64,000 nucleotides of DNA from contig JAUNHC010000012.1 in the NCBI GenBank assembly GCA_030524175.1, positions 1 to 64,000 of the forward strand, read 5' to 3'. Numbering within the stretch: position 1 is the stretch's first letter; each line of letters begins with the position of its first letter. A program made the translations under genes and the position numbers. This DNA comes from Eubacteriales bacterium. Lineage in GTDB: Bacteria > Bacillota > Clostridia > Lachnospirales > Lachnospiraceae. Positions 1-64,000 of the stretch are shown one piece after another. The notes beneath the pieces were generated by a model. It made no database searches. It was not told the origin of the DNA and worked only from the letters and a program-made list of their open reading frames with translations.

Positions 1-31
1 ATGGATAGGGTAGCTAACAGTTAGCAATTCA

Positions 32-94
32 TTACGCGACTTCACGTCGCACATCCACCTCTAGATCACAGACTGCAAAAATGTTTCTTTTCAA
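32..94 (-). pseudogene. Truncated start of a tad-locus gene
   Basis: A TTG start overlaps the stop codon of the prepilin peptidase gene (ATTGA) and has a strong AGGAGGTG just upstream, so translational coupling is expected. The frame reads LKRNIFAVCDLEVD and then VRREVA before a stop, 20 codons in all. The first 14 residues resemble, from memory, the beginning of the CpaE/TadZ-like protein that follows the prepilin peptidase in Lachnospiraceae tad (Flp pilus) loci; the rest does not continue that protein. The sequence left of about position 52 contains two short palindromes and no recognisable coding. The gene may be broken by an insertion, deletion or assembly join. The family assignment is tentative. 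Confidence 0.35.
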
Positions 95-603
95 TACACA
101 CCTCCTGCATACAGCATCACACTTAAAAACACAGGTACTGTGAAGTGGAAATTCTCCACACGGGACATTCCCTTCCTGTAATATGGCTTCAGCTTTCCGC
201 TTTGGACGAAATCATGAAAATATTGGGTAAAATAGTGAAGTCTCTGGCGGACACCGCCGTTAGAAATTAAGATTGCAGATGAAATACCTGCTCCCAAACA
301 TAAAGAGATAAGAATACACGCAGCTATTGGCAAAGGCCCCATAATGCCGCCTAATGCGCACAACAGCTTAATGTCCCCTGGCCCCAGCATCCGGAAAACA
401 AATAACATTCCCAAGATGAGAAGGGGTACTATTGCTCCTGACAGAAATTCAAAAATCCCGGCCCAGCCTTGTCCCATGCACTGAATAAAGAACCCTGTAC
501 CTAACGAAAATAAGATCCATCCGTTATCCACACGGCCTGTGCGCAGGTCCATAATCACGGCAACCCCGGCAATCACCACAGGCATACTGGTGTATACAAG
601 CAT
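91..603 (-). CDS. Prepilin peptidase, A24 family (TadV/CpaA-like)
   Basis: This 170-residue, highly hydrophobic protein has the two catalytic aspartates of type IV prepilin peptidases: Asp19 (in MDLRTG) and Asp77 in the GxGD motif (GPGDIKLL, about residues 74-81). The length matches the short TadV/CpaA class, which lacks the N-terminal methylase domain of PilD. It would act in the cytoplasmic membrane and cleave leader peptides of Flp-type pilins. The ATG follows GGTGAAGGA. The next gene in the same direction begins on top of its stop codon but is truncated, and no other tad genes are visible before the window ends, so whether the pilus system is intact cannot be judged. Confidence 0.8.
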   Translation of the reverse strand: MLVYTSMPVVIAGVAVIMDLRTGRVDNGWILFSLGTGFFIQCMGQGWAGIFEFLSGAIVPLLILGMLFVFRMLGPGDIKLLCALGGIMGPLPIAACILISLCLGAGISSAILISNGGVRQRLHYFTQYFHDFVQSGKLKPYYRKGMSRVENFHFTVPVFLSVMLYAGGVY

Positions 604-736
604 TCCTTCACCCCGTTTCGCCTTCGCATCCTCTCAAACGGTATCCGGGTGCAGCCAGACACCATTTTTTTCCTTCGTATATCCCGGCATAATGAATTGG
701 CGGTCTCAACAAAGTATGCTTATCAAACCATTGCTG

Positions 737-778
737 TTCAATAACATATATTTATTGATACCCATATTCAATAACATA
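737..778. repeat. Direct repeat TTCAATAACATA, 30-bp period
   Basis: TTCAATAACATA occurs at 737-748 and again at 767-778, a period of 30 bp or about three helical turns. The pair lies upstream of the prepilin peptidase gene in an otherwise AT-rich gap. It could be a tandem binding site for a regulator, but no regulator is nearby. The rest of the 604-1042 gap shows only degenerate coding-like sequence. Confidence 0.4.
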
Positions 779-894
779 AGAATCATCTGTGGTATTTCAA
801 TTCTTTTGTCTTAAAGTAAAAGTGGAAATTCCGTCTGAAGCGACGGCGCCGATACCAGAAGATTTCTGGTGAGTCTTATTATATGACGGATCGT

Positions 895-1023
895 CTGTTT
901 TGTCCAGAGGGTACTGAAAATTAATTCTAAAAAAACAATAAAGTCCATCCTCCCCCTTCTTGACCGTACTGCCCGCAAGTGCTACCATGAACTGACAGAA
1001 CTGATCAAACAATCTTTTTAACA
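895..1023 (+). pseudogene. Possible C-terminal remnant of an unknown gene
   Basis: One plus-strand frame here is open and ends in a stop 20 bases before the SGNH hydrolase start. It reads like the end of a helical protein (…KSILPLLDRTARKCYHE…). No start codon with a ribosome binding site precedes it, and a TGA lies just upstream in frame. A coding-like stretch at about 815-860 (VEIPSEATAPIPEDFW) lies before that in another frame. Together they suggest a decayed gene that once preceded the hydrolase, although chance open frames cannot be excluded. Confidence 0.25.
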
Positions 1024-1042
1024 GGATGGAAAAGGTGCAGCT

Positions 1043-1729
1043 ATGACCCATTTGCTATGTCTCGGTGACAGTATCACCGACTGCGGCCGTATTCTCGGCC
1101 ATCCGCCTCTTGGCAACGGTTACGTATACAAATTGCGGAAAAAACTAAACACACTTAATAATGACTGGAATATCACCAACTGTGGTGTGGACGGCTTTAC
1201 TGTGAGCAGGCTTCTGACAGGTCTCAGACAGGGTACCATTCCTTACAATGCTGATATTATTTCTATTCTCATCGGCATCAACGATATTGGTCTGATGATG
1301 AATACAGGTAGAAACGCAGAGCAGCAGCATATGATGCATAAAAAGTTTTTATCTGATTATGAAAGTCTCCTTATCACCTTAAATACAGACTTCCATGGGG
1401 GATCTTCAGTCAACGCCGGAGATGTGTGCTGCCATAGTCCTCTCCCTCCTGCCTGCATCAGAAAGAAACCAAGGATCATCCTTTTGGAACCCTTTATTTT
1501 TACCCGGCCTGCCGGATATATAAACTGGCTGCCCCATATTCAAACAATGTCCCAGGGCATTTCTTGTCTGGCAGAAAAATACCAGTGCACTTATATCCGG
1601 CTTCAAGAGGATTTAAACAAGGCCGCTTTGGAATACGGCACGGATTCCGTCTCTGAAGACGGCATTCACCTGACTTCCTGCGGACACGAAATACTGGCAG
1701 AAAAGCTTGCAGGCATCCTTTCTCTCTAG
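1043..1729 (+). CDS. SGNH/GDSL-family hydrolase
   Basis: The 228-residue protein carries the SGNH esterase blocks in order: block I GDSIT with the catalytic Ser near residue 10, a Gly in NCGVDGFT (block II), block III IGIND with the oxyanion Asn, and block V DGIHLT with the catalytic Asp-x-x-His near the C-terminus. There is no signal peptide, so it is probably cytoplasmic; substrates may be acylated sugars or lysophospholipids. A loop of about 35 residues between blocks III and V (rich in Cys, Pro and Gly) is longer than usual. ATG follows AAAAGGTG. It appears monocistronic. The 358-base gap after it holds the promoter and leader of the next gene. Confidence 0.85.
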   Translation: MTHLLCLGDSITDCGRILGHPPLGNGYVYKLRKKLNTLNNDWNITNCGVDGFTVSRLLTGLRQGTIPYNADIISILIGINDIGLMMNTGRNAEQQHMMHKKFLSDYESLLITLNTDFHGGSSVNAGDVCCHSPLPPACIRKKPRIILLEPFIFTRPAGYINWLPHIQTMSQGISCLAEKYQCTYIRLQEDLNKAALEYGTDSVSEDGIHLTSCGHEILAEKLAGILSL

Positions 1730-1868
1730 CAGTTCATAAAGTTTGAAACCATCATAATGAATGGCCTATTTTCCAATCTTCCGTCTCCATAAAGAGAGGT
1801 ATTTACTGTATCAACAAATGCATTTTTATGCATTTAAAATGTATATTAAAATGTTTTTTTATTTTATA

Positions 1869-1897
1869 TTGAATAATTACGTTTAGTTTTGTATAAT
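1869..1897 (+). promoter_or_regulatory. Sigma-A promoter of the GNAT gene
   Basis: TTGAAT (1869-1874), a 17-bp spacer and TATAAT (1892-1897) form a near-consensus promoter. Transcription should start near 1904 and give a leader of about 180 nt before the acetyltransferase ATG. Confidence 0.65.
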
Positions 1898-1934
1898 TAG
1901 AAAATCACATATTTAATTGAAAACTAAACCCCTG

Positions 1935-2064
1935 TTCTACATTGCCATAGAACGAAATACTGGTGTAGATGATTTAATCCAGTAAGTACACCCGGCAATT
2001 GCAGTTATAAAGTAATGAGCACCAGGGGCGAATTACCTTCCCCCTGCACCATTGATAGATTTCT
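1935..2064 (+). promoter_or_regulatory. Structured 5' leader of the GNAT gene
   Basis: The leader can form three successive stems: GTTCTA/TAGAAC, TACTGG/CCAGTA (nested with GTGTA/TACAC pairing) and CAGGGG/CCCCTG, the last ending about 35 nt before the start codon. No known riboswitch signature (THF, TPP, SAM, T-box, guanidine, c-di-GMP) was recognised. It could be an uncharacterised cis-regulatory RNA or incidental folding. Confidence 0.3.
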
Positions 2065-2087
2065 AAGAAAAAGAGAGGCATAAAACA

Positions 2088-2864
2088 ATGGAAACCACAA
2101 TTAAACAAATTGAAGATATGTCTTTGAACGCCTGGCCTTCTCATAAAATGGAGCTTTATGATGGATGGATCCTCCGTTTTTCATATTTCTATACACATAG
2201 GACCAACAGTGTGGAACAATTCGGCACTTCTTCATTACCCTGGTGTGAAAAAATCCCATACTGCGAGAAAGTATATGAGCGGCTTGGCACACCTGCAATT
2301 TTTAAGATAAGCCCTCTTGTATCAAAGGATTTTGATTATGTCCTGGAAAACCGCGGGTATTCCATAGAGCACACGACCCGGGTGATGACTGTCAACCTGG
2401 ATTCAGCCTGCCTGTGTGCCTCCTATGACCAGGTAGTATTTACAGATAACATCCCCTCCTGCTGGATAGAGAGTCTCTTTGATTTAAAAGGCACCACTAA
2501 TCCTATACACAGGACCGTAGTACCCTCTATGTACCGCGCAATCCCCAAGGAAACCTTATGTGCCTCTATTAGTCATAACGGAAAAATCGCCGCTACCGGG
2601 CTTGGTATTCTTGACAGGGATTACATCGGCATTTATGCCATCCATGTACGGGAAGATCTGCGGAATAAGGGGTATGCGAGGCAAATCTGCACCGGACTTT
2701 TGAAGGAGGGCATGAATAAAGGCGCTCAAAAGGCTTATCTTCAGGTTGTTGAAGGGAATACCCAAGCCCAGCAGCTATATGAGTCCCTTGGTTTTTCTCA
2801 TTTCTATACGTATTGGTTCCGGGTTCAGCCTGATACTCACAAGCAAAAAGAGCTGTCACACTAA
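2088..2864 (+). CDS. GNAT-family N-acetyltransferase
   Basis: The 258-residue protein has a C-terminal GNAT fold (roughly residues 130-245). Motif A is present as VREDLRNKGYARQI, whose R/Q-x-x-G-x-G/A-like loop binds the acetyl-CoA pyrophosphate; motif B follows as NTQAQQLYESLGF. The N-terminal 120 residues (MELYDGWILRFS…) are typical of a two-domain GNAT subfamily in Firmicutes whose substrate is unknown. Start codon follows AAGAGAGGCAT. The gene has its own promoter and a long structured leader, and its stop codon lies within a bidirectional terminator shared with the convergent folT gene. Confidence 0.85.
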   Translation: METTIKQIEDMSLNAWPSHKMELYDGWILRFSYFYTHRTNSVEQFGTSSLPWCEKIPYCEKVYERLGTPAIFKISPLVSKDFDYVLENRGYSIEHTTRVMTVNLDSACLCASYDQVVFTDNIPSCWIESLFDLKGTTNPIHRTVVPSMYRAIPKETLCASISHNGKIAATGLGILDRDYIGIYAIHVREDLRNKGYARQICTGLLKEGMNKGAQKAYLQVVEGNTQAQQLYESLGFSHFYTYWFRVQPDTHKQKELSH

Positions 2865-2880
2865 GGTGACAGCTCGATTT
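2850..2880. terminator. Bidirectional terminator, GNAT/folT
   Basis: A perfect 10-bp stem (GAGCTGTCAC/GTGACAGCTC, loop of 6) at 2850-2875 is followed by TTTATTTT on the plus strand and preceded by AAAAAG, which is a T-run on the minus strand. The GNAT stop codon lies in the loop. Confidence 0.85.
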
Positions 2881-2920
2881 ATTTTGGGGAATCGATTTGA
2901 TATGTATGAACTTTTCTTAA

Positions 2921-3484
2921 TCAGACAGTTTTCTTTTCCAAAACAGCCGGCGTAACATTGCCCACAACCAGGCTGGTCAGAGGGCTGAAATACAGCAGGC
3001 AGGTCAATACACAATAAATCGGAATCATGATCACAAACTGCACCAGTCTACCCGGCATGATCGCATAGAAATTATATCCCATGATCAACACCAGGCCCGC
3101 AGTGGTAAATATAAGAGAGCTGAGAATTGCTGTCACTACAATTGATGCACTGATAACAACAGTCTTTGCCCTTTTATTCTTGTTGGCCATAAGCGGTTTC
3201 ACAAGAGCCGGAAGCACGCCCCAAAGGATAGCAGCGATAGTAATAAGCGGGTTCACAGCATAGCCTTTCATGAAACATCCGATAATATCAGATGCAAGTC
3301 CGCAGACAGCTCCTGCAGCCGGGCCCATCCATAAGCCGGCAAGAATGGTGCATACACTTCCTACTGAAATACGGTATGCGCCCAATTCCACAACAAATAC
3401 TCTGGTGAGCACCAGATGCATGGCAACCAGCAGCGCCATGAACACCAATGTTTTCACGTTCCAATGCGTTTTGTTTTTTTGCAT
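2921..3484 (-). CDS. folT: Folate ECF transporter S component
   Basis: This 187-residue integral membrane protein has about six hydrophobic segments and the overall pattern of the FolT family of ECF S components (RISVGSVCTILAGLWMGP, …). It would bind reduced folates and associate with a shared EcfAA'T energy module encoded elsewhere, as no ECF ATPase or T component is in this window. Start ATG lies 7 bases after GGAGGTG. The identification is strongly supported by the THF riboswitch in its leader. The gene is monocistronic and ends against the bidirectional terminator at 2850. Confidence 0.88.
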   Translation of the reverse strand: MQKNKTHWNVKTLVFMALLVAMHLVLTRVFVVELGAYRISVGSVCTILAGLWMGPAAGAVCGLASDIIGCFMKGYAVNPLITIAAILWGVLPALVKPLMANKNKRAKTVVISASIVVTAILSSLIFTTAGLVLIMGYNFYAIMPGRLVQFVIMIPIYCVLTCLLYFSPLTSLVVGNVTPAVLEKKTV

Positions 3485-3562
3485 AACAAAAACACCTCCA
3501 TAATGTTTCTACATAGAAAATAGACTTAGGGTAACTACCATAAATAATAAGCCCTCCACACT

Positions 3563-3577
3563 ATGAGATGTTCTCAT
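3563..3577 (-). promoter_or_regulatory. Hairpin between THF aptamer and folT start
   Basis: ATGAGA/TCTCAT pairs across a 3-nt loop directly downstream of the aptamer in the folT leader. There is no T-run, so transcription termination is not indicated. It is more likely part of an expression platform that controls access to the GGAGGTG ribosome binding site. Confidence 0.4.
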
Positions 3578-3579
3578 AT

Positions 3580-3686
3580 GTAGCAACGGGTGCGGAAAAT
3601 ATACCGTAAGCTTTGTTTCATATTACAAGCTTTTCGTTTCACGGCGACTCCCCATCCAGTGAACACTTAACGCATAAATTCCTACT
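3580..3686 (-). ncRNA. THF (tetrahydrofolate) riboswitch
   Basis: The minus strand upstream of folT contains the conserved core of the THF-I aptamer: GCGTTAAGTGTTC, then GGATGGG, GTCGCC, ACGAA, and on the 3' side a CGG…TTCCGCACCCG…GCTAC segment that closes the outer helix with GTAGG at the 5' end. This class binds tetrahydrofolate derivatives and represses folate transport or synthesis genes when folate is plentiful. The expected target, folT, starts about 95 nt downstream. Boundaries are by eye. Confidence 0.88.
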
Positions 3687-3708
3687 TCGCTATTATTTAT
3701 TTAAGGAA

Positions 3709-3736
3709 ATTATAACACACTTTATAGATATTTCAA
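3709..3736 (-). promoter_or_regulatory. Sigma-A promoter of riboswitch-folT
   Basis: On the minus strand TTGAAA (3731-3736), a 16-bp spacer and TATAAT (3709-3714) place the transcription start about 15 nt before the THF aptamer. Confidence 0.65.
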
Positions 3737-3744
3737 CACATTTT

Positions 3745-3753
3745 TGCTATAAT
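3745..3753 (+). promoter_or_regulatory. Extended -10 promoter of the lipoprotein operon
   Basis: TGCTATAAT is an extended -10 element about 90 nt upstream of the small-protein gene. No good -35 is visible, which fits an extended -10 promoter. It sits back to back with the folT promoter. Confidence 0.5.
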
Positions 3754-3845
3754 ATTTTTAAAGTATCTAAGTTTTATCCTGTCTTGTATAGTTCTTCGTT
3801 TTTCTTGCATACTAATTTGTATTATCGACAACAGGAGGTGTGCAG

Positions 3846-4031
3846 ATGAGCCAAGAACCGACAAACCCAAAGGATAATCCTTATCACGTTTTTTATGAAA
3901 ATTACCTGGATACCAATGCCTGCACCGAGTGTACCGGATTGATGCCCACTGAGGCAAAAAACCGGGAGGAGTGGGATGCTTACCGGCAGATTTATGACTT
4001 TACCGCCAAACCGCCGGAACCTCCAGAGTAA
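3846..4031 (+). CDS. Small conserved-type protein, 61 residues
   Basis: An ATG at 3846 lies 5 bases after a perfect AGGAGGTG, which favours it over the GTG six bases upstream. The acidic 61-residue product has a central NACTECTGLMP segment and a C-terminal Tyr-rich and Pro-rich stretch (YRQIYDFTAKPP). Short proteins with a CTGLxP-like core occur in Lachnospiraceae, but I know of no function. It has no signal peptide or membrane segment. The lipoprotein gene starts 21 bases downstream, so the two are probably co-transcribed. Confidence 0.65.
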   Translation: MSQEPTNPKDNPYHVFYENYLDTNACTECTGLMPTEAKNREEWDAYRQIYDFTAKPPEPPE

Positions 4032-4052
4032 TTGCAGCACCGGAGGGAATAA

Positions 4053-5204
4053 ATGAAAAAAACGCTTGTTTTATGTATCTGTCTCAGCATGGCACTTTCT
4101 ATGACCGGCTGCACCCTGGGAAATATTGTGGATCGTTTTATTTCCACCGGAGATGCCCCGGCCCCGGAAACAACAATAGAAAAGCCTCGTGTATATATGG
4201 ATGAACTAAACGGAAAGCTCCAGGATTTTAACGGAAGCCAGCTCACCCTTTCCACACCGGACAATACTTATGTCTTTGATGTATCCGGCGCCACCCTTGA
4301 ATGTTCAGACGGCATGATCACCGGTGATGAAATCAGCATCATATATGAGGGACAGCTTTCCGATACGGATACCACTACAGTGAAAGCTTTGAAAGTGGTG
4401 GACGAATTCCATAAGAAGAACCGTCTCAAAGACCGCACTGCCCATGGTCAGGTACAGGGTTTGACCGCCAATACTATAACAATAAAAGCTAAAAGCGGAA
4501 AAACAGCAACATATCCCATAACAGGCACCGAACAATATTATCAAAACGGTATAAAAGCCGGGGTGTGGGTATATCTGCATTTTAAGGGTAAATTTTCAGA
4601 AACAAATTCTGATAACCCCATGGTATTAAACGCCAGTCATCTGAAGGTTCTCAGCATTTCAGATATGGATCCTATTAAGATACCCGAGCCTACGCCTACC
4701 CCCGTTCCATCAGAAGAGGAAACACAGCCGCTCGGAGAAAAACAATTCCGCGGAGTTATTCAGGATATCAGCCTGAATGCACTGCAGATTCTCCCTGAAG
4801 GAAGTGATACGCCGCTGAACCTGGATATCTCTGCAATCCCCGCTTATTTTAAAGGGGGTACTGCACCAGGCTCATATGTAAATGTAACTTACACCGGTGA
4901 GATGCCGGAAGATTCTCCGGTCACGCTGGAGGGTATCACTGTCATAGCAGTCACCGGAGATGACCCGGATACTTTAGACGACCGCCATACCACTGCTACA
5001 GTCACGGGAACCATTATAGGCTCGACTGCCAACACTGTAACAATCCAGACTAACGACGGAGCGGCTGCCACCTGTTTTACAGGCAATGCCCAGGATCTCT
5101 CCTCAGGAGGCCTTGAGCCGGGATGGGGTGTACGCATCACATTCCACCCGTCTGCTTCCAAAGAATCAAATATTTACACAGCCATTAAAATTGAAGATGC
5201 ATAA
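4053..5204 (+). CDS. Repeat-built surface lipoprotein
   Basis: The 383-residue protein starts with a signal peptide ending in a lipobox (LSMTGC, Cys near residue 20), so it should be lipid-anchored outside the membrane. The rest consists of about four similar beta-rich units of 60-75 residues (near 50-115, 125-195, 233-300 and 315-383), each of the form 'G.I..I..N.ITI….TYP.…..Y.G.…G..V.I.Y.G', like small OB-type or DUF5666-like domains. A Pro-rich linker (PEPTPTPVPSEE) separates units 2 and 3. No enzymatic motif is seen; a binding or cell-envelope role is possible. It follows the 61-residue protein and is closed by a strong terminator. Confidence 0.75.
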   Translation: MKKTLVLCICLSMALSMTGCTLGNIVDRFISTGDAPAPETTIEKPRVYMDELNGKLQDFNGSQLTLSTPDNTYVFDVSGATLECSDGMITGDEISIIYEGQLSDTDTTTVKALKVVDEFHKKNRLKDRTAHGQVQGLTANTITIKAKSGKTATYPITGTEQYYQNGIKAGVWVYLHFKGKFSETNSDNPMVLNASHLKVLSISDMDPIKIPEPTPTPVPSEEETQPLGEKQFRGVIQDISLNALQILPEGSDTPLNLDISAIPAYFKGGTAPGSYVNVTYTGEMPEDSPVTLEGITVIAVTGDDPDTLDDRHTTATVTGTIIGSTANTVTIQTNDGAAATCFTGNAQDLSSGGLEPGWGVRITFHPSASKESNIYTAIKIEDA

Positions 5205-5263
5205 TATGATGTAAAATGAGTACACATCGGTAAATCATTCTGCATACTCACCCATAAATAACA

Positions 5264-5318
5264 GGAGCGCTTCAGGGGCACCGGATGACTCATCCGGCCC
5301 TGAAACGCTCCTTTATTT
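5264..5318. terminator. Long bidirectional terminator
   Basis: A hairpin with an almost uninterrupted 20-bp stem (GGAGCGCTTCAGGG… pairing with …CCTGAAACGCTCC) spans 5264-5311 and is followed by TTTATTT on the plus strand. It lies downstream of the lipoprotein gene and includes the last codons and stop of the convergent amidohydrolase gene. Confidence 0.8.
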
Positions 5319-6159
5319 CTTTCTCGCCCTGTCTTATCCATTCATCCACCTTCGGGGTATGTCCCAAAATATCGGTAAAGGCTCTGTACTCATCCTGTAT
5401 TCCTTTTCCGTGGGGAACCATATAAGCGCCTGCATCACTTCCCAAAGCTATCCTGACACCTTTATCAAATGCTAAAGCCACACTCTCTGCGGCTCTTTCC
5501 ATAATAGGACGGATAACATCATCCTCATATCTGCCGCAGCCCAGCAGGTTTCGCACTGTCACCAGAGTGGGAACCCACACCGTATTGCTCTGGGACAGCA
5601 TTAGGATTGTTTCTTCATCCATATAATTTCCGTGCTCTATGCTGTCTATCCCAGCCTCCAAAGCAGCACGCACCCCATATACACCGTTTGTATGGCTCAT
5701 CACGGAAAAACCCTCCTCATGTGCAACGTGGACCATTTCTTTAACTTCCTCCACATCCAAAGGCTCTCCCGTAATCTCACCATCATCATTGAAATCCAGC
5801 AGACCGGTAGTCATTATCTTAATAAAATCAGCACCTTCTGCTTTTGCTTCCAATACTCTTTTATGATACTCTTTCATAGTGGTAAATCCACGTCCCACTA
5901 TTGAACCATAATGCCCTTCTTTATGTATTGCAAAAACAGGAGTCCTGTAGTCGATCCCATACTCTGCCGCCAGCTCCTTTGCCCTTTTGGATACGCCGAG
6001 AGAATCACCTCCGTCCCGGATAAAAAATACACCTGCTTTCCTGTATTCTTCCAGACGTTCCCGTATGACGTCTTCTCTCACCCCGCGTGCATGGAGGCCT
6101 ACTGCGTTGTGGTAATTCAATCCGTCCATGATAAGATGAGCATGACATTCTCCAAACAT
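5290..6159 (-). CDS. Amidohydrolase-superfamily metal-dependent hydrolase
   Basis: The 289-residue protein has the metal ligands of the amidohydrolase superfamily in order: HAH (residues 6-8), a central Lys (DFIKIMT, the likely carbamylated residue), SHTNG, EHGNY and GSDAGAY with the catalytic Asp. It resembles the imidazolonepropionase/prolidase-like branch but is about 100 residues shorter, because it begins directly at the HxH strand and lacks the usual N-terminal beta-sandwich. The ATG at 6159 is preferred over one 15 bases upstream because GAGGTGG lies 5 bases before it. The alaX-like gene ends 38 bases upstream, so the two form an operon. The substrate is unknown. Confidence 0.8.
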   Translation of the reverse strand: MFGECHAHLIMDGLNYHNAVGLHARGVREDVIRERLEEYRKAGVFFIRDGGDSLGVSKRAKELAAEYGIDYRTPVFAIHKEGHYGSIVGRGFTTMKEYHKRVLEAKAEGADFIKIMTTGLLDFNDDGEITGEPLDVEEVKEMVHVAHEEGFSVMSHTNGVYGVRAALEAGIDSIEHGNYMDEETILMLSQSNTVWVPTLVTVRNLLGCGRYEDDVIRPIMERAAESVALAFDKGVRIALGSDAGAYMVPHGKGIQDEYRAFTDILGHTPKVDEWIRQGEKEIKERFRAG

Positions 6160-6197
6160 TTTTCCACCTCTCATTTATACTGTCTGACTCCCTGCTG

Positions 6198-7349
6198 CTA
6201 TCTCTCAAAAAATTTTCTGATTTCTTCTTCCGATGCCTGTACAGACCCCTGAACAAAAAATGGCTTTCCTCCGCCACGTCCATGAAGCGCGCCATTCATC
6301 TCTTTTGTAAACTGACGCAGATCCCCGTTTAATTCACCAAGTGCATATTTGTAGCTTCCATCCTCATTCCTGGAGAACACAGCAGCGCATCCACCGCAGG
6401 TCTGCATTACCGCATCCGCCAATTTTCTCACACTATCAGCCTCAAGCCCCTCCTGGAATAAAAGGACACTGCCTGCACCTTCCCATTTTTGTGCCTCACT
6501 TGAGAATACGTCATCCTCCAGTCGCATTACTCTGCCCTTCAGCCGGAAATTTTCCTCCTGAAGACGTGTCACAGCTAAAGCAGTCTTATCCGGCTTGGCA
6601 GAAAGCTTCACGGAAATCTGATGATTCTGTTCATTTATCCTATTCAGGTAATCAAGGACTCTTTTTCCGCAGATCATTTCCACTCGCACACCTTCACGGA
6701 ATTTCACTACAGACAAAAGCTTTACCATACCGATTTCTCCGGAAGAAGCCACATGAGTACCACAGCAGGCACACACATCTGCCTCTGGAAACTCCACAAT
6801 GCGTACCTTTCCGGTAAGCTCCTTTTTGCTTCGGTAGTCCAAAGTTTTCAACTCTTCCGGAGGCGGACAGCATATCTTCACAGGTTTATTCTCCCACACC
6901 TTTCTGTTCACCAGTTCTTCGATTTCAGCAAGCTGAGTCTCATCCAGCATCCCATTAAAATCAATAGTGATCACATCGCTTCCCATGTGAAACCCAACAT
7001 TATCATAGCCATAGGCCTGATGGACCAAACCGCTTACCATATGCTCCCCTGAATGCTGCTGCATCAGATCAAAACGGTATTCCCAGTCAATCCTCCCTAT
7101 AACCTCCTGTCCCGGCTCAATAGGCTCATCTGTATAATGAAGAAGCTCTCCCTCCTTCTCATGGACCTCACTTACTTTCACCTGATCCAACAGTCCTCTG
7201 TCACTTGGCTGCCCGCCCCCTTCCGGGTAAAAGGCACTTTCATCCAGCAGAATATGGTAGCCCTTTTTAACCGTCCTGCACTCCAGAACCTTTGCTGTGA
7301 ACTCTTTTCTATATGCATCCTCGTAATATAACCGCCTGGTCTCTGTCAT
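6198..7349 (-). CDS. alaX: Alanyl-tRNA editing protein (AlaX-L type, DHHA1)
   Basis: The 383-residue protein matches a free-standing AlaRS editing domain: the zinc ligands HSGEH (residues 99-103) and CCGTH (Cys195 and His199), preceded by a PEGGGQPSD motif. A coiled segment and a C-terminal DHHA1 domain with GRGGGKPFF follow. Such proteins hydrolyse mischarged Ser-tRNA(Ala) or Gly-tRNA(Ala) in the cytoplasm. The ATG at 7349 follows GAAGGAAG. An upstream in-frame ATG at 7412 is rejected because a promoter lies between the two. Confidence 0.88.
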   Translation of the reverse strand: MTETRRLYYEDAYRKEFTAKVLECRTVKKGYHILLDESAFYPEGGGQPSDRGLLDQVKVSEVHEKEGELLHYTDEPIEPGQEVIGRIDWEYRFDLMQQHSGEHMVSGLVHQAYGYDNVGFHMGSDVITIDFNGMLDETQLAEIEELVNRKVWENKPVKICCPPPEELKTLDYRSKKELTGKVRIVEFPEADVCACCGTHVASSGEIGMVKLLSVVKFREGVRVEMICGKRVLDYLNRINEQNHQISVKLSAKPDKTALAVTRLQEENFRLKGRVMRLEDDVFSSEAQKWEGAGSVLLFQEGLEADSVRKLADAVMQTCGGCAAVFSRNEDGSYKYALGELNGDLRQFTKEMNGALHGRGGGKPFFVQGSVQASEEEIRKFFER

Positions 7350-7393
7350 CTGAACTTCCTTCTTTCTGAAAACTGTTATGTACTGTAAAACAT

Positions 7394-7422
7394 AGTATAG
7401 ACCATCTCTCATCGCTTCGCAA
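7394..7422 (-). promoter_or_regulatory. Promoter of the alaX-amidohydrolase operon
   Basis: TTGCGA (7417-7422), a 17-bp spacer and TATACT (7394-7399) on the minus strand, about 40 nt upstream of the alaX start. Confidence 0.55.
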
Positions 7423-7493
7423 GAGGTGCAGGGGGGACTGGATCAGGGAATTTATAGTATGGTTTGGAGGGATTCCCCGGTAAGTTGTCGAAC

Positions 7494-7733
7494 GGTGAGG
7501 AGAAGGGAGTCCGGTGCGGGGGCTATCGCTTGCGGCGGACATATCTAGGCTTTCATTTGTCGCTGGGGGACGGAAAAGGCGTGCGGCAACTCGCAGCGTT
7601 TGCTGATGCAAACGCTGCTCAGACAGGCCTTACTCCGTGCCAAGGCACGGCTTTTCCTGAACGCTCCAACTGAAAGCCAAGATCTGTCTCGTCCTCACTC
7701 AACGCCCCCGCACCGGAGTCCCTTCTCCTCACC
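7494..7733. repeat. 240-bp imperfect palindromic element
   Basis: Terminal arms 7494-7523 and 7704-7733 are inverted copies of 30 bp with one mismatch (starting GGTGAGGAGAAGGGA). Inverted similarity continues inward: GACATATCTAGGCTTTCA near 7538 pairs with a segment near 7668-7690. The centre holds two perfect hairpins, GCAGCGTTTGC/GCAAACGCTGC (7593-7618) and CCGTGCC/GGCACGG (7635-7650). The whole is GC-richer than its surroundings and has no ORF with a ribosome binding site. It could be a MITE-like repeat or a large structured RNA. The surrounding gap, 7423-7913, holds no gene. Confidence 0.6.
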
Positions 7734-7913
7734 TTCCTCTACGTTTCCACCCCTTCGAGGCGTTGTGTTCTTAGCTGAAAACTTTTCAGGCAGAAATAGT
7801 GTGACGTGACATTCGCTAGCATTAATGAACATACGGTTACTATGTATTATGTTCCGCCTTGTAACGTCAGCCTTACCCCAAAGCGTCCCCTCACCATTCC
7901 TTCCTTAATCCCC

Positions 7914-7945
7914 AAAAAAGAGCACCGCCTCTACGACAGTGCCCC
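7914..7945 (-). terminator. Terminator of the GH32-sugar ABC operon
   Basis: On the minus strand GGGCAC…GTGCTC pairs and is followed by TTTTTT. The stop codon of the DUF624 gene lies in the loop. Confidence 0.7.
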
Positions 7946-8572
7946 TTGTTCTTCTGTTTCTATAATGTGTTCTTTTCCGAAAATCTTTTTCATATGTATT
8001 TCAATCAACCAAGCCATCCCTGAAACACCCAGCAGCATCCCCATAAGGAGTGCAAGTGCCCAAAGCCTCACTGCAAACGCCTCCAGTGCAATCCATACCA
8101 GCATGAGTAATGTCCTGGGGAGATATTTCACTCCCAAAAACCAACTGTTTTGGAGTATTATTTTTACTGAGCAGTCCATTCTGGCTGCCAGAGGAAACAC
8201 ATAGATTGCTCCCGTAAGATACACTATGATAAGTGCAATAGTGAAACCCTTCATCATACCTGACACAGGGCTGTCAAGAACTGACCAGAAGCGGTAGTCC
8301 AGGAGTAGGCCCATCCCAATTCCTCCTGTCACAAGCCAAAGCAGAGACGATTTTTTCCAGTTGCCGCGAAAGGCTTTCCAGAAAGATTTCCAAATATAAC
8401 CTTCTTCACCGTCTGCTATCTGACCTGCTACCGTGAACATAGCAAAGGTGGAAGCACCTGCGGTGATCACCGGAAGGCTGAATATCACCCACAAAGCGTT
8501 TAGTTTTACCAGTTCCAGAAACTTTTCCATAAATCTGAAGAATTTCCCATCAGGATTAAAAATCTCATCCAT
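7931..8572 (-). CDS. DUF624 (YesL-family) membrane protein
   Basis: The 213-residue protein has about five to six hydrophobic segments and the N-terminal signature of DUF624/YesL proteins (FFRFMEKFLELVKLNALWVIFSLPV in shortened form: FMEKFLELVKLN then PVITAGAS). These proteins accompany CUT1 sugar ABC transporters in Firmicutes, and their exact role is not established. Here it is the last gene of the GH32 operon, 81 bases after the second permease, which is the usual position. ATG follows AAAGGTGGGAG. Confidence 0.85.
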   Translation of the reverse strand: MDEIFNPDGKFFRFMEKFLELVKLNALWVIFSLPVITAGASTFAMFTVAGQIADGEEGYIWKSFWKAFRGNWKKSSLLWLVTGGIGMGLLLDYRFWSVLDSPVSGMMKGFTIALIIVYLTGAIYVFPLAARMDCSVKIILQNSWFLGVKYLPRTLLMLVWIALEAFAVRLWALALLMGMLLGVSGMAWLIEIHMKKIFGKEHIIETEEQGALS

Positions 8573-8653
8573 TTTACTCCCACCTTTCTATATGCGAATG
8601 TCTGTATATTATCCGGTACGATTACTAACTTCTTCTATGACATGGACATATTT

Positions 8654-9496
8654 TCAACCTTTAATACCGGTGGATGCAATACCCTCAACATAGTATTTCT
8701 GAAGTGCTATAAACATAATAAGCATGGGAATAGCTGATATGGTAAGGGATGCCATAATAGGTCCGTAGTTTATAGGTTTCGATCCAAAGAAAGTCTGAAT
8801 CGCCAGCTGGATTGTTCTTTTTTCTTCCCCTGTCACCACCAGTAAGGGCCACATAAAGTCATTCCAATGTGCAACAAAATCAAGGATAAAGATAGTTGCA
8901 TATACGGTTCCGGAAATGGGTACAACCACCCTGAAGAAGCTCTTCACCGGACCGCAGCCGTCTATGGATGCAGCTTCCAATAAATCATTTGGAATATCAA
9001 GGAAGAACTGGCGGAACATGTAAATACTAAAGCATTTCGCTACAAAGGGTATGATCAGGCCTGCCCATTGATTTACCCATCCCAAATTCGCCACCTCTAC
9101 ATACAGAGGAAGCATAATAGCTTCCATTGGGAATACCATGAGACTGATAACCAGGGTAAGCAATGCATTTTTCCCTTTAAAGCGGAATTTAGCCAGTGCA
9201 TATCCACAGAGTGAATTGACAATTAAATCTAAAACAATAATCACAAAAACATAGAATAAACTGTTTCCGATAAACTTCCACATATTAATCCTGGAAAACA
9301 CTTCCAGATAATTGCTGACAGAAGCTCCTGTGGGCAGAAATGTACTCAAAGTATTCATATTTTTGAATATTTCTGCCTCCGGCTTCAGAGAAGCGGAAAT
9401 CATCCAGATAAGGGGAGATACGAATATGAGTGCAATTACAGTGTTTCCCACATAGAACAGTATATTTCCTAAAAATGTCCTCTGTTTATAGGTCAT
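8654..9496 (-). CDS. Sugar ABC transporter permease (CUT1, MalG/LplC-like)
   Basis: This 280-residue inner-membrane permease has six hydrophobic segments and the EAA loop that contacts the ATPase (EAASIDGCGPVKSFFRVVVP, about residues 185-205). The start follows AAGGAGG, and the upstream permease gene ends 13 bases before it. Together they make the heterodimeric channel of a CUT1 importer. No ATPase gene is in the operon, so a shared MsmK-type ATPase elsewhere is expected, as is common in Firmicutes. Confidence 0.9.
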   Translation of the reverse strand: MTYKQRTFLGNILFYVGNTVIALIFVSPLIWMISASLKPEAEIFKNMNTLSTFLPTGASVSNYLEVFSRINMWKFIGNSLFYVFVIIVLDLIVNSLCGYALAKFRFKGKNALLTLVISLMVFPMEAIMLPLYVEVANLGWVNQWAGLIIPFVAKCFSIYMFRQFFLDIPNDLLEAASIDGCGPVKSFFRVVVPISGTVYATIFILDFVAHWNDFMWPLLVVTGEEKRTIQLAIQTFFGSKPINYGPIMASLTISAIPMLIMFIALQKYYVEGIASTGIKG

Positions 9497-9509
9497 ATTC
9501 CTTTCCTCC

Positions 9510-10397
9510 TTAATCAGCTTTAATTATCTTTTTCATCGACAGTGACATGACAATAACAATCACAAAAAACACCGCAGCCACTGTACAGGCATATCCGAAA
9601 TGTCTCTTCTGAAAGCCCTGCTCATAGATATAATAGACAAGTGTTCTTGTGGAATTCTGCGGTCCGCCCTTTGTCATTACGTAGGGCTGAGTGAACAGCT
9701 TCATCGCCTGGATCATGGTGATCATAACCACGTATTTAATTACATTTTTTAGTCCTGGCAATGTGACGTAAATGAATTGTTTAAACTTACCTGCTCCGTC
9801 AATGGATGCAGCCTCATACTGTTCTCCCGGTATGCCCTGCAGTCCTGCCAGAAAAATCATCATCTGGTATCCTGCTGCCTGCCATGCAGACATAAAAATA
9901 ATGGAATTCATTGCCGTATCCGGACTGTTCAAGAACTGGCAGGTATCCATACCTATGCTCTTCAGGAATGCATTAAGAAGACCTGTATCCGGATTTGGAT
10001 TATAAAGCACTGTCCAAAGGATGGCCACAACAACCATCGAGGTTACCTGGGGACTGAAATATGCAGCCCGGAAAATGGATACGCCTCGTCTTCTGGACGA
10101 AATCAGAAGGGCCAGTCCCAGCGCCAGAATACATTGGAACGGAACTACAATAACAGTAAAGTAGAACGTATTTTTAACTGCCTGCCAGAAACTTTTGTCC
10201 GAAAACAGCTTTATAAAGTTTTCAAATCCTACAAATTTGATTTTATCCGGCCGCATGATATTATAGTTGGTAAACGCATAACGGACAGTGGAAAGTGCCG
10301 GCAATATCAGAAATGCTATCAGCAGAATCAATGCAGGAATGACAAAAAGATATGCTGCTTTTATTTCACTCTTTCTTTTAATTCCATTTGCTTTCAT
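9510..10397 (-). CDS. Sugar ABC transporter permease (CUT1, MalF/LplB-like)
   Basis: The partner permease has about 295 residues and six membrane segments, with the EAA loop YEAASIDGAGKFKQFIYVTLP in shortened form (EAASIDGAG) near residue 200. The ATG at 10397 is chosen because AAGGAG lies 6 bases upstream; a GTG 27 bases earlier has no ribosome binding site. The gene lies 72 bases after the binding-protein gene. The pair imports the oligosaccharide that the operon's GH32 enzyme would cleave in the cytoplasm. Confidence 0.9.
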   Translation of the reverse strand: MKANGIKRKSEIKAAYLFVIPALILLIAFLILPALSTVRYAFTNYNIMRPDKIKFVGFENFIKLFSDKSFWQAVKNTFYFTVIVVPFQCILALGLALLISSRRRGVSIFRAAYFSPQVTSMVVVAILWTVLYNPNPDTGLLNAFLKSIGMDTCQFLNSPDTAMNSIIFMSAWQAAGYQMMIFLAGLQGIPGEQYEAASIDGAGKFKQFIYVTLPGLKNVIKYVVMITMIQAMKLFTQPYVMTKGGPQNSTRTLVYYIYEQGFQKRHFGYACTVAAVFFVIVIVMSLSMKKIIKAD

Positions 10398-10469
10398 GGG
10401 CTTCTCCTTCCCGTGTTCCGACACCGCTGACAGCCTTTGAAAGCGGTGCCGTACACTTGCAATCAGAGA

Positions 10470-11747
10470 TTATTCGGCATAACTCATCTCATAATCTTCG
10501 TCAACATCTGCTGCCAGATTATCCAGTTCTTCCTGTACATCTGCGCCTGTAAAAATGTTCATCATAGCCTCAGAAAATCCGGGAGAAAGGACAGTGTAAG
10601 AAGGAGTTCTTGGTCTTGGGTGTCCTGTTTCCATGGACTGCTCTTTGAACAAGGAACGTGGATACTGGTCATACTCTGTAAGTGTTTCATAAGAAGAAAC
10701 TCTGGTAGGAAGCTTGGCGATTGCCTGTGCATAGGTTGTCACGTTCTCTTCGTTCATGAGGAATTTCATAACCTCGCCTGCTGCTTCCACATCTGCATCC
10801 TTGGTAATGCAGGCTGCCCAGTCCCCTGTAGGTGAGGTGTTGATTCCATCGTTGTCCGCAACAGGGAAATAAGTAACGCCCCAATTCAGATCCGGATATT
10901 CATTTTCCAAGGTGGCAACCTCCCAGGAGCCGCCCAGCATAGTAGCTGATTTACCATTGTGGAATGCTTTCTCAATAGGGTCGATATCAGCAAGGCCTTC
11001 CTGGATCAGACTGTTTAAAAATTCTGCTGCTTCCACGCCCTTTTCACTGTTCACATAACCGTCAGCCTTTGAGCCGTCTTCGTTTACAAAGTCAGTTCCG
11101 TTGGAAATCCAGAACTGCTCCAGAACATAGGGAAGTCCCTCGCCCTGGTCCATAATAATATTCGTTCCTGTCACCCCGTCCTTTGTAAGCTTCTCAGCCA
11201 CTTCTTTAAACTCAGACCAGGTCCATGCGTCCTCCAGTTTGTCCGGGGCAGTGATACCGGCTTCATCCAGCATATCCTGATTGTAGTATAATGCCACGGA
11301 ACTTTCAGTCGCACCCAATGCAAAAAGTTCATCATCGTAAGTTCCCTGAACCTTAATGGAATCAACAAAATCGCTCAAATCTTCTTCTGTGAAAAACTCA
11401 TCAATAGGTAAAATAACACCGTTTGCCGCATAGTTGGCAATATTTGGACCATCTACATAAAGAATGTCCGGAAGGTCATTGGAAGTAAGAGCCGCATTCA
11501 CTTTGTCCTCGTATGCATAGGAATCAGCACGTACAATTGCCTCACGGGACAGCACTATTTCACCCTCATGAGCTTTATTAAACTCATCAACTTTCTGTAC
11601 CCACCACTCTTCGATCGCCGGCTCATCTGTAGGACTCCAGATTGTAATTTCAACCGGATCATCAGCCATTACAGGCACTGTAAATCCTGTTGTCATAACT
11701 GCTGCCGCTGAAATAACTGCCATTGTTTTTACCATTCTTTTTTTCAT
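10470..11747 (-). CDS. Sugar-binding protein of CUT1 ABC transporter
   Basis: This 425-residue family 1 extracellular solute-binding protein begins with a clear signal peptide (MKKRMVKTMAVISAAAVMTT, then a cut after VMA). The mature part starts DDPVEITIWSPT, and the body has the expected features such as GGSWEVATLENEYP and PTGDWAACITKDA. Unlike most Gram-positive binding proteins it has no lipobox cysteine, so it would not be lipid-anchored. The ATG at 11747 follows AAAGGAG; the ATG 18 bases upstream is poorer. It is the second gene of the operon, 26 bases after GH32. Confidence 0.9.
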   Translation of the reverse strand: MKKRMVKTMAVISAAAVMTTGFTVPVMADDPVEITIWSPTDEPAIEEWWVQKVDEFNKAHEGEIVLSREAIVRADSYAYEDKVNAALTSNDLPDILYVDGPNIANYAANGVILPIDEFFTEEDLSDFVDSIKVQGTYDDELFALGATESSVALYYNQDMLDEAGITAPDKLEDAWTWSEFKEVAEKLTKDGVTGTNIIMDQGEGLPYVLEQFWISNGTDFVNEDGSKADGYVNSEKGVEAAEFLNSLIQEGLADIDPIEKAFHNGKSATMLGGSWEVATLENEYPDLNWGVTYFPVADNDGINTSPTGDWAACITKDADVEAAGEVMKFLMNEENVTTYAQAIAKLPTRVSSYETLTEYDQYPRSLFKEQSMETGHPRPRTPSYTVLSPGFSEAMMNIFTGADVQEELDNLAADVDEDYEMSYAE

Positions 11748-11773
11748 ATTTATTCTCCTTTTCATTTTATTTT

Positions 11774-13420
11774 CTACCAGACAGAATCCATTGTAAACAG
11801 TTCTGTCTGTGAGAGTTCCTTAGATTTCAGAAAGAAGTATCCTTCTGATCTGCTGTTATAGAAGAGCTTAGTACCTACATCCTCGCCATCGTTAAGGTAT
11901 ACCTCAACTGTTCTTCTGTCCACAAAAATTTCTGCACTTCTGCACTCTTTCACAGAGGACAGAAACTCAATCGTGCTGCTTTTCACTCCCTGTGTTTTTA
12001 AAAAAACTTTTCCGCTTTCTGCCACCAGTCGTATTTCTTTTTCTCCGTCTTTTCCCATAATAATCTGGAAATCTCCCTGATTTTCAAAGGTAATCCGTGC
12101 ATAATACTGATTGCCGGGAATATGTTCCTTCTTCAGTTCTCGTATCTCACCACTAAAAAGCTTTTCCCTTCGAAGACTATATATTTCCTTTACAGGAAGA
12201 GCATATATTCGTCCCTGCCTTACATGTAACTCTCTGGGAATTGTCATACTGCCATATGTACCCGGTTCAGTGACCACATGTTCCTTATAAAAATCAGAAA
12301 CCCATCCCATAAAAATCCTGCGTCCATTATGAGAAAAAGTCTGAGCCGCGTAACAGTTGCTGCCAAAATCTACCCACTGTTCATTTTCTGTATGAAGTCT
12401 GCGACCATTCCATTTGCCTATGTAATAACGGCTGGGCTGAAATCGTCCCTGCTGATCGTAATAATCCATCCAGGCCCCCATAGCCACATAAGTTCCATCA
12501 AGTTTGAAGAAATCCGGGCATTCTATTGTTCTGATAGGCTGAGATTCTGTTATGAGGGGACACCGATAATGCCAATGTTCTTTATCCTCTGATTCATACA
12601 GCAGAATAGAACCTTTTCCCTCCATGCAGCTTCCAAGTACAAGATAGCACCTATCGCCAAATTCCCCTGCTTTCGGGTCACGGAAATCAAAATTGGCGCC
12701 CTTTGGTTTCTCTCTTATGATCTCTTTCTCAGGACTAAAATTCACCATATCCCTGGAGTCCATCATTGTCTGGTACTGGACTGTATCACTGCCATCCTCC
12801 TGAGGGCCAATGTGCCTTGTTAGGAAAAACAGGACCTTGTCCTCCTGGGGAAGTGCACTGCCGGAAAAGGCACCGCCCTTCAGCTCCTGATCATTCAATA
12901 TTTCCTTCTGAGGTTCAAGAACTATGGGAAGATGCTTCCAATGAACTAAGTCCTTACTGGCCGCATGTCCCCAATACATGTTATTCCATTCCTGACCAAA
13001 TGGATTATACTGATAAAATAAATGGTAATATCCCTGATACCAGCATAGTCCGTTTGGATCGTTTAGCCAGTTCACTATGGGGGTAAAATGATATTGTTCC
13101 CTGTAGGGCGTGTCACAAAATCTGCGATATGCTTCTCCTTCCAGTTCTTTGAAATCATTACAGGGATCCAGAACACAAACCCCCTCCTCCAGAATATCCT
13201 CTCTGCCGCTTAGGTAAGCAAGAGCCGCCCAGGCATGCTCCGTTTTCACTTGGTATATACTGTCTTTTTCTACAGGAAGACGGACCCATGTGCCATATTC
13301 ATGTTCCAGTTCTTTCTTCTTAAGGATCCTGCCCTCACAGTCTGTGAGTACGATGCTCCCTTGGTCCGGCCCGTCTGGTCTTGCAAATATTTCGAGGCAT
13401 TCGTACTTTCCTGTATACAT
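11774..13420 (-). CDS. Glycoside hydrolase family 32 beta-fructosidase
   Basis: The 548-residue protein has the three GH32 active-site motifs: NDPNG (residues 120-124, nucleophile Asp121), RDP (about 247-249) and EC (about 300-301, acid/base Glu). A beta-sandwich domain occupies the C-terminal 130 residues. About 100 extra N-terminal residues precede the catalytic domain. There is no signal peptide, so hydrolysis of sucrose, kestose or short fructans occurs after import. The ATG at 13420 lies 6 bases after AGGAGGCGG, so the upstream in-frame ATG at 13465 is rejected. First gene of the operon, with two LacI-type operators before it. Confidence 0.92.
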   Translation of the reverse strand: MYTGKYECLEIFARPDGPDQGSIVLTDCEGRILKKKELEHEYGTWVRLPVEKDSIYQVKTEHAWAALAYLSGREDILEEGVCVLDPCNDFKELEGEAYRRFCDTPYREQYHFTPIVNWLNDPNGLCWYQGYYHLFYQYNPFGQEWNNMYWGHAASKDLVHWKHLPIVLEPQKEILNDQELKGGAFSGSALPQEDKVLFFLTRHIGPQEDGSDTVQYQTMMDSRDMVNFSPEKEIIREKPKGANFDFRDPKAGEFGDRCYLVLGSCMEGKGSILLYESEDKEHWHYRCPLITESQPIRTIECPDFFKLDGTYVAMGAWMDYYDQQGRFQPSRYYIGKWNGRRLHTENEQWVDFGSNCYAAQTFSHNGRRIFMGWVSDFYKEHVVTEPGTYGSMTIPRELHVRQGRIYALPVKEIYSLRREKLFSGEIRELKKEHIPGNQYYARITFENQGDFQIIMGKDGEKEIRLVAESGKVFLKTQGVKSSTIEFLSSVKECRSAEIFVDRRTVEVYLNDGEDVGTKLFYNSRSEGYFFLKSKELSQTELFTMDSVW

Positions 13421-13472
13421 ACAATTCCGCCTCCTCTCTGATCGTGTTATTTTCAGTTGCTGCATTTCTATT

Positions 13473-13487
13473 GTGGAACCCGTTCCC
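13473..13487. promoter_or_regulatory. Downstream LacI-type operator
   Basis: GTGGAACCCGTTCCC contains the perfect arms GGAAC/GTTCC. It lies in the GH32 leader, about 60 bp from the second operator, or close to six helical turns. Confidence 0.55.
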
Positions 13488-13531
13488 TTACCTTCAAAAA
13501 ATATAAGTGCTGTAACTTATGCACTTCGTCT

Positions 13532-13550
13532 ATGTGGTACCCGTTCCATG
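13532..13550. promoter_or_regulatory. LacI-type operator at the GH32 promoter
   Basis: ATGTGGTACCCGTTCCATG is a near-palindrome that starts 5 bp downstream of the -10 box and so covers the transcription start. Its core is shared with the site at 13473. Repression by the adjacent LacI protein is the simplest reading. Confidence 0.6.
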
Positions 13551-13555
13551 TTTGC

Positions 13556-13584
13556 ATTATAGGATATTCTTTTTTATTTGTCAA
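13556..13584 (-). promoter_or_regulatory. Consensus sigma-A promoter of the GH32 operon
   Basis: TTGACA (13579-13584), a 17-bp spacer and TATAAT (13556-13561), a perfect match to consensus on the minus strand. Confidence 0.85.
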
Positions 13585-13614
13585 TTGTTTATTGGGATTT
13601 TTTACATACCTAAA

Positions 13615-13671
13615 AGATACATAGCAGAAAGGCTTTGTGCATATTTCACAAAGCCTTTCTGCTATGTATCT
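13615..13671. terminator. 25-bp perfect hairpin after lacI
   Basis: Two perfectly complementary 25-base arms (13615-13639 and 13647-13671) enclose a 7-base loop. T-runs lie on both sides: TTTTC on plus and TTTTA on minus. It separates lacI from the GH32 promoter and should terminate lacI transcription. The stem is unusually long and perfect for a terminator. Confidence 0.8.
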
Positions 13672-13686
13672 TTTTCACAAATTTCT

Positions 13687-14709
13687 TCAAATGTGATTGT
13701 GCGTTTTCCATAAATTTCCGTCCAATTTTACTGGAAAGGTACTCCCTCCCTGTCTGACTTCTACGGTAATTATCTGTTTATGTGGAACCCGTTTCCTATT
13801 TTCAATCAAATCCACCACTGTATCTGCGCACGTCTCTGATAAAAATTGTATATTTTGACAGATGCTGGTAACCTCCGGATAGCATAACCGGGTAATATCC
13901 ATTCCGTCATAGGCAACCACCTTCAAATCCTCCGGCACCTTCCTGCCGGCCTTCATTGCCAAATGCATATAATAGAGAGCCGGCTGGTCTGCTGCAAATA
14001 CCCCGTCAACCCCATCATATTTTCTGATTCCTTCTCTTGCCGCATTCCAGTAGGATTCATGGTCAAACCGGTTCCACTCCATCACCACATCAACTACTTC
14101 CACCCCGTGCTCACTCATGATCGTCTCAAACACAGCATGTCTGTTATTGGCTGCCACATCCGGCGCCACACCGGTAATATGAAGAATTTTTCTGCATTTA
14201 TTCTTGAGAAGTATCTCTGCTGCCAGGCATCCTCCGTACTCATGATCAGACCCAACCATAGGAATCCGAGGACCAAAATCCCGATCCATAGATACAATAG
14301 GTTTCTTTCTTTTCAGATACTCTTCCCCCTCCAGAGTATGGGCTGCTGTGATAATACCATCCACCATATTACGGTCCAGCATATCCAGATACTCTCTTTC
14401 TCTGTTGCTTATTCCAATAGTATTGCAGACCATAGTCTTATATCCTGATTTATACAATGCTACTTCCGTCTGCCTGACAAAGTTAGAAAAAAAAGGATGT
14501 TCCAAATCCGGTATGATGATTCCAATAATTCCTGTACGGTTACGAAAAAGATTTCTCGCCAGTTCATTTGGTATATAGCCAAGCTCATCTATAGCATCTT
14601 GTATCTTTTTCCTCGTATCTGCGGACACATAGCCGCTGCCGTTAATTACCCTTGACACAGTGCCTACTCCTACACCTGCCTTCTGTGCCACATCTCTGAT
14701 ACTAGCCAT
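13687..14709 (-). CDS. LacI-family transcriptional repressor
   Basis: The 340-residue protein has an N-terminal LacI helix-turn-helix and hinge (IRDVAQKAGVGVGTVSRVIN, residues 4-23, then LARNL near 50) and a periplasmic-binding-like ligand domain (GIIGIIIPDLEHPFFS…). It lies directly upstream of the GH32 operon, whose promoter carries two matching operators, so it probably senses a fructose-containing sugar or a product of it. A third operator-like sequence (13781-13796) lies inside its own coding region. It has its own promoter and terminator. ATG follows AGGTGAACATAGGGAAAG. Confidence 0.92.
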   Translation of the reverse strand: MASIRDVAQKAGVGVGTVSRVINGSGYVSADTRKKIQDAIDELGYIPNELARNLFRNRTGIIGIIIPDLEHPFFSNFVRQTEVALYKSGYKTMVCNTIGISNREREYLDMLDRNMVDGIITAAHTLEGEEYLKRKKPIVSMDRDFGPRIPMVGSDHEYGGCLAAEILLKNKCRKILHITGVAPDVAANNRHAVFETIMSEHGVEVVDVVMEWNRFDHESYWNAAREGIRKYDGVDGVFAADQPALYYMHLAMKAGRKVPEDLKVVAYDGMDITRLCYPEVTSICQNIQFLSETCADTVVDLIENRKRVPHKQIITVEVRQGGSTFPVKLDGNLWKTHNHI

Positions 14710-14819
14710 AATCTTTCCCTATGTTCACCTCTTATACTTTCACTTTTCTTAATCTGACCAACGTAATTGCCGTAACAATTCAGGCAAGCCTGAAGGATTA
14801 CTAGTTGTCAACTCTGGAT

Positions 14820-14848
14820 ATTATATCACGGGGCCTTATTCTTTACAA
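14820..14848 (-). promoter_or_regulatory. Promoter of lacI
   Basis: TTGTAA (14843-14848), 17-bp spacer, TATAAT (14820-14825). An 11-bp palindrome, AGTTGTCAACT, lies just downstream, near the expected start of transcription. Confidence 0.6.
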
Positions 14849-14952
14849 TTATCAGCCTCAACCAAAAAAATAATATTTTTTCGTGATTTTGAAGTTTTTT
14901 CCCGGCAAGGTGCGTTATAATAAGTGAACGGGTACAGAAAGGGGCTGATATC

Positions 14953-15456
14953 ATTTCACAGGAACAATATCTGGAATATTTAATAGACCAATACCAAAAC
15001 TTAATATATTCCATATGTTTAAAGTCTATCGGCAACCCCTTTGACGCCGAGGACCTGACCCAGGAAGTGTTTATATCCGCCTACAAAAACTTATCCCGTT
15101 TTGACGGTACCTACGAAAAAGCCTGGCTGTCTAAAATTGCAGTCCGGAAATGTCTGGATTATTTAAAAGCAGCCGGGCGGCGTACCGTTCCCACGGAGGA
15201 CACATATTTCTCTCAGATACCTGATAAGAATTCTTCCCCGGAGGAAACTTATTTGCTGGAGGATTCCAACAGTCAGGTCCGGCTGCTGTGCCAGCAGCTC
15301 CGGAGTCCTTACAAAGAAGTGGCCACCGCTCATTTCTGTGAGGAATTGTCCGTAACCGAAATTGCGCAAAGGGAAAATAAAAATACAAAAACAATCCAAA
15401 CACAGCTTTACCGGGCCAAAGCTATGCTGAAAAAAATGTTGGAAAGGAGTGATTAG
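14953..15456 (+). CDS. ECF-type RNA polymerase sigma factor, non-AUG start
   Basis: Sigma region 2 (LIYSICLKSIGNPFDAEDLT, then QEVFISAYKNLSRF) and region 4 (LSVTEIAQRENKNTKTIQTQ, then LYRAKAMLKKML) give a 167-residue ECF-type factor. The first GTG in frame (15067) lies inside region 2 and would remove its essential N-terminal helix. The frame stays open upstream, with homology back to about ISQEQYLEYLIDQYQ. No ATG, GTG or TTG occurs between the upstream stop and 15067. AAAGGGG (14938-14944) points to ATT at 14953, or ATC at 14950, as start codon. Anti-sigma gene follows without a gap. Confidence 0.8.
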   Translation: MSQEQYLEYLIDQYQNLIYSICLKSIGNPFDAEDLTQEVFISAYKNLSRFDGTYEKAWLSKIAVRKCLDYLKAAGRRTVPTEDTYFSQIPDKNSSPEETYLLEDSNSQVRLLCQQLRSPYKEVATAHFCEELSVTEIAQRENKNTKTIQTQLYRAKAMLKKMLERSD

Positions 15457-15960
15457 ATGCATATAGATAAGAATGATTTTAAAAACTTTCAAGGCAATGC
15501 AATGGACACACAAGACATGATTGCTTTTCTTGAGCACCTGGATCAATGCAGTTTTTGCCTTGACCAGTTCATTCACGAAGAGGAAGAAACATGCAGCCTC
15601 ACCACTCCCGTCTATCTAAAAGAACAAATTCTTGCAAAAGCAACTTCACCTGAGGTCAAAGCTGCCAAATCCGCATCGGACACTTCCCGGCGGATGCAGC
15701 TTTTCTACTACAGTCTGCGCACAGCCGCGGGAGTAGTAGCAGCGTTATTCCTTTTATTCAGTGTCAGTCAGATAGATTTCACATCTATTCAGGCTACGCC
15801 GTCTGTACAGACTGAAGCACATCAACCATCTGCCAGGCCTGGCTCCAGCTACGTCTCAGATTTCACTCAGGGGATTGGAAAAGGTATTTCGGACGGCGCA
15901 AAAAGATTCACCAATTATCTGAGTGATTTTTCAAATAAAATAGTAAATGGAGGCAAGTAA
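15457..15960 (+). CDS. Zinc-type membrane anti-sigma factor
   Basis: The start codon directly follows the sigma factor stop. The 167-residue protein has an N-terminal cytoplasmic HxxxCxxC zinc motif (His27, Cys31, Cys34) typical of ZAS anti-sigma domains. One membrane segment lies near residues 86-105 (AAGVVAALFLLFSV), followed by about 60 extracytoplasmic residues. It should hold the sigma factor inactive at the membrane and release it on an envelope signal. Ends with GGAGGCAAG, which serves as the ribosome binding site of the next gene. Confidence 0.8.
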   Translation: MHIDKNDFKNFQGNAMDTQDMIAFLEHLDQCSFCLDQFIHEEEETCSLTTPVYLKEQILAKATSPEVKAAKSASDTSRRMQLFYYSLRTAAGVVAALFLLFSVSQIDFTSIQATPSVQTEAHQPSARPGSSYVSDFTQGIGKGISDGAKRFTNYLSDFSNKIVNGGK

Positions 15961-15961
15961 T

Positions 15962-16759
15962 ATGATTAAACCAAAAAGAGGGTTTTGGTTATTTATCGCT
16001 TCTTTAATTCCCGGAGCCGGTGAAATGTATATGGGCTTCCGCAAAAAGGGAATTAGTATTATGTTGGTTTTCTGGTCGATTTTTGCTCTTGCATCCGGCA
16101 TGGGAATGGATTTCCTGGTAATGTTCCTTCCTATTATCTGGTTCTACAGCTTTTTCGACGTGCATAATCTGAAAACATTATCTGACGAAGAATTTTATTC
16201 AATGGAAGACAGTTATATCCTCCACATGGATCAGCTTATCGGGGATACAGACAATATACTGAAAAAATACCGTTCACTTATAGCTGTGATCTTAATTGTA
16301 TTTGGTGTTTCAATCCTGTGGAATAATTTTGCAGATATACTATATTGGATCCTTCCCGGATTTTTAGGTGATATCATCAGATCCATTTTCTATCGTCTCC
16401 CGCAGATCGTAATTGCTGTTGCCATTATCATTGCCGGTTTTTACCTCCTTTCAGATAAAAGAAGTAAGCTGAAAGACAATAAAAAAGACACAGAGCAGGA
16501 GCATTACTGGGAGCCATACCGCCCATACCACCAGACAAATGAGCCAACCCAAGAAGATCCAGGTAATAGCGGAACTAATGCTGCAGATGATTTTCAGTAT
16601 GATTCCGGTTATATGAATAATGCACCTTTTGATGATCCTGTTCCCCAATATCCTCCTTTCCCACAGGAAAGTGAGACGGAGGCTCCTGAAGCTTCCCAAG
16701 ACAATTCAGATTTTCCGCCCTACCCGCAAGAGGAGTTGAATAAGGATGAAAACGCATAG
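15962..16759 (+). CDS. Multi-pass membrane protein, sigma operon
   Basis: The 265-residue protein begins with a TM2-like hydrophobic hairpin (FWLFIASLIPGAGEMYMGF, with a polar G-x-G-E turn) and has about four further membrane segments up to residue 165. A Pro-, Asp- and Glu-rich hydrophilic tail of about 100 residues follows. The ATG at 15962 overlaps the anti-sigma stop region and has GGAGG before it. Its place between the anti-sigma gene and a LiaF/LiaI-like protein suggests a role in sensing or responding to envelope stress. No enzymatic motif is seen. Confidence 0.75.
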   Translation: MIKPKRGFWLFIASLIPGAGEMYMGFRKKGISIMLVFWSIFALASGMGMDFLVMFLPIIWFYSFFDVHNLKTLSDEEFYSMEDSYILHMDQLIGDTDNILKKYRSLIAVILIVFGVSILWNNFADILYWILPGFLGDIIRSIFYRLPQIVIAVAIIIAGFYLLSDKRSKLKDNKKDTEQEHYWEPYRPYHQTNEPTQEDPGNSGTNAADDFQYDSGYMNNAPFDDPVPQYPPFPQESETEAPEASQDNSDFPPYPQEELNKDENA

Positions 16760-17045
16760 AGTTGGAAGTTACACTTTTGGAGGAATGCTAATTGCCGCCG
16801 GCGTAATGATGCTGGCCCATATCTTCATCCCGGAAATTTCATATGAGTTGATCAGCCGGTTTTGGCCTGTTGTATTTATTTCTCTTGGGATTGAAATCCT
16901 CATAGCTAACTTTCGCAGTGAAAAAGTAAGATTTGTCTATGATGTACCTGCAATCTTTATGATTCTGGCCGTAGTGGTTTTCACCATGGGCATGGCCTGT
17001 GCAGAATTTTCCTTCGATTACTTGAAACTGCACTATATGACATAG
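16746..17045 (+). CDS. Small LiaI/LiaF-like membrane protein
   Basis: This 99-residue protein with three to four hydrophobic segments (FGGMLIAAGVMMLA, RFWPVVFISLGIEILIA, then VPAIFMILAVVVFTMG) has the RFWPxxxIxxGxxIL pattern of the LiaI/LiaF-type transmembrane domain (DUF5668). Its start overlaps the end of the previous gene by 14 bases. It is the fourth and last gene of the sigma operon and is followed by a strong terminator. It supports an envelope-stress role for the operon. Confidence 0.7.
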   Translation: MKTHRVGSYTFGGMLIAAGVMMLAHIFIPEISYELISRFWPVVFISLGIEILIANFRSEKVRFVYDVPAIFMILAVVVFTMGMACAEFSFDYLKLHYMT

Positions 17046-17093
17046 TAAAGGGCAGCCGCACTACGAATCTTGAAGTGCGGCTGCCCTTTTACT
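17044..17093. terminator. Bidirectional terminator
   Basis: AGTAAAGGGCAGCCGCACT (17044-17062) pairs with AGTGCGGCTGCCCTTTTACT (17074-17093). A/T tracts on both flanks serve the sigma operon on plus and the Rpn-like gene on minus. Confidence 0.85.
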
Positions 17094-17119
17094 ATCCATT
17101 TAAAAAGTAAATTCCTTGC

Positions 17120-18142
17120 TCAAAGGCCATATTCCTTCAAAAGCTCCTCTTGAAAATCTCTGTCATTTACAGAGCGTACTAATTCATCCATCCGGTTATC
17201 CTGGACAAGCCTTCTGCATAGACGGCTGATTCTCTCGCTGCCCTCGGCCAAGCCTTCTCTAAGACCTTCTTTTCGGCCTTCTTCCTGGCCTTCAATCCGA
17301 CCTTCTTTCCGACCTTCTTCCCGGCCTTCTTGTTTAAATTCTTCCATTAGGGCTTTCCGATATAACTCATCATCAAATTCATCTAAAAACATTCCCACGA
17401 CCTCCTTGCGGTTTGCCTTCAGCACATCTGTGAGAACATCCTCCCTAAGACACTGCTCCACTGCCATATCCACTGCCTCCTCTGCCGTATTTCCCTTTGA
17501 GATATTCTGCCGGATATAAGAAATGAAACGGGAATAGTCTAAAAGCGGTTTACATTTTGTAAGAAGTTCCTGATTTTTCCCGTAATTAATGTTCAGGACC
17601 AACGCTCTGCATTCCAATGCAGGTACCGCTAACTCACCGTTAAGACTTTCCGGCACGGTAAAAGCATCTGAAAGGCAGATTACTTCCCTCTCCATATTTT
17701 TGTCCGTCCCGTTATAAAATATTATGTACTGTGGAAAGGGAAGCGGAATCTGTCTGGTACTGTAAAGATTATATCCGCCTCTTTCAATAAAATCTTTATA
17801 CAGCCTTGCAAAATACAACACACCACGGATAGGTATGTTAGGATTCCAGCTGGACTGATGCTCCACAAGGCATAGTACCCAGTCTAAAAGGAAGGAAACA
17901 TCGTTTTTGTATCCCAAGTAAATTACATTCTCAAGTGTAGTCACCACTAAGCTGTCAGTGTCCTCATAAGATGAGCCGTTAATGGCATTGTATAACTCTA
18001 AAAGTTTCCTTTTATCCCGGAATATAAACCGGAATAACGTATCTTTATGTGTTCTCTGCACATATGTGCCCTTATCTGGAGTGAGGGAAACCTGAGGTTT
18101 CCGTTTTACATGGATTTTGTTTCTCTTTTTGCCTGACTTCAT
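17120..18142 (-). CDS. Rpn-like PD-(D/E)XK nuclease-family protein
   Basis: The 340-residue protein has the layout of the Rpn/transposase-31-like family: an N-terminal THKDTLFRFIFRDKRKLLEL segment, a core with LLDWVLCLVEHQS (a likely Asp and Glu-x-Gln of the nuclease fold), IPFP/PQYIIFYNG, and a C-terminal charged tail. Residues near 275-305 contain about seven EG-R/K repeats (EGREEGRKEGRIEGQEEG…), encoded by a degenerate 12-bp tandem repeat at about 17255-17335. Relatives promote recombination or act in phage defence and are often multicopy. ATG at 18142 follows GGAGG; an ATG 15 bases upstream overlaps that site. Confidence 0.8.
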   Translation of the reverse strand: MKSGKKRNKIHVKRKPQVSLTPDKGTYVQRTHKDTLFRFIFRDKRKLLELYNAINGSSYEDTDSLVVTTLENVIYLGYKNDVSFLLDWVLCLVEHQSSWNPNIPIRGVLYFARLYKDFIERGGYNLYSTRQIPLPFPQYIIFYNGTDKNMEREVICLSDAFTVPESLNGELAVPALECRALVLNINYGKNQELLTKCKPLLDYSRFISYIRQNISKGNTAEEAVDMAVEQCLREDVLTDVLKANRKEVVGMFLDEFDDELYRKALMEEFKQEGREEGRKEGRIEGQEEGRKEGLREGLAEGSERISRLCRRLVQDNRMDELVRSVNDRDFQEELLKEYGL

Positions 18143-18180
18143 TCCATGTACCTCCATTATAATATTTTCTGTTCTGTTTT

Positions 18181-18204
18181 TAAAGAATAATAAAATATTC
18201 TTTA
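18181..18204. repeat. AT-rich inverted repeat upstream of the Rpn-like gene
   Basis: TAAAGAATA and TATTCTTTA form 9-bp arms around a 6-base spacer, 40 bp upstream of the start codon. A TATAAT lies between this repeat and the start, so it may be an operator. The rest of the 18158-18413 gap shows only small stems and no gene. Confidence 0.35.
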
Positions 18205-18406
18205 ACTATTAACTTCTGAATGGCAGGAAACCATAGCCGTCACCTCCCTGTTATAATTATTAGTGCAGTGGAAAAATCCCGGCGAAATGCCGGACAGAAT
18301 TGATGATATATTCAGATTACCATACTGCCTCCAGTATGTCACATTAAAAATCTATAAACATTCTCACAATAACACATGAACACCGATCATGGGCCAATGC
18401 GCAACT

Positions 18407-18446
18407 AAAAGCAGGAGCTGTCTGCCTAAGAAAGGCCCGCAGCTCC
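18407..18446 (-). terminator. Terminator of the SH3 protein pair
   Basis: GGAGCTG/CAGCTCC with further pairing inside (18414-18446) is followed on the minus strand by TTTT. Confidence 0.7.
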
Positions 18447-18486
18447 CGCCTGATATTTTACTGATCCAAAGACAAAACTTTATTTT

Positions 18487-19332
18487 TTATCCTGCATATG
18501 TCACATTTGAGAATTGTTTGTCTTTATTATTTACCGGGGTCTTGGCAGAAGCCTTTATCCATCCGCTTTTCCCGTTATATTTCACCCGGATATACATTTG
18601 CTTACCGTTCACCCAGCATTTATCAATTGTAACCTTATTGCCCTTTTTAAGGGTGAATGCTTTTTGAGAACTGCCAGCAGCACGATAAGCCTGGATTGTT
18701 TTATTGGTTATGAAAGCGCTGTTTGTCTTACCACCTGTATAAACTCTGTAATAGCTTCCGGTCTTGCTGGTGGGTTTTAAAGTACCATCCTGATAAACAT
18801 AGTTGTAATCAATATAAGCCGGTCCCAAAGAATAAGACATTACATAAAATCTGGCTTTCACATTATTACCGTTCATCTTCACTATTTCTCCGGACTGATG
18901 TATTCCATAGCTTTTCATCAATGTCTGAAAATTTATTACCTGTTTCAGCTTTCCTGACTGATACTGGAACAGGCCGCAGACCGGACCTCCCCCGTTGTCA
19001 AACACTGCATACAGATACAGAAATGGCTGCCCGTTATCTAATGTATATAATTTTGCTTTCAACTCCCAGAAGTTTTTATTTGTAAATTTATAAGCAATTT
19101 TTCCGTTTACAGATACAGCCACGCTTTTACAAACTCCATACTTTCCTTCTGTTGTTTTGATATAAACAGTATCTTTTTTCTTGTCACCTGTCACATCATA
19201 GGCAGTATACTTTTTGTTTGGCGTCAGGTTCACCGAAGTCGGTGAGGCCTTTACAAGCTTTGACGGAATCAGGGTGACTCCCATTAACAACAAAACAATC
19301 AATATACAATTTAAAAATCTCTTCCTTTTCAT
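18487..19332 (-). CDS. Secreted SH3-type protein, copy 1
   Basis: The 281-residue protein has a Sec signal peptide (hydrophobic core ILIVLLLMGVTLIP, probable cut after VKA). An N-terminal domain with a DVTGDKKKDTVYI loop follows, which resembles an FG-GAP or dockerin-like Ca-binding turn. The C-terminal SH3b-like domain is near residues 205-262 (IQAYRAAGSSQKAFTLKKGN … GWIKA). It ends in TYAG, like its neighbour. Probably exported and associated with the wall or polysaccharide, with no catalytic motif. Lies 44 bases downstream of a paralogue, so the pair is a tandem duplication in one operon. Confidence 0.75.
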   Translation of the reverse strand: MKRKRFLNCILIVLLLMGVTLIPSKLVKASPTSVNLTPNKKYTAYDVTGDKKKDTVYIKTTEGKYGVCKSVAVSVNGKIAYKFTNKNFWELKAKLYTLDNGQPFLYLYAVFDNGGGPVCGLFQYQSGKLKQVINFQTLMKSYGIHQSGEIVKMNGNNVKARFYVMSYSLGPAYIDYNYVYQDGTLKPTSKTGSYYRVYTGGKTNSAFITNKTIQAYRAAGSSQKAFTLKKGNKVTIDKCWVNGKQMYIRVKYNGKSGWIKASAKTPVNNKDKQFSNVTYAG

Positions 19333-19376
19333 AACGCATCCTCCTTTTCCACAATTTGAAAATAAAGCATTGCCTG

Positions 19377-20237
19377 TTATCCCGCATACACAGCTTCCTT
19401 AAAATATGGGCTGTGAGTGTTAGGGCAGGGTACCCATCCGGCTGTTCCGTCACTGTTGACTACACGGATAAAAGCATATTGGGAATTATTATATACATGG
19501 GTTATTTTCAGGCTGTCCCCTTCTTTCACCTGAAAAACTTTCTCCTTTAGACCGGCAGTACGGTATACACTGAAATTCCTGGAAGCAGTCCAGCTCCGTT
19601 CCTTATCACTTTCTGCCAGTGGACTTGTTCTGCTTGCCCTGCTGAATTTCCCGTTGATGTAATCATAATTCACTATCCAGTTAAGAGCACCTGCCGCCCC
19701 AAGCTGCCCGTACCATTGAAACTGAATCCGGTTACCTTCCACATTTACCAGATCCATCTTTTCACGATGGTGGAAAATATTCTTATAGGTATTCTTCAAA
19801 TCCAGCACCGGCCGGAAGCGTCCGCCCTGGAAACTATAAAGACGACAGAAATTATAATATTCCGTTTCACTGCACGTGCGGACAAATAAGAATTGTTCCT
19901 GAGTATTCATGGTACAGAGCTTTATATCGTACCGCCATGTGGCATCCCCTTTATAATACGGATCCTCCAGTGTAAAGGCATTTTCCCCATTGACCAGTAT
20001 CTTAAGATACCCCTGTCTGCCGATACCGAAGGAATCGTAATGTGCTGTCTCTACCATTACTTCATCTGCCTTTCCGTCCCCGGTTACGTCATAAATATCA
20101 TAGACACGGTCAGTCTGCAGGGTGACCATAGCTGGATTCATGGCTCTCCCACCTGAAGCAGCCATTGCCTCCCCCGGCACGTACATTATCATCAAAGCTG
20201 CCAATAAACATGTTAACCATTTTCCTGACTTTCTCAT
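19377..20237 (-). CDS. Secreted SH3-type protein, copy 2
   Basis: A 286-residue paralogue of the downstream gene. It has a signal peptide ending around GEAMA, the loop DVTGDGKADEVMV (closer to a true Ca-binding pattern than in copy 1), a middle domain and a C-terminal SH3b-like domain (VYRTAGLKEKVFQVKEGD … GWVPC). It ends in VYAG. The two copies share architecture but have diverged widely in sequence. ATG follows AAGGGGG. First gene of the pair; the 293 bases upstream hold two hairpins belonging to the atp operon end and no clear promoter. Confidence 0.75.
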   Translation of the reverse strand: MRKSGKWLTCLLAALMIMYVPGEAMAASGGRAMNPAMVTLQTDRVYDIYDVTGDGKADEVMVETAHYDSFGIGRQGYLKILVNGENAFTLEDPYYKGDATWRYDIKLCTMNTQEQFLFVRTCSETEYYNFCRLYSFQGGRFRPVLDLKNTYKNIFHHREKMDLVNVEGNRIQFQWYGQLGAAGALNWIVNYDYINGKFSRASRTSPLAESDKERSWTASRNFSVYRTAGLKEKVFQVKEGDSLKITHVYNNSQYAFIRVVNSDGTAGWVPCPNTHSPYFKEAVYAG

Positions 20238-20374
20238 ACTGTATCCCCCTTATTTCCTTGTTTATCTCCTTCCTTCTTGTCTCCACAGTTCCTCCGGTAT
20301 TTCCTGAATGCCGTTCCAATGATCCAGCTTCCCATATGGTCACAGCCTCCATGAGAACGCATTCTGATCACATA

Positions 20375-20428
20375 AAAACCTTGTATGCTATTTCTGATTT
20401 CATAATAGCACACAAGGTTTTTTATTTG
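20375..20428. terminator. Terminator beyond the atp operon
   Basis: AAAACCTTGTATGCTATT (20375-20392) pairs with AATAGCACACAAGGTTTT (20404-20421), one mismatch in 18. T-runs lie on both sides. It is about 110 nt after the atpC stop on the minus strand and is the first hairpin there with a T-tract. Confidence 0.75.
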
Positions 20429-20458
20429 TAAAATACGTATTCACTTATGGGATTACAT

Positions 20459-20521
20459 GATGTCGGTGGCAAAAGGAAGCCGGGACAGCGCCTGCCCCGG
20501 TTCCCTTTTGCCCCCGACATC
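20459..20521 (-). promoter_or_regulatory. Long hairpin after atpC without T-tract
   Basis: Arms of about 26 bases (20459-20484 and 20496-20521, starting GATGTCGG) pair with two mismatches around an 11-base loop. No T-run follows on either strand. It may protect the 3' end of the atp mRNA or work with the terminator at 20375. Confidence 0.6.
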
Positions 20522-20530
20522 ATTGCATCT

Positions 20531-20944
20531 CTATATATCTTGTTTTCTGGTCACGCGCAGACGGGTCATAGCCCTTGCAAGTGCCGTCTGGTTCATATGG
20601 TATTCCTGGATACTCTGCTTCTGACGAAGCTGCTCTTCCGCCCTCTCCTTCGCCTCCTGTGCACGGCGGATATCAATCTCTTCCGGGCGCTCCACAGTGA
20701 GACAGAACAGCTTGGCACGGTTGTTGATCATTTCCACAAAACCATTGCTTACCGCCAGAATATTCCGGGTTCCATCCTCACTTTCAAAACGCATTTCACC
20801 GGGAATAATAGCTGCTACAATGTTTTCGTGATGTGCCAGAAATGCCTGTTCTCCGTCAACAGCTGGGATTACAAGCTTTTTTGCACGTCCGGCGTAGACC
20901 AGTTTATTGCTGGCATAAATTTCCAGACCAAATGTATCTGTCAT
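20531..20944 (-). CDS. atpC: F1F0 ATP synthase epsilon subunit
   Basis: The 137-residue protein has the N-terminal beta-sandwich (FGLEIYASNKLVYAGRAKKL … ILAVSNGFVEM) and a C-terminal pair of helices (RAQEAKERAEEQLRQKQS…). Part of the central stalk, it couples rotation to catalysis and inhibits ATP hydrolysis. Last gene of the atp operon, 12 bases after atpD. ATG follows GGAGCGG. Confidence 0.93.
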   Translation of the reverse strand: MTDTFGLEIYASNKLVYAGRAKKLVIPAVDGEQAFLAHHENIVAAIIPGEMRFESEDGTRNILAVSNGFVEMINNRAKLFCLTVERPEEIDIRRAQEAKERAEEQLRQKQSIQEYHMNQTALARAMTRLRVTRKQDI

Positions 20945-20956
20945 AAGCGCCGCTCC

Positions 20957-23247
<2,291 letters not shown>

Positions 23248-23255
23248 ATTAACAC

Positions 23256-24764
23256 CTACCTGCTCTTATCTCTGAATTCTTCTGCCGCCTTTACTATTTT
23301 TCCGGCAAGCTCATCGGAAAGGTCTCTTGTCTCTTCAATCTCCCTGCCGATTTCCGGATATACGTTATCAAAATAATCCAGCATATCTCTCTGATATTTC
23401 TTTATTTCTTTTTTATCCACATCGATCATGGTCTTATGCGTGGCTGCACAAAGTGTGATAACCTGTTCATGAAGACTTAAAGGGCTGCACAGGGGCTGTT
23501 TAAGAAGCTCCATCAGACAGCTTCCGTATTTCAGCTGTGCCATAGTGGCTTCATCCAGATCAGAACTGAACTGAGTAAACACTTCCATCTCCCTGTACTG
23601 TGCCAGATCAATACGGACACTTCCGGATGCCTTTTTCATAGCCTTTGCCTGAGCAGCACCGCCCACACGGGATACAGAAAGTCCCACATTTACAGCCGGA
23701 CGCATACCTGCAAAGAAAAGATCACTCTCCAGGAAAATCTGACCGTCTGTGATCGAAATAACGTTAGTTGGTATGTAAGCTGATACATCTCCTGCCTGGG
23801 TCTCAATAATAGGAAGGGCTGTGATGGAACCGCCGCCTGCTTCATCGCTAAGCCGGCTGGAACGTTCCAACAGTCTGGAATGAAGATAGAATACATCTCC
23901 GGGATAAGCCTCACGCCCCGGAGACCGCTCCAGAAGCAGCGACAGTGCACGGTAAGCCACAGCATGCTTTGACAGATCGTCATACACGATCAATACATCC
24001 CTTCCCTGATACATAAAATATTCAGCCAGCGCTGTCCCCGCATAAGGCACAATATACTGAAGAGGGGCACAGTCACTTGCCGTGGCGGAAAATACTGTTG
24101 TATAGTCCATAGCACCATGGCTTTCCAGTGTGGATACGATTTTTGCCACTGTGGAAGCCTTCTGTCCTACTGCCACATAAATGCAGACAACATCCTTCCC
24201 CTTCTGGTTAAGGATAGCATCAACTGCAAGAGAAGTCTTTCCTGTCTGCCTGTCACCTATGATCAGTTCCCGCTGTCCCCTGCCGATAGGAAACATAGAG
24301 TCAATGGAAAGAATACCTGTTTCAAGGGGCACAGTGACAGATTTCCTGTCTATAATACCTGGCGCCGGATTCTCAACAGGACGATATCCATCTTCCTTTA
24401 TTGCGCCTTTACCGTCAATGGGTGCTCCAAGGGCATCCACGATCCTGCCCACAAAGCCTTCCCCCACAGGTACGCCTGCCTGCTTCCGGGTTCTCGCAAC
24501 CTTAGTGCCTTCCTTTATTCCCGTATCTTTTCCGAACAAGATACAGCCCATGCTGTTGGAACGGATATCCTGCACCATCCCTTTCAGCCCATTTTCAAAG
24601 GTCACAACCTCACCGTACATGGCATGGTCTATACCATAAACAGTAGCAATCCCATCTCCCACGGAGATGACAGTGCCCACTTCCTGGTCCTTGCTGATTT
24701 CGTCATAATTCTTGATTTCTTCTTTGAGAATCGAAATGATTTCATCTGGATTTATTGCACTCAA
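23256..24764 (-). CDS. atpA: F1F0 ATP synthase alpha subunit
   Basis: The 502-residue non-catalytic nucleotide-binding subunit has Walker A GDRQTGKT and the family stretch [17 protein letters not shown]. It starts with TTG (24764), 8 bases after GGAGGTG, the only unusual start codon in this operon apart from atpF. It forms the alpha3beta3 hexamer with AtpD. Confidence 0.96.
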
Positions 24765-24771
24765 TTATTAT

Positions 24772-25275
24772 TCACCTCCGGGTCAATTTCTGTTCCAGGT
24801 TCCGGTAACGTCCCCGCAAACTCCAGTCATACTGGTAATCCCCCGCCTGCAGGATAAAACCGCCTATGAGGCTTTTATCCTCCTTAAGACAAAGGCTGAC
24901 TTCCCTGGCTGAAAATTCTCTGCACAGAAATTCCTTCATTTTAGCAATCTGGTCTTCCCTTGGCAGCGTCACATATGTTAAAACTGCCTGTAAAATTTCT
25001 TTCTGCTCCCGGCTGTACTCGCCGTAAGCCTCTATAATATCCTGTATGCTGCCGATTTTATGGTATTTGCAGGCAACCTTCAGGAAGTTCCGCATCTCAA
25101 GCGGAAACACTCTGTCAATGACTTGTTCTTTTTCTTTCAGGGAAATGAGGGGATTCTCCAAAATACTCCCTATATCCGGAACTGTTTTAAAAAGCTGTTC
25201 AGTTCTGTCCACTGCATCCTCCGGGACAGAAAGGCCGTATAAAGCCTTTGCATAATTAATGCTGGTTTCTGTCAT
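24772..25275 (-). CDS. atpH: F1F0 ATP synthase delta subunit
   Basis: A 167-residue peripheral-stalk subunit of typical length, with INYAKALYGLSV at the N-terminus (family pattern YA.AL…) and the C-terminal LCLKEDKSLIGGFILQAGD segment that contacts the b subunit. The ATG at 25275 follows AGGTGATCCTC and overlaps the end of atpF by 20 bases. Confidence 0.92.
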   Translation of the reverse strand: MTETSINYAKALYGLSVPEDAVDRTEQLFKTVPDIGSILENPLISLKEKEQVIDRVFPLEMRNFLKVACKYHKIGSIQDIIEAYGEYSREQKEILQAVLTYVTLPREDQIAKMKEFLCREFSAREVSLCLKEDKSLIGGFILQAGDYQYDWSLRGRYRNLEQKLTRR

Positions 25276-25756
25276 GAGGATCACCTGCTTTTTCTAAGAA
25301 TTGGTCGTAGAGGGACAAATCCTGCACATCACTGTTCCGTTCTCCCATGATTTTTGCCGCTGCTGCCATGGCAAGCTCTGCCACCTTACCTTCCATCTGT
25401 TTCATGGAAGCTTCCTGCTCCAGACGGATATTTTCTCTGGCCTTTGCCACAATGTCATCTGCCTGGATACTGGCCTCCTGCATGATCCGTTCAGCCTGGG
25501 TCTTCGCCTCTCCCTTTGCCTGGTCCATAATGCGGAAGGATTCTTCCTTAGCAGTTTTCAATGATTCTTCATATTGATCCTTCAGTGCCAGAGCTTTCTG
25601 CTCTGTATCCTTTGCGCTTGCAAACTGCTGGTCAATAAGTTTTTTTCTCTGCTCCATGATATTGATGACAGGCCCAAACAAAAATCTTTTCATCAAAAGA
25701 TAAAGAACAATCAGGTTTATAATTGTAAACACAAGGTTGATATTAATCTCTATCAC
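25256..25756 (-). CDS. atpF: F1F0 ATP synthase b subunit
   Basis: One N-terminal membrane helix (INLVFTIINLIVLYLLMKRF) is followed by a long charged coiled coil, together about 166 residues, as expected for the peripheral stalk dimer. Two in-frame GTG codons compete; the second (25756) has AGGTGG 5 bases upstream and is preferred, while the first (25765) would sit on that site. Overlaps atpH. Confidence 0.92.
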   Translation of the reverse strand: MIEININLVFTIINLIVLYLLMKRFLFGPVINIMEQRKKLIDQQFASAKDTEQKALALKDQYEESLKTAKEESFRIMDQAKGEAKTQAERIMQEASIQADDIVAKARENIRLEQEASMKQMEGKVAELAMAAAAKIMGERNSDVQDLSLYDQFLEKAGDPHDRNQH

Positions 25757-25787
25757 CTGGTCCACCTGCCTTTCTGGTTCTTATTCA

Positions 25788-26012
25788 TTATCCTAACATG
25801 ATGATGATCAGAAGACCGATTACAAAACCATAAATAGCAGTTGCCTCGGCCAGGGCACATCCTAACAAAAGAGCCTTGCTGATCTTGCCTTCAGCCTCAG
25901 GCTGTCTTGCGATGGCTTCCACTGCTTTAGATGTTGCGATACCAATACCGATACCTGCTCCGATACCTGTCAATACTGCAATAGCTGCTCCGATTGCCAC
26001 TAAACTTGTCAT
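25788..26012 (-). CDS. atpE: F1F0 ATP synthase c subunit
   Basis: The 74-residue hairpin of two membrane helices is joined by the polar loop ARQPEA, with the ion-binding Glu in [11 protein letters not shown] on helix 2. Sodium-coupled c subunits carry Gln in helix 1 and Ser after the Glu (Q…ES). Here the positions are Ile (GIGIGIA) and Ala (EA), so proton coupling is predicted. ATG follows AGGAGG, the best ribosome binding site in the operon, which fits its high copy number in the ring. Confidence 0.95.
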
Positions 26013-26081
26013 AACTTATTTCCTCCTGAATACTTAATATTTTTTATTTGCCGCCAAGCGGCCGGGTGCCGTCAAAATTGT

Positions 26082-26744
26082 TTATTCGATGGCCTCTTTA
26101 ATAAACAATGAAGTTAAAAATACAAATACATATGCCTGTATAAATCCGTCAAAGAAATCAAAATACAGGCTGAACGGTATGGGCAGCAATGCCGGGCATA
26201 CAAACTCCAGAAGTTTCATGACCACATAGCTTCCCAAAACATTGCCGAACAACCGCATACAAAGTGATGTCGGACGAATTGCAATCTCCAGTATATTGAT
26301 AGGAAGCATAATAGGGACCGGCTCCGCAAAGCTCTTCAAAAATCCCTTTGCTCCTTTCTTATGGAATCCTGCATATTCGATCAAAACAATGCTCATAACC
26401 GCCAGTGCTATAGTTACGTTTAAGTCCTTGGTAGGTGGTGTAAAACCAAAAACACCGGCAATATTGGCAATACCTATGTAAATTACGGTTGACATTAAAT
26501 ACGGGATATAGCGTTTTCCCTCTTCTCCCAAGATCCCCTGGAAAAAATCCTGGAGAAAACCCACACCCGATTCCAGAAGCAATTGCTTTCGGCTTGGATT
26601 CTCCACACTCAGGTTTCGTACCAATAATGCGGAAAGAAGCACCAACACGGCCATTATGACCCAGGTGACAACCACCGATTCCGCTATCGGTATTCCCCCA
26701 AACACAGGTATGGTAAAAACCGTCTTGCTCTCTAGTTCTTCCAT
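26082..26744 (-). CDS. atpB: F1F0 ATP synthase a subunit
   Basis: The 220-residue membrane subunit has five to six helices and the essential Arg in IRPTSLCMRLFGN, followed by the C-terminal FVFLTSLFI helix. It forms the ion path against the c-ring. First gene of the operon; no atpI or atpZ gene is visible upstream. The ATG has only a weak ribosome binding site, so the start is less certain than the function. Confidence 0.93.
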   Translation of the reverse strand: MEELESKTVFTIPVFGGIPIAESVVVTWVIMAVLVLLSALLVRNLSVENPSRKQLLLESGVGFLQDFFQGILGEEGKRYIPYLMSTVIYIGIANIAGVFGFTPPTKDLNVTIALAVMSIVLIEYAGFHKKGAKGFLKSFAEPVPIMLPINILEIAIRPTSLCMRLFGNVLGSYVVMKLLEFVCPALLPIPFSLYFDFFDGFIQAYVFVFLTSLFIKEAIE

Positions 26745-26876
26745 TAATGTGCTTGATAAATTACCCGTCTCGCTCCCTCCTTTTCTCTGCTGAGTCAGTC
26801 TGTAAAGCAGAAAACTCAGGCGAAATTTTTCCCTGAGCTGTCTCCTGCTAAACGCTGTTTATCTTTCGATTTCTTT

Positions 26877-26904
26877 ATTTTACTCTGCATCACGTGAATG
26901 TCAA
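26877..26904 (-). promoter_or_regulatory. Promoter of the atp operon
   Basis: TTGACA (26899-26904), a 16-bp spacer and TAAAAT (26877-26882). It gives a leader of about 125 nt in which CTCAGG/CCTGAG can pair. The rest of the 26745-27071 gap is AT-rich and shows no gene. Confidence 0.65.
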
Positions 26905-27071
26905 TATACGTTTTGACCATTTCGCACAAACCAATACAAAAAATTTTGTATAATTTATACGATTTTTTCTTATATTGCGACAATCATATAACAATTTTGT
27001 CATTCTCTTATTTATAATATACAAAAAATATTATTATTTTACCGCATAATGCTGAATACCATACTTAAGCA

Positions 27072-28052
27072 TCACTTTGGCTTATCCAGACATACAGAAA
27101 CCTCCCCGTAAGAAAGCATGGATTCGCTTCCATCTGCCTCCTGCACCAGGAGCCGTCCATCCGGACAAATGGATAAAGCTCTTGCCCGGCGGCGTTTCTC
27201 TCCGTCTACAATGAATATTTCCCTTCCCGGCACAATATTCCTCTCCACATATTCATGGGACAGCTTCAGTTCTTTTGTCTCCTCCAAAAGAACATTGACA
27301 ATTTCCGCTGCCAATAGATTCCGGTCCACACTGCCGGCTTTTTCCTTGTCTTCGTACAAAGCTCCTGCCACATTCTTCAATTCCTCCGGAACCTCTTCCC
27401 CATTTTTATAAAGATTTATCCCGATTCCCACAATGGCAAATTCTATATTTCCTCCTTCAAAATCAGTGATAGCTTCAGTAAGGATTCCGCACACCTTTCT
27501 GCCGTCCAGATACAGATCATTTACCCACTTAATATCAAGGAAAATCCCGCACACCTTCTTCACAGCCTTATACACCGCCGTTGCCGCAGCAGTGGTAAGC
27601 AGCAGACTCTCCTTCAGTGTCTCCTCCGGCTCAAGGATGATGCTGAGATACAGTCCTGCATCCTCCGGAGAAAAAAAACTTCTTCCCCTTCTTCCCCGTC
27701 CTGCAGTCTGTCTCTGGGCTAAAACAAATGAACCATGCCTTGCCTCCCCGCTTACAACGGCCTGCTTTGCAGCCTGATTTGTTGAGCCTACTTCATGAAA
27801 AAGCTGTATGGCTGCCTCTGGTTTATTCAGATAAAGACGGATTCCTTCCGCAGACAGCCTGTTTGTTTCTCTGTCCAGCATATATCCCTTATTTTGTCCG
27901 GCATGGATTATATATCCTTCTTCACGGAGGGATTTCACTGCTTTCCACACTGCCGCCCTGGTGCACCCAAGTTCTCCGGCAATGGTCTCCCCGGATAAAA
28001 CTTCCCCCTTATGCTGTTCTAATAATTCTAATATTCTTGATTTAACTGTCAT
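27072..28052 (-). CDS. birA: Biotin ligase / biotin operon repressor BirA
   Basis: The 326-residue bifunctional protein has an N-terminal winged helix (GETIAGELGCTRAAVWKAVK), a catalytic domain with GSTNQAAK, the GRGRRGRSFFS biotinyl-AMP loop and KWVNDLYLDGRKVCGIL, and a small C-terminal domain. It attaches biotin to carboxylases and, through the HTH, represses biotin genes. No bio genes are nearby. It lies 59 bases downstream of the membrane-anchored protein gene and may be co-transcribed with it. Confidence 0.94.
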   Translation of the reverse strand: MTVKSRILELLEQHKGEVLSGETIAGELGCTRAAVWKAVKSLREEGYIIHAGQNKGYMLDRETNRLSAEGIRLYLNKPEAAIQLFHEVGSTNQAAKQAVVSGEARHGSFVLAQRQTAGRGRRGRSFFSPEDAGLYLSIILEPEETLKESLLLTTAAATAVYKAVKKVCGIFLDIKWVNDLYLDGRKVCGILTEAITDFEGGNIEFAIVGIGINLYKNGEEVPEELKNVAGALYEDKEKAGSVDRNLLAAEIVNVLLEETKELKLSHEYVERNIVPGREIFIVDGEKRRRARALSICPDGRLLVQEADGSESMLSYGEVSVCLDKPK

Positions 28053-28111
28053 TGTTATTTTCTCTCCCGTACCCCTGCCATTTCAATCAACTATATTCCG
28101 GCTTATCCCTG

Positions 28112-28963
28112 TTATGACAAAAATCCATATTCCACAATTCCATCTTTCCACTCCGCCCGAATCAGATACACATATCCCGGCTCTGCCTGAGGAAGATACC
28201 ATTGATCATCGGTTTCCTGCACACTGATCTCCTCCCCTTCCGGAACTTCGCTGCCCTCTGCCGCAGTCTCCCGTACTTCCTCTTTCCAGCGGAGCGCAGA
28301 TACACTTTCTGGCTCAGCGGAAAATCGAAGTTTCAGATCTGTACCCCTCTCCAAGTTCAACTCCACAATTTCCTTCCACATCAGCACATGAGCAGTGTCG
28401 GCAATAGCTTCCTGGATATTCCCGCTTTTATCCTGGTATCGCCAGTTATAGGCACCTCTGTTTGTGATGGCAGATACACTGGCCATGGGAATCTCAAACT
28501 CCAAATTCAAAGAAGGAGGTTCTGAAGGATCTGGCTCCTGGTATATGGAATCAACAATATTCTGATATTGATCTGCATCATCTGGTGATCCCTCCTTGGT
28601 CACACGGATCTCTGTCACCCCCGGATATTGGCCGGGATATGACTCAAGCATTATCCCGTCTCCGTAAATCTTTACTATGTTCCCGCTTTTCAGGTCGTCC
28701 TCAGATATTTTTTTACCTTTTATATCATACAATTCATCGGGGAAATGTACAGTAAAAGGAGTGTCATTCTCCGTATCTACGAAAACATAGCTGTTTTCGC
28801 CAACCGGAACATACATGGCCGTGATACCTTGGCCTGATATTTCCGGATTCTGCTCCGTCTCTTTCGCATTTATCATATTCCGGAAAATGTAAAAAACAAT
28901 AATCAATACAATAATTGCAGTTACTGCAGTAAGAATATTTCTGTTTCTTTTCTTAGCGTCCAT
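28112..28963 (-). CDS. Membrane-anchored protein with 'KIYGDGIM' domain
   Basis: The 283-residue protein has one N-terminal membrane helix (NILTAVTAIIVLIIVFYIF) and an extracytoplasmic part. Residues 45-140 form a beta-rich domain with ITAMYVP, VFVDTENDTPFTV, IVKIYGDGIM and SYPGQYPGVTEI. The same pattern recurs in the protein at 40114-40566, so the two are paralogues. The C-terminal 140 residues (with a Trp-rich WRYQDKSGNIQE region) have no counterpart there. No known family was recognised; the fold suggests a small OB-like binding domain. ATG follows AAAGGAGG. Confidence 0.7.
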   Translation of the reverse strand: MDAKKRNRNILTAVTAIIVLIIVFYIFRNMINAKETEQNPEISGQGITAMYVPVGENSYVFVDTENDTPFTVHFPDELYDIKGKKISEDDLKSGNIVKIYGDGIMLESYPGQYPGVTEIRVTKEGSPDDADQYQNIVDSIYQEPDPSEPPSLNLEFEIPMASVSAITNRGAYNWRYQDKSGNIQEAIADTAHVLMWKEIVELNLERGTDLKLRFSAEPESVSALRWKEEVRETAAEGSEVPEGEEISVQETDDQWYLPQAEPGYVYLIRAEWKDGIVEYGFLS

Positions 28964-29129
28964 ATGCTGCCTCCTTTATCTCTATTGGTATTCTCCTATT
29001 AATATAACATGCAAATCACTCTTTATGCGATAATATATTAAAGAATAATTTCGCACATAATATTCTCCGGGATTTTTATGCAGATATGCATGAAAACACT
29101 TTATGGGATATTACCAGCAAATAATAACA

Positions 29130-29179
29130 AAAAGACAGGTGTACAGCGGGTTTCTTCTCGCCTGTATCATCTGTCTTTT
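29130..29179 (-). terminator. Terminator of the WYL operon
   Basis: AAAAGACAG (29130-29138) pairs with CTGTCTTTT (29171-29179), with an inner TACAG/CTGTA stem. On the minus strand it is followed by a T-run and lies 3 bases after the WYL gene stop. Confidence 0.7.
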
Positions 29180-29182
29180 CTC

Positions 29183-30181
29183 TTAAGTGTTCTTATCCCT
29201 GTAATTTCCCAGGGCTTTCTCCAAAAATTCCTTGTACTCTGCCCGCACACTCTCCGGCGATATGATCACTGCTCCCGGACCAAGTCCTGCCAGCCAGCCA
29301 AAAAACTGGCTGCTCACATTCACATGTACCAATGTTGCGAAATGCTCTTCGTCCTTTCTGTGAATCATAACCTCCTGACCGAAATGGTCAATCACCACTC
29401 CTACAAAACGGTTCTCAAATTCCATACAGAGAGTCTCATCCCTGCCCCCGAACATCCCGAAGGTCCTGGTAGCAAACTGAGCAGCATCGAAGCCCTCAAA
29501 TATCTCTCCCCCGTTGCGCTGATCCTGTTCCACTCTGATCTTCATCATTTTATCTACCCGGTAATGCTTGACCACGTTACTGTTCTCGTCAAGGCCTATC
29601 AGATAATAATTCTCATCTTTCCAGATCATTCCCCACGGGCTGACTCGGTATCTCTCGCCGTCCTTGCGCAGACGCATCTCCTTAGATACTGTCCACTCAT
29701 AATATTGAAAGCTGATCTGCCGGTTGCTTGATATCGCTGTATGAATCTGGTCTATATTGTAATAAATCCCCTCATTGACAGTCTTCACACGGTTCTCCAC
29801 AAAGACTTGTCTCTGTAAAAGCTTAGCTTGATGAACGCTGGTCAAGCTCTCCAGTTTTCTTATAAGCTGGCGGGATTTTCCTGTTGTAATAAATTTTGAT
29901 GACTGGACTGCATCTACCAGGAGTTTCAACTCTGCCAGCTCGAATTCTCTGCTGGCCAGATAGAATCCTGACGGTTTCTCTCTCCTGCTGACAATATCCA
30001 TGCCAAAGACCCGCAAAGTCTCAATGTCATCATAAAGGGTCTTCCGTTCCACACTGATACCACAGTCATCAAGATGAGCAATCAGTTCTTTGATCGTCAT
30101 AGGATGGTTCTCATCTGTTTTCTCCATAAGTACACGCATCAAATATAATATTTTTAATTTCTGCTGAAATGATTTCGGCAT
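29183..30181 (-). CDS. WYL-domain transcriptional regulator
   Basis: The 332-residue protein has an N-terminal HTH of the DeoR/HTH_11 type (TIKELIAHLDDCGISVERKT, residues 29-48) and a WYL domain near 150-230 (ISFQYYEWTV … YRVSPWGMIWKDENYYLIG) with a C-terminal extension. WYL proteins bind ligands or nucleic acid and often control DNA-damage or phage-defence genes. It follows a small membrane protein gene by 11 bases, in an operon whose promoter region has LexA-like boxes. ATG follows TAGGAG. Confidence 0.88.
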   Translation of the reverse strand: MPKSFQQKLKILYLMRVLMEKTDENHPMTIKELIAHLDDCGISVERKTLYDDIETLRVFGMDIVSRREKPSGFYLASREFELAELKLLVDAVQSSKFITTGKSRQLIRKLESLTSVHQAKLLQRQVFVENRVKTVNEGIYYNIDQIHTAISSNRQISFQYYEWTVSKEMRLRKDGERYRVSPWGMIWKDENYYLIGLDENSNVVKHYRVDKMMKIRVEQDQRNGGEIFEGFDAAQFATRTFGMFGGRDETLCMEFENRFVGVVIDHFGQEVMIHRKDEEHFATLVHVNVSSQFFGWLAGLGPGAVIISPESVRAEYKEFLEKALGNYRDKNT

Positions 30182-30192
30182 GGCCTAAACTC

Positions 30193-30456
30193 CTATTTAT
30201 CTGTCAATACTGCAACTACTCCGAAATATAATACCATAAAAACCAATACCAGGGCAATGACATCCGCACCGTGGAAATCAATATTCAGAAGCATTGCGCC
30301 AGCCACCATGATCTCTGCCGTGACAATGGCACCGATGATCATAGCCGTAACAGAAGAGAGTCTCCCGCCACTTTGTCTGCGCCGCTCGTGTTCCATATAT
30401 CCGCCGTCAGCCAATGCCATTTTTCTTTCTTTCATCTTCTCATTTGTACTCCACAT
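30193..30456 (-). CDS. Small two-helix membrane protein
   Basis: The 87-residue protein has a basic, charged N-terminal 35 residues and two membrane helices (VTAMIIGAIVTAEIMVAGAM and VIALVLVFMVLYFGVVAVL). The ATG at 30456 lies 6 bases after AAGGAGGAG; an in-frame TTG 18 bases upstream overlaps that site and is rejected. The family is not recognised. It is translated from the same message as the WYL regulator, so it may be a partner or a target of it. Confidence 0.65.
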   Translation of the reverse strand: MWSTNEKMKERKMALADGGYMEHERRRQSGGRLSSVTAMIIGAIVTAEIMVAGAMLLNIDFHGADVIALVLVFMVLYFGVVAVLTDK

Positions 30457-30478
30457 AAAATACTCCTCCTTCAAAAAA

Positions 30479-30578
30479 CAAACATATTTTCGCGAACATA
30501 TTTTCTTTATAAAAAGAGTATCTCATATATTAAGTCCAATAAAACGGTACAAACTTAATTTTTTCGAACATTTGTTTT
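30479..30578. promoter_or_regulatory. Three LexA-like boxes
   Basis: CGAACATTTGTTTT (30565-30578) and CGAACATATTTTCT (30493-30506) each match about 12 of 14 positions of the Gram-positive LexA consensus CGAACRNRYGTTYC. A weaker copy is at 30479-30492. They flank a possible promoter (TTGTAC, 17 bp, TATATG on minus) of the small membrane protein-WYL operon. None is a perfect site. Confidence 0.35.
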
Positions 30579-30604
30579 TATTTTATTAATAATCACTGCT
30601 AAAA

Positions 30605-30770
30605 GTAGTGAATGCTGCCCTGCAGCCTTCCCCTGATAGAACAAAGTGGACAAGTCCACTTCAACTCCCTGAATCCCTCACTCATGAGGGACTTGTACAC
30701 TTTGTGCGCCAATGTGCAGCTGCGAAGCAGCCTTCCTCTGCACATTGTGTGCATCCCCCGGAGGGTTTTT
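30605..30770. repeat. Structured palindromic intergenic element
   Basis: ACAAAGTGGACAAGTCC (30641-30657) has an inverted copy at 30689-30705 with one mismatch. The left arm is also part of the self-contained palindrome AAGTGGAC-AA-GTCCACTT (30644-30661), so the two folds exclude each other. CCCTCA/TGAGGG lies in the loop. A second stem, CAATGTGCAG/CTGCACATTG (30710-30747), encloses GCTGC-GAA-GCAGC. A CCCCCGGAGGG-T5 tail follows. No ORF with a ribosome binding site is present. Possible ncRNA or palindromic repeat. Confidence 0.5.
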
Positions 30771-30834
30771 ATATACTAGGAAAGTCATAACCTTCTGGTC
30801 ACAACAAAATGGAATACTTTCCTAGTATATAAAA
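30767..30834. repeat. 19-bp inverted repeat of terminator-linked motif
   Basis: TTTTATATACTAGGAAAGT (30767-30785) and its perfect inverse (30816-30834) face each other across 30 bp. Each follows the T-run of a hairpin: the left one that of the element at 30605, the right one that of the GntR terminator on minus. Related sequences follow terminators at 36951 and 57129. Confidence 0.6.
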
Positions 30835-30875
30835 CAGCCGGATATCCTATGGCGTAAGGAAATCCGGCTGTTTTA
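30831..30875. terminator. Terminator after the double-GntR gene
   Basis: AAAACAGCCGGAT (30831-30843) pairs with ATCCGGCTGTTTT (30862-30874); T-runs lie on both strands. Confidence 0.8.
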
Positions 30876-30907
30876 TCACAAATCTTAAATATATATATGT
30901 CTTTCAA

Positions 30908-32383
30908 TCACTTCCATAACAGAGTTCCGTCATACACCTCCATGGCAGCCTCCCAATATCCCATCCTTTTACATTCCGACACTGTCAGCTCATGTGTATA
31001 CAGAAACATTTCCGCAGCCTTTCTGCCAAAAAGTACATTGTCCCCTCTCTGCAGAACCTTCACCGCTTCCATACACTGACGGTGGATTTCAGTAGTTTTG
31101 GGAGACTTTTCCTTGTTCACAAGCTTGGGGATGCTTCTGCCGATACAATAATCCTTTTTTACTACCGCATAAATATCCTTTAGTGCCTGAAACTGTATAT
31201 GCTCCGCAATAAAGTTAAGGACTATACTTGGTGAAACATGATACACATACTCTTCTTCCCAGCGTCTGCGCAGTTCATTGTGGAGAGCTTCCGCCTCTTC
31301 TGCCGTGACATATGCAGCCGCATGTACTGCCACACCTTCAATTGTAAGGGACAGCAGTTCCAGACAATCCAGAAATCTTCTCACATGGCTTGCGATCAGC
31401 TGAGGATCTATCTCTATCTTCTGTAAATCCTCCAAATCCATGGCAACATAAATCCCCTTGCCGCGTGTGGCTGTCACAACTCCCCACTCCTGAAGAGTCT
31501 GGATTGCCTTTATGGTGGTATCAATACTGACATTATACATACTTTGTAGCTCCTCATGGGACGGGAGACGTTCCCCCGGCTGGTAATAACCCACAGCAAT
31601 AAGTCCAAGAAGATCAAGATACACTGAAGAATACCGTTCCTGTCCTCTGCGAAGGGTCTGTTCCAGTCCCTTAGTCCCCACACGCATAGGCGAATCCGGC
31701 CTTACCCGGCGGACCGGCACCTCTTCTGCAGACTCCGTAAGGAACCTGTATAATTCGAACAAATCGTCAAAATGCACCTCTTGGGGATTGCCTCCTGCTT
31801 TCAAAGTATGTATTAATTCCTTTAGGGCAGAAAGATAAACCTCACGCATTTCATGTGTTCCCGGCAGAGGATCCAGTTCAGCAAAGCCAAGGCTGTCCAC
31901 TGCACGAAGAATGAATTCATTCTCATTTCTTGATATAAAAAAACGCCAGAGCCGATTTGAAAGTCTCCAGAACTCTGTAGGTTTCTCCGGGTCCATCTGT
32001 CCTACGATCGTATCCGGAATCTGCCATTCCTCTCCGTTGCACAAAGCCATACCTTTTCCATTGACAGGATAACAAAGCAAAACCCCAGTCTTCAGTATAT
32101 CATTTGCAGCACTGGCATCGGCCTTTTCCAATGAAAGCACACCTGCATGATAAGGGTCAGCATAATGGTAAGCCACTACAGGACGCCTGCGTTTCATAGT
32201 CTCCACAAACCCTTCCTGTTCCAGCATTTTTAAAGCACGTCGGATTGTCTTCTCTGAGGTCTGAAACTCCCTGCACAGATTTGCCCGTGAAGGAAGCTTC
32301 ATACCGCCCGGAAGAAGCCCGCACTCAATCTTATTCTTCAGAATTTTATAAACTTTCTCATACATTACCACATCATTCTTCAT
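30908..32383 (-). CDS. Tandem double GntR-type regulator
   Basis: The 491-residue protein contains two GntR winged-helix domains. The first is at residues 8-72 (LPSRANLCREFQTSEKTIRR then ALKMLEQEGFVETMKRRRPV), the second near 255-320 (LPSHEELQSMYNVSIDTTIK then AIQTLQEWGVVTATRGKGIYV). Each is followed by a helical region of about 170 residues. Standard GntR proteins have one such unit and about 240 residues, so this looks like an internal duplication or fusion that could bind paired operators without dimerising. It has its own promoter and terminator. Targets unknown; the adjacent c-di-GMP genes are candidates. Confidence 0.8.
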   Translation of the reverse strand: MKNDVVMYEKVYKILKNKIECGLLPGGMKLPSRANLCREFQTSEKTIRRALKMLEQEGFVETMKRRRPVVAYHYADPYHAGVLSLEKADASAANDILKTGVLLCYPVNGKGMALCNGEEWQIPDTIVGQMDPEKPTEFWRLSNRLWRFFISRNENEFILRAVDSLGFAELDPLPGTHEMREVYLSALKELIHTLKAGGNPQEVHFDDLFELYRFLTESAEEVPVRRVRPDSPMRVGTKGLEQTLRRGQERYSSVYLDLLGLIAVGYYQPGERLPSHEELQSMYNVSIDTTIKAIQTLQEWGVVTATRGKGIYVAMDLEDLQKIEIDPQLIASHVRRFLDCLELLSLTIEGVAVHAAAYVTAEEAEALHNELRRRWEEEYVYHVSPSIVLNFIAEHIQFQALKDIYAVVKKDYCIGRSIPKLVNKEKSPKTTEIHRQCMEAVKVLQRGDNVLFGRKAAEMFLYTHELTVSECKRMGYWEAAMEVYDGTLLWK

Positions 32384-32406
32384 ACAAACACCTGCCTGAG
32401 GGTTTC

Positions 32407-32435
32407 ATTATACAATAGATGCGGCTATTCTTCAA
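32407..32435 (-). promoter_or_regulatory. Promoter of the double-GntR gene
   Basis: TTGAAG (32430-32435), 17-bp spacer, TATAAT (32407-32412). The -35 box overlaps the stop codon of the upstream EAL gene. Confidence 0.6.
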
Positions 32436-35140
32436 TTCACATTTTTATTTAAGAACAGTATAAGCTTTTCTTCCTGCATAGGCCTGGCATAATAAAATCC
32501 TTGCATATACTGCACTCCCGACTCAAAAATCTTTTTCTGCTCCTCTTCTGTCTCAATGCCTTCGGCAACCACCGTCAGGGAATTTATTTTTGCTATATCC
32601 ACAATAGAGTGAAGCAATGCGGACTGTTTCTCACTTGTAAGAATTTGTTTTGTAAGAGACCGGTCTATCTTGATAACATCCACAGGCAGATTTGACAGAT
32701 AATTCAAACTGCTGTACCCCACCCCGAAGTCATCCAGCGCAATCCTGATTCCTGTTTCCCGAAGCTTGTTCAGGATTTCAGAGGCACCTTCAATAGACTG
32801 TATAAGTACACTTTCTGTGATTTCAAGGGTAATCTGTTCTGTGCTAACACCGGACTCACGGATCAACTTTAGCAGATGCTCTGCGCTGTTTCCCCCAAAA
32901 AGCTGCTGAACAGAAAGATTGATCCCCATATGGCTCAGTCCAAGTTCTTTCCCATAGGTATGCATAAATCTGCAGGCGTGGCTGAGCACATAATCTCCAA
33001 GTTTCTCCACCATCCCTCTGCGTTCAGCCAGCGTGATCACCTGTCCTGCTGAAAAATATCCTCCATTTCCGTCTGCCAGGCGTACCAAAGCTTCCACCGC
33101 ACCGCATTTGCCTGTGGCCAAAAATGCCATAGGCTGATACCACACTTCAAGTGTCTCCTGCCGAATCGCATCTTCAAGCCGATGCAGGATATTTGCTTCC
33201 GTACGTACCATCTCATCCAGTCTATCATTATAAATCACTACCTTCTGTCCTGATTCTTTTGATAAACGAAGAGCCGCCTGTATACAGTCAAGAAGCGTTT
33301 CCGGGCTGTCTCCATTCACAGGATACCGGCATACAATAATACGGACCTGCAGTGCCAGGGTGGTATTCCCTACTGACACCGGCTCCGACAACAGCTTCTC
33401 CAGACGGAGTGCCTGTGCTTCCTCACTCTCCTCAGACAAGGAAATGCCTAAAAACACATCGCCGTTAATGCGGTACAGATAGTTCCCAAACGGCCGCGAC
33501 AGACGATGAACTACCTCTTTCAGAATCTGGTCCCCAATATCAACACTGAACAATTCATTATATTGGCTGAAGGTACAGATATCCACGCAAAAGAGGCTGA
33601 ATCTCCTTTTTTGATCATAAGAGATAAGAACATTTGCATCGCGCAGATACTTAGGACGATTCCCTACATTGAATACAGGATCGAAATAAGCAAGCTGCTC
33701 TACCTGCTTACGGTACTGATTAAATGTTTTTGACAGCTCCATCATTTCCAGGTCTGTATATTCATCAAAAATCACACCCGTCTTCCCGGCAATAAGCTGC
33801 CGGCATTTTTCAGTGAGCATACGCGCCGGTGATTCCTGGGAACGCCGGGCATAATAGTCACTTATGAGGGCGGATAATTCATCCTTCGCACTACTGTTCT
33901 GCCCACAGGATTTATAAGCATAGCTGGCAGTGAGAAAACTTTTTTCTCCATTCACACGTATTCTTAACAGAAGTTCCAGGGACAGCCCCTTGGCAAAATC
34001 CTCACGCTGAAAATTTTCTCCGTATTCGCGGACTGCCACTGCAAAATTCCCTTCCCCTAAACGTCCTGCAATATAAGGGCTTCGTATAAACCCCTCCATG
34101 CGCTGGGAAATGCTTCCCAAAAATTCTTCCTCTTCCACGGGCCCGATAAGCTGTGCCGCCTGATTGTAGCCCACTAAAGTAAAATAAAACAACTCTACCG
34201 CTCCTCCATAAAGAGAAAGCCACTGATCCAGTACAGCAGTAAATCCAGCCTGATTGTAGAGACCTGTACGGCTGTCAACATAGGACAGTTGTTTTATAGT
34301 ACACTTTCTCATATATCCCTTATACAAAGCATATGTCAAAGTAAGTGAAAGCAAAGCTATAAAAATGCAGACTGCAGCAATGATCATATTCTGACCTGGG
34401 CTGCACCAGCCGTCAGCAGGCTGAACACTAAGATTCCATTGTGCAGGTAAAAGTAAGGACACTTTTGCTGCCTTTGAGAAATCAATCTCCTTTCCTGATG
34501 AAGATATAACCTCTTTATGTCCGTTCTGGGAATTCACGCGCCAAAGCTCATAATCATACCCTTGTTCCGGAAGATATGACAGGCCAAGTTCTCTCATCAC
34601 ATATTCACTGTCCAGGGCAACGGCAACCTGTCCCAGATATGTGTCCCCCTCCAGGATAGGCTGAAGAAAAAGGAACACCTCTTTCTTATTCTCATCGTAA
34701 TCCATAACCAGAGGACCTTCCACCACGAGATCCTTGGTGACTTTCGCCAATGTATAAACATATGAAAAGTCTTTTAGCTTTTTTCCTTCCTGTGTTCCGT
34801 AAGCGTCTTCCGGCAATGCCCGTACTACCGTATCCTCTTCTATCAGACACACATAGCAAACTTCATCCCTGCTCAGCAAACTGTCACCAGCAGATTCAAA
34901 CCAGGAAATATCATCCTTTTCCATAATAGATGCCATTTGAGAAAGAGACTCTGTCTCATTCATAGCACCGGTAAGCTGCAGCATGATATTTTCACTGTAA
35001 AAATGGAGGAGACTTTCAACCTCCTGCTGGCGTATGTCCACAAAGGCTCTCCGAAGGGACCTTCCTGTCACAGCAGTAAGGATGAGCACCAGAACAACCA
35101 CAGAAACACACAGAATGCCGCGTTTATTCCGTTTCTTCAT
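32432..35140 (-). CDS. Cache/GGDEF-GGDEF/EAL c-di-GMP phosphodiesterase
   Basis: The roughly 902-residue membrane protein has an N-terminal helix, an extracytoplasmic sensor (residues 30-265), a second helix, two degenerate GGDEF domains (signatures LGEGNF and INGDVF instead of GGDEF) and a C-terminal EAL domain. The EAL residues look complete: VEALVRL, INLSV, LEITES, LDDFGVGYSS, IKIDRS, VVAEGIET, MQGFYYARPM. It should therefore hydrolyse c-di-GMP, with the GGDEF units regulatory. The ATG at 35140 follows GGAGGCCTTT and overlaps the end of the upstream diguanylate cyclase by 17 bases, which implies translational coupling of opposing activities. Confidence 0.88.
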   Translation of the reverse strand: MKKRNKRGILCVSVVVLVLILTAVTGRSLRRAFVDIRQQEVESLLHFYSENIMLQLTGAMNETESLSQMASIMEKDDISWFESAGDSLLSRDEVCYVCLIEEDTVVRALPEDAYGTQEGKKLKDFSYVYTLAKVTKDLVVEGPLVMDYDENKKEVFLFLQPILEGDTYLGQVAVALDSEYVMRELGLSYLPEQGYDYELWRVNSQNGHKEVISSSGKEIDFSKAAKVSLLLPAQWNLSVQPADGWCSPGQNMIIAAVCIFIALLSLTLTYALYKGYMRKCTIKQLSYVDSRTGLYNQAGFTAVLDQWLSLYGGAVELFYFTLVGYNQAAQLIGPVEEEEFLGSISQRMEGFIRSPYIAGRLGEGNFAVAVREYGENFQREDFAKGLSLELLLRIRVNGEKSFLTASYAYKSCGQNSSAKDELSALISDYYARRSQESPARMLTEKCRQLIAGKTGVIFDEYTDLEMMELSKTFNQYRKQVEQLAYFDPVFNVGNRPKYLRDANVLISYDQKRRFSLFCVDICTFSQYNELFSVDIGDQILKEVVHRLSRPFGNYLYRINGDVFLGISLSEESEEAQALRLEKLLSEPVSVGNTTLALQVRIIVCRYPVNGDSPETLLDCIQAALRLSKESGQKVVIYNDRLDEMVRTEANILHRLEDAIRQETLEVWYQPMAFLATGKCGAVEALVRLADGNGGYFSAGQVITLAERRGMVEKLGDYVLSHACRFMHTYGKELGLSHMGINLSVQQLFGGNSAEHLLKLIRESGVSTEQITLEITESVLIQSIEGASEILNKLRETGIRIALDDFGVGYSSLNYLSNLPVDVIKIDRSLTKQILTSEKQSALLHSIVDIAKINSLTVVAEGIETEEEQKKIFESGVQYMQGFYYARPMQEEKLILFLNKNVN

Positions 35141-36701
35141 AAAGGCCTCCGCTCTGGTATATTTTATAATATCCCTTACCATTTTGTTTTACAAAATACA
35201 AGGCCTCATCAGCCTCATTGATTTTCTGTTCCAGCTCACTGTCGGGATAACACACTGTGACTCCCACACTGCACTGTACCGGAATATGCTGTCCTGCAGA
35301 ACCAATCTCCGAATGCAGTCTCAGCACAAGCTCATCCAATACACTGCAAAGTTCTCCTTCGTCATCAAGGTCCGTCAGCAGCATAACAAATTCATCTCCG
35401 CCGTAACGTCCGACGACTCCGTTATATTTCTTTTCATATTCTCTTAATATGTATCCTATGCTTTTAAGAGCAATGTCACCGCCGCTGTGTCCGTAAGTAT
35501 CATTTATGTACTTCAAATTATCCATATCCACAAAACATAGCGCACTTACAAGCTCCGGGTCTGTTTTTTTCAGATGTGCAGAAGCCTGATTAAAAAATAC
35601 AGAACGCGTGACTACACCTGTCAATGAATCCGAAAGTCCGGTGCTTGTCAAACGGATGATCTCTTTAAAATCCACATCCTCAGGACGCTCGTTCTGATAA
35701 ATCTTTTTTTCCAGTTCTTCCACGGAATGGACCAGAACATCCACCACCTTCATCTGTCCTGCGATATAACGCCGCAGGGTAAACAGCAGCCCCATACACA
35801 AAAGGACAGTCATACTTGCCACAAACAAAAGGCTTGGCAGGATACCTGAAAAAGCAGTCGCAAAATTAACCGTGCACATAATATCCCATTGGGTATTTTC
35901 CACACGCTGGTAAACAGTATAGCAAAGACTTCCGTCTTGTATGCTCCAGTATGAACCGGGAACCGCTGCCAAAAGCCTCTCCTCCAGTTTATCTGCAGTC
36001 GTTCCGAACAAACGGGCCTTGCGCAGTTCTGTCATCACAGGATTGCCGTAGGACAGCCCTGCAGTAGAGGACATGATCTGCCCCTGGGAACCAATCAATG
36101 TTGCCTCACATCCATTTACCCCTGCGGACTTCTCAAGTATTTTCACTGTCTCGTCAAAGGAAATTGCACAAAAAAGACAGCCTGTAATATTATCCTCCTG
36201 GTCAAACAGAGGGACAGCTACTGTATAATTCAACGTTACTCCGTCTGCACCGGCGGCAAAGCTGTCTGTTACCTGGCGCTGTCCGGTGGCAAAAAGCTGC
36301 TGCATATATTCACGGCTGGCCAGACTGGCCGGCTCAGAACCATCAGAGTAAACCGTGATATCAGAGTCCACATAGCAGATCATCAGATATCCAAAATAGG
36401 GGCTCATCTGATCCAGCTTCCTGACCTTTTCTATGGGTTCAACAGCCGGATCATAAAATTCTCTTAGACCAGCCAAAGATTCCAGCAGTTTAATAGATTC
36501 CTCCACCCTCTGGGATATCTGTGCATGGACAGTAACGACAGACGCCTTGGCATCCGACTTCATCTGATTCACAGAAAGAAAAACTCCCCCAAGCAGAATA
36601 GCAGCCACTGTCAACAGACAGAATACCACACTGTAACGCAAAATAGGCGACAGTGAAATATGCCAGCCGCTTTCTTCATTTTTTTCATTCTTTTTGTTCA
36701 T
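35124..36701 (-). CDS. Cache-domain diguanylate cyclase
   Basis: The 525-residue protein has membrane helices near residues 25-45 and 285-308, an extracytoplasmic dCache-type sensor between them, and a GGDEF domain at the C-terminus with intact RYGGDEFVML and the substrate-binding DSLTGVVTR and NLKYINDTYGH motifs. It should make c-di-GMP in response to an external ligand. No RxxD product-inhibition site is seen 5 residues before GGDEF. Followed by the coupled EAL gene. ATG follows AGAAGGGG; promoter TTGCTT-17-TATAAT at 36791-36819. Confidence 0.9.
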   Translation of the reverse strand: MNKKNEKNEESGWHISLSPILRYSVVFCLLTVAAILLGGVFLSVNQMKSDAKASVVTVHAQISQRVEESIKLLESLAGLREFYDPAVEPIEKVRKLDQMSPYFGYLMICYVDSDITVYSDGSEPASLASREYMQQLFATGQRQVTDSFAAGADGVTLNYTVAVPLFDQEDNITGCLFCAISFDETVKILEKSAGVNGCEATLIGSQGQIMSSTAGLSYGNPVMTELRKARLFGTTADKLEERLLAAVPGSYWSIQDGSLCYTVYQRVENTQWDIMCTVNFATAFSGILPSLLFVASMTVLLCMGLLFTLRRYIAGQMKVVDVLVHSVEELEKKIYQNERPEDVDFKEIIRLTSTGLSDSLTGVVTRSVFFNQASAHLKKTDPELVSALCFVDMDNLKYINDTYGHSGGDIALKSIGYILREYEKKYNGVVGRYGGDEFVMLLTDLDDEGELCSVLDELVLRLHSEIGSAGQHIPVQCSVGVTVCYPDSELEQKINEADEALYFVKQNGKGYYKIYQSGGLYEETE

Positions 36702-36770
36702 TTAGAACTACCCCTTCTATTTCGAAAAAAACTTCACACAAAAAATAGATATTGGCCACATCATTCATTC

Positions 36771-36819
36771 TTGGTACCAATACCAGTTAGATTATAGCAT
36801 CTTCAATCACATAAAGCAA
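36771..36819 (-). promoter_or_regulatory. Promoter and palindrome before the cyclase-EAL pair
   Basis: TTGCTT (36814-36819), 17-bp spacer, TATAAT (36791-36796). The perfect palindrome TTGGTACCAA (36771-36780) lies about 10 bp downstream of the -10 and is a possible operator. Confidence 0.5.
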
Positions 36820-36950
36820 CGGGATGTCCAAAACTTCAGAAATTCCTCTTTTGCGGAATACTGTCATTGTACAGGAACATGCCGTTTAAAATTATACATA
36901 AAGGTCTGATTTTTACCCAAAAGAACAAAATCCGTTATTTTCCCGGTATA

Positions 36951-36987
36951 TAAATAAGCCGGCACTTATGATTAAAGTGCCAGCTTA
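36951..36987 (-). terminator. Terminator after the second cyclase gene
   Basis: AAGCCGGCACTT pairs with AAAGTGCCAGCTT across a 6-base loop, one mismatch. On the minus strand it runs into TTATTTATATACC, a copy of the terminator-linked motif. The remaining gap between 36702 and 37062 holds no gene. Confidence 0.65.
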
Positions 36988-37062
36988 CGTTAGATATTGC
37001 TATTCTTAAAATTAAGACAAACGCTAAATTGTCATAGTATGCCTGCCCGCCATTTGTGGGAA

Positions 37063-38973
37063 TCATAAATAAATTGTAAATCCGCGTTTTCCTTTTTGTT
37101 TTGTCCTATAAAGGGCTGTATCCGCATTTTTATATAATGTTTCAAAATCAACACCCCCTCCCGGGGCAATTGAAACACCGATACTTGCAGAAATCCAGCA
37201 TATTTTTTCCCCATCTGAAAACTCATATCGGAGTGCTTCGGAAAGTTTTTCTGCCTTTTTTCCCACCCACTCTTCCGATGGCGCCGGGACAAAGGCCACA
37301 AACTCATCTCCTCCGATTCTGCCTATAATGTCCCCTTCTGCAAACTGTCCCTGTATTTTTCCTGCAAAATCAGTAATGACCCTGTCTCCCACTGCATGCC
37401 CGCAGGTGTCGTTCACACTCTTAAAATTATCAATGTCAAGAATAAAAAACGCATAGCAGTTTTCCGTGTCCCCCTTGAGATAACCGGTGATCAATTCCTG
37501 CACGGCAGCCTTATTATAAAGTCCGCTCAAAGAATCTCTCATCATTTTTTCCGCCATCTGTACTTCCTTTTTCTTTTCCTGGTCAATGTTCTGCCTGTAT
37601 ACCAGCATGCGTACAGACTGATCATCCTTCCAATAGAAAATTCGGGCAGTAATCCTCATCCAATAATATGTCTTCCCTCCGTCATTGGTTGTCATAAAAT
37701 CAAAATACAGACTTTCCCTGCCTTCCTCATATGCCTTCAGAACATTGCCGGACGAAAAAGTATTTAAATATCCGTCCCTGTATTCCTCTTTAATCTGCTT
37801 ACGGGCAATTACCTCCAGCACGTCGTCAAATACCATCTGCTTCGAAGCCCCAAGACTTTCAAAATAACTTTCCGTAGCCTCGCTGGCAGCACAGTTATGG
37901 GTAATGTCTATCTCATAAATATTCTCATACAGCTTTTCAGTCTCTGTCTGGAAGGCTGTACGGTGTGCTTTTTCCTTTTCAACAGCCAGACTTATGATCT
38001 GGGAATTATATTTATGTATGATACAGGTGATCATAAAAAGCACAGCTCCAATTACCAGCAGGATAACAAAAACCCCCAGAGCCAACTGATGGTTCAGCCT
38101 TTTTTCCAGAGCTACAGTATCATTATCTACGATTAAATGCCATTTTAAGTTGGGGATATAGTCAACTGCAACATACCCCTTCTTTCCCCCTGAAGAATAC
38201 CAAAATGACTGCGGACCCTCCTGGTTAGCCAGTATTTCCTCTTTATACTCTCCATACCCACATTCCCGGAACAGATCACTCTTTACAAAGCCTGTCTTTG
38301 TGGTAGATATCTCAATGGTTCCGTCATCATCCACCAGATATGCCCTGAGTTTAAATTTGTCTTCATATTCCTTGAATAATTTCTGCAGGGTATCAACACG
38401 GAAGCCCACTCCCACCACTCCCATTATGTCTCCATCCCGAGAGTATATTTTACAGTTTATAAAAATTGTAATTCCGTTGTCTGCCGACTTCGCTTCATCA
38501 TTGTCGATATTCAGAGAATATTCCCTGGTATCCTGCATAAAAGCATAGTACCATTCATCTTCGGGATTATCCTTTGTAAGGATACGGTCAACACCCTGGC
38601 TGAAATGATAATACTTATCAGTACCCGCAGATACCAGAAACACCGAATCATACCCATACTTCACCTGGTATGCCAGGAGATACTCCCGCATACTCTGCAC
38701 AAACTCTTCATCTCCGCCGCGGGTATTCTCTTCCGTCAGAAACATCTTTAACAGACTGTCATTCGCCATTGTCAGGGAAATATTAATGGGCTTTGTAAAA
38801 ATTGAATCAATCTGATGGTAAATCCCTTCTGATGTGAGTGTTGTAATTTTCTCAACATCCTTTTTAAATATACCGTTGTTGGAAAAATAGCTGATCATGG
38901 ACGTCAATAAAAATCCTAGGACGATCACCGTACAGATGACCACATTTGTCCTGAACAGAATATTCTTTTTCAT
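37063..38973 (-). CDS. Cache/PAS diguanylate cyclase
   Basis: The roughly 636-residue protein has an N-terminal helix (VVICTVIVLGFLLTSMISYF), an extracytoplasmic sensor domain, a second helix near 300 (ALGVFVILLVIGAVLFMITC), a PAS-like segment (about 345-470) and a GGDEF domain with RIGGDEFVAF and DSLSGLYNKAAV. It should be an active cyclase. The ATG at 38973 lies after AGCAGGTG and 25 bases beyond the lrgB stop; an in-frame ATG at 39015 overlaps lrgB without a ribosome binding site. It appears to be the last gene of the lrgAB operon. Confidence 0.9.
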   Translation of the reverse strand: MKKNILFRTNVVICTVIVLGFLLTSMISYFSNNGIFKKDVEKITTLTSEGIYHQIDSIFTKPINISLTMANDSLLKMFLTEENTRGGDEEFVQSMREYLLAYQVKYGYDSVFLVSAGTDKYYHFSQGVDRILTKDNPEDEWYYAFMQDTREYSLNIDNDEAKSADNGITIFINCKIYSRDGDIMGVVGVGFRVDTLQKLFKEYEDKFKLRAYLVDDDGTIEISTTKTGFVKSDLFRECGYGEYKEEILANQEGPQSFWYSSGGKKGYVAVDYIPNLKWHLIVDNDTVALEKRLNHQLALGVFVILLVIGAVLFMITCIIHKYNSQIISLAVEKEKAHRTAFQTETEKLYENIYEIDITHNCAASEATESYFESLGASKQMVFDDVLEVIARKQIKEEYRDGYLNTFSSGNVLKAYEEGRESLYFDFMTTNDGGKTYYWMRITARIFYWKDDQSVRMLVYRQNIDQEKKKEVQMAEKMMRDSLSGLYNKAAVQELITGYLKGDTENCYAFFILDIDNFKSVNDTCGHAVGDRVITDFAGKIQGQFAEGDIIGRIGGDEFVAFVPAPSEEWVGKKAEKLSEALRYEFSDGEKICWISASIGVSIAPGGGVDFETLYKNADTALYRTKQKGKRGFTIYL

Positions 38974-38998
38974 CACCCACACCTGCTTTCTCTCTTGT

Positions 38999-39691
38999 TT
39001 ACATAAATCCGGCAAAAACAGAAGCTGCAGCCACAGTCAGAAGCCCTGCTACGGCAATGGCCAGACTACTCATGGCTCCTTCCACCTGTCCAAGCTCCAT
39101 AGCCCTGGCAGTCCCGATCGCATGGGCTGATGTCCCAAGAGCCAGCCCTTTCGCAATCGGTTCCTCTATCCTGGCAGTCTTATATACAAAATCCGCCAGC
39201 ATATTTCCCAGCACTCCGGTGATTATTATCACAGCCACTGTGATGGTGGCAATCCCGCCAAGTTCCTGAGATACCCCCATACCAATGGCAGTTGTGATGG
39301 ATTTTGGAAGCAAAGTAACATACTCCTCGTGGGAAAGCCCAAACAGCTTCGCCATGAGCAGCACACTCACCATACTTGCCAGAACACCTGCCAAAATTCC
39401 TGCAGCCACAGCCTTGATATTCTTCTTCAGCAGGCTAAGCTGCTGATAAAGGGGCACAGCCAGACACACAGTAGCAGGAGTGAGCAGATAACTGATATAT
39501 TTTCCGCCCTCATTATAGGCATCATAATCTACATGAAATACAATGAGAACGCCCATAACGCACAAAATAGCAATTAACAGCGGATTGAGAACAGCCAGTT
39601 TAAATTTCCGCTTAAGCAGCAATCCGGCCTCATAAGCCATAAGACTGATGACTGCACCGAAAAACACGGAATTCTCCAGAAACTCACTCAT
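38999..39691 (-). CDS. lrgB: LrgB-family membrane protein
   Basis: The 230-residue, highly hydrophobic protein has family features such as YISYLLTPATVCLAVPLYQQ, LLPKSITTAIGMGVSQELGG and TSAHAIGTARAMELG. LrgAB/CidAB-type proteins influence autolysis and, in some species, transport of pyruvate or glycolate. It overlaps lrgA by ATGA, so the pair is coupled. A c-di-GMP cyclase follows in the same operon. Confidence 0.92.
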   Translation of the reverse strand: MSEFLENSVFFGAVISLMAYEAGLLLKRKFKLAVLNPLLIAILCVMGVLIVFHVDYDAYNEGGKYISYLLTPATVCLAVPLYQQLSLLKKNIKAVAAGILAGVLASMVSVLLMAKLFGLSHEEYVTLLPKSITTAIGMGVSQELGGIATITVAVIIITGVLGNMLADFVYKTARIEEPIAKGLALGTSAHAIGTARAMELGQVEGAMSSLAIAVAGLLTVAAASVFAGFM

Positions 39692-40050
39692 GATTCCGCC
39701 CCCTTTTTCCCTTTACGTATGACTGCCTGAGTCACATGCCCCGTTACCACCATTACAATTACAGTGGTCACCAAGGTAATGACCGTAACCGGAAACCACA
39801 TTGATTTCAGAGCAGACCATGAGGTAAGAAGTCCCACCCCTGCAGGGATAAACATCACCGGCATAATTTCTATAAGAAAGGCAGCCGCCTCCTGCACATG
39901 TTCCACCTTAATAGCACCGCTTACAAGGGCACCCAGCATCAGAACCAGTCCATAAACACTGGCCGGAACCGGAAACGGAAGCAAAATATGCATCCCCTCT
40001 CCCAGTGCAGATACCAGCAGAATGATGCTGAATTGTCTCACATATTTCAT
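39688..40050 (-). CDS. lrgA: LrgA/CidA-family holin-like protein
   Basis: The 120-residue protein has four membrane helices and the family segments LPFPVPASVYGLVLMLGALV and EIMPVMFIPAGVGLLTSW. ATG follows AAAGGAGTG. It lies 63 bases downstream of the small anchored protein and overlaps lrgB. Its usual regulator pair LytSR is not in the window. Confidence 0.9.
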   Translation of the reverse strand: MKYVRQFSIILLVSALGEGMHILLPFPVPASVYGLVLMLGALVSGAIKVEHVQEAAAFLIEIMPVMFIPAGVGLLTSWSALKSMWFPVTVITLVTTVIVMVVTGHVTQAVIRKGKKGAES

Positions 40051-40113
40051 TGTATCACTCCTTTATCTTCTGTCACAATCTTCAGTCCATCCAACTTCCA
40101 TAGTTATCAGTTA

Positions 40114-40566
40114 TTACTTCCCAATGATATCTTCCACTTTCTCACGATACTTCTGCGCCTCCTCCAAGGCAGCACGGCCGACTCTCTGCATCTTTGTCAC
40201 ATTTGTATATTTTCCCGGCAAGGAACGGGTCATGATACCATCTCCGTAGATTTTCACCATATCTCCATCCTCCAGAACATCATCCGGTATCAGTTTGCCT
40301 TTTTTATTGTAAATTCCATCTGACGGGATATCTGCTGTAAAGACCGTGCCATTCTCCATATCCACAAATACCTGCCGTTTCAAAAGCTCCCCTGTTTCAA
40401 TGTAAATAGCTGTAAGAGCAGTCTCTTCCGCTCTGGCCTCCTCCTCTTTCACCTTCTGTGCCTGGCTGCCCACCACACTCCAAAAAGAACCGCCTATTAC
40501 AACCAACACTGCCAGCAGGATGATCATTCCCACTACCATCTTCTTATCAGTCTGCTTTTTTTCCAA
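40114..40566 (-). CDS. Small membrane-anchored 'KIYGDGIM' protein
   Basis: The 150-residue protein has one N-terminal membrane helix (VGMIILLAVLVVIGGSFWSV), then a domain with LTAIYIETGE, QVFVDMENGTVFTADIP, MVKIYGDGIM and SLPGKYTNVTKM. This is a shorter paralogue of the protein at 28112-28963, which has the same element order. The start is taken as TTG at 40566, since AAAGGAG lies 7 bases upstream; the TTG 6 bases earlier is too close to that site. Function unknown. It precedes lrgAB by 63 bases. Confidence 0.7.
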   Translation of the reverse strand: MEKKQTDKKMVVGMIILLAVLVVIGGSFWSVVGSQAQKVKEEEARAEETALTAIYIETGELLKRQVFVDMENGTVFTADIPSDGIYNKKGKLIPDDVLEDGDMVKIYGDGIMTRSLPGKYTNVTKMQRVGRAALEEAQKYREKVEDIIGK

Positions 40567-40678
40567 AATCAATCTCCTTTATCCCAAAACGTGTTTGAAA
40601 ACTGCTCTAAACTTATCCGACATCCTATTATACTTCATACACTTTAAAATGGAAAGAGCCTTTCCCATGTACTGCTGT

Positions 40679-41137
40679 TCAGTTTGTATCCGGCAGCAAT
40701 ATTTTCTCTACCGTATATTTCCCATCCTCCACAGTCATCACAGCCATTGTGATTTCCTGGGCAAACCGTTTCCTGCCGCAGCCTCCCGGATTAAGCCAAA
40801 GTCTCCCGTCGATCATCTCTTCAAAATATTTATGGGAATGCCCAAAAACCACTATCTGAACATCTCCCAGACTCCAATCCACATCCTTCTTATTGTGTAC
40901 CATAAAAAAGTTCACACCTTCTATAGTAAACCGAAGAGTCCGGGCCAGCCCTTGTGCCCATCCCCTGTCATTATTTCCCCGTACAATATACACAGCCCCC
41001 ATCACTCTCAGCCTGTCAAGTATCTCCGGCTTATCAATATCCCCTGCATGAAGAATACAGTCACAATCCTTCAATACCTCCACAACCTCCGGGCGCAGCA
41101 AGCCATGAGTATCTGAAATAATCCCTATTCTCACCAT
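40679..41137 (-). CDS. yfcE: YfcE/MJ0936-family metallophosphoesterase
   Basis: The 152-residue calcineurin-like phosphoesterase has the metal-binding motifs D-x-H (IISDTHG), GD (HAGDID), GNND (VRGNNDRG), a His in FMVHN and GHSH. Enzymes of this family hydrolyse phosphodiesters; the physiological substrate is not established. The ATG lies inside the end of the upstream 73-residue gene (4-base overlap class), so the two are translationally coupled. Confidence 0.9.
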   Translation of the reverse strand: MVRIGIISDTHGLLRPEVVEVLKDCDCILHAGDIDKPEILDRLRVMGAVYIVRGNNDRGWAQGLARTLRFTIEGVNFFMVHNKKDVDWSLGDVQIVVFGHSHKYFEEMIDGRLWLNPGGCGRKRFAQEITMAVMTVEDGKYTVEKILLPDTN

Positions 41138-41352
41138 ATTTTCCCTACCTCATCCTTGCAAAGTCCGTACATCCTGCAAAACTCCAGAAATTCTTCTTCT
41201 CCCCGGATCAGCATAATATCCTCAAATTTTCCGCTTTCCTTATCCACAAATCCTGCCACCTTCTCCCCTGTACAAATACTGGATTTTACCACCGGCCGCA
41301 GCCTGACGGAATCATATTCCAGAATATTCTGGGCTTTCTTTTTTCTGAACAT
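41131..41352 (-). CDS. Small hypothetical protein, 73 residues
   Basis: The basic 73-residue protein has no membrane segment. Its middle (RPVVKSSICTGEKVAGFVDK, then ESGKFEDIMLIRGEEEFLEF) is compatible with a small alpha/beta domain, and similar short proteins occur beside YfcE genes in Lachnospiraceae as far as I recall. ATG lies 5 bases after GGAGGTG. It overlaps yfcE, so a shared function is likely but unknown. Confidence 0.65.
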   Translation of the reverse strand: MFRKKKAQNILEYDSVRLRPVVKSSICTGEKVAGFVDKESGKFEDIMLIRGEEEFLEFCRMYGLCKDEVGKIW

Positions 41353-41545
41353 TGGGCACCTCCGTTATAATACTGAAAATATATCTGCCATTGAATCATA
41401 TATACATTGAAAATTCTGATCGTTAAACTTGACGATATGGATATATTATAACCCTTAATACTAGCGGAAACCAGCTTCTATTTATAATCCAACTTTTTTT
41501 CTCCACATATGGGCTGAACTGAACAGAAAACCTTACTGAGGCATG

Positions 41546-41575
41546 AAAAAACCGGAGACAAGTGATTGTCTCCGG
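41546..41575 (-). terminator. Terminator of the 13-gene acid-degradation operon
   Basis: CCGGAGACA (41552-41560) pairs perfectly with TGTCTCCGG (41567-41575), followed on the minus strand by six T (41546-41551). It closes the operon that begins near 55430. Confidence 0.85.
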
Positions 41576-41634
41576 CCTTACTTATAGATACTTATGTGTT
41601 TAGATCAAAATTTGTTATATGTACACCTATATTT

Positions 41635-42819
41635 CTATTCACACTTTTCAAATAATACAGCCAATCCTTGTCCGCCGCCGATGCACAAGGTCGCTACGCC
41701 ATATTTCACATTTCTGCGGTTCATTTCATTCATCAGCTTGATAGTGATAATGCATCCTGTTGCTCCTATAGGATGTCCCATAGAAATACCGCTTCCATTG
41801 ACATTTACTTTTTCCATATCAAGGCCAAGCTCTCTGATACATGCCAGAGATTGACTGGCAAAGGCTTCGTTAAGCTCAAACAGTCCAATATCCTCCAATG
41901 TAAGACCCGTTTTTTTAAGAAGCTTTTTCACAGCAGGAACTGGTCCTATTCCCATGTAAGCAGGGTCTACACCAGCAGCCGCAGCTTCCACGATCCTTAC
42001 AATAGGAGCGAGCCCGCGTCTTTTTGCTTCTTCGGATTTCATAAGGACAACAGCAGCGCCACAGTCATTGATACCCGAGGCATTCCCCGCCGTAACTGTA
42101 CCATCTTTCTTAAATGCCGGACGCAGCTTTGCCAAAGATTCCAATGTTACATTATCCCTGATATGCTCATCCACCTCAAAAATTTTAGTTTCTTTTTTAT
42201 TAACTTTTACTTCTACAGGAATGATCTCATCCTTGAATTTTCCTTCATCTCTGGCCTTTGCCGCACGTTGTTGACTAACAAGTGCATATGCGTCCTGGTC
42301 TTCACGGGAAATCCCATACCGTTCAGCAATATTTTCTGCAGTTATGCCCATATGGTCTCTTGTAATAGGATCTGAAAGGGCTGTAATAAGACCATCCTCA
42401 AGTTCCGCATGTCCCATACGATATCCATTCCGCGCGTTGCGCAGATAATAAGGAATGTTGTCCATACTCTCACCGCCGCCGGCTACAGCAATATCACAGA
42501 AACCTTGGTCAATCTCCATTGCCGCAGTCAAAATTGCCTGAAGCCCCGATGAACAAAGTCTGTTTACTGTCAAAGCCGTTGCTTCATAGGGAATACCTGC
42601 TTTAATTGAACTCACTCTGGCCATGAATGCATTTTCTGCAGCCTGCCCTACACATCCCATTACCACTTCGTCTACATCTTCCGGTGCGACTTGCGCCCGT
42701 TTCAATGCTTCTTTTATAGCGATACCGCCTAAATCCGTAGCCTCCAGCCCCTTTAAGGATCCCCCAAAGCTGCCTATTGCTGTCCTGGCTCCTGATACAA
42801 TTACAATATTTTCTTTCAT
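41635..42819 (-). CDS. thlA: Thiolase (acetyl-CoA C-acetyltransferase), copy 1
   Basis: The 394-residue thiolase has the nucleophile Cys89 in NRLCSSGLQA, the catalytic His in GHPIGATGC and the second Cys in CIGGGQG. It would cleave a 3-oxoacyl-CoA to acetyl-CoA, or make acetoacetyl-CoA. The last gene of the operon, it lies 3 bases after a second thiolase to which it is similar throughout (ISMGHPIGATGC against ISIGHPIGATGC). ATG follows GAGGGATGAATA. The biosynthetic or degradative direction cannot be read from the sequence; the context favours degradation. Confidence 0.92.
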   Translation of the reverse strand: MKENIVIVSGARTAIGSFGGSLKGLEATDLGGIAIKEALKRAQVAPEDVDEVVMGCVGQAAENAFMARVSSIKAGIPYEATALTVNRLCSSGLQAILTAAMEIDQGFCDIAVAGGGESMDNIPYYLRNARNGYRMGHAELEDGLITALSDPITRDHMGITAENIAERYGISREDQDAYALVSQQRAAKARDEGKFKDEIIPVEVKVNKKETKIFEVDEHIRDNVTLESLAKLRPAFKKDGTVTAGNASGINDCGAAVVLMKSEEAKRRGLAPIVRIVEAAAAGVDPAYMGIGPVPAVKKLLKKTGLTLEDIGLFELNEAFASQSLACIRELGLDMEKVNVNGSGISMGHPIGATGCIITIKLMNEMNRRNVKYGVATLCIGGGQGLAVLFEKCE

Positions 42820-42822
42820 TAT

Positions 42823-44016
42823 TCATCCCTCACATTTCTCAAAATACATGGAAATTCCTTGTCCGCCGCCAATACACATGCTGATCATTGCATTTTTCTT
42901 CTTTGTTCTCATAAGTTCATACATAACTTTTACGGTCAAAATACAGCCTGTTGCTCCAATCGGATGGCCGATGGAAATTCCGCCTCCATAAATATTTACC
43001 TTGTCCATATCAAGGCCTAAATCTCTGCTCACAGCAAAGGCCTGACTGGCAAAAGCTTCATTTATCTCAAACATATCTATCTGCTTTAAATCTATGCCAA
43101 GTTTTGATGCTAACTTTTCACTGGAAAACTTCGGAGAATACCCCATCAGTTCTGCATCAAAACCTGCAACTGTGTATCCTTTTATCAGAAGCTTCGGAAC
43201 AATTCCCAGCTTCTGTGCTTTATCTCTGGACATCACAACAACTGCCGCAGCAGCATCATTCAAGCTGGAAGAATTACCTGCAGTCACTGTTCCATCCTTT
43301 ACAAAACAAGGACGTAGCTTCGCAAGTTTATCAATCGTCTGGTTGTCCCTGGGTCCTTCATCTGTATCAAACACAGTAATATTTCCCTTGCGGTCTTTTA
43401 ATTCCACCGGTACTATTTCTTCCTTGAATATTCCGGATTTTATAGCAGCACATGCTCTCTGATGACTTCTGACAGCATACGCATCTTGTTCTTCTCTTGA
43501 CACATGATATGTATTTGCTACGTTTTCTGCTGTTACACCGTTATGATTTCCATCTAAAGGCCATGTCAATATGTCAATCACGCCATCTTCAAATACCTTG
43601 TTGCCCATCCTGGCACCCCACCGCGCATCCTTGACATAGTAAGGAAGCTGGGAAATATTCTCGGCACCGCCGGCAACCACAATATCAGCAAATCCTGTCT
43701 GTATTTCCATAACTGCGTCAGCAATTGACTGCAGGCTGGAACCACACTGACGGTTCACAGAATAAGCAGTTGTCTCTTTAGGAAGACCTGCCTTCAAACT
43801 GATAGCCCTTGCCGCAAAACCGCTCTCTGCAATCTGACCAACTTGTCCAATAATGACCTCATCCACGTCGGAAGGCTGAAGACCGGCACGTTCTACAGCT
43901 TCTCTCACTACAAGAGCTCCTAAGTCAATTGTCGAAACTCCCTTCAGACTTCCTCCGTAAGCTCCAACAGCAGTCCTGCATCCACTGACGATCACTACAT
44001 CTTTAAATCCACACAT
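42823..44016 (-). CDS. Thiolase (acetyl-CoA C-acetyltransferase), copy 2
   Basis: The 397-residue thiolase has nucleophile Cys91 in NRQCGSSLQS, GHPIGATGC and CIGGGQGISM. The active-site motif differs slightly from copy 1, and the substrate loop around residue 120-160 (YYVKDARWGARMGNKVFEDG) differs too, so the two may act on acyl chains of different length or branching. ATG follows CGGAGGT. Lies between the VOC protein gene and copy 1. Confidence 0.92.
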   Translation of the reverse strand: MCGFKDVVIVSGCRTAVGAYGGSLKGVSTIDLGALVVREAVERAGLQPSDVDEVIIGQVGQIAESGFAARAISLKAGLPKETTAYSVNRQCGSSLQSIADAVMEIQTGFADIVVAGGAENISQLPYYVKDARWGARMGNKVFEDGVIDILTWPLDGNHNGVTAENVANTYHVSREEQDAYAVRSHQRACAAIKSGIFKEEIVPVELKDRKGNITVFDTDEGPRDNQTIDKLAKLRPCFVKDGTVTAGNSSSLNDAAAAVVVMSRDKAQKLGIVPKLLIKGYTVAGFDAELMGYSPKFSSEKLASKLGIDLKQIDMFEINEAFASQAFAVSRDLGLDMDKVNIYGGGISIGHPIGATGCILTVKVMYELMRTKKKNAMISMCIGGGQGISMYFEKCEG

Positions 44017-44045
44017 TTACAATACCTCCGATCAACAAATCATCT

Positions 44046-44447
44046 TCATTTGACACTCTGCACAAATTCCACCAGAACACCGTATCCATAACGCGGCCTT
44101 AAAAAGTTTACAATAATACCGCCAGCTCCCGGAACAGCCGTTTTTTCCAGCATTTCCAATCCCTTATCCTCAAACTCATTTTTTGCCTTCTCCACATCAT
44201 CTACCTCAAAGGCAATGTGATGGAGTCCGCCTTTCCCATCTCTGTATTGGGTAAGCACTCCTTCTGTGGGTATGATCAATTCCACAGGAGACTCTTTTTC
44301 AGTATATTTTGTAAATAGGCAATATGCATGATAAGCCTCAACATATTCCATATAATCTTTCTCTAATCCGAACTGCTCCATAAATGCTTCTGCCTTGTCC
44401 ATCGTGGTCATGATAATTCCCACATGATGTAATCTCATTGGTTTCAC
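44046..44447 (-). CDS. VOC protein, methylmalonyl-CoA-epimerase-like
   Basis: The 133-residue protein is a double beta-alpha-beta-beta-beta (glyoxalase/VOC) fold with metal ligands in the order typical of methylmalonyl-CoA epimerase: His in LHHVGI, Glu in PVELIIP, His in GGLHHIAFEVDD, Glu in VLVEFVQ. No methylmalonyl-CoA mutase or propionyl-CoA gene is in the window, so it may epimerise another 2- or 3-substituted acyl-CoA of this pathway. GTG start 6 bases after AGGAGG; an ATG three codons later is less well placed. Confidence 0.78.
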   Translation of the reverse strand: MKPMRLHHVGIIMTTMDKAEAFMEQFGLEKDYMEYVEAYHAYCLFTKYTEKESPVELIIPTEGVLTQYRDGKGGLHHIAFEVDDVEKAKNEFEDKGLEMLEKTAVPGAGGIIVNFLRPRYGYGVLVEFVQSVK

Positions 44448-44459
44448 CCTTATCCTCCT

Positions 44460-45401
44460 CTACTCTTTATAAAGTTTCTCGGGTACGTTCCAGCAAAAAT
44501 ACTTATCATAAGGGGCTTTTACCCGCTTATGAAGCTCTTCTACTCTTTTCTGATCCCAGTGATATACTCCCCGCCCGCTTTTTACGCCATAATAACCTTG
44601 TTCACATCGTTCATTAATATATTTCTGTACTGCTTTATCGTCTGATAGTTTCGGATACAGATACTCAGATATATCCCTTGCCAGATCCAGCCCGCAATTG
44701 TCAAAATGTTCAAAAATACCTATCTCCGTATACCTCGGCGCAAAACTGAATTTAAGTATTCGGTCAACATCTGACGGTTCGGCTATCCCTTGCTCCACAA
44801 TATGTACAGCTTCTCTTAACATTGCATATTGAAGCCTGTTTGCCACAAAACCAGGGGCATCCTTTTTTAGAATGACCACTTCTCTGTTGAGGATTTTTAA
44901 CAGCTTGGTCAGCGCTTCCAAAGAACCCGGAGAAGTATGATCGTTGGGAACCACCTCCACACAAGGTATTAAATGAGGAGGATAAAAAGGATGTGCTACG
45001 ATCACCTTATCCGGCATCCCGCTTGCTTCAGCCAGCTCGGCTGATGAAATAGCTGATGTAGCTGAAGCAACTACCTGAAGAGAAGGACAATTCTCTCTTA
45101 ATTTAGTAAAAATATCCTGTTTGACCTCTAATTTCTCTGCAGCACATTCAAAAATAACACTTACCTCTTTTAATTCCTCGTAGGAGGTGACTATAAAAAG
45201 ATAAGATTCACAAATCGTTATCTCTTTATCCGTAAGATAACAGTCAGCTGCCAGTTCCTCCAGAATTTTATGGTACCGGGCTTTGTGTTCCTCCGTTTTC
45301 CCTCTTACATACAGATAAGTAGGAATACCGTTTCCCGTAAGGAGCGCACACATGCTAAGTCCTATCATTCCCGCACCGATAACCGCCACTTTTTCTTTCA
45401 T
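44460..45401 (-). CDS. 3-hydroxyacyl-CoA / 3-hydroxyacid dehydrogenase
   Basis: The 313-residue protein has a Rossmann NAD site (VAVIGAGMIGLSMC) and the 3HCDH signatures SATSAISSAEL, AHPFYPPHLIPCVEVVP and GFVANRLQYAMLREAV. The AHPF-PPHL-P-VEV pattern resembles L-carnitine dehydrogenase and L-gulonate 3-dehydrogenase more than classical 3-hydroxybutyryl-CoA dehydrogenase, so it may oxidise a free or branched 3-hydroxy acid. ATG at 45401 follows GGAGGCAGCT. It is the second dehydrogenase of the operon, placed after the importer genes. Confidence 0.82.
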   Translation of the reverse strand: MKEKVAVIGAGMIGLSMCALLTGNGIPTYLYVRGKTEEHKARYHKILEELAADCYLTDKEITICESYLFIVTSYEELKEVSVIFECAAEKLEVKQDIFTKLRENCPSLQVVASATSAISSAELAEASGMPDKVIVAHPFYPPHLIPCVEVVPNDHTSPGSLEALTKLLKILNREVVILKKDAPGFVANRLQYAMLREAVHIVEQGIAEPSDVDRILKFSFAPRYTEIGIFEHFDNCGLDLARDISEYLYPKLSDDKAVQKYINERCEQGYYGVKSGRGVYHWDQKRVEELHKRVKAPYDKYFCWNVPEKLYKE

Positions 45402-45428
45402 AGCTGCCTCCATTTTTTCCTACATCGA

Positions 45429-46136
45429 TCAAATACCAAGATAGGCGGCCTGTATTTCTTCATTAGCAAGCAAATCAGCTGCCTTACCTTCCATAACGAT
45501 ATTTCCTGTTTCAAGAACATATCCCCTGTCTGCGACAGACAAGGCCTGATTGAGGTTCTGTTCTACGATCAATATACTTACCCCTTGTTTCGCAACATTA
45601 GATATGATTTCAAACATATCTTTCACAACAATCGGCGCCAGTCCAAGTGAAGGTTCATCCAGCATCAATAATTTCGGACTTATCATTAATGCTCTGGCTA
45701 TAGCCAGCATCTGCTGCTCACCTCCGCTTAGAGAACCAGCCATCTGATTCTGCCGCTCTTCCAGAATCGGAAACATAGCAAAAGATTTCTTTATATTATC
45801 CTCCATATTGGCTCTCGCCGCTTTAGGATACGCCCCCATCACCAGATTCTCTTTTACACTGAGACTTCCCAGAATGCCTCGCCCTTGGGGTATATGGGCA
45901 ATCCCATGATCTGCTTTTTCATATGGTTTAATTTTCAACAGGTCTTTCCCCTGATAGGTGATACTTCCAGACTTGATAGGTTCCAGGCCGGAAAGAATAC
46001 GGAGTAATGTTGTTTTTCCCGCTCCATTGGAGCCGACCAGCGAAACAACCTCTCCTTCGTCCACGTTCATAGAGATATTAAACAGAACCTGTAAATCGCC
46101 GTAACCAGCGCATAAATCCTTAATTTCCAGCAACAT
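45429..46136 (-). CDS. livF: Liv-type ABC importer ATPase LivF
   Basis: The 235-residue ATPase has Walker A GSNGAGKTT, signature LSGGEQQML and Walker B KLLMLDEPSLGLAP, followed by the switch His region (ILIVEQN, where Gln replaces His as usual in LivF). The ATG at 46136 lies 6 bases after GGGAGGTG and overlaps livG by 17 bases. Energises uptake with LivG. Confidence 0.93.
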   Translation of the reverse strand: MLLEIKDLCAGYGDLQVLFNISMNVDEGEVVSLVGSNGAGKTTLLRILSGLEPIKSGSITYQGKDLLKIKPYEKADHGIAHIPQGRGILGSLSVKENLVMGAYPKAARANMEDNIKKSFAMFPILEERQNQMAGSLSGGEQQMLAIARALMISPKLLMLDEPSLGLAPIVVKDMFEIISNVAKQGVSILIVEQNLNQALSVADRGYVLETGNIVMEGKAADLLANEEIQAAYLGI

Positions 46137-46854
46137 CGGCTTCACCTCCCAAATATGCAGCTACTACATCAGGATTATTAAGCACTTCCCTCGGCTCACC
46201 TTCACATAGTAATTTCCCCTGATTCAGAACTATAGCCCTTGTACACACAGAGACAACGGCCTTCATTACGTGTTCAATAAAAAGTACGGTAATACCTTCT
46301 TTATTAATGGTTCTGATCAACTCCAAACTGGATTCCATTTCTGCAGGATTCAGTCCCGCCATAACTTCATCCATCATAATGATTTTGGGCTTTGTTGCCA
46401 TACAGCGTGCCAAATCCATCCATTTTCTTTTTTCAATGGACAGCTTCCCGCCTTTCACACTTCTCAGTTCATATAATTGTGTCAGATTAAGAATTTCATT
46501 GGTCAATTCTGCTGCCTGAGTCTTTGTATTTCGCTGCAGTGCAATTGTATAAATATTGTCATAGACAGACAGATGGGCAAAAGGTTTGGGAGTCTGAAAG
46601 GTTCTCCCTATACCCAGTTTAGCCCGGTCAGCAATACTCATTTTGGTTGGTATTTCTTTACCGTCAAAAACAATTTTCCCGTTATTCTGGACATAAACCC
46701 CTGAGATCATATTCACTGTCGTGGACTTGCCCGACCCATTAGGACCGATCAAAGCCAGAACCTCCCCTTTATCTATGTGGAAATTAAGGTTCTGCACTGC
46801 TTTTATACCGCCGAAGGATATAGATAAATCTGTAACTTCCAGTAATTTTCCCAT
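46120..46854 (-). CDS. livG: Liv-type ABC importer ATPase LivG
   Basis: The 244-residue ATPase has Walker A GPNGSGKST, the LivG-specific FQTPKPFAHLSVYDN region and Walker B KIIMMDEVMAGLNP. The signature motif is unusual: GGKLSIEKRKWMDLARC has LSIEKRK where LSGGQ/YGxQRR is normal, which could lower ATPase activity or reflect a subfamily. ATG follows AAGGAGGGGG and overlaps the livM stop by one base. Confidence 0.9.
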   Translation of the reverse strand: MGKLLEVTDLSISFGGIKAVQNLNFHIDKGEVLALIGPNGSGKSTTVNMISGVYVQNNGKIVFDGKEIPTKMSIADRAKLGIGRTFQTPKPFAHLSVYDNIYTIALQRNTKTQAAELTNEILNLTQLYELRSVKGGKLSIEKRKWMDLARCMATKPKIIMMDEVMAGLNPAEMESSLELIRTINKEGITVLFIEHVMKAVVSVCTRAIVLNQGKLLCEGEPREVLNNPDVVAAYLGGEADVAGN

Positions 46855-47852
46855 TATGCCCCCTCCTTTTTCCTTCTGAACCGGAAACCTGAAGCTCTGT
46901 TTTCCGTTTTATCCTTGTGAAAGAATCCAATAATACCTTCAGGTTTGAAGATAATCACCAGCATGAGCAGCAAGCCGTACACCATTTGACTCCCGCCCGC
47001 AGCGCCGAACAATACACTGGTAGCCTCAATTAACAGAATAACTACAAAACCGCCGATCACAGGTCCCCAGAGGCTTGCAACTCCTCCAACGATGGCCACC
47101 ACACCAATTTTCATAGACAAGTCAAAGCTTGCTGTACTTGTAGGTGCTATATATGTCAAAAATGAGGCGTAGAAGCACCCAACCAGGGATGCCATCATGG
47201 CACTTATCTGGAATGCTTTTAATTTGACTTTAAAAGTCTCAATCCCGAGAGATTCCGCTGCCGTTTCGTCGCCCTTAATAGCACTCAGGTAATACCCTGT
47301 TTTGGATTTTGTGAACATATATGTAATAAATACCACCAGAAGCAGAATAACAAGCGCAATATAGTAAAATGGGATATCATTGGCAAATGTCAGTGCCCAG
47401 AAATCACTTTTTCTATAGGTTACATACATTCCTGCCGCACCTTTCGTCACTGTATCAAAATGTTGTATCAAGACACGGATCGCTTCACAGCAGGCTATGG
47501 TTGCGATGGAAAAATAGGGGCCATGAAGCCTGAATGTGGCATAACCAATAACTGTTGCAATTACTGCTGCTGCAATCATACCCACCGGAATTGATACAAA
47601 TGGAGAAAGGCCTAACTCTGTACTTAAAATAAAGTTGGCATAGGCTCCCATAGCGATAAAGGACGCATGACACCAGGATACCTGTCCTCCGTAACCGCCT
47701 ATAATATTCCAACATCCGGCCATTGCTCCGAAGAACATGCAATTCACAAGGTTGGAAATAACATAATTTCCTGGTGTAAATGCCGGTAAAAGGAGGGCCG
47801 CCGCCAAGAGAACATAACCCGGAATAAATTTTTTAGACATATACTTTTTCAT
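46854..47852 (-). CDS. livM: Liv-type ABC importer permease LivM
   Basis: The roughly 332-residue permease has eight to nine membrane segments and family signatures such as GGYGGQVSWCHASFIAMGAY, GYATFRLHGPYFSIATIA and IKGDETAAESLGI. ATG at 47852 overlaps the livH stop (ATGA) and follows AAAGGAG; the longer in-frame extension to 47921 lies inside livH and is rejected. Pairs with LivH as the channel. Confidence 0.92.
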   Translation of the reverse strand: MKKYMSKKFIPGYVLLAAALLLPAFTPGNYVISNLVNCMFFGAMAGCWNIIGGYGGQVSWCHASFIAMGAYANFILSTELGLSPFVSIPVGMIAAAVIATVIGYATFRLHGPYFSIATIACCEAIRVLIQHFDTVTKGAAGMYVTYRKSDFWALTFANDIPFYYIALVILLLVVFITYMFTKSKTGYYLSAIKGDETAAESLGIETFKVKLKAFQISAMMASLVGCFYASFLTYIAPTSTASFDLSMKIGVVAIVGGVASLWGPVIGGFVVILLIEATSVLFGAAGGSQMVYGLLLMLVIIFKPEGIIGFFHKDKTENRASGFRFRRKKEGA

Positions 47853-48724
47853 GCTTGCCGTTCTCCTTTCCCAAAGAATCCTTGTGGTCTCAAATAAAGA
47901 ACAATCAAAAGTGCCAAACATATACCTACCGGCCCCAGATCAATGGCTATCAGACCTGTAACAAGAGCTTCGATAATACCAATAGCGATACCTCCCACAA
48001 GGGCGCCCTTGATATCCCCAAGTCCACCTATAATAACCGCTATATATGCGGTGGTACGGAACATATGTCCGGACGTAGGCGTCACATAATATAATGGAGT
48101 AATTAAAAGGCCGGACAGTCCTGCAAAAATAACTCCGATCATAAATGCGATAGTAAAAGTTTTTTTTGTATTGATTCCCAGCATTTGTGCAACCTCAGGC
48201 TTTTCCGAAGTGGCTCTCATTGCCCTTCCAAGAGTCGTCCTGTTCAGAAGCATATATACGCCCAATACAAGAATAACCATTGCAAAAAAAGCAATAAGTC
48301 TAGGCAGACCAATACTGTACTCCCCAAGCATTATGGAAGATGTCTTGATAGAAGACGGAACAGATTTCGGATTTGCACCAAATATAAACTCAGCGAGATT
48401 CTGCAAAAAATACGATAAACCTAAAGTAACAAGAATAAATGAGGTATCGTCAGATCCTAGCAAAGGTCTTACGATCAATTTAAATACCACCCACGCCAGG
48501 GCTCCCATACATATCACCACAAACGGTATTGCCCAATAGCAGTTCAGTCCCGTCACCGAGTAAAAAATCCAGGTGAAATACATTCCCCACACCAACTGAG
48601 TACATGCGGAGAAGTCTACCATTTTCATAACTCCGAAGATAATCGTAATACCCACGCCGAACAGAGCATAAACTCCACCGGCCAGAATACCGCTTATCAA
48701 AGATTGGAAAAATACCCAAGTCAT
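47849..48724 (-). CDS. livH: Liv-type ABC importer permease LivH
   Basis: The 291-residue permease has about eight membrane segments and the LivH pattern GVGITIIFGVMKMVDFS near the N-terminus and RATSEKPEVAQMLGIN in the cytoplasmic loop that contacts the ATPases. ATG follows AGAGGAGG. A 13-bp hairpin in the 70-base gap separates it from the binding-protein gene, which probably lowers its expression relative to that gene. Confidence 0.92.
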   Translation of the reverse strand: MTWVFFQSLISGILAGGVYALFGVGITIIFGVMKMVDFSACTQLVWGMYFTWIFYSVTGLNCYWAIPFVVICMGALAWVVFKLIVRPLLGSDDTSFILVTLGLSYFLQNLAEFIFGANPKSVPSSIKTSSIMLGEYSIGLPRLIAFFAMVILVLGVYMLLNRTTLGRAMRATSEKPEVAQMLGINTKKTFTIAFMIGVIFAGLSGLLITPLYYVTPTSGHMFRTTAYIAVIIGGLGDIKGALVGGIAIGIIEALVTGLIAIDLGPVGICLALLIVLYLRPQGFFGKGERQA

Positions 48725-48746
48725 TTAGCAACCTCCTCTTTACGCA

Positions 48747-48776
48747 ATACGGGATGTATAAAAATACATCCCGTAT
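48747..48776 (-). promoter_or_regulatory. Hairpin between livK-like gene and livH
   Basis: ATACGGGATGTAT and ATACATCCCGTAT form a perfect 13-bp stem with an AAAA loop and no T-run. Such intercistronic hairpins often stabilise the binding-protein message or partly attenuate the downstream genes. Confidence 0.65.
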
Positions 48777-48794
48777 ATGCACCTATATATCGAC

Positions 48795-50063
48795 TTATTT
48801 CTGCATTGCCTTTAAGTCGTCAGTCATCTGGAACTCAATACCAGCTTCATCATCCGGGAATACACAACGTGTTCTGTAAACATCGTCATCACCCTTCTGC
48901 CACTGGACGATTACTGCATGGGCACTATTATTGGCACCTGTTTCGTCAAAAGCTACTGCTCCACCAGGAGTGGCGGCTTCACAAGTAAGTGCACGAAGGG
49001 CTTCCGCTACTGCTGCGTGATCCGTAGTTCCTGCGTTTTCCAAAGCCTGTGCGATCAGGTAAATAGCACTGAAGGCGGATGCGCCCTGCTCCGGCATAAA
49101 ATAACCGTATTCTTTTTCAAACTGTTCTCCGATATCTGCAATCTCAGAATTATTGGTAATTGTCTGTATATCGTAATTATGTCCGGTTACAGAAACTACA
49201 CCGTCAACCAAATCTCCCAGCTCTTCGCCGAAGGACGGATACAAGAAACCGCCGCCTCCGCCAATGATCAGCGGTGTGTAATTCATTGACTTCATGGTGT
49301 TAAATAAAAGCTTAGCATCCTGGGTATAGCATGTGGGGAATACTACTTCGCAGCCGGCATTTTTAAGACCAACCACAATATTTGTAAGGTCAGAGGAACC
49401 TGCAGTAAATGACTCATTATAAGCAATTTCCAGTCCTGAACCCTCTGCCACTGAATTCTCAATAGCAGTCACGGCACCTGATGTGTTGGAAATTCCCCAC
49501 TCTGTGTCTTCATATACAATACCTACTTTGGTGATTCCAAGATTGTATTCTTCATTCAGCCATTCCAGGAACTTAACCTGGTATTCGGAAAAACTTCCGC
49601 CAGTGGAACCAAATCGGAAAGTATATTGATATCCCTGATTTGTAATGGCTTCTGAAACCTGAGCTGTCAAGAACGGCATAGTATTTTTCTCGAACACCGG
49701 AAGCATCGGCAGTACAAAAGAGCTGGAGGCAGCACCGGTAACTGCCACAATATCAGGATTCTCATTTATCAGACGCTCCGCCACTGCTTTTGACTGGTCC
49801 GCATCGGACTGGTTATCATAAGAAACAAGCTCCAGTTTCTTTCCGCCAAGTGCTTTAATTCCACCGTTATTATTTATGTAATCAATTGCAAACTGACAGC
49901 CGTCTATATTAAAAACGCCCTGATCAGCATTGTTGCCCGTGATAGGGAATACACACCCCACTTTGATGGTTTCATTTTCCGCCTCTGCTGAAACAACAGT
50001 TGCCAAAGACATTACTGTCATAACACCAGCCAATAACCCTGCTAATAATTTTTTACCTTTCAT
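48795..50063 (-). CDS. livK: Liv-type solute-binding protein
   Basis: The 422-residue family 5 periplasmic-binding protein (IKVGCVFPITGNNADQG…, GAASSSFVLPMLPVFEKNTM) has a signal peptide that ends near VVSAEAE. It has no lipobox cysteine, so the product seems to be fully secreted or held by its uncleaved signal. Family members bind branched-chain amino acids, but also amides, urea and small or aromatic carboxylates. Its position inside an acyl-CoA degradation operon suggests a carboxylic acid ligand. ATG at 50063 follows GGGAGGG. Confidence 0.85.
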   Translation of the reverse strand: MKGKKLLAGLLAGVMTVMSLATVVSAEAENETIKVGCVFPITGNNADQGVFNIDGCQFAIDYINNNGGIKALGGKKLELVSYDNQSDADQSKAVAERLINENPDIVAVTGAASSSFVLPMLPVFEKNTMPFLTAQVSEAITNQGYQYTFRFGSTGGSFSEYQVKFLEWLNEEYNLGITKVGIVYEDTEWGISNTSGAVTAIENSVAEGSGLEIAYNESFTAGSSDLTNIVVGLKNAGCEVVFPTCYTQDAKLLFNTMKSMNYTPLIIGGGGGFLYPSFGEELGDLVDGVVSVTGHNYDIQTITNNSEIADIGEQFEKEYGYFMPEQGASAFSAIYLIAQALENAGTTDHAAVAEALRALTCEAATPGGAVAFDETGANNSAHAVIVQWQKGDDDVYRTRCVFPDDEAGIEFQMTDDLKAMQK

Positions 50064-50089
50064 TTTGAACCCTCCCATACATTTTCTTT

Positions 50090-50938
50090 TTATTTGTATT
50101 CGTAAAAACCTTTACCTGTTTTTCTGCCCAGCAAATGAGCATTTACCATTTTTTTAAGCAACGGGCACGGTCTGTACTTCGGATCTCCCAAGTCCTCATA
50201 CATCTGTGTCATAACTGCCAGAACCGTATCCAAACCAGCAAAATCTGTTAATTCCAGAGGGCCCATAGGAAAATTAGCGCCTAATTTCATAGAGCGGTCG
50301 ATATCCTCTGGTGCATTACCCTCCATAGCAAGAAAAATTGCTTCATTTTGCATCGGAACCAGCATTCTGTTTACCAGAAAGCCTGAAGTATCAGGTGCTT
50401 TTATTGCCTCCTTTCCAATTTTTTCCGCAAAACCAAATGCCCTTTCTTCTGTCTCACCACTTGTAAGTATTCCGGGAATGATTTCCAGCAGCTTCATCGC
50501 GGGCGGCGGAACAAAGAAATGTGTTCCTATCACACGGTCAGGATGTTTCGTCGCACCGGCAATTTTTGTAATAGAAATTGTGGATGTATTAGTTGCTAAA
50601 ATTGCATTCTCATTCATGATTTCATCAAGCTGCTCAAAGATTTTAAGCTTGATCCCTACATTTTCTGTTGCAGCCTCGATCACCATATCTGCATCAGAAC
50701 CATCCTTGTAGTCTCCGCTTGTTGATAACAAAGAAATTGCTTTGTCTTTCACTTCCTGAGTAATCTTCCCTTTTTCAATTTTCCTCTGCAGGAAATGTTC
50801 AATTTTTGATTTTCCCTTATCTGCAAATTCCTTTGTTACATCAGTAAGCACAGTCTCAATTCCATGTTCAATGCACACCTGTGCAATCCCACTTCCCATA
50901 ATACCCGCGCCCACTACCATTACCTTGTCGACACTCAT
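50090..50938 (-). CDS. hbd: 3-hydroxybutyryl-CoA dehydrogenase
   Basis: The 282-residue NAD(P)-dependent dehydrogenase has [13 protein letters not shown], the catalytic region [29 protein letters not shown] (His of the catalytic dyad), [15 protein letters not shown] and [15 protein letters not shown]. It matches classical Hbd/PaaH in length and motifs. It oxidises 3-hydroxyacyl-CoA to 3-oxoacyl-CoA for the thiolases. It starts 1 base after the CoA-transferase stop, with AAGGAGG inside that gene's end. Confidence 0.93.
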
Positions 50939-50939
50939 G

Positions 50940-52535
50940 TCACTGCCTCCTTTTTTTGTTATGTAATATCTCCTTCAACCCATCCCATTTTTCGAGATAA
51001 ATCCGGGTATCCGTAATTTTGAGATTCTCAGATATCAAAGGTACAAAATCCATTTGATCAAGGATATCCTTCTGTAAATCAATTCCCTTGGCTATTTCCA
51101 CCAGCATAGGACCTTCCGGTGTAAGCCGAAATACTGCACGCTCTGTCACATAAACCATATTCTGTTTGATTTCACCGGCAATTCTTCCGTTATAGGAAAT
51201 CTGCTGTACCTCTTTTACCATCTTTCGGATTTTTCCTTCTTCTGCAATGTGCAGTCCTCTTTCATCAAATTCTACTTTCAATCCTTTACCAGTAAATGTA
51301 GAGCAGAAAATAACATTTTTTGCAGTTGTTGTAATATCAATGAATCCTCCTGCTCCGGGTGATTTATCCCCCATCTTGGTCGCATTGACATTTCCCTTTC
51401 CATCCATTTCACCAGCGCCCATAAAGGTATAGTCTATTCCTGCGCCGTTATAATATTCAAACTGCCTGTCGTGGGGAATTAATGCCTGTGCATTTTTAGA
51501 AACTCCAAAATCTATCCCTCCTGCGGGAACCCCGCCATAGATTCCTGATTCCACAGTGATAGTAATATCTTCCCCAATATCCTCTTCCGCGATAATGGCA
51601 CCGATAACGTCATTGGGAATACCAGTCCCCACATTAATAACCACGTCTGGCTCCAACTCCATCATGGCTCTTCTGCCTATCACCTTTCTCACATTTAATG
51701 GAATAGGATCTCCCTTTGATTCGGGTGCAAGGGCCTGTCCACTGTAAGCCGGATCAAAATACCAGGATGAGGATTGCCGATGGTTCTGGATCGGATCGTC
51801 ACATACCACCACTGCATCCACCAAAACACCGGGCACCACTACTTCTTTAGGATTTATACTTCCGGCCTTCACCACCTGTTTGACCTGGCAGATAACCTGT
51901 CCCCCAAATCTCTTTGCCGCCATCACTGCCGGAAGCAGCTCCAGTACCATTGCTTCCTCCTGCGTGGAAATATTTCCATTCTCATCAGCATATGTACCTC
52001 TAATTAAAAGTGTATCGATGGGAATCTCCCGGTACCGCAGATACTCTTCGCCGTCAAGTTCAACTACATCTAGAATATCCTCCAAGGGCTTTGTCCTGTC
52101 ATTCATTTTCCCCCCTTCAATCCGGGGATCAATAAAGGTTCCCAAACCTACTTTACTGATTTTTCCCGGCTCTCTCAGGGCCATACTATGAAACATATTT
52201 GCCATTTGGCCCTGTGGAAGATTATATGCTTCCACTTTATTCTGTGAGATCAATTCCATCATTTTGGGACACAGCCCCCAATGACCGCCAATGACTCTTT
52301 TCGTCAATCCTTCATTGGCCATATGGTAAACTGCTCCTGCGCTCCTGTCTGACTGTCCGCAGGTATGCAGGTAAGTAAGCTGATTGGGTTCTCCTGTCTC
52401 CAGAAAACTCTGCTCCAATTCTTTGAGAATTGTTTCGCAGGCAGATACTAAGGTCATTCCAATTGTACAAAGAGTTGTCCCATTCTTAATTCTGCCAACA
52501 GCCTCTTTTGCCGAAATAAATTCAGGTTTCCTCAT
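50940..52535 (-). CDS. Family I CoA-transferase (propionate/3-oxoacid type)
   Basis: The 531-residue protein is a fused alpha-beta family I CoA-transferase of the Pct/YdiF type. The N-terminal half carries [10 protein letters not shown] and the [10 protein letters not shown] loop. The C-terminal half carries the catalytic Glu in [14 protein letters not shown], followed by [20 protein letters not shown] and [13 protein letters not shown]. It transfers CoA from acetyl-CoA or another donor to a short-chain acid, which may be the imported substrate. ATG follows AAGGAGGACGGT. Lies between the acyl-CoA ligase and hbd genes. Confidence 0.9.
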
Positions 52536-52566
52536 ACCGTCCTCCTTTTGCTGACTCCTTTGAATT

Positions 52567-54144
52567 TCACTGTTTCAAAAACTTTTTCTCGAATATTTCT
52601 CTCAACTTTTTCTTTTTTATCTTACCGTTTGCTGTCAACGGTAATGTGTCCGCTTTCCATATCTCCATATATTGAGGCAGTTCGAACTTTCCAATATGTT
52701 TGGACAAATCTTCCTGAATATGTTCCAGACAAATCTTTTCCCCTGCCTTTTCCACCAATACCGCTGCCGGCACTTCTCCGTAAAGCTCATCACCCACAGC
52801 AAAAACTACTGCCTGTTCAATACCCGGATACTTTAGAAGCACACTTTCTATAGAAGAAGGAAAAATCTTTTCTCCGCCCCTGTTTACTACATCTTTAATC
52901 CTGTCCAGAAAATAGATATCTCCGTTCTTATCCTTTCTGATAATGTCGCCTGTAAAAAGTTTTCTGCTCTCAGAGGATTTTCCTCCCCATACTTTAGTAG
53001 TTACAACGGGACCTTCACAGACAGCTTCACCTTCTCCAAAATCTGAAATTATTCCTGTTTTGATATCTGCTACAGATATATGACAATTTGGAACTTCTCT
53101 TCCCGGTTTTCCATGTTCATATGATAAAACCCCGGATCCGGCGGTCTCCGTCAGTCCATACGCAATCCTGAAAGACGCATTTGGCGCCATTTCACAAAAT
53201 TTATCTCTGTACTCCCGGCTGATAACAGCACCGCCGCACACGGCAATTTTCAAGGATGTCAAATCATATTTTGCCGCTGCTTCCTGTATCATCTTTATAT
53301 ATACTGCCGGTACAGAATGGAAATGAGTAGCATGATATGTTTCTATTGCCTGGAGGACACGGTTAGAGTCAAATTTATCGAAAACCACCAGTGTTGCTCC
53401 CATGTAGAGAAACATAGTGGATACACAGCTAAGGCCAAGAATATGAAAAACAGGCACCGACAAAACCGAAATATCATGCTCATCAAGGCCAAGGACATCC
53501 TGATATCCATAGGATGTTCCCATAATATTTTTGTGGGTTACCATAATACCTTTTGGTCTACCTGTAGTTCCTGAAGTATGAAGTATGACTGCAGTTAATT
53601 CATCCTCCCGGACACTGGAAAATTCGTCTGGATTTTCCCCACACTCCTTTTGTAATATGTAATCCATTGATGTGAGATAGACGCCTGGGATTTTTTCCCC
53701 GGTTTGGTTTTCTGTGATTATTTTTTTAATTCCCAACTGAGGTATGATCTCTTTAACTTTATCTATCCATCTTTGATTCATGATCAGATATTTAGTGTCT
53801 GTATCACTCAAAACATATTCGATTTCTCCGCTTTGCATCTTAGTATTAACTAATACAGCAATAGCACCCAGCTTCATCAGTGCATAAAAAGCAATATAAA
53901 ATTCAATGCTGTTTACAAATAAAAGGCCAATCCTTTCCCCTTTCTTAATGCAAAATTCCCTTTTTAGATAGTGCGCAAGACAGTTAGTTTTTTTTAGAAG
54001 CTGACTATAAGTTATGCTTCCTTTCTCATCTATCACCGCCGTTTTATCAGGAAATCTTATGGCAGAAGCCTCAAGTAAGTCGTACAAATTTTTATGAGTA
54101 TCAGGATATTTCTTCCATCTGTCACTTGCGTTGTTATCCCGCAT
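52567..54144 (-). CDS. Acyl-CoA synthetase (class I AMP-forming ligase)
   Basis: The 525-residue ANL enzyme has the P-loop motif TSGTTGRPKGIMVTHKN, the YGLTET motif (IAYGLTETAG), LFTGDIIRKDKNGDIYFLDR and a C-terminal PLTANGKIKKKKLRE with the catalytic Lys. It activates a carboxylic acid to its CoA thioester with ATP. The operon thus has two independent routes of CoA activation. Similar to CaiC/FadD-type ligases; substrate not readable from sequence. Ribosome binding site GTGGTGATA is moderate. Confidence 0.9.
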   Translation of the reverse strand: MRDNNASDRWKKYPDTHKNLYDLLEASAIRFPDKTAVIDEKGSITYSQLLKKTNCLAHYLKREFCIKKGERIGLLFVNSIEFYIAFYALMKLGAIAVLVNTKMQSGEIEYVLSDTDTKYLIMNQRWIDKVKEIIPQLGIKKIITENQTGEKIPGVYLTSMDYILQKECGENPDEFSSVREDELTAVILHTSGTTGRPKGIMVTHKNIMGTSYGYQDVLGLDEHDISVLSVPVFHILGLSCVSTMFLYMGATLVVFDKFDSNRVLQAIETYHATHFHSVPAVYIKMIQEAAAKYDLTSLKIAVCGGAVISREYRDKFCEMAPNASFRIAYGLTETAGSGVLSYEHGKPGREVPNCHISVADIKTGIISDFGEGEAVCEGPVVTTKVWGGKSSESRKLFTGDIIRKDKNGDIYFLDRIKDVVNRGGEKIFPSSIESVLLKYPGIEQAVVFAVGDELYGEVPAAVLVEKAGEKICLEHIQEDLSKHIGKFELPQYMEIWKADTLPLTANGKIKKKKLREIFEKKFLKQ

Positions 54145-54200
54145 ATTATCACCACTTCATTTTCTTTTTGTTAATATCTTTATCACATCTCTTTGTATTA

Positions 54201-55340
54201 TCATGAGATTTTCTGCCCTATTTGAATGGACCGCATGACACGCTCAATTGCATTTTCCACCAAAACTTCTGCATTCTGTATTGCCTCATCCAAATGCATT
54301 GGTTTGCAAACTGCGGCCTCCATGGTCGTTACTCCCTTTTCATATATAGCTTCTGCTCCATACTCAATGGAACCAGAGACTGCCACAACAGGTATATCTT
54401 TATCTTTAGCCATTTTAGAAATTCCCGAAATAACCTTACCGAAAGCAGACTGACGGTCGATTTTCCCCTCGCCGGTGATAACGATATCTGCCCATTTCAA
54501 TTTTTCCTCAAATCCTGCCACTTCCAAAATGGCGTCAATTCCGGACTTTATCTTAGCTCCTGCAAATGCTACCAACCCGGCACCAAGCCCTCCGGCTGCC
54601 CCTGCACCGCGCATGTTTTCCAATTCCATGCCCATCTGTTCTTTTATCACTTCAGCAAAATGCTTTAAGCCTCTGTCCAGTTCAAGAATTTGTTCCGGTG
54701 TGGCACCTTTCTGAGGTCCGTAGACGGCTGCCGCCCCTAATTCTCCGCAAAGAGGGTTTATTACATCACACATAACAATGATCTCCCGTCCCTTAAGGCG
54801 CTTATCAACCTTCGAGGTATCAATTGTTTCAACACGGCAAAGCTCTTTTCCACCAAATCCAATTTCCCTTCCGTCTTTATCCAAAAAAGAATATCCTAAT
54901 GCCTGTGCCATTCCCAAGCCGCCGTCATTGGTTGCGGATCCGCCTATTCCTATGTATATCTGGGAACAATCTTCGTCCAATGCTGCCCGGATCAGTTCCC
55001 CTGTGCCATAGGTGGTTGCTGACATTACATCCCGCTCTTTTGCAGGGATCAGCGGCAGTCCAGATGCAGCAGCCATTTCAATAACTATTTTCTTGCCCGG
55101 CAATACACCATATACTGCCTCAATCTTTTTTCCATTAGGTGCGGTTACAACTACAGTACGATATTCCCCACCCAGACTACTCACCATTGCTTCTACGGTA
55201 CCTTCTCCTCCGTCTGCAACCGGGACGCACATAAATTCGGCATCGGCATATACCTTCCTCACACCTTTTTTAATTTGTTCTGCAACCTGCATTGTACTCA
55301 GACTTCCCTTATACGAATCTGAGGCCAGTAACAATTTCAC
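54201..55340 (-). CDS. garK: Glycerate kinase (GarK/GlxK type)
   Basis: The 379-residue protein has the glycerate kinase I family features: LLASDSYKGSLSTMQVAEQI at the start, VADGGEGTVEA, GIGGSATNDGGLGMAQALG and VITGEGKIDRQSAFGKV. It phosphorylates D-glycerate to 2-phosphoglycerate. A GTG at 55340 lies 6 bases after AAAGGAGGAG; upstream in-frame codons overlap that site. First gene of the operon and next to cdaR, the usual regulator of glycerate genes. How glycerate fits the downstream acyl-CoA steps is unclear. Confidence 0.9.
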   Translation of the reverse strand: MKLLLASDSYKGSLSTMQVAEQIKKGVRKVYADAEFMCVPVADGGEGTVEAMVSSLGGEYRTVVVTAPNGKKIEAVYGVLPGKKIVIEMAAASGLPLIPAKERDVMSATTYGTGELIRAALDEDCSQIYIGIGGSATNDGGLGMAQALGYSFLDKDGREIGFGGKELCRVETIDTSKVDKRLKGREIIVMCDVINPLCGELGAAAVYGPQKGATPEQILELDRGLKHFAEVIKEQMGMELENMRGAGAAGGLGAGLVAFAGAKIKSGIDAILEVAGFEEKLKWADIVITGEGKIDRQSAFGKVISGISKMAKDKDIPVVAVSGSIEYGAEAIYEKGVTTMEAAVCKPMHLDEAIQNAEVLVENAIERVMRSIQIGQKIS

Positions 55341-55434
55341 AAAATACTCCTCCTTTACGCCCACTAATTCTTATGCATAAAGCACAATTCTTTTTATCTG
55401 TTTTTGATATTTATGTGCGCTTTCACTAATTAGA

Positions 55435-55463
55435 ATTGTATAAAACCGCAAACATTATCACAA
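55435..55463 (-). promoter_or_regulatory. Promoter of the acid-degradation operon
   Basis: TTGTGA (55458-55463), 17-bp spacer, TACAAT (55435-55440), giving a leader of about 90 nt before glycerate kinase. The -35 is non-consensus, as expected for an activated promoter. Confidence 0.5.
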
Positions 55464-55471
55464 TATTACCC

Positions 55472-55500
55472 ATACCAAATAATTTCATTGTTTTTGGTAT
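55472..55500. promoter_or_regulatory. Possible CdaR operator
   Basis: ATACCAAA (55472-55479) and TTTGGTAT (55493-55500) form a perfect 8-bp inverted repeat with a 13-bp spacer. It begins about 10 bp upstream of the -35 box of the operon promoter, the normal place for an activator such as the adjacent CdaR. Confidence 0.4.
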
Positions 55501-55526
55501 TCCGTACCATTAACTTATGACCGGGC

Positions 55527-55565
55527 AAAAAAAGAGCCGCCTCACATATCCAAGGCAACTCTTTT
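55527..55565 (-). terminator. Terminator of cdaR
   Basis: AAGAGTTGCCT pairs with AGGCGGCTCTT (two mismatches) on the minus strand and is followed by a run of seven T. It separates cdaR from the glycerate kinase operon. Confidence 0.75.
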
Positions 55566-55611
55566 CCTGAAGGAATTTTATCATCAATATTCTCGAAGTT
55601 TCACTGTCAAT

Positions 55612-56775
55612 TTACAACACATGGTCGAATTCATAAATCAGCATGGCAATATAGAGGGGAATGGATTCCTTAATGTTTCTGGGATCATAGCCGGTCATTT
55701 CTTTTAGTTTGGTCAGCCTGTACTGCAGAGTATTTTTGTGGATAAAACAATCCTCTGCTGTTTTCGTTATGGAGCCATTGTTTTCGGAATAGCAACGCAG
55801 CAGCTGTACCCACCTGATAATATCGCTCTCCTGGCAATCCTTAAACACACGTTTGACAAACATTTCTCTGTCGTGCTTGGATATATTTTCAAGCAGCAGC
55901 TCTATATCAGCATCGCTGTATACCTTAATACGCCTGTTTTTCAGACGCATGGCTAAATTACAGGCTGTGTCAGCCTCACGGTAAGAACGGCGGATTTCTA
56001 TACGGTTAGTGCCGGCCGTGCCGATCCCGCAGTAAACCATACAGTCATACTGCTTCTCCACACTCTCTGTAATCTGTTTTACAACATTGAAAACTTCTAT
56101 GGTCTTTGAACTGTGAAAAAAAATAACCACCTTTGTGCCAATCTGGAAAACCAAATGCTGTGCATCCTGTTTCAGATACCTCCTGATTTCTTTGATGATC
56201 CTGTCATACAGTTTCTGCTCCACTTCTGCTTCCCTGATTTTCTCATTCTCTTTCTTATGAACAATACCAAGAACCACAACAACACGGTTTAAATTAATAT
56301 CAATACCGAGCAGCTGACCGCGGAAATTCATGGTTTCCTCTGTCTCCCCACTATCCTCACTGGCAAAAAGCCAGCTGAAAACAAAATTGTTTTTCATGTT
56401 TTCCATAATCTTTTTCTGGTTATTCTGGTAGCTGTCCATAATAAGGATCTTAGTCATCTTCTGGATGATCTTACCCAGTATCTGGACCTCTTCCTTTTCG
56501 CCGGTAATTCCCACAACTCCTACAATTTCGTCTTCTATAATGATTGGAAGATTAATTCCGTTTTTTGCCCCTGCATATTGATCATGGCTGCAAATAACAA
56601 GCTCATCCAGCTTTTGGCTGATAACCTGCTGGGCACCTGAATGATATGTACCAATTCTTGACATATCTGAACTGGCAATAATACAACCTGTCTCATCCAT
56701 AATATTAATGTTTTTTTGTATGGTGTCCTCTAATTCCTCCACGATATTCTGCATCTGTTTTCTGGGTATAATCAT
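55612..56775 (-). CDS. cdaR: CdaR-type sugar-diacid/glycerate regulator
   Basis: The 387-residue protein has an N-terminal diacid-recognition domain (residues 1-135, with MDETGCIIASSDMSRIGTYH and INLPIIIEDEIVGVVGITG), a middle GGDEF-like region and a C-terminal PucR-type HTH (TAEDCFIHKNTLQYRLTKLK). CdaR activates genes for glycerate, galactarate and glucarate use in response to the acid. ATG at 56775 follows AGGTGAGGTG. It lies directly upstream of the glycerate kinase operon, in the same direction but with its own promoter (56855-56883) and terminator. Confidence 0.9.
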   Translation of the reverse strand: MIIPRKQMQNIVEELEDTIQKNINIMDETGCIIASSDMSRIGTYHSGAQQVISQKLDELVICSHDQYAGAKNGINLPIIIEDEIVGVVGITGEKEEVQILGKIIQKMTKILIMDSYQNNQKKIMENMKNNFVFSWLFASEDSGETEETMNFRGQLLGIDINLNRVVVVLGIVHKKENEKIREAEVEQKLYDRIIKEIRRYLKQDAQHLVFQIGTKVVIFFHSSKTIEVFNVVKQITESVEKQYDCMVYCGIGTAGTNRIEIRRSYREADTACNLAMRLKNRRIKVYSDADIELLLENISKHDREMFVKRVFKDCQESDIIRWVQLLRCYSENNGSITKTAEDCFIHKNTLQYRLTKLKEMTGYDPRNIKESIPLYIAMLIYEFDHVL

Positions 56776-56854
56776 AACTATACACCTCACCTATTCTGCG
56801 GCAGACAGCCGCTATCTGCATTTTTCGCATTATGGATTGGTAGAGTTGTAAATT

Positions 56855-56883
56855 ATTATATACAAATATATTTTCTACAGCAA
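56855..56883 (-). promoter_or_regulatory. Promoter of cdaR
   Basis: TTGCTG (56878-56883), 17-bp spacer, TATAAT (56855-56860). The rest of the gap from 56884 to 57130 is AT-rich and shows no gene. Confidence 0.55.
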
Positions 56884-57130
56884 TGGCTTTCATAACAGTT
56901 TTTTCTTCCATTTACTGGTAATGGTACTAATTTTTCTGCTTTCTCTAAGTAATTTATGTATTTTATATTTTATTAATTAATCATGTATTATTGTTCTATA
57001 ATTCATTTTGTACGCACAAATACAACAAATTCACAATCACAACAGTCCTGCCAAATATGTGCCTCTGTGCAGATTTGAAACAGTATACCTCATATAGAAC
57101 AAAGCAGCGTACTTTCTTAGGTATATAAAA

Positions 57131-57173
57131 ACAGCGGTACTTCATGGAGCTTTATCCATGATAGTACCGCTGT
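57131..57173 (-). terminator. Terminator of the PHP-helicase operon
   Basis: ACAGCGGTACT (57131-57141) pairs with AGTACCGCTGT (57163-57173), with ATGGA/TCCAT inside. On the minus strand it is followed by TTTTTATATACC, another copy of the terminator-linked motif. Confidence 0.8.
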
Positions 57174-57202
57174 CCTATACCGATTTTCCCATGCCGCCAT
57201 AT

Positions 57203-60200
57203 CTAAATAAAGTCAAACAGGCTCATCTGACGGGCTGCCTCTGCAGCTTTTTTACGCCCTGCTGTTTCCTTCCGCACAGACTTATCCGGGAGCTCTGCCA
57301 AAAATGGGGACGCCTCCTGGGCGTAAGTAATGATCAGCTCATCCTTTGCCCTGGTCATTCCCACATAAAACAAGCGCCTCTCTTCTTCTGTATCTGCAGG
57401 ATACTTTTCATTTTCCAGCGGAATCTCTCCCTCACCTGCTCCGTACAAAATGACAACGGGAAACTCTAAGCCCTTGGAGCCATGTAATGTCATGAGATGT
57501 ACAGCATCTGCAGTATAGCTTTTGCCTCCGCAGCGTTTCAAATCACCTTCCTCTCCCAGGAGGAGGGCATCAAGCAGTTCATTCATGTTGGAATAACAAA
57601 CAGCCATTTCAGCCAGATATAAAAGCTCCTCATTTTCCTCCTGTTCAAGGTCTGACATCCAGCTTTCTACCAGCTTCCTGGGCCTGCTGCGTTTCCATTT
57701 TGTCTTATATTTGCTTTCCATCTGCCGGTAAATACTCAGGGAAAGGCTGTCATCTTCAAGATCCCACAAAAGCTTCATCGCCTGGGTACGATATGCCATG
57801 TTCTCAGGCTCAGACAGTGAACGGAAAAATGCCACCGTCCCCCTCACAAGAGGCTTAGACAGGAACTCCTCTCTGCCGCCTACCGTATAGGGGATCCCTT
57901 CCTGGCTAAGACATTTTTCCAATAATCTTGCCTGATGATGGGTTCTGTATAAAATGGCAATATCCCGGAAGGTCCAAGGCTTTTTGTCCTCGCGGAAAGC
58001 TTCCTGTTCCTCTGTATCCAGCATATCAATTCCCCCGATAAGTCTGTTCACTTCCTTTGCGGCAAAAATTGCCTCCTGCATTTTTCCGCTGGCCTTTACT
58101 ACCCGCACAGGCATCCCGTCACTGCAATCAGGCTCAAGCGTTCTCACCCCGCCGGGATTATGGGAGATTACTTCCACAGCCGCTGACACAACTGCACCGG
58201 CGGAACGATAATTCTTCTCAAGGGTAATAACTTTTGTATCAGGATAATCTGCCTTAAGGTGTTGGAAACAATAAGCGTCAGAACCCCGGAAACCATAAAT
58301 GGACTGATCCGGATCTCCGATCACAAACAATTCCCTGCCATGGTCATTCCAGGCCTTGATCAACTCATATTGTAAAGGACTGATATCCTGGAATTCATCT
58401 ACCAGAAGATAGGAAAAGGCCTGCTGGCAAGCCGGATTTTTCCTGCTGTATTCCGTCCCCTTCTCCCTGAAAATACGGAGAGTTTCCAGCAAAAGATCAT
58501 CGAAATCAAACCTGCCGTCCTCTCTCAGACGTGACTCATAAGCTTCGAATGCCTCATAATGTGGCTGATTTCCTTCTTCTCTTTCCCTGTATTTACCGCC
58601 GATTTTCCAGAGAGATACCTCCTGCAGAAATTTTCTGGGAGGAAGGGAAATTCCATATTCTTTACAGATTTCTCCTGCCAGTTCCCACACTTCCTCCTGG
58701 CCTGCCAAGGTAAATTCTACTCCCGCCTTCTTCAGAAAATCCAGACTGATCCCATGGAAAGTCCCTATATTCATGCGCTGGACATTCCGTCCTCCCCCAA
58801 GCTGAAGAGCCAGTCGTTCCTTCATCTCCGCAGCCGCCTGGTTGGTAAAGGTAACTGCTGTGATCTCACTGGGCTTTACCTTTCTGTGCTCCAATAAATA
58901 AAGTATACGGGACACCAAGGTTTTCGTCTTACCGGTGCCTGGCCCGGCAATAACCGCCACAGCCCGGTCAACAGCCTCCACAGCCTCCTGCTGCTGTTCA
59001 TTTAGAGTCTGGCTTGCAGCCTGTACGCTTTCCAGTTCCGCATTACCTGAGTCTGTATTTCCCTCATCAGTCCTTTCAGTACCGGCTCCTGGAGAAAAGG
59101 GAATCTGACCTTGCGAGCAGGAATCCGGCTCCTGTGACTCACAGCTTCCGCCCTCCGCCATCCATTCATTGATTCCCTGAAACAAGCTTATCTGACCGTC
59201 AACATTCTGGATCTCCCATGGTTCAAAGAGCTTGACTGTTCCATACTCTCCGTCAAATCCAGGCCGTCTGATGACTTGTCCGTCACGCAGTCTTCTGATA
59301 CCTTCCGCTACCAGATATCCGCTCTCTTTTTTGATATCTTCTATGGGGACATCTCTTAATATAGAAAATTCCGCTCCCAAATTTCCCAGCATTTCCTCAT
59401 ACTGCTCCTGTACCTTTCTGCTGGCAGAGGAGTGCCCCGTGGACACGGCGATCACCTCAGGAAGGGGAACAAGACTCTGGTAAAGCTTACCATCTTCCTT
59501 CACATAGCCTTCCTCCCGGTCCGCAAGCTGCACCACTCTGTGGTCCACACCGATTGTAAGTTTTTTACCGCACACAGGACATTTTCCGCCGTATCGTTCA
59601 GCCTCTGCGGGGCTTAGGCAAATATGGCATTTTCTATGTCCGTCATAATGATATTTTCCTTCCTCCGGAAAGAATTCTATGGTACCCTCCAGTCCCTTTC
59701 CTTCCTGTATAGCAGCAGAAAGCCCCTGGTAGGAACGGTCTGTATCCAGAAGATTCGCCTCCCTCCCAAGCTTAGCGGGAGAATGAGCATCAGAATTGGA
59801 AATAAGCTGAAAACGGTCAAGGGCAGACAACCGCCAGTTCATAGGCGGATCCGAAGACAGCCCTGTCTCCAGTGCATGTACATAAGGAGTCAAATCCTCA
59901 AAGCACTCTTCTATGGTATCAAATCCGGAAAATGCCCCGAACAGTGAGAAATGGGGTGTCCATATATGCGCCGGGATTAAAATACCTTGGGGACAGGTTT
60001 CCAGCATGATCTCCAGCAAATCCCTGGAATCAAGCCCAAGAATAGGCCTGCCGTCCGAGTGGATATTTCCGATCGCCTCCAGCTTGACAGACAGCTTATG
60101 GGCATCCTCCAGGCTTGGCAGCAGTATCACATTATGGACTTTTCGTGTCTTACCATTCTTCTTGTAAATCGAACTTATTTCCCCGGAAATCACGAACCGC

Positions 60201-60448
60201 GGCGCCTCCCCGGGCAGGGAGGATACCCCGTCCAGTAGGCAGTCATCTTTAAGGACATAGAGGCCCTCTTCCCCAGGGACTAATTTTTCATTCAATTCTT
60301 CCCGCCAGGCAGGATGCGTGAAATCACCTGTGCCCACAATAGAAATGCCTTTTTTTCTGGCCCACAGATCCAGATGTTCAGGAGTCCCTTCTTTGCTGGT
60401 GGCCCTGGAAAATCTGGAGTGTATATGCAAATCCGCAATCTGCTTCAA
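57203..60448 (-). CDS. Endonuclease-Q-like PHP nuclease fused to UvrD/PcrA helicase
   Basis: A roughly 1081-residue two-part protein. Residues 1-420 form a PHP domain (DLHIHSRFSRATS, GTGDFTHP, PAHIWTPHFS, NSDAHSPAKLG) with a four-Cys zinc motif (CHIC…CPVC, about 274-293), the arrangement of endonuclease Q, which nicks DNA at deaminated bases. After a Ser/Glu/Asp-rich linker (425-485) comes a superfamily 1 helicase: Walker A GPGTGKT (502-508), LLVDEFQDISPLQY, GDPDQSIYGFRGSD, MTLHGSKGLEFPVV and YVGMTRAKDELI. The TTG at 60448, 5 bases after AGGTGA, gives the natural N-terminus; ATG at 60469 inside panE is an alternative. Probably a DNA repair enzyme. Confidence 0.85.
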   Translation of the reverse strand: MKQIADLHIHSRFSRATSKEGTPEHLDLWARKKGISIVGTGDFTHPAWREELNEKLVPGEEGLYVLKDDCLLDGVSSLPGEAPRFVISGEISSIYKKNGKTRKVHNVILLPSLEDAHKLSVKLEAIGNIHSDGRPILGLDSRDLLEIMLETCPQGILIPAHIWTPHFSLFGAFSGFDTIEECFEDLTPYVHALETGLSSDPPMNWRLSALDRFQLISNSDAHSPAKLGREANLLDTDRSYQGLSAAIQEGKGLEGTIEFFPEEGKYHYDGHRKCHICLSPAEAERYGGKCPVCGKKLTIGVDHRVVQLADREEGYVKEDGKLYQSLVPLPEVIAVSTGHSSASRKVQEQYEEMLGNLGAEFSILRDVPIEDIKKESGYLVAEGIRRLRDGQVIRRPGFDGEYGTVKLFEPWEIQNVDGQISLFQGINEWMAEGGSCESQEPDSCSQGQIPFSPGAGTERTDEGNTDSGNAELESVQAASQTLNEQQQEAVEAVDRAVAVIAGPGTGKTKTLVSRILYLLEHRKVKPSEITAVTFTNQAAAEMKERLALQLGGGRNVQRMNIGTFHGISLDFLKKAGVEFTLAGQEEVWELAGEICKEYGISLPPRKFLQEVSLWKIGGKYREREEGNQPHYEAFEAYESRLREDGRFDFDDLLLETLRIFREKGTEYSRKNPACQQAFSYLLVDEFQDISPLQYELIKAWNDHGRELFVIGDPDQSIYGFRGSDAYCFQHLKADYPDTKVITLEKNYRSAGAVVSAAVEVISHNPGGVRTLEPDCSDGMPVRVVKASGKMQEAIFAAKEVNRLIGGIDMLDTEEQEAFREDKKPWTFRDIAILYRTHHQARLLEKCLSQEGIPYTVGGREEFLSKPLVRGTVAFFRSLSEPENMAYRTQAMKLLWDLEDDSLSLSIYRQMESKYKTKWKRSRPRKLVESWMSDLEQEENEELLYLAEMAVCYSNMNELLDALLLGEEGDLKRCGGKSYTADAVHLMTLHGSKGLEFPVVILYGAGEGEIPLENEKYPADTEEERRLFYVGMTRAKDELIITYAQEASPFLAELPDKSVRKETAGRKKAAEAARQMSLFDFI

Positions 60449-60452
60449 CTCA

Positions 60453-61382
60453 TCACCTGCTTTCCTCATCCAGTGCGAATCCAAATTTCTCTGCTACCTT
60501 TTCATATTCCGGCACAGGCACGTGATACTGTCTTCCCAGACGCACCACTTCAAAAATAAGCCCATCCATCTCTGACTGTTTTCCCGCCATCACGTCTCTC
60601 TGCATGGACGTTGTGGTCTCCGGAACCAGAGTCTCCAGAATACGGAGATTTACCTCAACCAGATCATTCCCGAAGTGTATGCCCATAGCCTCCGCCAGAC
60701 TTACGATCTCTCTGGTCATAGCCTTGAACATCTCCCTTGGCTGGCCCTCCTTCTGAAAATCTCCTGCCACAGCATTGAAATAAAGCCCTGCTGCTCCGAT
60801 AGGTGAAACATAGGAAAATTTCTGCAGTGCATCCCTGCGTATATTCTTTGACAGGATCCCACGAATCCCGCTTCCCTCAAAATCCCGTGCTATTTCTTCT
60901 AAAACCGGACGATACTCTTCCTCTTTTCTTGTGCCGAAAACAATCCTCAGAATCTCGCCGTGCTGAAGGATCACTCCTGGTTTTTTAATATTTGCCGACA
61001 CATAAATACATCCGTCTGTCACCAGAATCCCAGGGAGTTTCTCCTGCATTTTCCCACCTGTCCCATAGATATTCAGAATAGGAACCACAATGGTTTCAGG
61101 TCCGGCAATATCCTTGATAAAAGGGATGGTCTCTTCCAGTGAATAGCCCTTGACACATACAAGGATCACGTCAGGACAGCCCTTATATTCCTCCATAGAG
61201 GCTGCTTTTATCTTAATATTTTCCTGGGAATCATCCCACAACCGTTCCAGGATAAGACCGTGCTCCTTCATCGCCTCCAAATGTTTTCCCCTGGCGATCA
61301 GTGTTACGTCCTTACCGGCTTTCGTCATATATGCTCCGACAGTGCCCCCGGTACCACCGGCTCCTATGATCACATATTCCAT
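60453..61382 (-). CDS. panE: Ketopantoate reductase family protein (ApbA/PanE)
   Basis: The 309-residue protein has an N-terminal NADP site (YVIIGAGGTGGTVGAYMTKA), the catalytic Lys region (NIRRDALQKFSYVSPIGAA) and a C-terminal helical domain with TTSMQRDVMAGKQSEMDGL. It may reduce 2-dehydropantoate for coenzyme A synthesis, although many paralogues act on other 2-oxo acids and no panB or panC is nearby. ATG at 61382 follows AGAGAGGG. Ends 4 bases before the helicase start. Confidence 0.85.
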   Translation of the reverse strand: MEYVIIGAGGTGGTVGAYMTKAGKDVTLIARGKHLEAMKEHGLILERLWDDSQENIKIKAASMEEYKGCPDVILVCVKGYSLEETIPFIKDIAGPETIVVPILNIYGTGGKMQEKLPGILVTDGCIYVSANIKKPGVILQHGEILRIVFGTRKEEEYRPVLEEIARDFEGSGIRGILSKNIRRDALQKFSYVSPIGAAGLYFNAVAGDFQKEGQPREMFKAMTREIVSLAEAMGIHFGNDLVEVNLRILETLVPETTTSMQRDVMAGKQSEMDGLIFEVVRLGRQYHVPVPEYEKVAEKFGFALDEESR

Positions 61383-61421
61383 GAATTTTCCCTCTCTTTC
61401 CTTCATTAGTATTTACCCAAT

Positions 61422-62081
61422 TCAGCATACCACTTCCGACAGATGGTCGATTCCTCTTGCTATTCTCCCTGTAACATCTGAAAAATGACCTCCGGGATTT
61501 ATCTCATAAATCACATTATATTCCTGCTTCCAATACTGTATTAATTCTTCTGTAGATTCCTTTACCCGGGCCATCCTTTCTTCTTTTACCCGGTGTTCTC
61601 TGCTGCCCAGAGAAATATAGATCATAGATATTTCAGTCTTTGGCTTATGGGATAATACATAGTCAAGCCACCCGTCAAACCATAAAGAACCTGAAATACT
61701 TCCGATTTTGTTAAACTTATCGCATCTATACATGGCAAATACTGCAAACAATCCGGCCATGGAATATCCGGCAATCCCTCTGTCCGAAACAATAAACGGG
61801 AGTTCCTGTTCTGCTTCCGGCAATATCTCCTCGGTAAAATAAGTAAGATATTCTGAAGCTCCGCCGGCAAAATTTTCTCCTTTGGCAAATGTTTTTTCTG
61901 CAGGCCAGGGTGACAGTTCCCTGTTCCAATCTATCCCTGTCACAGCCAAAATCGTGCAGTTCTTCTTACTAGCATTCCATATTTTTTCCGCTTCCCCCGG
62001 AAAGGTATGAAGCCAGATGACAGGCTCCTTTTCCTCTTTCCCACTGCAGAAAATCTCAATCCTGTATTTCCCTATATCCAT
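61422..62081 (-). CDS. Alpha/beta-hydrolase, esterase-like (IroE/Fes type)
   Basis: The 219-residue protein has a nucleophile elbow GYSMAG and a C-terminal catalytic His in NPGGHFSD, with a GSISGSLWFDGWLDYV segment typical of the IroE/YbbA-like esterases (putative esterase family COG2819). No signal peptide, so cytoplasmic. The ATG at 62081 lies 5 bases after GGGAG; longer in-frame starts overlap the upstream gene. Substrate unknown. Forms an operon with ygjP upstream and panE downstream. Confidence 0.75.
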   Translation of the reverse strand: MDIGKYRIEIFCSGKEEKEPVIWLHTFPGEAEKIWNASKKNCTILAVTGIDWNRELSPWPAEKTFAKGENFAGGASEYLTYFTEEILPEAEQELPFIVSDRGIAGYSMAGLFAVFAMYRCDKFNKIGSISGSLWFDGWLDYVLSHKPKTEISMIYISLGSREHRVKEERMARVKESTEELIQYWKQEYNVIYEINPGGHFSDVTGRIARGIDHLSEVVC

Positions 62082-62101
62082 ATGGACTCCCATTCTTCTG
62101 C

Positions 62102-62674
62102 CTATATTTGTGACAGCATCCACCCATTCTCCTTAAGCCATGTCCTCCTGGTTTTGTAATCAGGTAACACCTTCTCCACCTCACTCCAAAACGCATTGGA
62201 ATGGTTCATTTCCTTTATATGACAAAGCTCATGTACCACCACATAATCCAACACTTCCGGCGGTGCAAGGACCAATTTCCAGTTAAAATTCAGATTATGG
62301 CTGCTGCTGCAGCTCCCCCAGCGGGTCTTCTGCTCCTTGATGGTTATCCTGTTAAACTGAACCCCCATCATCTTGGCAAAATATAGCGTCCTCTTTCGCA
62401 AAATCTCCTCGGCCTTACGGCGGTAAAGATTCTTCTTAGCCTCACTGAACTGGGGAATATTTTTTCCAACCTCCTGCCGTTCTCTTACTTTTTCAAGATT
62501 ATGCAGTATCCAGTCTGTCTTCTGTTCCACAAATTTCTTGATTCTCATTTCTGATATCCCCTGAGGGGCACGGACGATCACCTGGCCGTCTTTGCGGATT
62601 TCCAGGCTCATAGTCCTTCGTTTGCTGCGTATAATACAATAATCAAATTGTTCTGTCTTTATCTCTTTCTCCAT
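62102..62674 (-). CDS. ygjP: YgjP-type M48-like metallopeptidase (DUF45)
   Basis: The 190-residue protein has the zinc motif HELCHIKEMNHSNAFW (HExxH, third His 6 residues later) and the family features KRRTMSLEIRKDGQVIVRAP and TRWGSCSSSHNLNFNWKLVL. It resembles YgjP/WSS1-like SprT-type proteases, whose substrates may be DNA-protein crosslinks. Start ATG after GGAGAAGAAGAC. First gene of the operon leading to panE and the PHP-helicase, which would fit a DNA-repair theme. Confidence 0.88.
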   Translation of the reverse strand: MEKEIKTEQFDYCIIRSKRRTMSLEIRKDGQVIVRAPQGISEMRIKKFVEQKTDWILHNLEKVRERQEVGKNIPQFSEAKKNLYRRKAEEILRKRTLYFAKMMGVQFNRITIKEQKTRWGSCSSSHNLNFNWKLVLAPPEVLDYVVVHELCHIKEMNHSNAFWSEVEKVLPDYKTRRTWLKENGWMLSQI

Positions 62675-62719
62675 GTCTTCTTCTCCAAAGCCGGGGCTTT
62701 CCTAACATCACCGCCGTGC

Positions 62720-62755
62720 AAAAAAACCGATAACTGTTCACTCCGTAACCAGTTA
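62720..62755 (-). terminator. Terminator of the HD-domain gene
   Basis: TAACTG/CAGTTA with flanking pairing (62731-62755) is followed on the minus strand by seven T (62720-62726), 11 bases beyond the HD gene stop. Confidence 0.55.
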
Positions 62756-62766
62756 CAAACTGAGAA

Positions 62767-63567
62767 TCAAAGCTGTTCCTGGAACTTATTCTTTTCAATA
62801 AAATTGTCAATATATTCTTCTGCTATTTCTGCCAGGCGTTTCATCTTCTCCGCTGTTTCATGGCTTTCATAGGGAAGTCTGTCCACAATTCTCTGAATAT
62901 AATTTTTTTCTTTGATAATGGAAAAAGTTACAGCAAAATTCACGTCAAATATCTGTGCCACATAAGACACCCAATGGTCAGGAAAGGACTTTCTGTCTGA
63001 CGATAAAACTGGCTTATGTTCCGCACATGCCTTCCAAACCTTAGGGGAAATCTCCCCTTTCCCCGCCTGGATTTCATCCACTCCAAGGAGAGTTTCCATA
63101 GACGCTTCAAGCTTAACTCTGCAGTTGTCAAGCTTGTCTGCATCCCGGATCAATCTTGCATGAAGAAGCGTTCTCTCATCCTGTATCCCTTCCAGCCTGA
63201 AGTCACTATGCTTCTCAATAGACTTACAGATGATCTCATCATAGCCTTCTTCAGCAAGAAACCTGCGGATCATTTTCTTCTCCCCGAACAAAAGCTGTGC
63301 GCCATAGGCAGCATGGTCCATAGTGTCCGGCATAAAGCTGTCAAACTGTCTCACCTGCTCAAATCTGCCGATATCATGAAGCAGCCCGATCACCTCAGCC
63401 AGCTCTGTATCCTCAGGGGATAAATTCATCCCCCGGGCAATTTTACGGGCACAGTCTGCCACACAATAAGTGTGCACAATCTTCAGCCTTATTTTATCAT
63501 CCTCCCGGTCATATTCATCGAGATATTCCTCAAAAGCTCTCTTTGCCTGCGCAAAATCAATCCCCAC
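62767..63567 (-). CDS. HD-domain phosphohydrolase
   Basis: The 266-residue protein has the HD metal motif: His in IVHTYCVADCARKIA, HD in IGLLHDIGRFEQ, later His residues in TMDHAAYG and EKHSDF, and Asp in RDADKLDN. It should hydrolyse a nucleotide or other phosphoester; the substrate is unknown. A GTG at 63567, after GGAGGAATGGACA, is the start. The in-frame ATG at 63699 is rejected because it lies upstream of the promoter at 63626-63654. Confidence 0.85.
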   Translation of the reverse strand: MGIDFAQAKRAFEEYLDEYDREDDKIRLKIVHTYCVADCARKIARGMNLSPEDTELAEVIGLLHDIGRFEQVRQFDSFMPDTMDHAAYGAQLLFGEKKMIRRFLAEEGYDEIICKSIEKHSDFRLEGIQDERTLLHARLIRDADKLDNCRVKLEASMETLLGVDEIQAGKGEISPKVWKACAEHKPVLSSDRKSFPDHWVSYVAQIFDVNFAVTFSIIKEKNYIQRIVDRLPYESHETAEKMKRLAEIAEEYIDNFIEKNKFQEQL

Positions 63568-63625
63568 TGTCCATTCCTCCGTTATTTCCCAGCCATATCC
63601 TAATTGTAAATTGCTCTTAAAAACT

Positions 63626-63654
63626 ATTATAATCTTACTCCGCTTATTTTCCAA
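63626..63654 (-). promoter_or_regulatory. Promoter of the HD-domain gene
   Basis: TTGGAA (63649-63654), 17-bp spacer, TATAAT (63626-63631). Confidence 0.65.
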
Positions 63655-63720
63655 CCCCAAAGTAAAAGCAAAGTTACCGGCAAAATTCTCATAGTACAAT
63701 ACCAGTCAGGGAATAAACAT

Positions 63721-63762
63721 AAAAAAAGCAAGGGCTGTAAATATACCGGCACCTTGCTTTTT
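63721..63762. terminator. Bidirectional terminator
   Basis: AAAAAAGCAAGG pairs with CCTTGCTTTTTT around an 18-base loop. It ends the partial gene at the right edge of the window on the minus strand. Confidence 0.85.
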
Positions 63763-63798
63763 TATCTACCTGATTTATTTTTGTTTTTTATTGGAATC

Positions 63799-63999
63799 CT
63801 ATTCCCCGATTTTTTCGTAATCTTCCAGTATTTTTGAAATTTCTTTAACCTGAACATCACTAAGTGACATGCTTCTCTCCTGCATCCATCTGCTGCCTCT
63901 TCCTTCAATCTCTGTCACTGCTTTGATTGCTGCATTTCCGTTTCCGCAGGAACCGATGATCTTGTAAAGCTGGTTGATTTTGGCCTGACATTTTTTTAC
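63799..63999 (-). CDS. C-terminal part of a small unknown protein
   Basis: An open frame enters from the right edge and ends at a TAG (63799-63801), giving 66 residues: VKKCQAKINQLYKIIGSCGN, then …AAIKAVTEIEGRGSRWMQ… ending LEDYEKIGE. It is rich in charged residues, helical in pattern and has normal coding character. A terminator follows 36 bases later. The gene's beginning is outside the window, and no family was recognised. Confidence 0.65.
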   Translation of the reverse strand, partial: VKKCQAKINQLYKIIGSCGNGNAAIKAVTEIEGRGSRWMQERSMSLSDVQVKEISKILEDYEKIGE

Positions 64000-64000
64000 T

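Follow-up and report, generated by a model that had tools for sequence, protein, structure and literature searches.

A thirteen-gene Lachnospiraceae operon that probably serves the anaerobic catabolism of 2-deoxypentonic acids

We analysed a 64,000-nucleotide stretch of DNA from a gut bacterium of the Lachnospiraceae (the window) and found an operon of thirteen genes that probably serves the anaerobic catabolism of 2-deoxypentonic acids (3,4,5-trihydroxypentanoates: 2-deoxyribonate or stereoisomers). We infer all the reactions of this route, and base the substrate class on genetic data published for Klebsiella michiganensis. We are fairly sure that the products are acetyl-CoA and glycerate, and not sure of the stereochemistry of the substrate or of what the second dehydrogenase and the second thiolase do. 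The operon appears to represent a new anaerobic form of a pathway about which little is known. Its new parts are a 3-hydroxyacyl-CoA dehydrogenase (Hbd) with a changed active-site Asn, a Liv importer with no amine-binding Glu in its substrate-binding protein (SBP), and a LapB-related VOC protein.

The original prediction described thirteen co-directional genes with small gaps or overlaps forming one unit for import and degradation. The window ORFs confirm its coordinates and place all thirteen genes on the minus strand, and Pfam recovers the families that it named (glycerate kinase PF02595, AMP-binding, CoA_trans, two 3HCDH, Peripla_BP_6, Glyoxalase_4 and two thiolases, with LivH/M/G/F assigned from sequence and position). 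From glxK to thl1 the intergenic distances are 56, 31, 1, 11, 70, -73, -1, -26, 15, 12, 29 and 3 bases, the overlaps (negative values) being computed from the first possible start codon. The single terminator that was expected is present after the last gene, thl1, as a 10-bp hairpin (41575-41552) followed by TTTTTT (41546..41575, minus strand). The single promoter is less clear: a consensus scan returned 36 sites, at chance level compared to 39.7 +- 6.6 in shuffles, but the segment preceding glxK (TTGTGA-17-TACAAT, 55463-55435, minus strand) is conserved in the corresponding locus (L043) of the congener G009. This congener has the same order of 14 genes, cdaR included, so the 13-gene arrangement is not a matter of chance; 12 of the 14 proteins are 76-93% identical, the acyl-CoA synthetase (ACS) is 63% and hbd2 59%. 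A single operon-like unit for import and degradation is supported.

A CdaR-type protein (55612..56790, minus strand; sugar-diacid recognition domain and PucR HTH, PF05651/PF13556), 81% identical and in the same place in L043, is the probable regulator of the operon. Its gene is probably a separate transcript because a hairpin with a T run lies between cdaR and glxK. Upstream of glxK we predict a candidate operator, the inverted repeat ATACCAAA-N13-TTTGGTAT (55500-55472, minus strand), whose L043 counterpart is AACAAA...TTTGTT with both arms changed.

In the proposed route, the acid would be taken up by the Liv ABC importer and primed as a CoA thioester by the synthetase. Hbd (hbd1, perhaps hbd2) would oxidise C3 with NAD, and a thiolase would split the 3-keto acyl-CoA to acetyl-CoA and glyceryl-CoA. 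The VOC protein would epimerise C2 of glyceryl-CoA to make D-glyceryl-CoA available, the CoA-transferase would shift CoA from glyceryl-CoA to the next acid, freeing glycerate and saving ATP, and the kinase would convert glycerate to 2-phosphoglycerate. Since CoA would be swapped between glyceryl-CoA and the incoming acid, no glyceryl-CoA hydrolase would be needed; nor would an acyl-CoA dehydrogenase or crotonase, because the 3-hydroxyl of the substrate is already present. The original prediction had proposed a small 3-hydroxy or 3-oxo acid, or a pair of epimers, cleaved to acetyl-CoA, of which entry as a 3-hydroxy acid, cleavage to acetyl-CoA and the suggested epimers gain support. It knew of no described pathway with such a gene set, and one exists: in K. 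michiganensis M5al mutant fitness data link growth on 2-deoxyribonate to a CoA-synthetase, a CoA-transferase, a hydroxyacyl-CoA dehydrogenase, a thiolase and a glycerate kinase, and the products proposed are acetyl-CoA and glyceryl-CoA, followed by glycerate (Price et al. 2019, PMC6365646). A literature lead via inositol or Blautia gave nothing relevant.

The lack of acyl-CoA dehydrogenase and crotonase, originally noted for the gene set, extends to the genome: neither PF02771 nor PF00378 has a match in the 5.95-Mb assembly, which is 90.7% complete so that the absence is not absolute. Among 14 control genomes PF00378 was found in 13 and PF02771 in 10. The genome search gave no match to methylmalonyl-CoA mutase either. 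Beta-oxidation of saturated acids, butyrate formation and propionate/methylmalonyl routes were ruled out by these matchless whole-genome searches, within the 90.7% completeness of the assembly.

The glycerate kinase (GlxK/GarK class, glxK, 54201..55364, minus strand; PF02595 485 bits, TIGR00045 475 bits) was listed in the original prediction and left unused in its interpretation. We found a glycerate kinase near the CoA-transferase in 28 of 85 loci, a set in which two genomes occur twice (L044/L063, L045/L064), and in 24 of the 52 full-length loci (at least 20 kb). For comparison, this number is 0 of 8 near the CoA-transferases of distant controls, where seven controls are annotated, none with an annotated glycerate kinase, and the unannotated L151 was checked by script only. 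Genomes of the genus have at most 3 glycerate kinase matches each, and 24 of 64 have none. In L072 a non-homologous glycerate kinase (DUF4147/MOFRL) follows hbd2, and in Anaerobium a glycerate kinase and an acetate kinase lie upstream of thl1 on the same strand with a gap of about 1 kb. Glycerate as the second product points to a C5 3,4,5-trihydroxy acid as the substrate. No glycerate kinase is visible in the remaining 28 of the 52 full-length loci, and PTS genes together with aldolase or crotonase genes occur in some loci of the family, so the CoA-transferase family serves more than one substrate.

The family I CoA-transferase (YdiF/FadX/LapA type, 50940..52535, minus strand) has a TVESG motif with the presumed catalytic Glu and is 55% identical over 520 aa to that of the Klebsiella pneumoniae cluster. 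Among the best 40 of 288 matching records, three from K. pneumoniae come on top at 55.0-55.2% and the next is at 45.5%; in a quick tree, the window and K. pneumoniae proteins fall in the same 84-row clade (SH-aLRT 100). The ORF caller kept the longest non-overlapping frames and missed genes, among them the CoA-transferase frame in L080, L138, L141 and control L155, the last of which is therefore absent from the tree. There are 226 unassigned neighbour ORFs, 159 of them in two Pfam tallies covering the first 25 families of each. In the eight controls an acyl-CoA dehydrogenase is annotated in four (L061, L150, L152, L155) and found in three by a script whose references come from the same controls. 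The glycerate kinase is 41% identical to the one present in the K. pneumoniae cluster. The AMP-forming synthetase (52567..54144, minus strand; PF00501), which is predicted to prime the acid, shares its AMP-binding family with the synthetase of that cluster at only 28% identity.

The VOC protein (44046..44447, minus strand; Glyoxalase_4) is of the methylmalonyl-CoA epimerase type and is predicted to be a glyceryl-CoA epimerase, acting on a 2-hydroxyacyl-CoA. H8, E56, H77 and E127, which we take to be the metal ligands of this fold, are kept in 17 of 17 VOC sequences and align with 1jc4/3oa4. A VOC search among 378 genomes found six, and in all six VOC and CoA-transferase genes share one cluster, directly adjacent in five; in the window they are not adjacent but belong to the same gene run. 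Two of the six are lactate-acrylate clusters, in which the VOC relative LapB has a published prediction as lactoyl-CoA epimerase (PMC8914356). We found no description of a glyceryl-CoA epimerase activity in the literature searched. Identity as a methylmalonyl-CoA epimerase is not supported, with TIGR03081 scoring 73 bits, below the cut-off of 115, and no mutase match in the genome. The Klebsiella VOC gene has no BLAST match to the window VOC at 1e-3 and is not counted as support.

In hbd1 (50090..50938, minus strand; 3HCDH) residue alignment shows the active-site Asn replaced (V143). Another residue takes the place of this Asn in 35 of 35 cluster rows at 46% identity or above, with the same two genomes occurring twice; 8 of 8 butyrate Hbds retain it. 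Since the butyrate Hbds share 42-48% identity with hbd1, the two groups cannot be told apart by identity alone. Not included in this count are six hbd1-like rows with less than 46% identity (L150, L099, L078, L134, L094, L080). Each of them retains the Asn, and five belong to loci of the CoA-transferase family of the window.

The second HADH-family dehydrogenase, hbd2 (44460..45413, minus strand), of unsure role, is nearest to FHMPC dehydrogenase and also to lambda-crystallin among known structures. This would suit a scheme in which hbd2 oxidises the free acid, as L-gulonate or carnitine dehydrogenases do, the CoA-transferase charges the 3-keto acid and hbd1 provides a parallel CoA route, giving two entry routes or serving two epimers. 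That none of the four hbd2-bearing loci (the window, L043, L072, L068) shows an SDR of at least 50% identity is in its favour, but between the congeners no protein is less conserved than hbd2 (59%), and L068 is only 8.6 kb long; we regard the scheme as unlikely. For relatives of hbd2 with 45% identity or less, the neighbourhoods inspected contain none of the other operon genes and give no substrate clue.

The operon has no FabG-type SDR, and the best SDR of the genome is 46% identical to that of a relative. Since, in addition, hbd1 and hbd2 are not orthologous to the Klebsiella SDR, the operon probably acts on a different stereoisomer of the substrate. We tentatively hypothesize, at somewhat less than even chances, that gut anaerobes ferment 2-deoxypentonate stereoisomers by a closed CoA cycle with a VOC glyceryl-CoA epimerase. 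The choice of Hbd (L-3-hydroxy) or FabG-type SDR (D-3-hydroxy), together with the epimerase, would sort the clusters by stereochemistry, and the window set would point to a threo or L-series 2-deoxypentonate and not to 2-deoxy-D-ribonate.

One may ask whether the operon serves ketone-body use, with acetoacetate or 3-hydroxybutyrate converted to acetyl-CoA via CoA-transferase, Hbd and thiolase and the glycerate kinase incidental. The three enzyme families fit and the CoA-transferase weakly matches 3-oxoacid and acetate CoA-transferase models. The linkage of the glycerate kinase in 28 of 85 loci, its non-homologous replacement in L072, the changed Hbd active site and the relation of the VOC protein to a putative lactoyl-CoA epimerase all argue against it, and the separate synthetase would be superfluous, making this quite unlikely.

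Both thiolases, thl1 (41635..42819) and thl2 (42823..44016), are on the minus strand, of BktB type, and 53% and 54% identical to the K. pneumoniae cluster thiolase, respectively. The deoxypentonate scheme does not need both thiolases or hbd2. With its two dehydrogenases and two thiolases, the operon could instead cut a longer deoxy acid hydroxylated at C3 and C5 (e.g. 2,4-dideoxy-heptonate) twice, as two Hbd/thiolase pairs yielding two acetyl-CoA and glyceryl-CoA. This is very unlikely: in L066, whose contig also carries the handles L170/L171, the same set of Liv-type genes comes with a single thiolase and lacks hbd2, only one thiolase accompanies the two Hbds of L072 and of L068, and we know of no such natural acid.

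The Liv importer is complete in composition, with the SBP (48795..50078; PF13458), LivH-type (47849..48724; 90% in L043) and LivM-type (46854..47921) permeases and LivG-type (46120..46854) and LivF-type (45429..46145) ATPases, all on the minus strand; permeases and ATPases are named from sequence and position. Such an importer amid these genes is less unusual than originally thought, a LivH-like gene being present in 17 of the 85 loci. The SBP residue aligned with Glu226 of LivJ/LBP, which we take to be the amine-binding residue, is Gly or Ala in 7 of 7, and the Thr102 equivalent is Val in the window. Binding of Leu, Ile or Val, originally named as the opposing case, appears less likely because the Glu226 equivalent is lost. 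Catabolism of branched-chain amino or keto acids behind a true leucine/isoleucine/valine importer, for which the Liv type speaks, is hardly credible given these SBP residues and a 90.7% complete genome with no match to acyl-CoA dehydrogenase or crotonase.

Deoxyribonate is described by Price et al. 2019 (PMC6365646) as a DNA-damage and metabolic waste product of which a typical adult excretes about 25 mg a day; that study provides genetics for the acyl-CoA deoxyribonate route in one Klebsiella. An entry in the GapMind paper lists glyceryl-CoA hydrolase as a missing step with the enzyme unknown (PMC9007349). The operon family offers a testable answer to this missing step, CoA transfer plus epimerisation, and related clusters with several importer kinds occur in many Lachnospiraceae and beyond.

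With the Lachnospiraceae butyrate cluster (thl-crt-hbd-bcd-etf) the operon shares the thiolase and Hbd families, whereas it lacks crt, bcd and etf and has the Hbd active-site Asn replaced. The lap cluster of Coprococcus catus (lactate via acrylate, PMC8914356) likewise combines a CoA-transferase and a methylmalonyl-CoA-epimerase-like VOC, in adjacent genes that in the window are apart; to the lap-type clusters L174/L175 the identity is 43-44% for the CoA-transferase and 44-49% for the VOC. Unlike the lap cluster, the operon has no 2-hydroxyacyl-CoA dehydratase or lactate permease, and has Hbd, thiolase and glycerate kinase. The acyl-CoA deoxyribonate pathway of K. michiganensis has CoA-synthetase, CoA-transferase, 3-hydroxyacyl-CoA dehydrogenase, thiolase and glycerate kinase in one cluster, as the window does, and the K. 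pneumoniae counterpart (L058) is also flanked by a CdaR-type gene. While L058 has a FabG-type SDR, the operon has HADH-type dehydrogenases; compared to the Klebsiella cluster it has no lactonase gene, uses a Liv ABC importer in place of an MFS transporter, and adds a LapB-like VOC protein and two thiolases.

Thirteen genes run on the minus strand from the glycerate kinase gene glxK (54201-55364, the first of the operon) to the thiolase gene thl1 (41635-42819, the last), with intergenic gaps of at most 70 bases. Pfam and NCBIfam uphold the family assignments for nine of the 13 operon genes and for the CdaR-type regulator, in agreement with the families named in the original prediction; the other four, coding for Liv permeases and ATPases, were named solely by sequence and conservation. 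There is a strong terminator 3' of thl1, and a block 5' of glxK is conserved between the window and the congener locus L043 (TTGTGA/TTGTTA-17-TACAAT). The CdaR-type regulator gene and glxK are parted by a hairpin and a T run. Before glxK, the inverted repeat ATACCAAA-N13-TTTGGTAT (55472-55500, minus strand), of which both arms are changed in L043, is a candidate CdaR operator.

The neighbourhood check that had been proposed finds the same gene order elsewhere: all 14 genes recur in identical order in a genome of the same genus (G009), with 76-93 % protein identity for 12 of the 14, 63 % for the acyl-CoA synthetase (ACS) and 59 % for hbd2. The VOC gene occurs in 5 of 64 genomes of the genus and is accompanied by the CoA-transferase and hbd1 in all five; glycerate kinase is in or at the cluster in four of them, and in the fifth (G026) the cluster reaches the end of a 13.9-kb contig. 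We scanned a CoA-transferase alignment over 84,980 species genomes and retained the best 80 of 112 relatives; the scan was seeded by two exact peptides and the list is therefore not exhaustive. These 80, four same-genus loci and one Klebsiella locus make up 85 family loci, in which two genomes are present twice. In a quick-method tree of 91 rows (84 family rows and 7 controls, control L155 having dropped out), the 84 family rows group without exception in a single clade that excludes the seven controls (SH-aLRT 100), although the outer root is unsure because the control branches are long. The Klebsiella row is nested within this clade, and the window falls in a 26-row subclade containing 15 of the 17 VOC-bearing rows.

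The original prediction noted that the operon has neither a crotonase nor an acyl-CoA dehydrogenase, and this extends to the genome: PF00378 and PF02771, respectively, have zero matches in the assembly in which the window is contig C81 (5.95 Mb, 119 contigs, 90.7 % complete). With hbd2 as query, only two HADH-family genes are found in this genome, both within the operon. Our answer to the missing steps is that the proposed substrate, a 2-deoxypentonate, already bears the 3-hydroxyl. By BLAST with few reference sequences, a crotonase or acyl-CoA dehydrogenase gene is in view in 6 of the 85 family loci (L080, L085, L094, L099, L116 and L127), so variants exist; of the 8 control loci, 4 have an annotated acyl-CoA dehydrogenase. 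The genes in L080, L085, L094 and L099, three of which are Mediterraneibacter records, are crotonase-type, and these clusters are perhaps a dehydrating variant.

Of the 85 CoA-transferase loci, 28 carry a glycerate kinase of one or the other family, as do 24 of the 52 that are at least 20 kb long, for a chance expectation of ~0.6 % (our own arithmetic, assuming one gene per ~3.3-Mb genome). Matches occur in 40 of 64 genomes of the genus, with a maximum of three per genome. None of the eight control loci around distant CoA-transferase homologues has the gene, nor is it annotated in the seven controls carrying annotation. Among the Liv-type operons found outside the sampled genus, that of L072 most resembles the window's; there hbd2 is directly followed by a gene (18827-20065) for a DUF4147/MOFRL protein in place of GlxK. 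We take such proteins to be an unrelated second class of glycerate kinase, to which the L072 protein probably belongs, and one function is therefore served by two families. We conclude that glycerate is most likely a product of the pathway. A 4HBT thioesterase is found in 8 of the 85 loci.

In Anaerobium acetethylicum (L066, also L170/L171), thl1 is preceded on the same strand, across ~1 kb, by genes for an Rbs-type importer, a glycerate kinase and an acetate kinase, and the Liv importer lies downstream. A run of the Rbs-type importer and pathway genes has an hbd1 gene on either side (L170:7606-8451 and L171:7971-8816), both scoring 73 % and 427 bits against the window protein; the copy near the contig end perhaps reflects an assembly break at a repeat.

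FabG-type enzymes usually act on D-3-hydroxy and HADH enzymes on L-3-hydroxy substrates, with exceptions among the SDRs. Of the 85 loci, 54 carry a FabG-type SDR (at least 50 % identity) and 39 an hbd1-like gene; 20 loci have the two together, and either may occupy the same operon position. Among the hbd1 rows with an identity of 46 % or more, all 35 (33 when repeated genomes are counted once) have V, I, M, Y or F in place of the Asn after the catalytic His (HFFNP). This Asn is kept in all eight butyrate-cluster Hbds and in six hbd1-like rows below 46 % that we set aside, five of them from loci of the same CoA-transferase family. By our own derivation, 2-deoxy-D-ribonate has C3 in the D arrangement. 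Because the operon has HADH enzymes with no close SDR found in the window's genome (best 46 %), we predict that it acts on a threo or L-series isomer. The nearest relatives of hbd2 are enzymes that presumably act on free acids.

The substrate-binding protein is Liv-type, with 8wch as its best PDB relative. Aligned with leucine-binding protein, the Ser79 position is kept in 7 of 7 sequences, the Thr102 position is Val in five (window included) and Thr in L078 and L102, and the Glu226 position, beside an alignment gap, is Gly or Ala in all seven. Given the roles that we take these residues to have in LivJ/LBP, the changes at Thr102 and Glu226 argue for a non-amino acid ligand. A LivH-like gene is present in 17 of the 85 loci, and other transporter types are Rbs, TRAP, MFS, SSF, GntP and PTS. 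Some relatives carry PTS and class II aldolase genes, and the CoA-transferase family therefore serves more than one acid. In a sub-variant seen in L111, L118, L120, L121 and L124, the ACS-CoAT-hbd1-thl2 series is preceded by PTS genes, a class II aldolase and a regulator of the PRD type (assigned via Pfam in L121 and via length and tally in the others), which suggests that the same chemistry is entered by a phosphorylated route.

Elsewhere in the window, a 491-aa protein (30908-32383, minus strand) matches the GntR helix-turn-helix in two stretches, the only other families reported being further helix-turn-helix ones. At 10470-13465 (minus strand) a GH32 glycosidase adjoins an extracellular solute-binding protein, probably a sucrose/fructan uptake locus.

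Glyceryl-CoA is lactoyl-CoA with one additional hydroxyl. The VOC protein matches methylmalonyl-CoA epimerase structures, and four presumed metal-ligand positions are kept in 17 of 17 VOC relatives; its score is 73 bits against a methylmalonyl-CoA epimerase cut-off of 115, and methylmalonyl-CoA mutase has no match in the window's genome. Among 378 family genomes (E ≤ 1e-25) the VOC protein is found in six, the window's own included, in one cluster with a CoA-transferase in all six and directly adjacent in five; in the window ~6.5 kb of one gene run separates the two. Of the six, the lactate-acrylate clusters L174 and L175 carry CoA-transferase, VOC, BadF-type ATPase, two HGD-D subunits and then lactate permease (families via Pfam in L174, via gene lengths and similarity only in L175). 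This is the order of the C. catus lap cluster, whose lapB is named a putative lactoyl-CoA epimerase (PMC8914356). A literature search on glyceryl-CoA, lactoyl-CoA epimerase, deoxyribonate and variant names gave no glyceryl-CoA epimerase among the matches listed. By analogy, the VOC protein is predicted to be a glyceryl-CoA epimerase, its kinship to the lap clusters and the likeness of the two esters giving an independent pointer to glyceryl-CoA.

By tblastn of the window CoA-transferase against a plasmid collection, three K. pneumoniae records rank on top (55.0-55.2 %), followed by 45.5 % among the best 40 of 288 matches. L058 (CP125156.1), used here as the K. pneumoniae counterpart, is a 5.37 Mb Klebsiella record, plasmid by label and chromosome by appearance. 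In a plasmid-borne copy of the Klebsiella cluster (L059, NZ_CP091979.1), an IS3-type ISKpn1 element (12589-13952) separates the thiolase gene from the first MFS gene. L058 repeats the gene series of the published locus tags and has a CdaR-type regulator in addition; its identity to the window is 55 % for the CoA-transferase, 53-54 % for the thiolases, 41 % for glycerate kinase, 28 % for the synthetase and 24 % for CdaR; this comparison is with K. pneumoniae, not the published K. michiganensis strain. According to Price et al. 2019 (PMC6365646), the K. michiganensis cluster is important for growth on deoxyribonate and comprises a CoA-synthetase, CoA-transferase, beta-hydroxyacyl-CoA dehydrogenase, thiolase, lactonase, two MFS transporters and glycerate kinase. 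The route proposed there leads from deoxyribonyl-CoA through 3-ketodeoxyribonyl-CoA to glyceryl-CoA and acetyl-CoA, then from glyceryl-CoA to glycerate, a step that its authors suggest may be done by the CoA-transferase, and on to 2-phosphoglycerate. The original prediction knew of no pathway with this gene set; the one proposed here for the operon is in part already on record in that paper.
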